Of a stretch of DNA of 32,236 nt, positions 1 through 32,236 are shown piece after piece. A model generated the notes under the pieces. It saw nothing but the letters and a program-made list of their open reading frames with translations, searched no databases and was not told where the DNA came from. Each line of letters opens with the position of its first letter. Positions within the stretch are counted from its first letter, which is position 1. Made by a program: the position numbers and the translations under genes. Origin of the DNA: an uncultured Ruminiclostridium sp. (GTDB lineage: Bacteria > Bacillota > Clostridia > Oscillospirales > Ruminococcaceae); NCBI GenBank assembly GCA_947624435.1, contig CANQKE010000029.1, positions 1 through 32,236 of the forward strand, in the 5' to 3' direction.

Positions 1-995
1 AGCTCTAAAGCGTTTGAACGTTTGTTTACGGCAAAGTCCGTGCCGTTTCCTACGCACAGCGCAAGGTCTTTATCCGTGTTGTATTTGCCGAACACCGTGT
101 TATATTTTCCGCTTACACTACAGCAGTACCCGGCTACCAGATTATTTTCTCCGCTGACGTAATTTCGATAGCCCGAAACAAAGCAGTTTTGCGCATCTGA
201 TACTACATTCGTTTCCCCGAAAACCGCCGAGAATTTGCAATTTTGCAATTTGTTTTCCTCGCCCGACGCATGACATGCGTGGCTGTCTGTGATCCGGTTT
301 ATAGCGCCCTCTGCGTGATTGTAGCTCCCGCCGGTCAGGGTGTGGTTTAGGCCCTCTGCGTGCCCGCATGTTGTGCTTTTGAACATTTGACGTTCACCTT
401 CTCCGTGGCAGGAGCTCGAATCGGAGTTATGCCCGTATCCTTCCAGATATGCGTACCATGAGTTTTTAGCGTTAGTACGATCACCAAAAACGCTACAATA
501 ATAAGAGTTGTCCAGAGTGTTCTGCACTCCTCCGACATGGCAGTACATTCCGGATATGCATTCATTGATATACCCCTCTAAATGGATTCGGGTTCCGTTT
601 TCGGATATGGTATTTCTCTCTCCCTCGACATGGTTGGAATAACCGTCGGTAGAGTTTTTGCATCCTTCAACGTGGTTGTATGAGCCTTCGGAAGAATTTT
701 GATATCCCTCTACATGGCTGTATGAGCCTCCTGTGCAGGAATTGTCGCTGTAGTCGTTGAATATTTCGCTGTTCTTCGCGGAGTTTGTAAATTTGCCTAC
801 CAGGTCTATATCCTTGTTCTGCGTGGATTCAAGCTTTTTTTCGATCTGTTTTAACTTGTTGTCAGATGCCTTTTCCTGTTCTTCGTCTATGCACTCAAAA
901 CAATGCTCGGTGCGCAGCGTCAAAAGAGAAAGTCCGTCTTCAGCGGCGGATACCCTGTTTTCCAGAGTATCCCGCTTGTTCGGCACAAACGACAT
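1..995 (-). CDS. Phage tail-spike/fibre-like protein with SHxEG repeats (3' end beyond window)
   Basis: An open frame begins with ATG at 995 and runs to the window edge without a stop, giving about 331 residues. It starts one base after the stop of the preceding gene, with GGAG about nine bases upstream. Residues 1-60 are polar and helical, a possible coiled coil. From about residue 85 an imperfect repeat of roughly 16 residues follows, with cores SHVEG, NHVEG, HLEG, GHAEG and NHAEG, then FGxxN and VSGxxN units. It resembles the head repeats of trimeric autotransporter adhesins, which in Firmicutes phages usually precede an autoproteolytic Peptidase_G2 domain. That domain would lie outside the window, so protease activity is inference. 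Position at the end of the head genes and the repeat type suggest a receptor-binding spike. The call as a phage surface protein is good; the exact subtype is uncertain. Confidence 0.75.
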   Translation of the reverse strand, partial: MSFVPNKRDTLENRVSAAEDGLSLLTLRTEHCFECIDEEQEKASDNKLKQIEKKLESTQNKDIDLVGKFTNSAKNSEIFNDYSDNSCTGGSYSHVEGYQNSSEGSYNHVEGCKNSTDGYSNHVEGERNTISENGTRIHLEGYINECISGMYCHVGGVQNTLDNSYYCSVFGDRTNAKNSWYAYLEGYGHNSDSSSCHGEGERQMFKSTTCGHAEGLNHTLTGGSYNHAEGAINRITDSHACHASGEENKLQNCKFSAVFGETNVVSDAQNCFVSGYRNYVSGENNLVAGYCCSVSGKYNTVFGKYNTDKDLALCVGNGTDFAVNKRSNALE

Positions 996-996
996 A

Positions 997-2760
997 TTAA
1001 TGTTCTCCGCCAATTTCAGTTCCCTCCTCTACGTCAAAGCTAAGCGAATAAAGCGTCAGCTTAGGCTTCACCGAGTCGCGCGAATTGCAGGTCGCTTCTC
1101 CCTCGATGCGCAGCTTTATTTTCTGACATCTTCTCGGTATGATAGGCACTATAAACAGTCCGGCCGGCTGCGTGTTCTTCTCGCTGTCAAAGGAATACGC
1201 CTGCGCCCATTCGTCATGATCTCCGTACTTCAGCAGCACCCTGAATTTAAGCCCGCCGTAAGATACGCCGCTGATACCCAGCGCCAGCTTTATTTTTGAA
1301 AAATGCCGCAGCTCGGTGTTCTCTTTGCCTATCCATCCGGTCTGGGCGTAAAACTCAACGCTGTTTTCACAAAACGCCGTGCTGTCCGTACCGGAAAGCA
1401 GCTTCATCTGTTTTCCGCTTTCGTTCTCGCACAATGCGTAAAGATTGCCGTTTACGTTAAATCCGCGCTGTGCGCCGGGTACGCTCTCGGTGCTCCAGCA
1501 GCCGCGCAGGCAGTCGAATACTCTGGCGTTTTCGTACGGCGTCAGCATATATATCTTCCTGTCATCGGCGCAGCCCGCCGACAAAGTCACGATATCCTCG
1601 CCAAGCGCGGCGTCCGCCTTTTGCGAGGTAGAACCGTTATAGGCGAATATCCCCTCCGGCGCTTTATAGTAAAGCAGCCCGTTCGATGTGCACAGCGAAT
1701 CGTTACAGCCTTTCATCACGCCTCTGAGCTTTATGGTAGAGAGCGTGAAATTCGCCGCCTTGCTGCCGTATATCACATGCACGCAGTCCTCTTTGAAAAA
1801 CAACACCTTGCCGTTATACACCGCCGAGCCGGTAAAATCTCCGTCGCTGCCTACCGTCACCGTCCATGAATCGGTAGAGATTCCCTGATAATCTCCCCAG
1901 CAAAAAGGGTCTCCCAGCTTAGAGCAGTATATCTCGTGGTTTTCAGAGGAACACGCCCACAGCCGGTTATTATGCTCTATCACGAATTCCAGCCCGTCCG
2001 GCACATATTTGCGTATCGTCGAGTTGCCGCACATGCGAAGAAAGCGGTTCGTGTCCTGCGGCGCGTCCTCAAGATACAGATATTCGGTATCGGGAAAGGT
2101 CTTGTCCGTTTCAAACACTATCGCACGCTTTCCCGAACCGACCCACGCCGTTCCGCCGCTCTCCACTATGCTCTGTACCGTCATAAAGCCGCTTCTTTCC
2201 TTTGTGCCTATCGTCCACTTCGCCAGCACCTTATCACCCGGAGAAAACGCCGAGGAATTTGCCGCCGAATTGCTGACCAACAGATACATCAGCTTATCCT
2301 TGGTGCTTTGATTATTGGCAATATCCGTCCAGTTACGGTTTACCTCCGTAAGAGTACCGGTAAGCACCGAGCTTTCGTCCGCCCCTTTGGAAAAGGTCGG
2401 CTTTTCTCCGGCGGTATTGCATACAATATAATCCGGAAGTATGATAATATACGCACCCATGCAGATCAGCCGCTTTTCCCCCTCGGTAAGCTGGAGCGGG
2501 TATTTTGTGCCGTCGATATATATCCCGTCCGGTACGGTATACTGCAAAGCGCCGTTTTTATACACGCAGCCGGTCATATCGCTGTCCAGCACATTATACC
2601 CCTTGGGCGGAGCGCTCGACAATGCCGGATAGTCGGAAAAATCCATGTTGCACAGCTCCTCCCACTCGCCGAGCGGCGTGCCGTCCGACCTGTTTATCCC
2701 GCCGAAGCGCTCGATGTACTGCCGCTTAACGTTCAGCTCGTTCAAATAAGGCAATTTCAC
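997..2760 (-). CDS. Phage stabilisation / tail-hub protein, gp10-like
   Basis: This 587-residue protein starts with GTG at 2760, with AGGAGGTGG directly upstream. No signal peptide or membrane segment is visible. The N-terminus carries a GGINRSDG segment and a CNMDFSDYP segment, as seen in phage proteins that read 'GG(I/L)N....P..A.NM.N' near the start. The rest is beta-rich with many short blades, including IEHNNRLWACSSENHEIYCS and LFFKEDCVHVIYG, which suggests a beta-propeller. In P22-like phages the packaged-DNA stabilisation protein gp10 is a propeller that closes the portal, and such genes lie after the capsid and connector, as here. The gene is packed between a connector candidate and the spike-like protein. 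The family link is by pattern and position; a generic phage tail protein remains possible. Confidence 0.6.
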   Translation of the reverse strand: MKLPYLNELNVKRQYIERFGGINRSDGTPLGEWEELCNMDFSDYPALSSAPPKGYNVLDSDMTGCVYKNGALQYTVPDGIYIDGTKYPLQLTEGEKRLICMGAYIIILPDYIVCNTAGEKPTFSKGADESSVLTGTLTEVNRNWTDIANNQSTKDKLMYLLVSNSAANSSAFSPGDKVLAKWTIGTKERSGFMTVQSIVESGGTAWVGSGKRAIVFETDKTFPDTEYLYLEDAPQDTNRFLRMCGNSTIRKYVPDGLEFVIEHNNRLWACSSENHEIYCSKLGDPFCWGDYQGISTDSWTVTVGSDGDFTGSAVYNGKVLFFKEDCVHVIYGSKAANFTLSTIKLRGVMKGCNDSLCTSNGLLYYKAPEGIFAYNGSTSQKADAALGEDIVTLSAGCADDRKIYMLTPYENARVFDCLRGCWSTESVPGAQRGFNVNGNLYALCENESGKQMKLLSGTDSTAFCENSVEFYAQTGWIGKENTELRHFSKIKLALGISGVSYGGLKFRVLLKYGDHDEWAQAYSFDSEKNTQPAGLFIVPIIPRRCQKIKLRIEGEATCNSRDSVKPKLTLYSLSFDVEEGTEIGGEH

Positions 2761-2771
2761 AAAACCACCTC

Positions 2772-3140
2772 CTAAAATCGGATAAGATTGAGCGGTATAG
2801 GCATATGTCCCGCCTGCCAGAACCTTTCAAGATCCCCGTAAACAGATTCAAACTGTCGTGCGGTGTTGTTGTATCTGCCGTACTCGGAATTTGCCGCGTC
2901 TATCTGAGCCGAAAGATACAGCACATAAAGCTCGTCGTACGGCGACGGGGCGAACAATTCATAGCTGTCATCGTCCTCGTCGGTCGGCGGGACAAACTCT
3001 TTATCGCCCGGCTCATGATTGATATATATCTCGTTGTAAACTCTGCGCTCAACGTCCTTTACCCATTTCACCTTATCGGCATGCGCGTATGAATTGGGCT
3101 TTAACGCGTCGGCGCGGTCTATCGCCTGTTTAATAGTCAT
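2772..3140 (-). CDS. Putative phage head-tail connector/adaptor
   Basis: This acidic protein of 122 residues has an ATG start at 3140, one base after the TGA of the upstream gene. It begins with a short helix (MTIKQAIDRADALKPN) and has KVKWVKDVERRVYNEI, an acidic loop (PPTDEDDDSYELF) and a second helical region (YDELYVLYLSAQIDAANSEYGRYNNT). Small, mostly helical proteins with a segment of the type 'Y..LY..YL.A.ID.ANGE...YNN' directly after the capsid gene are commonly annotated as head-tail connectors in Firmicutes phages. The role in joining portal and tail hub is inferred from this pattern and from its place before the gp10-like gene. No catalytic motif is visible. Confidence 0.55.
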   Translation of the reverse strand: MTIKQAIDRADALKPNSYAHADKVKWVKDVERRVYNEIYINHEPGDKEFVPPTDEDDDSYELFAPSPYDELYVLYLSAQIDAANSEYGRYNNTARQFESVYGDLERFWQAGHMPIPLNLIRF

Positions 3141-3141
3141 A

Positions 3142-3393
3142 TCACTTACCCTGCTGCACTATCAGCGAGTCTTTCCAGCCCTCGCTGCAATAGTATTCAG
3201 CCGCCTTTCTCTGCTCCTCCGCGCGGTCCAGCTCCAGCTTGATATACATAGGTACCATTACCTCCACTCCCCGCTGTATCTGAAACGCGTTACCGTTCAC
3301 CGAAACGAACACGTCGTCGGTATACCTCTCGTTGTCCTTGAACAGCTTGACCGGTACAAGACGGTCAAGCTCGCTGACCAGATCTTTATTCAT
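3142..3393 (-). CDS. Small phage protein next to the capsid gene, unknown function
   Basis: The likely start is ATG at 3393, giving 83 residues, because GGGAG lies eight bases upstream; a longer frame has no such site. The protein has a compact beta-rich middle (VKLFKDNERYTDDVFVSVNG and FQIQRGVEVMVPMYI) and a charged helical C-terminus. Similar small proteins commonly follow the major capsid gene in Firmicutes phages, but I know of no firm function. A decoration or minor head protein is a guess from position alone. It lies after the capsid gene, separated by a strong hairpin, and touches the next gene with a TGATATG junction, so it belongs to the same transcript. Confidence 0.55.
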   Translation of the reverse strand: MNKDLVSELDRLVPVKLFKDNERYTDDVFVSVNGNAFQIQRGVEVMVPMYIKLELDRAEEQRKAAEYYCSEGWKDSLIVQQGK

Positions 3394-3420
3394 AAAAAAT
3401 TCTCCCTTTCTTTCCGTTAC

Positions 3421-3446
3421 GGGTGTACCGGATATCCGGCACACCC
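3421..3446 (-). other. Strong hairpin just after the major capsid gene
   Basis: A 12-base palindrome CCGGATATCCGG at 3428-3439 is flanked by GGGTGT and ACACCC, which also pair; one A-C mismatch separates the stems. It begins 14 bases past the capsid stop. No run of T follows on the minus strand, so it is not a classical terminator. An mRNA-stabilising or partly terminating structure that favours capsid expression over downstream genes is a reasonable inference. Confidence 0.6.
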
Positions 3447-3459
3447 ACGGAAAAAATTA

Positions 3460-4455
3460 TCAGTTAGCCGCCGCTTTCGCCGAATAGCCGGGCGAGCAGC
3501 TCTCTATTCTCACCAGATACTCATCGGAAAGTATCTTAGCGGTCTTTACCGACTTCCAGCCGACGCTTGAACGCTGATTGAGCGGGTCGTCGCCGTAGCC
3601 GAGCTGCTTTATGATGTGCTGAAGTCCGCCGCCAGTGATGTCGGTCACAGCGTACGCATGCGCGCCTATTACCAGTGTCGAGAACACCGCCAGCCCGTCC
3701 GGGCAGGTGCCGTCCTTGAATATCTTCGCCTCGGTGGATTTTACAAAGCGCACATTGCCTATGCAGCCTATCTCACCCTTGAAGATGTTGTCCGGCTCGG
3801 CGTACTTATGTACGTCCACCCACTCACTGCTTCTCATAAGATCGTAAGCCACATACGGGTGGATTATCGCCACATAGCTCTCTCCGTCAACGCCCTCGGC
3901 GTTCATCGACTCAAGCGCTGCCGCCGCCTTGAACACCACGTCGACGGTAAGCGCGCAGTCCGCGGTAAGCTCGCTTCTGCTCTTTACCTCCGTACCGTCG
4001 GACTTGGGCGCGTAGATAACGTTAGTACCCGCGTTTATCACCTCTCTGGTAACGGTGTCCAGCGTTCTTCCCGCCTGACCGCCGAGCAGCTTGGTGGACT
4101 GCACCACGTTATTATCTATCGCGGAAAGCTCCAGCATATCCGAAAGGCGGATATAGTCGCCGTACTGGTCTACCGTCGCGGTGACGGTGGATACAGTCAG
4201 GCTGTTGCCGTTGGGAGTAACGCCCTCGGTGAGCGGCGTGGTCGCCTTGGCAAGCGGGCTGTACTTTCTGAATTCTATCGACTTGCCGTTGTTCTTGGGT
4301 ATGGGGTACTTATCGGCAAAGCGGTCATGCACCAGCTTAGGCTCTGCCACGTCGATAAGCGTGCTTTCGTAAAAGGTCTTCATTTCATTGGTCAGCAGTC
4401 CGGTAGTCTGTACCGCTGTCTGGTCAAACTGTCTGAGGTCTGTTTTGATTCTCAT
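3460..4455 (-). CDS. Major capsid protein, N4-gp56 family
   Basis: This 331-residue protein starts at ATG 4455 with AAAGGAAA upstream. Features typical of the N4-gp56 capsid family are visible: an N-terminal LLTNEMKTFYESTLIDVAEP segment, the GKSIEFRKYSPLAKATTPLT loop with LTEGVTPNG, then VDQYGDYIRLSDMLELSAID, and a C-terminal domain with VAIIHPYVAYDLM, a GAHAYAVTDITGG strand and the NQRSSVGWKS segment. It forms the HK97-fold shell of the head. It follows the protease-scaffold gene and precedes the small protein and connector. The N-terminus (MRIKTDLRQFDQTA) has a QF pair that weakly recalls Prp cleavage sites; this is speculative. The family assignment is strong from the sequence pattern and gene order. 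Confidence 0.85.
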   Translation of the reverse strand: MRIKTDLRQFDQTAVQTTGLLTNEMKTFYESTLIDVAEPKLVHDRFADKYPIPKNNGKSIEFRKYSPLAKATTPLTEGVTPNGNSLTVSTVTATVDQYGDYIRLSDMLELSAIDNNVVQSTKLLGGQAGRTLDTVTREVINAGTNVIYAPKSDGTEVKSRSELTADCALTVDVVFKAAAALESMNAEGVDGESYVAIIHPYVAYDLMRSSEWVDVHKYAEPDNIFKGEIGCIGNVRFVKSTEAKIFKDGTCPDGLAVFSTLVIGAHAYAVTDITGGGLQHIIKQLGYGDDPLNQRSSVGWKSVKTAKILSDEYLVRIESCSPGYSAKAAAN

Positions 4456-4508
4456 AGTTGTTTCCTTTCGTCGTAAAGTTTGTTCCTACTGGTCATGCGG
4501 CGGCAAGC

Positions 4509-5459
4509 TCACAGCTTTATACGCTCTCCGCGTTCCGCGCGGCGTATCAGCTCACTGCGCTGCTTTTTAGTAAGCGCGGCGGGCTTATGCTCTGCCGGCT
4601 CGCCGTCAGACAAAGCGCCCTCCCGCGTTCTTAGCCCGCTGCGGGCAAGCTGTCCGGCGGTCATATCATGCGATATCTTCGCGGCGTACTCCATCGCGCT
4701 GCGCAAAAGCTCCTCCCTATGGACAAGCTCGTATGCGCTGCGCAGGTCCAGCCCCTTGTACAGCAGCGAGAAAAAGTCCCTGTCACAAAGCGCCGCTTTC
4801 AGATCAAACGACGGATACAGCTCTTTCACCGCGCTCTCCTGCCCGCGCCATCTGCCGAGCATGGTTTCCAGCGTATGCTCACCGCGCTCACGGTTCACGG
4901 CGTCCTCAAGCGCGTTAAGGTCGCCGCGCCTTAATCCGTACCTTTCCGCCACCGCGTCAAGTATCCTGCTCTGGCGCGCGTTGTTTTCACTTTTAAGCTG
5001 TTTTACCTTCGAGAGAAAATGCTGCTCGCCGCTTTCGGGCTGCACTTCCGGAGTTTGCTCTGCTCCTTTCTCGGGCGCTGCGACGTCCTCCCCGTCAAAG
5101 CGGCAGAGATCGACGTTTCCCTGCACCTCCGGCAGCAGCGCAGAAGATACTCTTACCGTTTCGGGATAGCGCTCCGCAAGCAGAGCGAAGCCGGTCATCA
5201 TCGCGTCAAACGCACTGTTCACGCTGTCGTCGTCGGTGATGTAATCCATCAGCGCCTCGCCGGAATGCAGGTCCAGCGTGATTATGTCCGCTCTGCCCTC
5301 GTCCTCGGCGGACAGAAGATTTTCCGCCATGGTCTGGGTAAGTATGCTCAGCGCCGCGCAGATAAGATTGCCGCTCGTCATATCCTCCGTGCGGTCGGCA
5401 TGACCGGTTATGCTGAGCTTTCGCCCTAACAGATTCTTTTCGGCCGTTATCTCGGTCAT
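4509..5459 (-). CDS. Prp-like cysteine protease fused to a scaffold-like domain
   Basis: This 316-residue protein has ATG at 5459, overlapping the portal stop as ATGA, with AGGAGGTGA upstream. Residues 1 to about 110 match the Prp (YsxB/DUF464) family: ITGHA with His20, then LICAALSILTQTM with Cys34, and a second half MTGFALLAERYPETVRVSS. Prp is the host cysteine protease that trims ribosomal protein L27 in Firmicutes and also matures capsid and scaffold proteins of some staphylococcal phages. After an acidic linker (about 120-145) the rest is charged and helical (FLSKVKQLKSENN, RYGLRRGDLNALEDAVNRE), ending in basic helices, as expected of a scaffold that binds capsid protein. The gene sits between portal and capsid, the usual place of head protease and scaffold. 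The His-Cys gap is 14 residues, two more than I recall for staphylococcal Prp. Fusion and position are seen; self-cleavage is inferred. Confidence 0.75.
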   Translation of the reverse strand: MTEITAEKNLLGRKLSITGHADRTEDMTSGNLICAALSILTQTMAENLLSAEDEGRADIITLDLHSGEALMDYITDDDSVNSAFDAMMTGFALLAERYPETVRVSSALLPEVQGNVDLCRFDGEDVAAPEKGAEQTPEVQPESGEQHFLSKVKQLKSENNARQSRILDAVAERYGLRRGDLNALEDAVNRERGEHTLETMLGRWRGQESAVKELYPSFDLKAALCDRDFFSLLYKGLDLRSAYELVHREELLRSAMEYAAKISHDMTAGQLARSGLRTREGALSDGEPAEHKPAALTKKQRSELIRRAERGERIKL

Positions 5460-7069
5460 ATATCCTCACCTCCTTTCGCGGCGGGCTGCGCCGCGTTCTC
5501 CTTTATCATGCGTACTATGCTCTCCTTGCCCTCAAAATCCATCATATCAAGGCAGGCGAGCGCCTGTCCGCTAAGCTCCGGATTGAAAAATCCCAGCGAG
5601 AACAGCTCTTTGGCAAGCTCGTTTTGCGCCGCCTTGGAAAAGGGGGATTTCTTAGCCGCACGGCAGATTATATCGAACACCGGCTTTTTCGAGCCGAAAT
5701 CTATGCCGAACGCCGTTATCGGCTTAGCCGCAAGCATTTCCCCGCCAAAATCGGCAAACCCTCCGGTTATGCGAAAACTGCGCGGCTCGTCGTAAAACTC
5801 CCGTATCAGCTCTATCATCAGGCAGCACACCTTGGAAAACGCGTCATACGAGCCCTTGAGCATATCGCGGGACAGCTTGTTTCCCGCCTCCTGTAACGCC
5901 GCTATCGCGCTTGCCGCGGTCACCCCGTTTGAAGTTCCGCCCTGTGAAAAATCCCGGTTGCCGCTGGTCTCCTTGAGCTCCTGTATCTTTAAGTTCAGCG
6001 CGGGCATAACGGCGGGGTCCAGCGGGTCTATTTTTATCTCGCGGATATCGTCGTCGCTGATGTTCCCCGCCACATGGACAAACGGTCTGCGCCAGTCGGC
6101 AAACTCGTCCTCCTTTATCGCGCTGTTGTTCTTGATGAAAAAGCGCTTGCGCCCCATGCTTATGGTATGCTCGAGCAGCACCTGCCCCAGTCTGTCAATA
6201 TACATCTGTGCGTCCCGCATAACGTCTATGTAGCCGAAGCCGCAGGGCGAGCCCTCCACCGAAAACAGGCTGTCTATCACGAACGGGTATTGCCCGTGCG
6301 CATAAAATCCGTGGGCGCAGGCTTCGTCGTTTTCGCTGGAATACAGCACGGTATTCCCTACAAAGCGGCAGTAGTGGAGCTGTTTTTCCCCGTTTACGTA
6401 TTTCTTGTAGTACCAGTCTATCACGGCGGTCTTTTCGCTGTTGTCCACGTTGTCGTCATACTTGTAACCGGTAAGCATACCGCTGTCGCCGAGCTTTCCC
6501 TCAAGCTGCGGATACTGCCCGATAAGAAGATCGTTATCGCACAGCGATACATAAAACAGATTCGGACTTTGCTGTATATCCTTTATCCCCGGCTCCCAGA
6601 ACAGGTTCAGTATGTCTATATTCTTTATGCTTATATCCCCCGCTCCGTCGGCAAGCTCCGGATCCCACAGCACCGCCTGACAGCAGCTTCCGTTTTTCAG
6701 CTTATACCACCACATATCGCTGTACAGACGCTCGTAATCGCACCGCTCCAGCAGCGCGGGGAGTATCTTTGAAAGCTGCGAAGCGCATTCGCGGTCGCTT
6801 TGTTCCCGCGGCAATACCACCGGCTCCGGTATGTTGTCCATCGCGTCGGCATGCTTATTTGCTATGGAGTTGAACAGCCACGCCGACGCGGGGCGCGGTC
6901 TGCCCCGATCATACTCGTCCAAAGGCAGCTCGCCCCAGTGCCGCATTTTCCACCACTGTTCATTGGACACGATCCGCTTTTCAAGGTTCGCCTTTCCCTC
7001 GCGGTAACGCTTTAGTATCGCCGCCGCGCGCATTATCTCCGTTTCTCCTATTTTTTTGTTTGTACTCAT
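5456..7069 (-). CDS. Phage portal protein, P22-like
   Basis: This 537-residue protein starts with ATG at 7069, 26 bases after the terminase stop. The only good Shine-Dalgarno site (AAAGGAG) is unusually far, about 15 bases. It shows the P22-type portal pattern: an N-terminal helix with NEQWWKMRHWGELP, then RPRPASAWLFNSIANKHADAM, a middle region with DILNLFWEPGIKDIQQSPN, and PFVIDSLFSVEGSPCGFGYID before a long helix (DAQMYIDRLGQVLLEHTISM). GGTSNGVTAASAIAALQEAG is typical of the stem and crown of this family. The portal forms the dodecameric DNA channel at one capsid vertex and binds the terminase. It lacks the long barrel of P22 itself, being shorter than that protein. Assignment is firm from sequence and gene order. 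Confidence 0.85.
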   Translation of the reverse strand: MSTNKKIGETEIMRAAAILKRYREGKANLEKRIVSNEQWWKMRHWGELPLDEYDRGRPRPASAWLFNSIANKHADAMDNIPEPVVLPREQSDRECASQLSKILPALLERCDYERLYSDMWWYKLKNGSCCQAVLWDPELADGAGDISIKNIDILNLFWEPGIKDIQQSPNLFYVSLCDNDLLIGQYPQLEGKLGDSGMLTGYKYDDNVDNSEKTAVIDWYYKKYVNGEKQLHYCRFVGNTVLYSSENDEACAHGFYAHGQYPFVIDSLFSVEGSPCGFGYIDVMRDAQMYIDRLGQVLLEHTISMGRKRFFIKNNSAIKEDEFADWRRPFVHVAGNISDDDIREIKIDPLDPAVMPALNLKIQELKETSGNRDFSQGGTSNGVTAASAIAALQEAGNKLSRDMLKGSYDAFSKVCCLMIELIREFYDEPRSFRITGGFADFGGEMLAAKPITAFGIDFGSKKPVFDIICRAAKKSPFSKAAQNELAKELFSLGFFNPELSGQALACLDMMDFEGKESIVRMIKENAAQPAAKGGEDI

Positions 7070-7095
7070 CTTGTTAGGACTTTTCTCCTTTCTTT

Positions 7096-8544
7096 TCAGA
7101 CACGGTAATATCCCGTTCTCATCTCGGTCAGCGGGTCGTCAAGGTCGATACGCTCAAGCGGCTTTTTGCGCGGCGCTATCGGGTGTTCCATCAGCACATA
7201 CCTGCACTCGTCGTAGATATGATCCTCCTGCGTGGTGTCTATATCCTCCGCGCGGTTTTCATCGTAGACCAGCGCCGGTATCGTCCGTATAAACTCCTTG
7301 CAGGTGTTAAAGCAGTAGAACATGGGGTACCCCTCTTCGTCGAATTTCAGCCGGTAATGGTACTGCATCTTCCCCGCTATTCTGGTATTGTCGCCGCCAC
7401 TCCACAGAATAAAATTCGGTGCGGCCGCCATAAGGTCCGCCACGCTCTCCCCGCGCGACCTGTCGAAGATAGACGGGTCGGCAACTCCGGTTATCGTCCT
7501 GCCTTTGAGATTCTCGTCCTCCGACTCTATCCGCTTTATATTCGCGGCTATCTCGGCGGGATTTATCTTTATTCCGGTGTTCGGCGTGTCGGTGCAGCCG
7601 TAATATTCCCTTATGCGGTACAGCCTGCCTTTCGTATCCGCCGCGTACCACCCCACCGAAAACGGTTTAGCATAGCCGAAGTCGAAGCCCCTTATCACCA
7701 CCCAGTCGCGCGGTATAGAAAACGGCGCGATAACATGGGTGAATTTGCGGTCGGCGTAATGCTGCGGATCGTCCGTCCATTCGGAAAATACCTGCCCCGA
7801 AAAGCTATCCCAGTCCCCGTACAGCAGCGCGCGTTTTTCCGCCTCCGGCAGCATCGCCAGCGCCGCGAGATACTCCGGGTCGTTGTCCAGCAATATCCGG
7901 TTATCAAACACGCTTGCCGGTATGAATATCCTTGAGCGCGACAACGTTATCGCCGTTCCGTCCGGCTTATGTACGGTGTAGTCGCTCTTTATCGGAGTCA
8001 TCGGCTTTGCCGCGGTGATGAACCTCTGTTTTACCCAGCCGTGCCCCACTCCGCCGGGATTTGCGGTAGCGCGGATATATACCCGCGTGCCCTCCCCGCC
8101 CGGACGGTTGCGGGAGAACATATAGCTGTATTCCTCCCATGAAAAGTGCGTCAGCTCGTCAAATCCGATAAAATCGTACCGCTTTCCCTGGTAGCTGGTC
8201 CGGTCCTTTGTGTACTGCATCGCGCCGAAGAATATTTTCGCTCCGGAGGGAAACTGCCAGCAGTGCTTGGTATCGTTGTACTTTGCCGAGGGGAACGCCC
8301 TGCCGTACAACTCGCGGGAACGGTCGATAAGCTCGGACAGCTGCGGGTAGGTCTTTCGCAGTATCAATGCCCGATAATGCGGTATATCCACCTGCCGCAA
8401 AGCCTCCGCTAACAGCGCGTCCGACTTGCCGCCGCCAGCCGCTCCGCCGTACAGCGCCTCATATTCCGGCCGCTGCATAAAAATTCGCTGCCGTTCCTGC
8501 GGCCGCCATAATACTCCGGCCTTTTCGCCGTTGCCAACGGTCAA
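7096..8544 (-). CDS. terL: Terminase large subunit
   Basis: This is a 482-residue DNA-packaging motor. The start is TTG at 8544, supported by GAGGAGGG six bases upstream inside the end of terS; no ATG fits. Walker A is GGAAGGGKS at residues 33-41; Walker B is YDFIGFDE with Asp129 and Glu130. The RNase H-like nuclease part starts with GFDFGYAKP and continues with GVADPSIFD, each supplying acidic metal ligands, and DHIYDECRYVLM near the end. It cuts concatemeric DNA and pumps it through the portal using ATP. It lies two bases after terS, so the two are probably translationally coupled. The motor and nuclease motifs appear intact. Confidence 0.92.
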   Translation of the reverse strand: MTVGNGEKAGVLWRPQERQRIFMQRPEYEALYGGAAGGGKSDALLAEALRQVDIPHYRALILRKTYPQLSELIDRSRELYGRAFPSAKYNDTKHCWQFPSGAKIFFGAMQYTKDRTSYQGKRYDFIGFDELTHFSWEEYSYMFSRNRPGGEGTRVYIRATANPGGVGHGWVKQRFITAAKPMTPIKSDYTVHKPDGTAITLSRSRIFIPASVFDNRILLDNDPEYLAALAMLPEAEKRALLYGDWDSFSGQVFSEWTDDPQHYADRKFTHVIAPFSIPRDWVVIRGFDFGYAKPFSVGWYAADTKGRLYRIREYYGCTDTPNTGIKINPAEIAANIKRIESEDENLKGRTITGVADPSIFDRSRGESVADLMAAAPNFILWSGGDNTRIAGKMQYHYRLKFDEEGYPMFYCFNTCKEFIRTIPALVYDENRAEDIDTTQEDHIYDECRYVLMEHPIAPRKKPLERIDLDDPLTEMRTGYYRV

Positions 8545-8546
8545 CG

Positions 8547-8984
8547 TTATCCCTCCTCATCGTCCAGCAGCTCGGGGAGTACCACCACCCCGCCGCTCTC
8601 CTCGTCGGGCTTTTCCTCCCACTGATACCCGCAGCGGTTTTTCAGCCAGAATATCTGCGCCGTCGTGCTGGGCATGACCTGCTTTTCCACTATCTTTACG
8701 GTCTCAAACTCGCCGGTCTTGCCGTTGAGCTGCCGTGTGACCTCGGTGGCGGTGTAGCCTACCGCTCTTTTCAGCAGCGCCTTTTCCACCGGATCGCGTA
8801 TGTTCTCCGCCGCCCTGACCGCCGCCCGCAGCTCGGGAAATTTCTTTTCCCACTGGCCGAGCGTCTTGGGGCTTATCCCTATTACGGCGGCTATCTCGGT
8901 ACGGCTGCTGCCGGACAGCGACATACCCTTGAGCCGCTCTAAAGAACGCTCGGTCAGCCATTCGTCGTACTTCGCCTTAACCAA
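8547..8984 (-). CDS. terS: Terminase small subunit
   Basis: The protein is 145 residues if it starts at TTG 8984 (reading MVKAKYDEWLTERSL). A longer frame to 9179 exists but its first 65 residues are the shifted reading of the zinc-ribbon gene. The core has SRTEIAAVIGISPKTLGQWEKK, a helix-turn-helix that binds the packaging site, then EKALLKRAVGYTATEV and PSTTAQIFWLKNRCGYQW, the usual C-terminal pattern of this family. The start overlaps the TAA of the zinc-ribbon gene by eight bases and has only a distant GGAAAGGGA, so coupling to that gene is likely. It recognises phage DNA and loads TerL. The family is clear; the exact start is less sure. Confidence 0.82.
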   Translation of the reverse strand: MVKAKYDEWLTERSLERLKGMSLSGSSRTEIAAVIGISPKTLGQWEKKFPELRAAVRAAENIRDPVEKALLKRAVGYTATEVTRQLNGKTGEFETVKIVEKQVMPSTTAQIFWLKNRCGYQWEEKPDEESGGVVVLPELLDDEEG

Positions 8985-9144
8985 ACCGCTGCGCGGACGT
9001 TTCCCTTTCCGCCGAGCCGCCGCAGTACGGACACGCCGCCACCTCCTCGTATGCCGGCCTGCCGCACCAGATCCCGCGATAAACTCTCGCCCTGTCTGTC
9101 TCGGAATCGTACAGCCGCCTGCCGCACTGTGTACATTTGTACAT
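8977..9144 (-). CDS. Small zinc-ribbon protein
   Basis: A 55-residue frame starts at ATG 9144, eight bases after AGGAGAGG, and ends at TAA 8977 inside the terS start. It reads MYKCTQCGRRLYDSE and, after 20-odd residues, AACPYCGGSAERE: two CxxC pairs that would bind one zinc ion. A third, unpaired Cys is in IWCGRP. Such short zinc ribbons often open the packaging module of Firmicutes phages; their role is unknown, and DNA or terminase binding is a guess. It is the first gene after the minus-strand promoter of the switch region. Its good ribosome site argues that this frame, not the overlapping longer ones, is used. Confidence 0.7.
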   Translation of the reverse strand: MYKCTQCGRRLYDSETDRARVYRGIWCGRPAYEEVAACPYCGGSAERETSAQRFG

Positions 9145-9254
9145 CTGTACATCCTCTCCTTTCTTTTGTCTTGCCGCATGACCCTTTAACGAAAAGTCTG
9201 TACGTTCTATCGTACCGATATTCTGCTATCATAAAGACGGCAGGAAAAGTTCGT

Positions 9255-9392
9255 CAACTTTTCGTTGTCTTAATAATAGCACGTTTTCTTCGTTTTGTCA
9301 ACAGTTTGTTGCGATAAAAATTAAAAATCAGCGATATTCACAATATTCGACAACACTTTGTTGATTTATCTTGACAAGTCAACAAAATGTAG
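9255..9392. promoter_or_regulatory. Cluster of four repressor operators (CAACA-N3-TGTTG)
   Basis: Four 13-base inverted repeats lie between the divergent genes: CAACTTTTCGTTG (9255-9267), CAACAGTTTGTTG (9299-9311), CAACACTTTGTTG (9351-9363) and CAACAAAATGTAG (9380-9392). The middle two are perfect 5-3-5 palindromes. Sites 1 and 2 flank or overlap the minus-strand promoter; site 3 is just upstream of the plus-strand -35; site 4 sits between its -35 and -10. They are the expected targets of the Cro/C1 protein encoded next to them. A fifth copy is at 9825-9837. Confidence 0.8.
9273..9301 (-). promoter_or_regulatory. Divergent promoter toward the phage structural genes
   Basis: On the minus strand TTGACA (9301-9296) and TATTAT (9278-9273) are separated by exactly 17 bases. 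Transcription would start near 9266 and enter the zinc-ribbon/terS operon. An operator copy (9299-9311) overlaps the -35 box and another (9255-9267) covers the start, so repressor binding should block it. Confidence 0.75.
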
Positions 9393-9399
9393 ATATAAT
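9371..9399 (+). promoter_or_regulatory. Promoter of the repressor gene
   Basis: TTGACA (9371-9376) and TATAAT (9394-9399), 17 bases apart, form a full consensus sigma-A promoter reading into the repressor gene at 9442. Operator 4 fills the spacer, which predicts negative autoregulation at high repressor level. Confidence 0.85.
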
Positions 9400-9441
9400 T
9401 ATATTCAGAAAACACCGAAACCAAAAAAGGGAGGTTTTAAT

Positions 9442-9780
9442 ATGAGTGTTTTTTCTGAAAACATAAGACGGCTGCGCGCGCAGAAAGGGGTATCTCAATC
9501 GGCGGTAGCGGACTATCTTAAGATCACCAAGCAGGCGTACAGCCTGTACGAAAACGGAAGGAGAGAGCCGGACTTCGACACGCTGGTCAAGCTGGCTGAA
9601 TACTTCGGCACCGACGTGGACTGTCTGCTCAAAAATGCGGAGGACGCATTTATATCCGACAGCAGGCTTAAATTCGCGCTGTTCGGCGACGCCGAGATAG
9701 ACGACGACGTATTGGACGACGTCAAGCGTCTGGCAAAGCTGCAATTGGAGCTTCGCCGCAGCAAGGAAGAAAACAAATAG
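9442..9780 (+). CDS. Cro/C1-type HTH repressor (ImmR-like)
   Basis: This 112-residue protein starts at ATG 9442, preceded by GGGAGG; an upstream in-frame extension lacks a ribosome site. Residues 5-62 form a helix-turn-helix of the XRE family: IRRLRAQKGVSQSAVADYL, then KQAYSLYENGRREPDFDTL and LAEYFGTDVDCLL. A short acidic linker and a basic helical tail (VKRLAKLQLELRR) follow, possibly for dimerisation. It is followed by an ImmA-like peptidase gene, the classic pair in ICEBs1 and many prophages, where ImmA cleaves the repressor on DNA damage. It should bind the five 13-base operators and hold the structural operon silent. The HTH is certain; the binding sites are inferred. Confidence 0.88.
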   Translation: MSVFSENIRRLRAQKGVSQSAVADYLKITKQAYSLYENGRREPDFDTLVKLAEYFGTDVDCLLKNAEDAFISDSRLKFALFGDAEIDDDVLDDVKRLAKLQLELRRSKEENK

Positions 9781-9824
9781 TTGATTTTTTAAGGCTTTAT
9801 TCCAAAATATAGAAAAAATATAAA

Positions 9825-9837
9825 CAACATTTTGTAG
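9825..9837 (+). promoter_or_regulatory. Fifth operator copy upstream of immA
   Basis: CAACATTTTGTAG matches operator 4 in both half-sites. It lies 16 bases before the immA start in the gap after the repressor gene, so the repressor could limit expression of its own antagonist. No convincing separate promoter is visible in this AT-rich gap. Confidence 0.6.
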
Positions 9838-9853
9838 ACAAAGAGGTGATACA

Positions 9854-10261
9854 ATGAACCGACTTTTAAGGATAGCCGGAGAAAATGACATTCCTATCGT
9901 GGATATGCGGCTGAAAGGAAAGGAAGAGGCGCTCAGCGAAAGCTGCGGCGGCCGCTGTATAATCGCGATAGACCGCCGCAAGGTGAAGAGCCGACGGGAC
10001 TACAAGGTAAAGGCGGCGCACGAGCTGGGGCATTGTATCACCGGTTCGTTTTACGACGCGAGCTGTCCGGTCGTTCCGCGCGGCAGATGTGAGCGCAGAG
10101 CGGAAAAGTGGGCGGTGCGCAACACCGTTTCCCCAAGTGAGCTAAAAGCCTCGCTAAAAAGCGGCATGACCGAAGTCTGGGAGCTTGCCGAGCATTTCGG
10201 CGTGACCGAAGAATTTATGATAAAGGCTCTTAAATATTACGGCATGTGGAACGGAGACTAA
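9854..10261 (+). CDS. immA: ImmA/IrrE-family metallopeptidase
   Basis: This 135-residue protein starts at ATG 9854 with AGAGGTGAT just upstream. The zinc-binding HExxH motif is AAHELGHCITG, with His56, Glu57 and His60; RRAEKWAVRN at about residue 81 supplies the likely third ligand Glu84. The C-terminal part (ELAEHFGVTEEFMIKALKYYG) is the usual small helical domain that contacts the partner. In ICEBs1 the ImmA protease cuts the ImmR repressor and so derepresses the element after DNA damage. Gene order repressor-immA matches that system. It is the last phage gene; the host rnf promoter follows within about 65 bases, so the right end of the element lies between. Confidence 0.85.
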   Translation: MNRLLRIAGENDIPIVDMRLKGKEEALSESCGGRCIIAIDRRKVKSRRDYKVKAAHELGHCITGSFYDASCPVVPRGRCERRAEKWAVRNTVSPSELKASLKSGMTEVWELAEHFGVTEEFMIKALKYYGMWNGD

Positions 10262-10324
10262 AAACATAAGTATTCGGCACTATTCCGAATTGACCTGTGT
10301 ACAGTCCTATTTTGAAAAAATCCG

Positions 10325-10353
10325 TTGACTAATTATATAAATTAGTGTAAAAT
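10325..10353 (+). promoter_or_regulatory. Promoter of the rnf operon
   Basis: TTGACT (10325-10330) and TAAAAT (10348-10353) with a 17-base spacer lie about 59 bases before the rnfC start. The leader contains AAGGGG at 10395-10400 as the ribosome site. Confidence 0.65.
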
Positions 10354-10411
10354 TATTATAGCTGTTGTTTTTTAAGCAGCGGCTAAATTCCGATAAGGGG
10401 CAGAATTCTGT

Positions 10412-11713
10412 ATGATAGTACATAAAATACACCTGCCGCACAGCAAGAACTCCGCCGAGAGCGAAACGGTGACCTTGCCATTGCCGCACCGCGCAGTGAT
10501 AAGCACCGCTCAGCATGTAGGCGCTGTCTGCACTCCGACCGTCAAGGTCGGCGACAGGGTGAAAATAGGCGACGTTATCGCCGACAGCGACGCGGTGATG
10601 TCCGCGCCGGTACACGCCAGCATTTCCGGCACGGTGAGCGAATTTACCGAGGTGCTGCATATTTCCGGCAGAAATATGCCGGCGATAGTGATAGAAAGCG
10701 ACGGCCTCGGCGAGATAAGCGACGATATAAAGCCGCCGGTGATAAACAGCCGGGAGGATTTTCTTGACGCGGTACGCCGCAGCGGCTCTATAGGGCTTGG
10801 CGGCGCGGGCTTCCCCACTTCGATGAAGCTGGGCTTCGACCCGAAAGAAAAGCAGCCGGATAAGCTTATAATCAACGGCGCCGAGTGCGAGCCGTATATA
10901 ACCTCCGACTACCGCTGCTTTATAGAAGAGGGCGAAAAGGTGCTGGACGGCGCTTTACAGATAATGAAGTATCTGGATATCCCCGACTGCATAATAGGCA
11001 TAGAGGACAACAAGCCCAAGGCGATAGCGAAAATGAGAGAGCTGTGCGCCTCCCACCCGAACGTGACTGTATTCCCGCTGAAGTCCAGCTACCCGCAGGG
11101 CGCGGAAAAGACGCTGATATACAGCACGACAAAGCGCGTGGTGAAAGAGGGTACATTGCCGATAGCCTGCGGATGTATCGTTATAAACTCCTCCACCTGC
11201 GCGTTTATAAGCGATTACTTAAAGACCGGCATGCCGCTGGTCAGCCGACGGATAACCGTTGACGGCAACATAGTAAAAAAGCCCGCCAACTTTATCGCGG
11301 CGGTAGGTATGTCGATAGGCGAGATAGTTTATTACGCCGAGCTTTGCGCCGAGCCGGACAGGATAATCCTCGGCGGCCCGATGATGGGCTCGTGCGCGTT
11401 TGAGCTGGATTATCCGCTGTCTAAGATCAACAACGCGGTATTACTGTTCAACAACAGTCCGGTATATAAGCCCACCGCCTGCATACGCTGCGGCAGGTGC
11501 GTCCGCGCCTGCTCGATGGGACTTATGCCCACCGCTATAGAGACCGCCTTCGATCTAAGGGACGCGAAAAAGCTGGACGCACTCAACGTAAATCTTTGCG
11601 TAAACTGCGGAGCGTGCTCGTTCGTATGTCCGGCGAAACGCAATCTTGCGGAAAAAAATCAGCTTGCCAAGGCGTTTTTGCGCGAACAGGCAAACAGTAT
11701 CAAGGGGGCGTGA
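10412..11713 (+). CDS. rnfC: Rnf electron transport complex subunit C
   Basis: This 433-residue peripheral subunit is the site where NAD+ is reduced in the Rnf complex, which couples ferredoxin oxidation to sodium or proton export. The N-terminal barrel-like part includes VKVGDRVKIGDVIADSDA. A glycine-rich nucleotide and flavin binding segment GLGGAGFPTSMKL and NGAECEPYITSDYR follow. Near the C-terminus two four-cysteine cluster motifs are intact: CIRCGRCVRAC and CVNCGACSFVC. The start ATG at 10412 has AAGGGG eleven bases upstream. It is the first gene of a tight operon in the clostridial order CDGEAB. It lacks the long C-terminal extension of proteobacterial RnfC, as usual in Clostridia. Confidence 0.95.
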   Translation: MIVHKIHLPHSKNSAESETVTLPLPHRAVISTAQHVGAVCTPTVKVGDRVKIGDVIADSDAVMSAPVHASISGTVSEFTEVLHISGRNMPAIVIESDGLGEISDDIKPPVINSREDFLDAVRRSGSIGLGGAGFPTSMKLGFDPKEKQPDKLIINGAECEPYITSDYRCFIEEGEKVLDGALQIMKYLDIPDCIIGIEDNKPKAIAKMRELCASHPNVTVFPLKSSYPQGAEKTLIYSTTKRVVKEGTLPIACGCIVINSSTCAFISDYLKTGMPLVSRRITVDGNIVKKPANFIAAVGMSIGEIVYYAELCAEPDRIILGGPMMGSCAFELDYPLSKINNAVLLFNNSPVYKPTACIRCGRCVRACSMGLMPTAIETAFDLRDAKKLDALNVNLCVNCGACSFVCPAKRNLAEKNQLAKAFLREQANSIKGA

Positions 11714-11716
11714 CGA

Positions 11717-12670
11717 GTGGAAAAAGATAAACTTATCATAGAGCCGTCCCCGCATATAAAAAGCGGAGCCACCACCCAAAAAATAATGCTGATGGTGATA
11801 ATCGCGCTGTGTCCCGCACTTATAGCGTCGGTAGTGATATTCGGGCTGCGCGCGCTTATCATGACGGTATTATGCTGCACCTGCTGCGTACTGTTCGAGT
11901 GGCTCTCCCGCAAGATAATGAAGCGTGAAAGCACGATAAGCGACCTGTCCGCGATAGTTACCGGAATGCTGCTGAGCTTTAACCTGCCGGTCACATTGCC
12001 GTTTTATATGGCGGTGATAGGCTGCTTTGTCGCAATAGTTATAGTAAAGCAATTTTTCGGCGGTATCGGACAGAATTTCGCTAACCCGGCGATAACCGCG
12101 CGGATAGTGCTTATGCTGTCGTTCACTTCATATATGACCTCATGGGCGGAGCCTTTTTACTACAACTCCCCGGGCGAGATAATCACCACCTCTACCCCGC
12201 TTGCCGGAGGAGAGGCAAGCCTTATGGATATGTTCTTAGGCAACACCGGCGGCTGTCTCGGAGAGACCTGCGCGCTGGCTCTTATAATAGGCGGCGTGTT
12301 CCTTATTGTAACAAAAATAATCTCCCCCGCAACGCCGCTGTGCTTTATCGGTACGGTGTTCGTATTGGCGCTGGCGGGCTCGGGAGATATCACGCAGGCG
12401 ACCGCGGCGATACTTTCCGGAGGCGTTATGCTCGGCGCGTTCTTCATGGCGACCGATTACGCCACTACTCCGCTGACGCTTCCCGGCAAGATAATATTCG
12501 GTATAGGCTGCGGACTTATCACCATGCTTATCCGCTCGTTCGGCACAATGCCGGAGGGCGTGTCCTACTCGATACTGCTGATGAACATACTTACTCCGAT
12601 AATCGACCGTTTCACCGTGCCTAAGGCGTTCGGCGAGGCAAAGAAAAGGAGGGCGCGCGATGATAAGTAA
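11717..12670 (+). CDS. rnfD: Rnf electron transport complex subunit D
   Basis: This 317-residue integral membrane subunit carries a covalently bound FMN in characterised Rnf complexes. It starts with GTG at 11717, three bases after the rnfC stop, with AAGGGGG in a good position. About nine hydrophobic segments are visible, for example KIMLMVIIALCPALIASVVI and LALIIGGVFLIVTKI. FGGIGQNFANPAITARIVL and AFFMATDYATTPLTLPG are family signatures; the latter lies in the region holding the flavin-bearing threonine, though the exact residue is not certain from sequence alone. With RnfG and RnfE it forms the membrane electron path. The stop overlaps rnfG by eleven bases. Confidence 0.94.
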   Translation: MEKDKLIIEPSPHIKSGATTQKIMLMVIIALCPALIASVVIFGLRALIMTVLCCTCCVLFEWLSRKIMKRESTISDLSAIVTGMLLSFNLPVTLPFYMAVIGCFVAIVIVKQFFGGIGQNFANPAITARIVLMLSFTSYMTSWAEPFYYNSPGEIITTSTPLAGGEASLMDMFLGNTGGCLGETCALALIIGGVFLIVTKIISPATPLCFIGTVFVLALAGSGDITQATAAILSGGVMLGAFFMATDYATTPLTLPGKIIFGIGCGLITMLIRSFGTMPEGVSYSILLMNILTPIIDRFTVPKAFGEAKKRRARDDK

Positions 12671-13274
12671 GATAAAACCCGTGCTGGTGTTGTCTGTGAT
12701 CTGCACATTGGTATGCGCGCTGCTGATAGTTACATACAACCTTACCTACGTCGATACCTCCGGCGTACTGACCGACGATTTGAAAGCGGCATGCGTCACT
12801 GCCTGCGGAGAGGCGGACTACACGCTGATAACCGACCGCGCTGCGGCAGGTCTTGACAGTGAGGAATACGAGGCGGTAAAGAAGATAGTCGCCGACCCCG
12901 CCTCCGGGCGATTCCTGTTAGAAGTAGTTACAAACGGCTACGCCGCGGACGGTATAGACGCGGTGATAGCGTTTGACAACGACGGAAAGGTAAATTCCGT
13001 CGCGATAGTCGCGCTGGGTGAAACGCCGGGACTCGGCACAAAGATAAACGACAGAGCTTTTTTGGATAAATTCAGCGGTGTATCTCAGGATGTAGCGATA
13101 TCCAAAAATCCTCCCGCCGCCGATAACGAGATACAGGCGGTGACCGGAGCGACCTTTTCCTCGCGCGGTCTTGCCGAGGCGGTAAACACCGCGAGAAAGG
13201 CGTATTCCGTAATGAACAAGGATATGGACAAATTGCTGTCCGGCGCCGAAGAAACGGAGAGTGAGCAGTCATGA
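12660..13274 (+). CDS. rnfG: Rnf electron transport complex subunit G
   Basis: This 204-residue subunit has one N-terminal membrane anchor (VLVLSVICTLVCALLIVTYNL) and an extracytoplasmic FMN-binding domain. The covalent flavinylation motif is seen in AVTGATFSSRGL (TGAT, usual form S/TGATxS/T). ALGETPGLGTKI is the second family signature. FMN would be attached by an ApbE transferase encoded elsewhere. The start ATG at 12660 lies inside the end of rnfD with GGAGG eight bases upstream; the end overlaps rnfE as ATGA. Nothing is missing compared with the family. Confidence 0.94.
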   Translation: MISKIKPVLVLSVICTLVCALLIVTYNLTYVDTSGVLTDDLKAACVTACGEADYTLITDRAAAGLDSEEYEAVKKIVADPASGRFLLEVVTNGYAADGIDAVIAFDNDGKVNSVAIVALGETPGLGTKINDRAFLDKFSGVSQDVAISKNPPAADNEIQAVTGATFSSRGLAEAVNTARKAYSVMNKDMDKLLSGAEETESEQS

Positions 13275-13954
13275 GCTATATGAAAGAATTTACAAAAGGG
13301 CTTATAAAAGAAAACCCGAACATGGTGATGCTGCTCGGTATGTGTCCGACTTTGGCGGTGACTACCATGGCGGTAAACGGACTTGGCATGGGGCTTTCCA
13401 CCACCTTCGTTCTGGTCTGCTCCAATATCGTTATATCGCTGCTTAAAAAGGTCATCCCCTCCACGGTCAGACTGCCATGCTACATAGTTGTTATCGCGGG
13501 CTTTGTGACCTTTGTAAGCTTAATGCTGCAGGCGTTCATACCGGTGCTGTACAGCAGCTTGGGTATGTTTTTGAGCCTTATTACGGTAAACTGTATAATC
13601 CTCGGGCGAGCTGAGATGTTCGCCTCTAAAAACAAGGTGCTGCCCTCCGCTCTGGACGGGCTTGGCATGGGGCTGGGCTTTACGCTGACGCTGGTGATAG
13701 TCGGCTCGCTCAGAGAGATATTCGGCGCGGGACAATGGTTCGGCATTACGATAATGCCGGAAGTAATAGAGCCTATGACGCTGTTTATTCTTCCCGCGGG
13801 CGGATTTTTCGTGCTGGGAGTAGTTATCGCCGTGGTAAACCGGATAATGAAGAAAAAGCCCCGCGAGATAAGCTGCCAAAACTGCCCAAACGCGCAAAGC
13901 TGCTTTTCGGGAGAGGGCTGTCAAGCTAACAAAGAGAACGGAGGTAACGCATAA
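13271..13954 (+). CDS. rnfE: Rnf electron transport complex subunit E
   Basis: This 227-residue membrane subunit has six hydrophobic segments and is paralogous to RnfA; both carry the repeated pattern of the family, here LGMCPTLAVTTMAVNGLGMG and LGMGLGFTLTLVIVGSLREI. RnfA and RnfE together hold an iron-sulfur centre within the membrane. A cysteine-rich tail follows the last helix: CQNCPNAQSC and then GEGC, four cysteines in about 17 residues. Such tails occur in some clostridial homologues; whether this one binds metal is not known. The start is coupled to rnfG by an ATGA overlap, and the last base of the stop is shared with the rnfA start. Confidence 0.93.
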   Translation: MSYMKEFTKGLIKENPNMVMLLGMCPTLAVTTMAVNGLGMGLSTTFVLVCSNIVISLLKKVIPSTVRLPCYIVVIAGFVTFVSLMLQAFIPVLYSSLGMFLSLITVNCIILGRAEMFASKNKVLPSALDGLGMGLGFTLTLVIVGSLREIFGAGQWFGITIMPEVIEPMTLFILPAGGFFVLGVVIAVVNRIMKKKPREISCQNCPNAQSCFSGEGCQANKENGGNA

Positions 13955-14556
13955 TGGAACTTGCAAAAAACCTCTGTATCATACTGCTGACCGGCATACT
14001 TACCGAAAACTTCGTATTGTCCAAATTCCTCGGTATCTGCCCGTTTTTGGGCGTATCGAATAAATTTTCCAGCTCGCTGGGCATGGGCGCGGCGGTGACC
14101 TTTGTAATGGTCTGCGCCAGCCTTGTCACCTACCCGATATACTACGGCATTCTCGTGCCGCTCGGCATAGAATACCTGAATACCATCGCGTTTATTCTGG
14201 TGATAGCGGTGTTCGTTCAGCTGGTCGAAATGGTGCTGAAAAAATTCGTGCCGCCGCTGTATAACTCGCTCGGCGTGTATCTTCCGCTGATAACCACTAA
14301 CTGCGCGGTACTCGGCGTTACGCTGCTCAACCTTACCGAGGGCTACGACCTGCTGGAAAGCGTGGTAAATTCCTTCGGCGCGGGGCTCGGCTTTATGCTG
14401 GCAATGGTTATCTTCGCGGGAGTGCGCGGCAGACTTGCCGAGTGCAATATCCCCAAAGCGCTTCAAGGCGCGCCTATCACGCTGATGGCGGCGTCGGTGG
14501 TATCTCTGGCGTTTATCGGATTCGGCGGCGTGGTCGAAAACATCTTCGGCGCGTAA
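13954..14556 (+). CDS. rnfA: Rnf electron transport complex subunit A
   Basis: This 200-residue membrane protein has six hydrophobic segments. Family signatures are LTENFVLSKFLGICPFLGVS near the start and LPLITTNCAVLGVTLL in the middle, which carry the conserved cysteines of the membrane iron-sulfur centre. The C-terminal part has GFMLAMVIFAGVRGRL. It pairs with RnfE in the membrane core. The start ATG at 13954 shares one base with the rnfE stop and has GGAGG nine bases upstream. Length and motifs are normal for the family. Confidence 0.94.
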   Translation: MELAKNLCIILLTGILTENFVLSKFLGICPFLGVSNKFSSSLGMGAAVTFVMVCASLVTYPIYYGILVPLGIEYLNTIAFILVIAVFVQLVEMVLKKFVPPLYNSLGVYLPLITTNCAVLGVTLLNLTEGYDLLESVVNSFGAGLGFMLAMVIFAGVRGRLAECNIPKALQGAPITLMAASVVSLAFIGFGGVVENIFGA

Positions 14557-14564
14557 ATCCTATG

Positions 14565-14612
14565 AAAGGAGATGCGCCTTGACAGTTAATGCAAAGGCGC
14601 AAATTAAATATG
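14565..14612 (+). promoter_or_regulatory. SD-hairpin-start arrangement of rnfB
   Basis: AAAGGAG (14565-14571) is 38 bases from the rnfB ATG at 14610, far too distant in linear form. Between them TGCGCCTT (14573-14580) pairs perfectly with AAGGCGCA (14594-14601). When this hairpin forms, SD and ATG are nine bases apart, an ideal distance. The pairing is seen; the effect on translation is inferred. Confidence 0.6.
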
Positions 14613-15425
14613 AACGAGTACGTTTTTCCGGTGCTTATTTTCCTCGGATTGGGCGCGCTGGCGGGAATACTTCTGCTTGTCGCGTCAAAGCTGCTTGCGG
14701 TCAAGACCGATGAAACCGTTGAAAAGATAAGAGAGGCGCTGCCCGGCGCTAACTGCGGCGGCTGCGGCTTTTCCGGCTGCGACGGCTACGCTAAAGCGGT
14801 AGCCGAGGGCAAAGCGCCCGCTAACCTCTGCAAGCCCGGCGGCGCCGAGGTCATGCAAAAGGTAAGCGAAATAATGGGCGTCAGCGCGGGAGAATTTGTG
14901 CGGGAGGTGGCTTTTGTCCGCTGCAACGGCAACTGCAACGCTACCGACGACAAATATATTTATACCGGCTCGGCGTCCTGCGCCGCTGTAGAGCGTTTTT
15001 ACAACGGTAAAGGCGACTGCCGATTCGGCTGCGCGGGGCTCGGCGACTGCATGAAGGTCTGCACCCATGACGCTATAAGGATAGAAAACGGCGTAGCGGT
15101 GGTAAATCCCGTATTATGCGGCGGCTGCGGACAATGTGTAAAAGCCTGCCCGAATCACCTTATCTTCCTAAGACGCGAGGATTCGCGGGTAGCGGTGCGC
15201 TGCTCCTCAAAAGACGTCGGCAAGATCACACGCACCGCCTGCAAAAACGGCTGCATAGGCTGTAAAATGTGTGAAAAGAAATGTCCCAACGGCGCGATAA
15301 AGGTTTCCGACAACCGCGCTGTGATAGATCATTCGCTTTGTACCTCCTGCGGAATATGCGTACAGAGCTGCCCGACAAAATGTCTTGTCAGTCTGCCTGT
15401 TTGCACGGATACGGTCAAAGCATAA
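14610..15425 (+). CDS. rnfB: Rnf electron transport complex subunit B
   Basis: This 271-residue subunit accepts electrons from reduced ferredoxin. The start at ATG 14610 ([15 protein letters not shown]) fits the family; a longer frame from 14589 adds residues not seen in homologues. One N-terminal helix anchors it. It is followed by [18 protein letters not shown], the first cluster motif, with a further Cys in NLCKPGG. Four ferredoxin-type motifs follow: [33 protein letters not shown] and [11 protein letters not shown], preceded by VRCNGNCNA. This gives many [4Fe-4S] clusters, as in clostridial RnfB. The gene ends the rnf set and is 51 bases upstream of the GGDEF-like gene. Confidence 0.94.
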
Positions 15426-15447
15426 ATTTCATTGCTTGAAAGGAGAG

Positions 15448-15466
15448 ATGCTTGCTTTGCAAGCAT
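15448..15466 (+). repeat. 19-base palindrome between SD and start of the GGDEF-like gene
   Basis: ATGCTTGCTTTGCAAGCAT is a perfect 8-base stem with a TTT loop. It follows AAAGGAG-AG and precedes ten bases and the ATG at 15477. A near-identical copy occupies the same place before the acyltransferase gene (17753-17735). Folding brings SD and ATG to 12 bases. Confidence 0.8.
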
Positions 15467-15476
15467 GAGCGTAAGT

Positions 15477-16655
15477 ATGAGACCTCTTGAGCTTTTCACG
15501 CAAGGCATTGCCGAACTTAAAGCGAGACTTCCGATCTCGGCGGTAAACAAATTCAAAGCGTCCAAGGTGGACGGACAAAGCGGCGCGTCGCTGCTTTACG
15601 GAGTTATCTCCCGTCAGAATCAGCGTGTGATACCGATAGTATCGCTCTTTGCGATAGTGCTGTCGGTGATATTCATGTGCTTTGAGCTGAATATGCCGTC
15701 CGGCTTTTCGGCGGAGCTTGCCGGAGATATACTTATGATAGTTACCGGTGTAGGCTCGATAGCGTTCGGCTATTATTTCAAAGGAAAATATCCCGGCTAC
15801 TACCCTTACGTTTTCTGGGCGCTGCTGCTCATTTCCTACGGGATAAAGCTCAGCGGCTGCATTACCGAGGCGGCAGGCTTTGTATTATCCGCCGCCGCCG
15901 TATTCGTTATCGCCGCCGTGCCTATCTTCCCGCCCTCGCGCTCTGTGATATATCTCGGCGCTATATTCGTATACTATACGGTAATGTGCCTTGTAAACGG
16001 CATAATGTTGTATTATATAGTTTCGCTGTTTTTGTTCTCGCTGTTGGGATTGTTCATCTCCTGCTCGATATATACGCTGTTCTGCTCACGCACGATAAAT
16101 TCCCGCAAGCTGAAGGACGACAACATCAGAATGAAATTAAACTCCGTCATAGACGCGCGCACCGGGCTTTATAACCGCACCTACGGCATTGAACAGGTCA
16201 ACGCTATGCTGAGTTCGCGTACCGGCGCGGCGCTTTTGCTGATAGGCATTGATTCCTTTAAGGAATATAACCGCGTCAACGGCTCGGAAAAAAGCGACGA
16301 GGTTCTCCGCGACATCTGCAAATGTATAAAAATAGTCGCAAAGCCTAAAACAGAGCTTACCTGCCGTATCGAGGGCGATATGGCGATGGTCTGCATGCCG
16401 GCAAACGCCGACCGCGAGGCTGTTATGACGGCGGAGGAGATACGCTCAAGCATACGCACCATGAATATACCGTTTAAGGAAAACGGCCGGTTCGGCGCGG
16501 TGACGGTGTCGGTAGGCGCGGCGCGCAGTATTCCCGGCGACAGCTTCGACTCGCTTTACACCAGAGCGGAACGGTCGTTCGCCGCCGCCAAAAAATACGG
16601 AGGGAATTGTATCGGCTTTAAGGATAAAGCTTTCCGCTCCGAAACAGACGTCTGA
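15477..16655 (+). CDS. Membrane protein with degenerate GGDEF domain
   Basis: This 392-residue protein is counted from ATG 15477 (MRPLELFTQGIAEL). Upstream in-frame starts fall in the leader hairpin. After a cytoplasmic stretch of about 60 residues come six hydrophobic segments, such as VIPIVSLFAIVLSVIF and VIYLGAIFVYYTVMCLV. From about residue 222 a GGDEF fold is clear: DARTGLYNRTYGIEQVN, LLLIGIDSFKEYNRVNG, FGAVTVSVGAA and YTRAERSFAAAKKYGGN. The signature itself reads EGDMA instead of GGDEF: the catalytic Glu is Met, and no inhibitory RxxD site precedes it. It is therefore predicted not to make cyclic di-GMP; a GTP-binding or sensory role is possible. It lies 51 bases after rnfB and may share its transcript, ending at the terminator at 16672. 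Confidence 0.8.
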   Translation: MRPLELFTQGIAELKARLPISAVNKFKASKVDGQSGASLLYGVISRQNQRVIPIVSLFAIVLSVIFMCFELNMPSGFSAELAGDILMIVTGVGSIAFGYYFKGKYPGYYPYVFWALLLISYGIKLSGCITEAAGFVLSAAAVFVIAAVPIFPPSRSVIYLGAIFVYYTVMCLVNGIMLYYIVSLFLFSLLGLFISCSIYTLFCSRTINSRKLKDDNIRMKLNSVIDARTGLYNRTYGIEQVNAMLSSRTGAALLLIGIDSFKEYNRVNGSEKSDEVLRDICKCIKIVAKPKTELTCRIEGDMAMVCMPANADREAVMTAEEIRSSIRTMNIPFKENGRFGAVTVSVGAARSIPGDSFDSLYTRAERSFAAAKKYGGNCIGFKDKAFRSETDV

Positions 16656-16671
16656 ACTAAAGCAAAAAATT

Positions 16672-16700
16672 TCTCCGTGCTGCACCATACAGCACGGAGA
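16672..16700. terminator. Bidirectional terminator between convergent genes
   Basis: TCTCCGTGCTG and CAGCACGGAGA form a perfect 11-base stem with a 7-base loop. T-rich sequence follows on the plus strand (TTTCTTATTTT) and AAAAAA precedes it, giving a U-run for the minus strand. It ends the GGDEF-like gene and the acyltransferase gene. Confidence 0.88.
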
Positions 16701-16704
16701 TTTC

Positions 16705-17724
16705 TTATTTTCCGACCAACATCTTAAACGGCGTGTGCAATAATATAAAATGCACCAGTGCGCAAGCTCCCATAGTAAGCAGGAATACCGCAAATTTCAC
16801 CGCGTACTTTTCCACAGTGCCGTCCCCGTCAAAGAACTGCCCCAGCAGCCCGTCAAAACAGGTGATAAGCACCCGATTAAGACAGATAAATGTTATCGCG
16901 TTAGAGGACAGCAGTATAAGCGGCTTTTTAAGCGTTTCCATCACCTTGCCGCCGCATTCCTCCATACGGTGGGATATATTCCACCAGACCAGAGTACCTA
17001 ATACGCTTACCAAAAAATACGCCGCGCAGTTATAATATCTCGCCGTGCGAAGATCCACCGCGTCCTGCGACAACGCAAGCCCTATGTGTATTATAAAGAA
17101 CAGCGCGACAGCCGCCGCTGATATTCTTATCGGGTCGTATTCCCACTTGTCGTGATTTTTCAGCATATCCCCGATGAACATGAAAAGCAGAGCAGTCAGC
17201 GTCGGCTCAAGGCACCACGGCAGGGTCGGCATTCCGCTTATCGACGCATAAGCGCAGCCTAAAGCCGCAGTAAATACGCATACCAGGCCCACCGCCTTTT
17301 TCGACGGGCAAAGACGGTTTATCACCGTGTAGAAAAGGTCGGTAAACAGCATACACGGCAAAAACCACAGCGGTCCGCCTTGGGGTATCCCATCGGTGGG
17401 AAACGCCAAAAACCGCACTATCCCTTTCCATATATCGCCGCCGGGATCGTTTATCAGCACATCAACGGTATATAGCGCAGCAAGTATCCCGCCAAAGAAG
17501 AAATACGGCAGCATAAGCCCGGTAAACTTTCTGCCAAAGCGGGAAGAAATGCGCTCTTCGCTGCTTTTCCACAAATATCCGGACACGATAAAGAACAGCG
17601 GCATATGAAACGACTGGAAATACGCATGCACCGTATCTCCCCAGCCGACGTGATTAAACACCATGAACAGTATGCCGAATCCCTTTAATATATCAAGCTC
17701 TTGTATCCTTTTTGCTTTTTCCAT
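16705..17724 (-). CDS. Membrane acyltransferase, Acyl_transf_3 family
   Basis: This 339-residue protein is counted from ATG 17724 (MEKAKRIQELDILKGFG). An in-frame extension to 17790 is leader sequence containing a repeat hairpin. The N-terminal signature of this family, ELDILKGFGILFMVFNHVGW with the catalytic His, is present, followed by FHMPLFFIVSGYLWKSS and GGPLWFLPCMLFTDLFY. About ten membrane helices follow. Such enzymes transfer acyl groups, often acetyl, to sugars of surface polysaccharides or peptidoglycan; the substrate here is unknown. It has its own promoter at 17909-17881 and a structured 150-base leader. It converges on the GGDEF-like gene. Confidence 0.82.
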   Translation of the reverse strand: MEKAKRIQELDILKGFGILFMVFNHVGWGDTVHAYFQSFHMPLFFIVSGYLWKSSEERISSRFGRKFTGLMLPYFFFGGILAALYTVDVLINDPGGDIWKGIVRFLAFPTDGIPQGGPLWFLPCMLFTDLFYTVINRLCPSKKAVGLVCVFTAALGCAYASISGMPTLPWCLEPTLTALLFMFIGDMLKNHDKWEYDPIRISAAAVALFFIIHIGLALSQDAVDLRTARYYNCAAYFLVSVLGTLVWWNISHRMEECGGKVMETLKKPLILLSSNAITFICLNRVLITCFDGLLGQFFDGDGTVEKYAVKFAVFLLTMGACALVHFILLHTPFKMLVGK

Positions 17725-17734
17725 TTTTATGACA

Positions 17735-17753
17735 ATGCTCGCGAAGCAAGCAT
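17735..17753 (-). repeat. 19-base palindrome between SD and start of the acyltransferase
   Basis: On the minus strand the sequence ATGCTTGCTTCGCGAGCAT forms an 8-base stem (one G-U pair) with a TTC loop. It is preceded by AAGGGAG-AG and followed by ten bases and the ATG at 17724. Sequence and spacing match the element at 15448-15466 in an unrelated gene. Confidence 0.8.
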
Positions 17754-17763
17754 CTCTCCCTTC

Positions 17764-17853
17764 GAGTTTTGGTGCGGTTTTGCGAAGCAAAATTGCTGAC
17801 CGTACTCAGCAAAGCACAAAACTCACAGTCTGAAAAATTTATTTTTTCAGACT
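17764..17853 (-). ncRNA. Structured 5' leader of the acyltransferase gene (candidate cis-RNA)
   Basis: On the minus strand an outer stem joins GAGTTTTGTGC (17824-17814) to GCACCAAAACTC (17775-17764) with one bulged C. It encloses GCTGA-GTACGG-TCAGC and TTTTGC-TTC-GCAAAA, so a three-way junction of about 61 bases can form. Upstream, AGTCTGAAAAA and TTTTTCAGACT (17853-17827) form an 11-base stem. No known riboswitch class was recognised. The pairings are seen; the regulatory role is inferred. Confidence 0.5.
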
Positions 17854-17880
17854 TTACCTCTGATTCAATTTGATAATGCA

Positions 17881-17909
17881 ATTTTAGCACAAATAAACCA
17901 CCGTGTCAA
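17881..17909 (-). promoter_or_regulatory. Promoter of the acyltransferase gene
   Basis: TTGACA (17909-17904) and TAAAAT (17886-17881) with 17 bases between, plus a TGC extended -10. It begins a few bases after the U-run of the terminator of the antitoxin unit. The predicted leader is about 150 bases. Confidence 0.8.
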
Positions 17910-17913
17910 GAGC

Positions 17914-17948
17914 GCAAAAACAGCGCAGCCCCGTTTAGGACTGCGCCG
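17914..17948 (-). terminator. Terminator downstream of the antitoxin, Fn3-gene type
   Basis: GCGCAGTCC (17946-17938) pairs with GGGCTGCGC (17931-17923) through one G-U pair, followed by TGTTTTT. The same hairpin follows the LRR/Fn3 gene at 22643-22607. Confidence 0.8.
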
Positions 17949-17985
17949 TTGTTTATTTGTTACTTTTTAGTGGATGCCGAGCCGG
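17949..17985 (-). pseudogene. Stray 3' tail of an Fn3-domain gene
   Basis: Directly behind the antitoxin stop the minus strand reads CCGGCTCGGCATCCACTAAA and goes on to a TAA, which is the coding end GSASTKK-stop of the two large Fn3 genes in this window. Together with the following terminator it differs from the GH5 gene's tail at only two positions in about 48. It is out of use as a coding sequence here. It marks a recombination or deletion junction that fused an antitoxin gene to the end of a lost Fn3 gene. Confidence 0.75.
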
Positions 17986-18273
17986 TCAATCATTTTTGGC
18001 AAAGGCTTCGTCCACAGGCATTCCCTCGCCGGATCTTGCCTGATTATAGCCTTTTTCCATAACTTGGTCAAATTGCTCATCGGTCAAGCTGTCTGCCGTG
18101 GGCAGCTTTGGTACAGTAAGAGAATACGGAACTCCGCCCGTCATAATGATTTGTCTGTATAAGGTATCGATCAGAACCGAAACGGGCAGTCCGAGCCTCT
18201 CCGAAACCGCCTCCGCCTGCCGTTTGATTTCCGGCTGAACACGAGCCGTTACATTTGCGCTTTTAGTTGCCAT
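17986..18273 (-). CDS. RelB/DinJ-family antitoxin, orphan
   Basis: This 95-residue protein is counted from ATG 18273 (MATKSANVTARVQPEIKRQA), with AGGCAGG about eight bases upstream. The N-terminus is a ribbon-helix-helix DNA-binding domain: ANVTARVQPEIKRQAEAVSE, then LGLPVSVLIDTLYRQIIMTG and GVPYSL, all typical of RelB/DinJ. The C-terminal toxin-binding tail (GYNQARSGEGMPVDEAFAK) stops abruptly at ND. The stop codon is formed at the junction with the stray Fn3 tail, so a few residues may be lost. No RelE- or YafQ-like toxin follows or precedes it. Its own promoter with a palindromic operator remains. It may be inactive, or serve against toxins encoded elsewhere. Confidence 0.85.
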   Translation of the reverse strand: MATKSANVTARVQPEIKRQAEAVSERLGLPVSVLIDTLYRQIIMTGGVPYSLTVPKLPTADSLTDEQFDQVMEKGYNQARSGEGMPVDEAFAKND

Positions 18274-18299
18274 AATAAGCACCTGCCTTTCCGGTTATA

Positions 18300-18336
18300 A
18301 TTATACCATATTGTATTACGAATTGCAATACAATAT
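18300..18336 (-). promoter_or_regulatory. Antitoxin promoter with palindromic operator
   Basis: On the minus strand TTGCAA (18328-18323) and TATAAT (18305-18300) are 17 bases apart, with TGG giving an extended -10. A perfect 10-base inverted repeat, ATATTGTATT and AATACAATAT (18308-18336), covers the -35 and spacer. RelB/DinJ proteins usually repress their own promoter through such sites. Confidence 0.75.
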
Positions 18337-18378
18337 TCATAAATTCACTAAAAACGATCACATCTTCCTAAAATTATA

Positions 18379-20574
18379 TTACCCCCTATTAAACACCTCG
18401 TTCATTGCGGCAAGCACCGCGGAGGTCTCCAGCGGCTTGGAAAGGTGCGCGTTCATGCCCGCCTCTTTGCTCTTTTCCTCGTCCTCCGCAAACGCGTTGG
18501 CGGTCATGGCGAAAATCGGCACCGTCGCCGCGTCGGGGCGCTCCATGGCGCGTATCTGCTTAGTTGCCTCGAAGCCGTTCATGCGCGGCATTTGTATATC
18601 CATCAAAATAAGGTCGTAGTAGCCTATCTCGCTCTTTTTGAAAAGCTCTACAGCCTTCTCTCCGTCCTCCGCCTCGTCGATAGCCGCCCCAGTCGCCGAA
18701 CCCAGCAGCTCTACGGCTATCTCGCGGTTAGTTTCGTTATCCTCCGCAAGAAGTACATGCTTTCCGCTAAAGTCGTAGGTCTTTTCGTAACCGGTATCGC
18801 CGCTTTCCGACTTGTCTTTTTTCATATCTAACATATTTGAATTTTCGGTAACGAAGAAAGGAAGCTGTACAACAAATTCCGAACCTTTGCCGTATTCGCT
18901 GTTTACAAGAACGCTGCCGCCCATCAGCTCCGAAAATCTCTTGACTATCGAAAGGCCAAGCCCCGTACCGCCGTATTTATGCGTGATCTCGGCGTTCTCC
19001 TGCTCAAACGCCTCAAATATCTTGTCAAGATTTTCTTTCTTTATGCCCATGCCGGTGTCCTTGACGGAAAAGCCCAGCAGCACGGTGTCGTTCTCGTGCT
19101 TTATCTCGCTGACGTTAAGCGTTATACTTCCGCTTGAGGTAAACTTAAAGGCGTTCGAGAGAAGATTTGTAAGTATCTGATTCAAGCGCAGCGAATCGCC
19201 GCCGATAAACTTATCTATATTGCCCGAAAGCGTTATCTCAAAGCTTATCCCTTTATCCTTTGCCTGTACGCTGTAAATGTTATCGATATTTTCAAGGAAC
19301 AGCCCCAGATCGAAAAGCTCGTTTTTAAGCTGTATCTTGCCGCTTTCTATCTTAGACATATCCAATACGTCGTTTATAAGCAGCATAAGGTGCTTTGACG
19401 ACAGCGCCACCTTTTTCAGGCTGTCATCCACCTTCTCCGGATCGTCCTTGTTCTGGCGCGCTATCTCCGTCATGCCGATTATGCCGTTCATCGGCGTGCG
19501 TATCTCGTGGCTCATGCGGCTCAAAAATTCGCTCTTTGCAATGCTTGCCTGCTCGGCGGCTTCACGCGCTGCTTCCAATTGTTTTGAGTGCGCCCTGAGA
19601 TTTATAAGATATATGCAGAAAATCACCAGTATCAGCAGCATAACGGTCGCCATCATAGCTATGGCGTTGCGGTTCAAGCTGCTGCTGAGGTCCTCGGTCA
19701 TTTCGTCTACGACCTTATAAGGCACTTCCATAAGCATATACCACTCCGTGCCCTCTATAGGCGCATAGTACATGCACATGTGAACATCGTTCGCTTTGAA
19801 TACCACCATGTCGGACTTCCCACTTGCAAAATCGCTCTCGATATCTTCTACCGAAAATCCCTCGTCAAACGTCGCGTATTCTCTGAATTTTGAAAGTACA
19901 TTACTTCCCCTCGGAAGATCGGAGAAAAACGTGTTGTAAACTATAAAGCTGCCGTCCTTTGTGACGATGCTCGCGTTGGTCTGACCGTCCTCGCTGCGCA
20001 AAAACAGGTGCTGACCGATGGAATCCGCCGTAAATCCCGCGATCATCGCAATAAGCCTTGTATCCTCAAATTCTATGGGCTTTATCTGCGTGCCCAAAAC
20101 TATCATGTTGTTTTCAAGAAATGTTTCGTTGTAGGAAATAAGCTTGTCCTCTCCGTCAAGCAATTGTGCCAGAAAGCTAAGCTTAGACGCCGCAGGACGC
20201 TTGCCGTCGGCGCTGTAATAAAAGCCGTTTTCATCTACAAACGCCATGAGCTCAAAATCGTTGTTCTGCTCTGCGTCATGAGCGAATCTTTCCAACGATT
20301 CCATACTTTCCGTGTCCTCGCCGGTGACGCTCTCCGCCACCGATTTAAGACCGCTGTACCTCATGGAAAGCCCCGACTTGAAATTCGCCTGCGTAAGGTC
20401 GGTCATCTCCCGCAGATAAATGGTATTCATGTTTTTGGTAAAATCGGAGGTTATATCGGCAGCGGCAGCTATAAGCCAGTACACTAAAGCGCATACCAGC
20501 AGGATAGCAAATATCAATACGATATAAAACCGCAGATGCGAGACCTTTTTACCGCGACTTTTACTCATCTTCAT
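18379..20574 (-). CDS. Hybrid sensor histidine kinase with Cache-like sensor and receiver
   Basis: This 731-residue inner membrane kinase has a first membrane helix (about residues 16-38), an extracellular sensor of about 260 residues resembling a double Cache domain ([37 protein letters not shown]), and a second helix near 305-325. The kinase core follows: [15 protein letters not shown] with His356, N box [15 protein letters not shown], and [10 protein letters not shown]. The C-terminal receiver has EDN at 611-613, phosphoacceptor Asp659 in [13 protein letters not shown], and Lys713. No output domain or separate regulator is nearby, so the target is unknown. Start ATG 20574 (or 20568) lies within the end of the upstream lipoprotein gene, so the two are coupled and probably form one sensing system. 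Confidence 0.9.
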
Positions 20575-22492
20575 TCACCGCTGTTATCCTTCCTTCGATA
20601 TTTGACGCGATCTCCTCGTTGTTGTGCTTTATGATATATTCCTCAAGTGCCTTGTGGAATGTATATTCTGTTTCGCGCACCAGCTTTACATTTTCCGGCT
20701 TGGGAGGATCTTCGCTGTAAACGTTCAGCATGACAAAGCCGTCGCCGTTGTTGTCGGTGTAACCGCTTCTTCCCGCCATATAATCGGTGACCGCCAGCGT
20801 ATATTTCGCGTTTTCGTCAAGCGGTGAGCCGTCCGCTAAGGTAACGTCGACCAGCTTTGCCGGAGTATCGCCCTTTGCGGGAACGAACGAATATTTCAGG
20901 CCCGAAACGTTCAAAAATCTTCCGCCGGGTATATTGTTACTTTTCGGTATCATAGCCGAAAGCCCGTTAGCAAGCATACTGCGTATCACCTCGGCGTTTA
21001 CCTCAAGCACTATTACTTTGTTGTCGTACGGACATACATAGTCAAGGTCGTAGCTGTACACGTCGCCTTTATATAAGCTGCCCCTTATAGAGCCGCCGTT
21101 TACTACCGCAAAATCAGCTCCGGCCGCTTCCCTCACCGAATCCGCGATAAGGTTTGCTATCTCGGTCTCCTGCAAACGGACGTTGTAGTTTTCCACCATC
21201 ATATCATGGTCGATAGTGCCTATCAGCGTTACCACCTGCTCGTCGCCCTTTTTCATATACTCGTCGACCTCGGCAAACGCGTCCGCTATCTCCTTTTGCG
21301 CGCACAAGACCGCGTTGCAGCGGTTGCCGAAATACCTCATAAAATCATTTGAGATAGAAATATTGTAATTATATCCCTCGTCAATACATTGCTTTATCCC
21401 GTCCGGAACAATGTCGGAGGTAGGCTTGTAATCCATTAGATAAGCATATCCCGCGCCGTTATCCAGCATAAACGCCTCGTGACCCTCCGGAGTGGACAAA
21501 AGGCTTAATATCTTGCGGCAGGCGTCCAATTTTTCCTCGCCGCCCTCTTCGGTAAGAGCCTTGTTGATACCTAAATACGCAGTCGGAGCGGACACCGTCC
21601 ACGCAGGGTTGCCCTTATCGCTCAAAATAGGCAGCATGTCAAATTCGTAATCGCTGTTTTTGCGTATATCGTCCAGCATGGTCACGTTGTCAAACGCCAC
21701 CAGCATTTTGCCGCCGCTCATCTTTTCAAGGACCGGCGCACAGTTTGCGATCGAGGTAAACGGCGTGGGGTCTACATAACCCTTTTCTATCAATTTAAGC
21801 GGCAGGTCAAGGCTGGATTCCAGCGTACCCGAAAAGGTCGATTCGCCGCTTTTCAGACCGTCCAGCCACTTTATGCCCTCGGACAGCCCGAAAAAGTCGG
21901 GTATCTCGGTCGCAAACACAAAAGCGGCCGTCGTTGCCGGCGTGCCATTCACGGTAAAAACAAAGCCGTTTTCATCCGCGCCTATACCGGCGGCCTTTGC
22001 TTCTTCCAGCATTTTCAGCAATTCTTCCTGCGTTGTGGGTACCGTAAGCCCGTTTTCCTTTACCAGCGTTTCGTTATAAATATAGCCGTAATACTGCGCG
22101 GGCAGCGGTATGAAGTAATTTCGCCCGTCCTTGGAGGTCTTGTGCATAATTCCGGCCTCATAAGCCGATATGTATTCGTCGGCGCTGAGATCGACAAGGT
22201 AATTCATTATATCACCGCTCGCTAAAGAAGAAGTGACGAGATCGTTGCCGTGACCGTTGCGCAGGCGGCGCTCCATCTCGCCGTCAATGGTCGCGGCGGC
22301 GTTGGTCTCTATTTTAAGGTCGATATCCGTATATGTGCTTTCCACCAGCTTTTCAAGATTCGGTAATTCGTTGGTGAACATCATGGTAATAACGGTTTTT
22401 TCTCCGTTCACCGACGAATCTGTCACGGGAGAAGAACATCCCGCAAGACACAAAGCGGCAAGCGCCGGACAAATTATTTTCTTAAAATTCAT
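20561..22492 (-). CDS. Lipoprotein: solute-binding domain fused to 5'-nucleotidase C-terminal domain
   Basis: This 643-residue protein is counted from ATG 22492, with AAGGGGA just upstream. A lipoprotein signal ends in the lipobox LAGC with Cys19. Residues 30 to about 410 match family 1 extracellular solute-binding proteins: VITMMFTNELPNLEKLVEST, YFIPLPAQYYGYIYNETLVK, SGGKMLVAFDN and TAYLGINKA. From about 417 the 5'-nucleotidase C-terminal domain follows: ETEIANLIADSVREA, DFAVVNGGSIRGSLYKGDV, EVNAEVIRSMLANGL and YMAGRSGYTDNNGDG. The metallophosphatase catalytic half of true nucleotidases is absent, so hydrolysis is unlikely. No permease genes are nearby; instead the gene overlaps a hybrid kinase. 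It is therefore probably a sensor, perhaps for nucleotides or nucleosides; this is inference. Confidence 0.85.
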   Translation of the reverse strand: MNFKKIICPALAALCLAGCSSPVTDSSVNGEKTVITMMFTNELPNLEKLVESTYTDIDLKIETNAAATIDGEMERRLRNGHGNDLVTSSLASGDIMNYLVDLSADEYISAYEAGIMHKTSKDGRNYFIPLPAQYYGYIYNETLVKENGLTVPTTQEELLKMLEEAKAAGIGADENGFVFTVNGTPATTAAFVFATEIPDFFGLSEGIKWLDGLKSGESTFSGTLESSLDLPLKLIEKGYVDPTPFTSIANCAPVLEKMSGGKMLVAFDNVTMLDDIRKNSDYEFDMLPILSDKGNPAWTVSAPTAYLGINKALTEEGGEEKLDACRKILSLLSTPEGHEAFMLDNGAGYAYLMDYKPTSDIVPDGIKQCIDEGYNYNISISNDFMRYFGNRCNAVLCAQKEIADAFAEVDEYMKKGDEQVVTLIGTIDHDMMVENYNVRLQETEIANLIADSVREAAGADFAVVNGGSIRGSLYKGDVYSYDLDYVCPYDNKVIVLEVNAEVIRSMLANGLSAMIPKSNNIPGGRFLNVSGLKYSFVPAKGDTPAKLVDVTLADGSPLDENAKYTLAVTDYMAGRSGYTDNNGDGFVMLNVYSEDPPKPENVKLVRETEYTFHKALEEYIIKHNNEEIASNIEGRITAVNEDE

Positions 22493-22528
22493 TTTATTCC
22501 CCTTGTTTGAACTTAAAATATACATTCA

Positions 22529-22567
22529 TACAATATATATTGTAGAATAATTCGCCCTCTTTGTCAA
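22529..22567 (-). promoter_or_regulatory. Promoter and palindromic operator of the lipoprotein-kinase operon
   Basis: TTGACA (22567-22562) and TACAAT (22544-22539) are 17 bases apart on the minus strand. A perfect 16-base palindrome, TACAATATATATTGTA (22529-22544), overlaps the -10 and the start site, which suggests an operator. Confidence 0.75.
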
Positions 22568-22580
22568 TCCCCGAAAGGTC

Positions 22581-22605
22581 AAAATCGTTATTTAATTACG
22601 ATTTT
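22581..22605. terminator. AT-rich hairpin between the operon promoter and the LRR gene end
   Basis: AAAATCGT (22581-22588) pairs perfectly with ACGATTTT (22598-22605), followed on the plus strand by a short T run. It could act as a weak terminator or as a protein-binding site upstream of the -35 at 22567. No plus-strand gene leads into it. Confidence 0.35.
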
Positions 22606-22606
22606 T

Positions 22607-22643
22607 TACAAAAAACAGCGCAGCCCCGTTTAGGACTGCGCCG
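22607..22643 (-). terminator. Terminator of the LRR/Fn3 gene
   Basis: GCGCAGTCC and GGGCTGCGC form a 9-base stem with one G-U pair, followed by TGTTTTTTG on the minus strand. It begins a few bases past the stop of the LRR/Fn3 gene and is nearly identical to the hairpin at 17948-17914. Confidence 0.85.
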
Positions 22644-22654
22644 TTATTTATTCG

Positions 22655-23746
22655 TTACTTTTTAGTGGAAGCCGAACCGTTCTTCCATGCGCCGTAGATT
22701 GTACTTGAACCGCTGGTCTTGTACGCCCTTATACGAACGCTGTATTTCGTGTTCTTAGCAAGGCTCTTTATCGTGTAAGAGGTGGTTTTCGCGCTCTTTA
22801 TCGTGTAGGAAACCCACTTGCCGTTTTTCTGTATTTGCAGCTGATAGCCTGTCGCACTTGCGTTTTTGCTCCACTGTAAAGTCATTGAGCTTGTGGTCTT
22901 GCTCTTCAGCTTAAATCCTGTCATATTCGACGGCGAAGTATTTACCGAACCGGTTTTCCATGCGCCGTAAATAGTGCTTGAACCGTTGGTTTTGTACGCC
23001 CTTACGCGAACATTGTACTTAGTGCCTGCGGAAAGACTCTTAACGGTGTATGACGTGGTGGAATTGCCCTTAACGGTGTAGCTTACCCACTTGCCGCCTT
23101 TGTAAACGCCTACTTGATAACCTGATGCACTGGCGTTCTTAGTCCATGATAATTTGACTGAATTTACACCGCGCGACGCTAATTTGAACCCGGTCATATT
23201 CGACGGCGAAGTGTTCACCGAACCGGTTTTCCATGCTCCGTATATGGTGCTTGAACCGTTGGTTTTGTAAGCGCGAACACGAACACTGTATTTTGTTCCC
23301 GCGGAAAGACTCTTAACGGTATAAGAGGTCGTGCCGTTGCCCTTAACGGTGTAGCTTACCCACTTGCCGCCCTTGTAAACGCCTACCTGGTAGCCGCTGG
23401 CGCTGGAGTTTTTAGTCCATGATAATTTGACGGAGTTTACACCGCGCGACGCTAATTTGAATCCGGTCATGTTAGAGGGTGAAGTGTTCGCCGAGCCGGT
23501 TTTCCATGCGCTGTAAACGGTATTTTCGCCGGATTTTACGAACGCTCTCACTCTCAGCGGATAATACGTTCCCGCAGAAAGTCCGGTTATCGTGTAAGAA
23601 ACCGTCGATCCGCTGTTTATCGTTGCCGCTTTGCTCCACTTACCGTTTTTCTGTATCTCAAGCTCGTAGCCGGACGCACCGCTTGCTTTGCTCCAGGAAA
23701 GCTTCAAAGAATTTACCCCGCGGGATACGAGCGAGAATTTAGAGAT
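22655..23746 (-). repeat. Four tandem Fn3 modules of the LRR protein
   Basis: Four units of about 270 bases encode Fn3 domains beginning ISKFSLVSRGVNS, MTGFKLASRGVNS (twice) and MTGFKLKSKTTSS. The second and third are nearly identical in protein and DNA, and closely match modules at 29081-30169 in the GH5 gene. Confidence 0.85.
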
Positions 23747-25537
23747 ATTGCCGACCTTAGCGACAAATTTTATATTATTATCTTTTGCGTATTTCTCAGC
23801 GGTCGAGCCGATGTAACCATAAATTACAAGATCATCGCTGTGCCCATAAAAAGCACCTTCTCCTATATTTGTCACGCTGTCGGGTATGGTTATTGAAGTA
23901 AGACTTGAACAATTCTCAAAAGCATAATTTCCTATACTCTTCACGCTATCAGGTATGGTTATTGATGTAAGACTATAGCAACGCTCAAAAGTATAATCTC
24001 CTATACTTGGCACACCGTCAGGTATATTTATTGCGGTAAGGCTTGAACACTCGTCAAAAGCATAATCTCCTATACTCTTCACGCTGTCGGGTATAGTTAT
24101 TGAGGTAAGGCCTTTACAAAACCTAAAAGCAAAATCTCCTATGCTCGTCACGCTGTCAGGTATGGTTATTGAGGTAAGACTTGAACAATCCTCAAAAGTC
24201 GCGTCTCCTATACTCGTTACACCGTCAGGTATATTTATTGTGGTAAGGCTTGAACAACCGTTAAAAGCGCCATCTTCTATACTAGTAACGCTGTCGGGTA
24301 TGGTTATTGAAGTAAGGCTTGAACAGTCAAAAAAAGCCCAACCTCCTATACTTGTCACACTGTCAGGTATGGTTATTGGAGTAAGGATTGAACAATACCA
24401 AAAAGCATGCTCTCCTATACTTGTAACACTGTCAGGTATAGTTATTGAGGTAAGATTGCGACAAGATTCAAAAGCATCATCAGCTATGCCTACGGTTCCG
24501 CTTTTTATGGTTGCGATTTCTGCGTTTTCATCACAATCAATTACCCATTTCCCTGCATACTTTACTGTTGTTGTTTGATTATAAAGAAAAGGAGTGCCTG
24601 AAAACGCATAACTTCCTATGCTCGTAATGCTGTCGGGTATGGTTATTGAGGTAAGGCTTTTGCAAGAAGCAAAAGCTCCGCCCACTATTCCTACAGTACC
24701 GCTTTTTATGGTTGCGGTTTTTGCATTTTCATCACAATCAACAACCCATTTTCCGGCATATTTTACCGTGGTTGTCTGATTGTCAAGAAACGGAGCACCC
24801 CAAAATGGGTTGCTTCCCATATTTGTAATGCTGTCGGGTATTTTGACGGAGGAAAGGCTTGTACAACCGTAAAACGCACGATCTCCTATACTCGTAATGC
24901 TGTCGGGTATTGTTATTGATTCAAGACTTGAACAACCCACAAAAGTCTCAGAAAATATAATTTTCACGCTGTCGGGTATATTTATTGAGGTAAGGCCTTC
25001 ACAAAACTTAAAAGCATTAGCTCCTATGCTCGTAACTCCGTCGGGTATTATATACCCTCCCTCTTTACCCGTAGGATATTCTATAATTTCAGTCAGGTCT
25101 TTATTAAACAACACACCATCTTTTGAAGTATAATTCGCGTTATTCTTATCTACAGTTATTGAGACAAGGAAATAGCAATATAAAAAAGTGCTATCGTCTA
25201 TACGCGTCACACTGCTAGGTATTGTTATTGAGGTAATGCTTGAGAAATTAAAAGCATAAGATTCTATGCTCGTAACTCCGTCGGGTATGGCTACAGAGGT
25301 AATGCTATCACAATATGCAAAAGCCCAACTTCCTATCCTTGTCACCTTTTTACCGTCAATAGTTGCAGGTACAGTCAAATCGGTCGCATTTCCGGTATAG
25401 TCGGTTATCTCGACCGTTCCGTCGTAAAGTATGCGATATTCATAGTCCCCGCTTGTTTCCGCGCCGGCGCATAAAGCACACGCCGCGCAAATTGTCAGGG
25501 CGCCTATAAGCACCGCTAACATCTTCTTAAATATCAT
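22655..25537 (-). CDS. Secreted BspA-type leucine-rich repeat protein with four Fn3 domains
   Basis: This 960-residue protein is counted from ATG 25537, with GGAGG close upstream. A signal peptide is visible (MIFKKMLAVLIGALTICAAC to CAGAE). After a short beta segment, about 20 units of 23 residues follow (SITIPDSVTSIGDYAF, then CSSLT), the LRR_5 type of BspA surface proteins. Two units are interrupted by an insert with TTTVKYAGKWVVDCDENA. Residues 598-960 form four Fn3 domains of 89-92 residues; the middle two are almost identical. There is no LPxTG motif, dockerin or S-layer domain, so it is probably released or held by the Fn3 region. Such proteins bind host or polysaccharide ligands; the target here is unknown. 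It is transcribed divergently from the propeller-like gene. Confidence 0.88.
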   Translation of the reverse strand: MIFKKMLAVLIGALTICAACALCAGAETSGDYEYRILYDGTVEITDYTGNATDLTVPATIDGKKVTRIGSWAFAYCDSITSVAIPDGVTSIESYAFNFSSITSITIPSSVTRIDDSTFLYCYFLVSITVDKNNANYTSKDGVLFNKDLTEIIEYPTGKEGGYIIPDGVTSIGANAFKFCEGLTSINIPDSVKIIFSETFVGCSSLESITIPDSITSIGDRAFYGCTSLSSVKIPDSITNMGSNPFWGAPFLDNQTTTVKYAGKWVVDCDENAKTATIKSGTVGIVGGAFASCKSLTSITIPDSITSIGSYAFSGTPFLYNQTTTVKYAGKWVIDCDENAEIATIKSGTVGIADDAFESCRNLTSITIPDSVTSIGEHAFWYCSILTPITIPDSVTSIGGWAFFDCSSLTSITIPDSVTSIEDGAFNGCSSLTTINIPDGVTSIGDATFEDCSSLTSITIPDSVTSIGDFAFRFCKGLTSITIPDSVKSIGDYAFDECSSLTAINIPDGVPSIGDYTFERCYSLTSITIPDSVKSIGNYAFENCSSLTSITIPDSVTNIGEGAFYGHSDDLVIYGYIGSTAEKYAKDNNIKFVAKVGNISKFSLVSRGVNSLKLSWSKASGASGYELEIQKNGKWSKAATINSGSTVSYTITGLSAGTYYPLRVRAFVKSGENTVYSAWKTGSANTSPSNMTGFKLASRGVNSVKLSWTKNSSASGYQVGVYKGGKWVSYTVKGNGTTSYTVKSLSAGTKYSVRVRAYKTNGSSTIYGAWKTGSVNTSPSNMTGFKLASRGVNSVKLSWTKNASASGYQVGVYKGGKWVSYTVKGNSTTSYTVKSLSAGTKYNVRVRAYKTNGSSTIYGAWKTGSVNTSPSNMTGFKLKSKTTSSMTLQWSKNASATGYQLQIQKNGKWVSYTIKSAKTTSYTIKSLAKNTKYSVRIRAYKTSGSSTIYGAWKNGSASTKK
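23870..25345 (-). repeat. Tandem 69-base LRR-coding repeats
   Basis: About 20 degenerate copies of a 69-base unit encode 23-residue leucine-rich repeats with the core ITIPDSVTSIGDYAF. Spacing breaks only where the two KYAGKW inserts occur. This is coding repetition, not a CRISPR array. Confidence 0.85.
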
Positions 25538-25582
25538 ATCTTCCTCCGTTCCCTGCCGATGGCAGTGATTTATTTCCATTTT

Positions 25583-25611
25583 ATTTTATCACAAAATTAT
25601 ATGTTTGTCAA
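25583..25611 (-). promoter_or_regulatory. Promoter of the LRR/Fn3 gene
   Basis: TTGACA (25611-25606) and TAAAAT (25588-25583), 17 bases apart, are preceded by TTTTATCGCAT. The same arrangement, TTTTATCGAATTTGACA with 17 bases to TAAAAT, occurs before the GH5 gene, so the two are probably co-regulated. Confidence 0.8.
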
Positions 25612-25702
25612 ATGCGATAAAATTATTTTTGAAATCACGTATAATATTTACATTATATAGTATTAGTGGCACGGCGGAAATATCCGGCTCCGATATTAAA
25701 GC

Positions 25703-25731
25703 TTGACACTGTTACCAAATAATGTTATAAT
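25703..25731 (+). promoter_or_regulatory. Consensus promoter of the propeller/LRR/Fn3 gene
   Basis: TTGACA (25703-25708) and TATAAT (25726-25731) are 17 bases apart, with TGT giving an extended -10. It is a full sigma-A consensus. The leader is about 39 bases. The gap to the divergent promoter at 25611 holds nothing else that I recognise. Confidence 0.88.
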
Positions 25732-25771
25732 ATTAGCGAATATATGCACTTTATGTGTAGAGGAGGAAAAC

Positions 25772-25780
25772 ATGAAATGA
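25772..25780 (+). CDS. Two-codon leader frame overlapping the main start
   Basis: ATGAAATGA encodes Met-Lys-stop. AGGAGG (25761-25766) is five bases before this ATG and ten before the main ATG at 25777, whose ATGA overlaps the stop. Initiation at the first and reinitiation at the second is possible; it may also be chance. Confidence 0.35.
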   Translation: MK

Positions 25781-28700
25781 AAAAATTTATCAGCTTATCC
25801 ATTGCCTTGATATCGTTCTTGCTTTTTGAGATGTTCGCACCTGCAAATTTAACGGTGACGCCGCTGCGGGCGGATGCCGCCGGAAATTTACTGCCTACGG
25901 GAAAGGATAACCTTCCAACTCCTCGGTTGATCAGCTCCTCTGATCTTGTCGCCACAAAAGCCGGCCTTATGCGGGTGTTTTACGACGGCAGCAAGATCCG
26001 AATCGAAAATTATGATGATTCCTTTCAGATACAAAGCAAAAAATCTCTGGACATGGAACTTAGTCTGTGGGGAGGATTTTACGCGGGTTCGGACTCCTAT
26101 TATATTGTAGAAGGGCAGAATAATACCGAGGAAGACGACGACGCCGAAGTCATCCGGGTAATTCGCTACGACACCTCCTGGAACCGCAAAGGCGCGGCAA
26201 AGATCACCGGCAACCCGCAGCTGTTCGGCGGCGATGTTCGCTATCCCTTTGACTATGGTTGTGTGGAAATGACGGAATACAACGGAAAGCTGTATGTCGT
26301 TACCGGTCACGAGGGCTATGTAGATCCTATGTATAATCAGGGACATCAGGGCTTTTTGATGTTAGAAGTGGACGAAGCCACCATGACTGGCCAGATCGTT
26401 GACTGCGATCATTGGCACTCCTTTGCTCAATATATCGCGAATAAAGGCTCCGATCTCTATGTGTTAGAGCAGAGCGAGGGCTCACGCTGCACCAAACTTT
26501 CCCGATACAGAACGGGGGATTTGTACAATTCCGACTCTATCCCCGTTCTTAATTACGGAGGTTCCCGTGATTCCGCCTGGGCTATTGCGTGCTGTGCCAG
26601 TGTGGACGGCATGGCTCTCTCCGATAAAAATATACTGTGTTTAGGTACCTCCATCGATCAGGATAATTACGATAATGCTACCTCCTATACACCGTATAAT
26701 ATTTATCTGACGATCACTCCCATGGCCGATTTTACCGAGGACGCTACCAAGGTAAAATGGCTCACCGATTATACCGACGAAGGAAAGAGCTTTTTAGGAG
26801 CTAAAATAACCAAGATCAACGATGATCGGTTCATGATCTCCTGGGAGGAATACAACCCAATCCAAACGGCGAGCACAGATGATTCCCTTTCGGGATCGGT
26901 GCTTCATTATCTGTTTGTCAATGGCAGCGGAGAAAAATTGACTAAAGAATTTACAGCGGCGGCTCCCATTTCGGATTGTCAGCCTATTGTTAAGGATTCT
27001 AAAGTGTTCTATTACGCCTCCAACGGCAGCATGGTGAATTTTTACACTATCGATGCGAATACCGGCGCTTTCAGCAAAAAATCTTACCGTGTGGCGGGAG
27101 AAAACGCCACATGGTCGTATAAAAACGGCACGTTGACAATTTCGGGCACGGGAGCGATCTCTGTAAGGAATTCGGTTTACCGAAACCCGTGGCAGGCACT
27201 CAGGGAGCAGGTGACTAAGCTGGTCATAAACAGCGGGATCACTTCTATTTCCGATGAAGCCTTTAATTACTTTGACAAATTAACAGAGGTAGATATCGCC
27301 TCCGGTGTTAAGAGTATCGGCAATAAGGCTTTTGCCTACAATCCGGAATTGGAAAAAATCACGATACCCGCCAGCGTGACGCAGATAGGAGAAGATGCTC
27401 TGTGGACGGGCTCTTATTGGATCAGCGACCACAGCCATGTGGTCTATGCAACGATCTACGGCAAGGCCGGCTCTTATGCCCAGACTTATGCCAAAAATAA
27501 CAAAATTATATTTTCAGCGGTATTGGACACGCCGAAGCTGAACAAGGTAGAAAATACCGCGACAGGCGTTAAGATAAGCTGGGGCGAAGTGTCAGGCGCC
27601 AAAAAATACCGTGTGTTCTACAATACCGCCTCCGGTTGGAAAAAGATCGCAGATACTACCGGCACCAGCTACACCTGGAAAGGCGCAAAGAGCGGCACTG
27701 AGTACAGCTTTACGGTGCGATGCGTCGATCTTGACGGAACATATACCAGCTCTTATGATAAAACAGGAAAGAGCATTACCTATATTGCGGCCCCCGGTAA
27801 ACTCGCCGCCGAAAGCGTAAACGGCGGTATCAAGGTAAGCTGGAACAAGGTGGACGGAGCCGCGAAATACCGTGTATATTACAAAACCGGAAACGGCAGC
27901 TGGACTAAAATAGCGGACACGACTTCGACAAGCTATACCTGGAAAGGCGCAAAGGCCGGCACCACCTATAAATTTACGGTAAGATGCTTAAGCAGCGATG
28001 CAAAATACTTTACCAGCAGCTATAACTCCACCGGAGTTTCCGCAAAATATATAGCCACTCCAAAGCTGACGTCGGTCGCTAACACCTCGTCGGGAGTAAA
28101 GCTCAGCTGGAATTCCTCCAAAGGCGCGGCGAAATACCGAGTATTTTACAAGACCGCGTCCGGCTGGAAAAAGATCGCCGATATCACCTCGACAAGCTAC
28201 ACCTGGAAAGGCGCTAAAAGCGGCACGACCTACACCTTTACCGTAAGATGCGTAAGCAGCGATTCCAAGAGCTTTACCAGCGGATATGACAGCACCGGCA
28301 AAACGCTGAAACGTCTTGCCCAGCCGAATATTTCCAATCTGGAGGTCAATAATTCCGGCGTAAAAATAACCTGGAACAAGGTAGCGGGCGCGTCGACCTA
28401 CAAGGTATATTACAAAACCGCTTCGGGCTGGAAGCAGCTTAGGAACACCGCCTCGAACTCCTGCACAATAAACGCGACAATGAACAAAAGCTACACCTAT
28501 ACGGTAAAAGCGGTCAGCGGAAGTTATAACAGCAGCTACAATTCTTCCGGCAGTACGATAAAGAGGATAAATACCCCTGCAAAGCCTACCGCCGTCAAAA
28601 CGTCCACCGGATATAAATTATCCTGGAATAAGATCACCGGCGCAGGAAAATACAGGATATATTACAAAACCGCTAACGGAAGCTGGAAAAAGCTCTCAGA

Positions 28701-28836
28701 TACGACTTCCACGAGCTACACCTGGAACAATATGCCTAAAGGAACTACCTACTATGTTACCGTAAGATGCCTAAGCGCCGACGGAAAACAATTCACCAGC
28801 GGTTACAATACCACCGGCACTTCGATAAAACGATAA
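25777..28836 (+). CDS. Secreted propeller-like / LRR / five-Fn3 protein
   Basis: This 1019-residue protein is counted from ATG 25777 (MKKFISLSIALISFLLFEMF), a clear signal peptide. Residues 35 to about 430 are beta-rich with repeating short blades (LMRVFYDGSKIRIENYDD, YNGKLYVVTGHEGYVDP, SDLYVLEQSEGSRCTKL), suggesting a beta-propeller; I do not recognise a named family. Residues 440-560 hold a few LRR_5-like units (LVINSGITSISDEAF, IASGVKSIGNKAFAYN). From about 582 five Fn3 domains follow, with cores SGAKKYRVFYNTASGWKKI and TSYTWKGAKSG. These Fn3 modules differ from those of the neighbouring genes. No anchor motif is seen. An extracellular binding or adhesion role is inferred. It has its own strong promoter and a terminator at 28888. 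Confidence 0.82.
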   Translation: MKKFISLSIALISFLLFEMFAPANLTVTPLRADAAGNLLPTGKDNLPTPRLISSSDLVATKAGLMRVFYDGSKIRIENYDDSFQIQSKKSLDMELSLWGGFYAGSDSYYIVEGQNNTEEDDDAEVIRVIRYDTSWNRKGAAKITGNPQLFGGDVRYPFDYGCVEMTEYNGKLYVVTGHEGYVDPMYNQGHQGFLMLEVDEATMTGQIVDCDHWHSFAQYIANKGSDLYVLEQSEGSRCTKLSRYRTGDLYNSDSIPVLNYGGSRDSAWAIACCASVDGMALSDKNILCLGTSIDQDNYDNATSYTPYNIYLTITPMADFTEDATKVKWLTDYTDEGKSFLGAKITKINDDRFMISWEEYNPIQTASTDDSLSGSVLHYLFVNGSGEKLTKEFTAAAPISDCQPIVKDSKVFYYASNGSMVNFYTIDANTGAFSKKSYRVAGENATWSYKNGTLTISGTGAISVRNSVYRNPWQALREQVTKLVINSGITSISDEAFNYFDKLTEVDIASGVKSIGNKAFAYNPELEKITIPASVTQIGEDALWTGSYWISDHSHVVYATIYGKAGSYAQTYAKNNKIIFSAVLDTPKLNKVENTATGVKISWGEVSGAKKYRVFYNTASGWKKIADTTGTSYTWKGAKSGTEYSFTVRCVDLDGTYTSSYDKTGKSITYIAAPGKLAAESVNGGIKVSWNKVDGAAKYRVYYKTGNGSWTKIADTTSTSYTWKGAKAGTTYKFTVRCLSSDAKYFTSSYNSTGVSAKYIATPKLTSVANTSSGVKLSWNSSKGAAKYRVFYKTASGWKKIADITSTSYTWKGAKSGTTYTFTVRCVSSDSKSFTSGYDSTGKTLKRLAQPNISNLEVNNSGVKITWNKVAGASTYKVYYKTASGWKQLRNTASNSCTINATMNKSYTYTVKAVSGSYNSSYNSSGSTIKRINTPAKPTAVKTSTGYKLSWNKITGAGKYRIYYKTANGSWKKLSDTTSTSYTWNNMPKGTTYYVTVRCLSADGKQFTSGYNTTGTSIKR
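27523..28833 (+). repeat. Five tandem Fn3 modules of the propeller-like protein
   Basis: Five units of about 250 bases start LDTPKLNKVEN, IAAPGKLAAES, IATPKLTSVAN, LAQPNISNLEV and INTPAKPTAVK. Each carries YRVYYKTxxGSW-like and TSYTWKG-like cores. They form a second Fn3 subfamily, distinct from the MTGFKL type in the adjacent genes. Confidence 0.8.
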
Positions 28837-28887
28837 TATATGACCCGACTCCAAAAAGTCGGACAAAAATTCGGAAGAAAATTATAC

Positions 28888-28920
28888 AAAGCGACTAAGA
28901 GCGATCTTGGTCGCTTTTGT
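28888..28920 (+). terminator. Terminator of the propeller/LRR/Fn3 gene
   Basis: AAAGCGACTAAG pairs with CTTGGTCGCTTT (one G-U pair) around a 6-base loop, giving a 12-base stem that runs into TTTTGTT. It begins about 50 bases past the stop. A smaller hairpin, CCGACT-AGTCGG, lies at 28845-28862. Confidence 0.75.
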
Positions 28921-29058
28921 TATGCAGTGTTTATCGGCGAAAGTTCCTCCTTTTGCATAGTTTCCGGCGTGGATTTTTGCTTTCCTTTGGGCATAAAAAT
29001 ATCCCCTTTCGTCAGACTTTGATTTTGTTGTCTAACAAAAGGGGAACTTGTTCAAAAG
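28920..29058 (-). mobile_element. Relic of an IS3-like element left end with truncated ORF
   Basis: On the minus strand CCCCTTTTGTTAGAC (29044-29030) is followed after 12 bases by GTCTGACGAAAGGGG (29017-29003), then ATG at 28994 and a 24-residue frame MPKGKQKSTPETMQKEELSP ending at TAA 28920. The same end, better preserved, starts at about 32155 in the opposite orientation, where 33 bases carrying a promoter separate the two arms. Here the promoter segment is deleted and the transposase frame is cut, so the copy is dead. Its edge at about 29058 cuts into the terminator hairpin of the GH5 gene. Confidence 0.65.
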
Positions 29059-29080
29059 GGACTGCGCCGTTATTTATTCG

Positions 29081-30169
29081 TTACTTTTTAGTGGATGCCG
29101 AGCCGGTTTTCCATGCGCCGTAGATTGTGCTAGAACCGCTTGTCTTGTACGCCCTTATACGAACGCTGTACTTCGTGTTTTTAGCAAGGCTTTTTATCGT
29201 GTAAGAGGTGGTTTTCGCGCTCTTTATTGTGTAAGAAACCCACTTGCCGTTTTTCTGTATTTGCAGTTGGTAGCCGGTAGCGCTTGAGTTCTTGCTCCAC
29301 TGCAAGGTAAGCGAGCTTGTAGTCTTGCTTTTCAGCTTAAATCCTGTCATATTCGACGGCGAAGTATTTACCGATCCGGTCTTCCATGCGCCGTAGATAG
29401 TGCTAGAACCGCTGGTTTTGTATGCTCTTACGCGAACGTTGTATTTCGTTCCCGCCGATAAACCGCTGACGGTGTAAGAGGTCGTACCGTTGCCTTTAAC
29501 GGTGTAGCTTACCCACTTGCCGCCCTTGTAAACGCCGACTTGATAACCTGACGCGCTGGTGTTTTTAGTCCATGATAATTTGACGGAATTTACCCCGCGC
29601 GACGCTAATTTGAACCCGGTCATATTCGACGGCGAAGTGTTCACCGAGCCGGTCTTCCATGCGCCGTAGATGGTGCTTGAACCGTTGGTTTTATAAGCAC
29701 GAACGCGAACGTTGTATTTCGTTCCTGCCGACAAACCGCTGACAGTGTAAGAAGTCGTACCGTTGCCCTTAACGGTGTAGCTTACCCACTTGCCGCCCTT
29801 GTAAACGCCGACTTGATAACCTGACGCGCTGGTATTTTTAGTCCATGACAGCTTAACGGAGTTTACCCCGCGCGAGGCTAATTTGAATCCTGTCATATTC
29901 GACGGCGCGGTGTTCACCGAGCCGGTCTTCCATACGCCGTAAATATCCTTGCCGTTTATCGTTTTGTATGCACGAACGCGAACGTTGTATTTCGTTCCTG
30001 CCGACAAACCGCTGACGGTATAAGAGGTCGTGCCGTTGCCTTTAACGGTGTAGCTTACCCACTTGCCGCCCTTGTAAACGCCTACCTGGTAACCTGACGC
30101 GGCAGCGTTTTTATTCCACGACAATTTAACTGAGTTTACCCCGCGGGACGCGAGCTTGAACCCTGTCAT
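29081..30169 (-). repeat. Four tandem Fn3 modules of the GH5 protein
   Basis: Three units of 91 residues beginning MTGFKLASRGVNSVKLSW and one of 89 beginning MTGFKLKSKTTSS. They are close to identical with one another and with modules two to four of the LRR protein, including the terminal GSASTKK. Confidence 0.85.
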
Positions 30170-32047
30170 TTCCGGCAATGACACGGTTATATCATAGGTT
30201 GTTTTCTTTCCCTGATAAGTTATAGTCAGCGTTTGCTTTTCTTTAGGCGCAGAACTGTCAAAGCCGCTTATCATGTCCTTTGTGACGTTGATAACAGGAT
30301 CCTTACCGCGGCTCATATCCGCAATTATCGTAAGGCCGCTGACATCAAGAGGTTCATCTGTAAGATACTTTGTTTTATGCCCTGTGCTGTTTACTTTGAT
30401 CCCCGTCAGCACCGGATCGGCAAGTCCGGCTTTCTCCTTAATGATCTCAAGCAGTGTCGGCCGTCCCCATTTCTGTGCGGCTTTGTCATACAGCCAATAT
30501 TCTATCTTTTCTTCGGTTACAAAGTAATCCTCCCACCAAAGGCAGGGTACGCCGTATTCCTTTGCTTTGGTATAAAAATACTCCGCCCTCGGTGCAGCGT
30601 CACTATCTTTCATTTTTTGGCTGATACCGTCTTCTCCGATAATAACGGGAACATCAGGGTGTTGCTGCTGAAATTTCGCTACGGCGTCAAACAGCTTATC
30701 TGTTTGACCGACATAGTCATACGACGGATTAACATCTTTATAATCCTGATTATTGGTGTTGTACTCCATCTCATTATAAGAATGAAGCTGTACCATAAGA
30801 CCGTCATCATCGGGCAGGACCACATCGGAAAGAAACTGATAGGTATTGTAATTTGCTACGGCAAGGCAAAGAAAACGCTGAGCATTTTTGCCGCCGCTTG
30901 CTCTTACGGTATCAACGAACATTTTGTTCATTTCGTTTACGCGCTTTACCGCGACTTCGTTCATATCATACGAAATATCTTCGTACCATTCCGTTGACGG
31001 CTCATTTGCCGTTTCAAATATCAACTGCTGCGGATAATCCTTGAAATATTCCGCTATTTGTGACCAAACCGCCTTAAATCTTTCGTTTACATATTCGGAA
31101 TATTCGTCCAGCATCCAATCTCTTTCCCAGTGGAGATCTGTCCATACGCCGTTTTTCTTTACACCGACAAATGAACGCATAAGGTAATCGTTGTGCATAT
31201 CGAGTATGCAGTATGCGCCCTTACTGAGTATGTAATCGACTTCCTCCTTTATCATATCCAGCCATTCTTTATCTATCTCAAACGTCGTGTCGTTGACAAA
31301 GGAAGTCCATGTCACGGGAAGACGGAAAACATTAGCACCCTCTTCGATAAAAAGATCGGTAAGCTTTTCCCTGTCCATTTTATAGCGGTCTTTCTGATAA
31401 AAGTATTCCGCCTTTGACCGACCTCCGGTATTGCTTTTTTGTACCGTTACCGTCGTATGCAGCACCGCTCCGTTAAGGCTGCTGCCGGGCTTAGGCGTTT
31501 CGGCGGGTGCATTTATGACATATCTGCACCAACCGTTTATATCCGGCCCTTCAGAGGTAGTGCCGGAGTATGTTTTGTTCATTGAGTCAAGCTTTACTAC
31601 CGAGCCGTCTTTTTTTACAAGCTTGCTGTCCGATAAGGTAATAGCTACCGTATAGTCGGTAGAGGTAGTCATTACGCCCAGTTCAAAAAGGCTGCCGGTC
31701 CAGTTTTTAACCGAGGAATAATCCGGCATAGCGACGCTCACCTCAAAGGTGCCGTTATACATATCGTGATATGCGAGCCAGTCAAAGCCGTCCTCGCCGA
31801 ACCATGCCGCAAGTCCAAATGTTGCCGCATTGCCGTAATCGACATATCCGTGTACGGAGCCCTGAGGGTACTCGACGTCCGCCATAAACAGGTCGCAGAG
31901 ATTTGTTCCCCAAGTCATTTCCGCGACAGCCTGAGAAGGTGTTTTGGTCACAGCGTCTTCTGCCGCTGCGGTGATACCGCCGATATTCCCGATAATAAGC
32001 ATAGCCGCCAAGCATATCGATAACGCTGAGAGCTTTTTGAACATCAT
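29081..32047 (-). CDS. Secreted GH5 endoglycanase with Ig-like and four Fn3 domains
   Basis: This 988-residue protein is counted from ATG 32047 (MMFKKLSALSICLAAMLI), a signal peptide, with GGAGG upstream. GH5 features: EMTWGTNLCDLF (first barrel strand), ANVFRLPVTWTSFV, CILDMHND, IFETANEPSTEW with the acid/base Glu, VQLHSYNE and VPVIIGEDGIS with the nucleophile Glu, then LWWEDYF. Both catalytic residues are present. Between the first strand and the next, about 150 extra residues (YGNAATFGLAAWFGEDGFDW and on) look like a beta-sandwich, perhaps carbohydrate-binding. After the barrel comes a bacterial Ig-like group 3 domain (LTGIKVNSTGHKTKYL) and, from residue 627, four Fn3 domains. It probably cuts beta-glucans or mannans outside the cell; the substrate is not resolved. 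No dockerin is seen. Confidence 0.9.
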   Translation of the reverse strand: MMFKKLSALSICLAAMLIIGNIGGITAAAEDAVTKTPSQAVAEMTWGTNLCDLFMADVEYPQGSVHGYVDYGNAATFGLAAWFGEDGFDWLAYHDMYNGTFEVSVAMPDYSSVKNWTGSLFELGVMTTSTDYTVAITLSDSKLVKKDGSVVKLDSMNKTYSGTTSEGPDINGWCRYVINAPAETPKPGSSLNGAVLHTTVTVQKSNTGGRSKAEYFYQKDRYKMDREKLTDLFIEEGANVFRLPVTWTSFVNDTTFEIDKEWLDMIKEEVDYILSKGAYCILDMHNDYLMRSFVGVKKNGVWTDLHWERDWMLDEYSEYVNERFKAVWSQIAEYFKDYPQQLIFETANEPSTEWYEDISYDMNEVAVKRVNEMNKMFVDTVRASGGKNAQRFLCLAVANYNTYQFLSDVVLPDDDGLMVQLHSYNEMEYNTNNQDYKDVNPSYDYVGQTDKLFDAVAKFQQQHPDVPVIIGEDGISQKMKDSDAAPRAEYFYTKAKEYGVPCLWWEDYFVTEEKIEYWLYDKAAQKWGRPTLLEIIKEKAGLADPVLTGIKVNSTGHKTKYLTDEPLDVSGLTIIADMSRGKDPVINVTKDMISGFDSSAPKEKQTLTITYQGKKTTYDITVSLPEMTGFKLASRGVNSVKLSWNKNAAASGYQVGVYKGGKWVSYTVKGNGTTSYTVSGLSAGTKYNVRVRAYKTINGKDIYGVWKTGSVNTAPSNMTGFKLASRGVNSVKLSWTKNTSASGYQVGVYKGGKWVSYTVKGNGTTSYTVSGLSAGTKYNVRVRAYKTNGSSTIYGAWKTGSVNTSPSNMTGFKLASRGVNSVKLSWTKNTSASGYQVGVYKGGKWVSYTVKGNGTTSYTVSGLSAGTKYNVRVRAYKTSGSSTIYGAWKTGSVNTSPSNMTGFKLKSKTTSSLTLQWSKNSSATGYQLQIQKNGKWVSYTIKSAKTTSYTIKSLAKNTKYSVRIRAYKTSGSSTIYGAWKTGSASTKK

Positions 32048-32093
32048 ATATTCCTCCGTTCCCTGCAATTAACAGTAAAATTTTTATTATTTT

Positions 32094-32122
32094 ATTTTAA
32101 CATGAAACAGTATAAATGTCAA
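32094..32122 (-). promoter_or_regulatory. Promoter of the GH5 gene
   Basis: TTGACA (32122-32117) and TAAAAT (32099-32094) are 17 bases apart and preceded by TTTTATCGAAT, as before the LRR/Fn3 gene. The leaders also share GCAGGGAACGGAGGAA at the ribosome site. Confidence 0.8.
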
Positions 32123-32154
32123 ATTCGATAAAAAGATAACAAACAAGCTCCCCC

Positions 32155-32236
32155 GATACTGAACTGCTCCCCTTTTGTTAGACAATATGGTATAATGGAG
32201 ATACACCAAAATAAAAGTCTAACGAAAGGGGGGCAT
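32155..32236 (+). mobile_element. Left end of an IS3-like insertion sequence running off the window
   Basis: TACTGAACTGCTCCCC, then CCCCTTTTGTTAGAC (32169-32183) and the near-perfect inverse GTCTAACGAAAGGGG (32217-32231) enclose an extended -10 promoter (TGGTATAAT at 32188-32196). AAAGGGGGG near the edge would serve a transposase start just beyond the window. The end resembles IS3-family (IS150 type) termini; the family is inferred since no transposase is visible. Confidence 0.6.

Follow-up and report, generated by a model that had tools for sequence, protein, structure and literature searches.

Based on the analysis of a DNA stretch of 32,236 nucleotides, referred to here as the window, we consider it probable that a phage of a gut bacterium owns a self-separating Prp-scaffold protein with a shifted specificity, the steps that lead to cleavage being predicted from sequence and a structure model. 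Sequence and model give the protease domain, its fold, the kept catalytic dyad, the gene order and the conserved motifs (Table 1). In the mechanism that we propose, a Prp-family protease would be joined to a scaffold by a flexible linker in one head-assembly protein. The protease, which we infer to be active at both the junction and the capsid bonds, would cut its own linker at DLCRF121/D122 (the slash marks the scissile bond) and so be split from the scaffold, and it would cut the capsid N-terminus at DLRQF10/D11, by which ten residues would be removed. These cuts, made in cis or in trans, could come soon after translation, as in a small polyprotein, or else within the procapsid.

Table 1. 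Features of the fusion gene and its neighbours, with positions in the window
Feature	Position	Strand	Basis or remark
Prp-scaffold fusion gene	4509..5459	minus	one open frame, 316 aa plus stop, reads 5459 to 4509
Prp-type cysteine protease domain, residues 1-106	5142..5459	minus	
Catalytic His20 (SaPrp His22)	5400..5402	minus	aligned catalytic column
Catalytic Cys34 (SaPrp Cys34)	5358..5360	minus	aligned catalytic column
Loop Ser29, Gly30, Asn31 (SaPrp Gly29/Asp31 positions)	5367..5375	minus	differs from canonical G-x-D
Disordered linker, residues 107-143	5031..5141	minus	pLDDT 45-56 in 10-residue blocks 111 to 140
GGAGGTG, possible remnant of a ribosome-binding site for the scaffold alone	5124..5130	minus	9 nt upstream of GTC
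Predicted junction cleavage site VDLCRF121/D122	5094..5114	minus	alignment and conservation
Scaffold-like helical part, residues 144-316	4512..5030	minus	helices in model; phrog_13908
Major capsid protein, N4-gp56 family, 331 aa	3460..4455	minus	TIGR04387 306.8 bits; phrog_1357
Predicted capsid N-terminal site TDLRQF10/D11	4423..4443	minus	blind finder 8.2
Portal protein, P22-like	5456..7069	minus	PF16510 71.3 bits; phrog_156
Terminase large subunit	7096..8544	minus	PF03237; phrog_979
Terminase small subunit	8547..9179	minus	phrog_309 134 bits

An earlier note on this DNA had placed a fusion gene between portal and capsid, and this was borne out, with the gene on the minus strand. It is the sole gene between the two, with the capsid gene downstream; the fusion frame shares 4 bases with the portal gene, and AAGGAGGTG is found immediately 5' of its ATG. 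Profile matches of the neighbours put it beside portal and capsid in the head module, and a head-assembly protein gene of a podovirus-like prophage is the best explanation. The prophage apparently continues past the contig end at position 1. At its other side, plus-strand frames at 9358-10261, named from reading their translations as helix-turn-helix repressor-like and metallopeptidase-like (AHELGH), separate the phage genes from a host Rnf-like operon starting at 10412. The window also holds, at 22655-32068, three very long repeat frames that look leucine-rich and fibronectin-like by eye, the last one also cellulase-like.

The N-terminal domain belongs to the Prp family (C108) of cysteine proteases, as judged from profiles and the predicted model. 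Pfam Peptidase_Prp (PF04327) matched residues 1-102 with 32.9 bits against a cut-off of 27, and PHROG phrog_4478, labelled 'peptidase', matched residues 1-105 with 65.9 bits. The earlier note had read a Prp-type protease with His20 and Cys34 and had proposed a structural comparison to check it; the modelled domain takes the Prp fold, and both residues fall in the catalytic columns. The catalytic pattern is G19 H20, C34 and S38, with Gly before His and Ser four positions after Cys. Equivalents of His20 were found in all 97 complete sequences among 98 distinct phage Prps (95 by alignment, L249 and L250 by eye), and Cys34 likewise has its equivalent in all 97. The NCBIfam equivalog level of the ribosomal-processing Prp was not reached (21.4 bits vs 136), and the prp of the window is not located between rplU and rpmA but in the head operon.

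The loop before the catalytic Cys is different. The Gly29/Asp31 pair of SaPrp, a feature of the ribosomal enzyme that we did not take as family-defining, is absent in the window, which has Ser29 and Asn31. Asp31 is present in 44/44 host Prps and is missing in 21 of the 97 complete distinct phage members. The replacement, seen in the sequence, points to either a changed specificity or a loss of activity. As the SaPrp mutant D31A is described as inactive (PMC9405229), the window domain with its Asn31 and Ser29 could be weak or dead. It might then be a catalytically dead domain that now serves the scaffold as a structural or binding domain, the junction motif being a mere linker feature. The exchange of residues that matter in SaPrp would fit such a history, as would the scaffolds of several near relatives in which no clear site is seen, but we regard it as unlikely: His, Cys and Ser38 are nonetheless kept at just 14-26% identity to solved Prps, and sites are still present in the capsids, where they vary together with the loop.

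Residues 107-316 appear in the predicted model as a low-confidence linker and helices. The function-unknown family phrog_13908 matched the C-terminal part, with residues 195-316 in the best stretch. The fusion to a scaffold-like region described in the earlier note is supported, and the position between portal and capsid together with the helices suggests that the C-terminal half is a scaffold. Within the linker, the only residues invariant in the five distinct window-clade proteins are Q113, D117, L118, C119, F121 and G123, and DLC-F is kept in 5/5 window-clade fusions, which argues against a dead domain as well; the invariance test over 8 residues was made post hoc. The window sequence NVDLCRF/D aligns with the M[MVI][DEN]LQ[LM]F/[AG] junctions of 23 Faecalibacterium-type fusions. 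The window junction scores -3.1 with a matrix of ribosomal L27 sites and 3.9 with a blind finder (both explained below), under the threshold in each case, so that it is conservation and alignment that carry this prediction. Going beyond the earlier note, the sequence makes two Prp sites likely, one where protease and scaffold are joined and one near the N-terminus of the capsid protein. That note had also spoken of a self-removing scaffold, which goes too far: one junction cut separates the protease from the scaffold, which is not in itself a removal of the latter. In the fusion of locus L017 (4595-5680), two tandem site-like motifs were observed in the linker, DLQLF/A and MLQLF/A.

An ATG is present at the junction site in 24/29 distinct fusions. 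Of these junction ATGs, 18/24 come with a Shine-Dalgarno-like match (minimum 4 nt) vs 94/311 other in-frame ATGs (Fisher 1.9e-5, the loci being related). The codon near GGAGGTG is ATG in L200, GTG in L094 and GTC in both L088 and the window, so an internal start for a free scaffold is absent at the window junction. If GGAGGTG is indeed a relic left without a start codon, the window scaffold would be made solely as the fusion, and a free scaffold would need cleavage.

For the search of relatives we used phrog_13908, the profile of the scaffold-like part, chosen as it does not select for Prp. It matched 17/297 genomes of the family and 58/394 of the order, the two sets overlapping. The 74 fetched stretches, minus L251 (no scaffold-profile match) and plus the window, gave 74 loci. 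The prp was fused in 8 and separate, upstream of the scaffold, in 41; a portal with no Prp counted was found in 15 and neither in 10. One of the 15 (L234) does carry a Prp-like frame overlapping the scaffold. The search proposed earlier for the same fusion beside other capsid genes, made with a profile grown from the window capsid, did find it; as an arrangement the fusion recurs, but most relatives have a separate prp (41/74 loci vs 8/74 fused). When viral and genome collections and phage records were added to the 74 loci, 142 loci with a scaffold match were obtained, repeats included, and 34 of these were fused. Distinct by Prp and site letters were 29 fusions: 23 of the Faecalibacterium type, one in an Oscillospiraceae MAG (L090) and five in the window clade (the window, L088, L094, L196 and L200).

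An assembly artefact is unlikely, because the fusion recurs in L088, another assembly cut by a contig end whose fused copy is 94% identical to that of the window, and because homologous fusions are present in three other genomes of the same genus (L196, L200 and L094, the record of which is identical to L198). On a portal tree that holds 26 of the 29 distinct fusions, the fused or separate state needs 3 changes, one each for the Faecalibacterium group, the window clade and L090; the tree was made by a quick method without a mixture model and comes with a long-branch warning.

Candidate cleavage sites were surveyed in two ways. For the L27 matrix we took host rplU-prp-rpmA loci only, whose L27 proteins supplied 30 distinct sites; it was applied to N-terminal regions, and with its threshold set at a score of at least 5, 0/200 portal/terminase N-terminal controls reached 5. 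The blind finder is a matrix that ignores P3 and P1', for which 200 controls gave a 99th percentile of 5.64 and a largest value of 6.39. With repeated records included, L27-type sites were found at fused loci in 28/33 capsids and 28/34 junctions, and at separate-prp loci in 63/77 capsids and 41/79 scaffolds. At loci with a portal in view but no Prp, they occurred in 2/14 capsids and 3/16 scaffolds, and where neither was seen in 9/12 capsids and 3/13 scaffolds. The six low-scoring fused junctions (the window, L088, L094, L196, L198 and L200) all belong to the window clade and have the variant DLC[RQ]F/[DG]. The four window-clade capsid starts in reach read IKTDLRQF/D, INVNLRQF/D, IKVCLDQF/D and IKICLTQF/D. 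The window capsid site has 1.3 with the L27 matrix, below threshold, and passes the blind finder only. In another Prp-bearing phage locus, a later gene (L140, 4263-4733) starts with MLLQLFANEA, which looks like a Prp site in one more protein, perhaps of the tail.

These results also bear on the idea that an active domain trims the capsid N-terminus only, the intact fusion bringing the protease into the procapsid and both parts leaving together. The window capsid site outscores the junction (8.2 vs 3.9), and separate-prp relatives of the window clade in the same genus (L182, L185, L201 and L202) have a clear site in the capsid and none in the scaffold. That the junction site is seen in all three fusion groups, and that an invariant DLC-F stands within a variable linker (by the post hoc test mentioned above), makes trimming of the capsid alone improbable in our view, and we retain the reading in which the protease would cut at both places.

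The host genome keeps a canonical rplU-prp-rpmA locus with an L27 of the sequence MIKISLQHF/AHK. The phage thus carries a Prp copy of its own, as the earlier note had said, beside that of the host. The co-occurrence of Prp and capsid sites was determined for 62 of the 74 loci, in each of which a capsid gene could be seen along with a portal or a Prp. Of the other 12, two show no capsid gene, and in ten both portal and Prp are missing. A capsid site above the blind threshold was present at 42/49 loci with Prp vs 3/13 without (p 3.5e-5), and the seven sub-threshold Prp loci show site-like residues near the capsid N-terminus by eye. Nine of the ten loci with neither portal nor Prp have a capsid gene, and as 7 of those 9 have a capsid site, such sites do not require a neighbouring Prp; with these loci counted, 10/22 no-Prp loci have sites (Fisher 0.00095). 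By analogy with phage 80alpha, Prp-less phages with sites may use the host Prp. Five loci (L179, L214, L215, L216 and L220) have a canonical capsid or scaffold site with no Prp within about 5 kb and may rely on the host in this way.

It could accordingly be asked whether the host Prp cuts the phage proteins here too, as it does for 80alpha, the phage copy having another task such as host-protein processing. A host Prp and a long L27 are present, and Prp-less loci with canonical sites exist (L215 in the capsid, L216 in the scaffold). What makes cutting by the host Prp only less likely is that the window sites lack P3 Gln; they lack P1' Ala as well, unlike the host site. In addition the phage copy sits within the head operon, and its loop changes together with the sites of the phage proteins; we consider this explanation very improbable.

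The covariation of loop and sites was examined with sites located by the blind finder. After repeats in Prp and site letters were removed there were 102 loci with a Prp, and 86 of these entered both the counts and the tree. Dropped for a short portal, missing capsid gene, unreadable loop or sub-threshold capsid site were 16 loci (L004, L005, L010, L020, L048, L051, L068, L070, L088, L098, L106, L114, L188, L208, L217 and L248). The register of the capsid site was corrected by hand in six (L062, L245, L014, L182, L199 and L201), and sub-threshold capsid sites were retained in three (L196, L205 and L233). Loop residue 29 is the position five before the catalytic Cys. It is a post hoc choice, made after the exceptions to Asp31 proved to be without Gly29, and it follows a published contact, as in SaPrp the P3 Gln is described to form hydrogen bonds with Gly29 and Asp31 (PMC9405229). 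Gly29 was found with P3 Gln at 63 loci and without it at 3, whereas another residue was found with P3 Gln at 0 and without it at 20 (Fisher 9.7e-17). The three exceptions, which have Gly29 but lack P3 Gln (L203, L206 and L209), are the loci whose loop is very short. On well-supported branches of the portal tree, 8 independent pairs differ in residue 29, and P3 follows in 7 of them and is opposed in 0 (p 0.016). The covariation agrees with these published hydrogen bonds, and in the window Ser29 and Asn31 are paired with P3 Cys at the junction and P3 Arg in the capsid. The specificity thus appears to have moved away from the host L27-type site with its P3 Gln, together with the loop.

Two other links were tried and rejected. 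The link between residue 31 and an acidic P1' was strong in the raw counts (66/1 vs 6/13, Fisher 4e-10), but it may reflect shared ancestry since just 1.1 of 4 independent pairs agree. Residue 31 taken alone also fails with P3, with 2.2 of 4 pairs the same and 1.0 opposed.

One of the closest described systems is that of S. aureus, in which the host Prp cuts scaffold and capsid of phage 80alpha (PMC5744158). It shares with the window prediction a Prp-type dyad protease and N-terminal sites of scaffold and capsid (PMC5744158, PMC9405229). In 80alpha the protease is the host's, separate, and acts on L27-type sites (LQxF/A), whereas in the window it belongs to the phage and is fused, and both its loop and its sites are altered. 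Neither cleavage is reported as needed for 80alpha viability, the scaffold N-terminus is, and procapsids already contain the cut proteins (PMC5744158).

The earlier note had called this protease class atypical for phage heads. Unusual it is, yet with a precedent, because Streptococcus phage Cp-1 carries a head protease placed in Prp family C108, which is described to remove 48 residues of the head protein (PMC12445089). Cp-1 is therefore like the window in having a phage-borne enzyme of this family and a trimmed capsid N-terminus, the latter predicted in the window. The Cp-1 protease may correspond to ORF13 (L258, 8805-9119), a protein of 104 aa annotated as hypothetical that has the GH...C..VS pattern and a very short loop and that falls short of the PF04327 cut-off (18.5 bits vs 27). 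If so, the Cp-1 protease is encoded by a separate 104-aa gene, whereas the window protease is fused. The N-terminal 70 residues of the capsid protein of Cp-1 contain no L27-like site (best score -5.2).

Among named phages, phiFL3A, Fontainebleau, TMW 1.1365 P3, PLgT-1 and Krappator27 (L253-L257; 5 chosen of 24 records) have a Prp in the head module, and L27-like sites were found in 5/5 of their scaffolds and 5/5 of their capsids; Krappator27 has a second, shorter feature labelled major head protein that is without a site. The Cp-1 precedent and these five phages indicate that head proteases of the Prp type encoded by the phage itself are already known and are probably common. The Prp of Fontainebleau has Asn at position 31 together with P3 Gln and P1' Asp.

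The Faecalibacterium-type prophages (23/29 distinct fusions) are like the window in gene order, fusion and junction site, and differ from it in their canonical GQD loop and [DEN]LQ[LM]F/[AG] junctions. Their ATG at the site may start a free scaffold, a start that the window lacks. In phage lambda, C and Nu3 share one gene with an internal start, and the gpC protease is of the serine class. This resembles the window in that protease and presumed scaffold are in one frame, and differs in that the window protease is a cysteine protease and has no internal start at the junction. C is the lambda protease and Nu3 the scaffold (PMC3224144).

In F. prausnitzii, 'cysteine protease prp and terminase-like family' is among the enriched labels of a co-expression study (PMC9674144). 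By title and abstract, no paper with the Prp-scaffold fusion as its topic was found, and earlier notice in Wall 2015/2017, Martin 1998 or Hotinger 2022 is possible. In the literature searched we found no earlier description of the fusion with its junction site or of the loop-site covariation.

Taken in its full form, the reading is that of a cis-acting, self-separating cysteine-protease scaffold, in which loop and sites were re-coded together, orthogonal to the ribosome-processing Prp of the host, the fusion having arisen about three times; to this we lean by a small degree. If true, Prp would serve as a dedicated, fused head protease instead of a borrowed host enzyme. These phages would also provide natural protease-substrate pairs in which the loop around SaPrp Gly29 and P3 of the substrate changed together, which makes the published contact testable. 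The head-module Prps of L253-L257 carry the labels 'peptidase', 'ribosomal protein' or hypothetical, and the finding gives a reading for phage genes that are merely labelled in this way.
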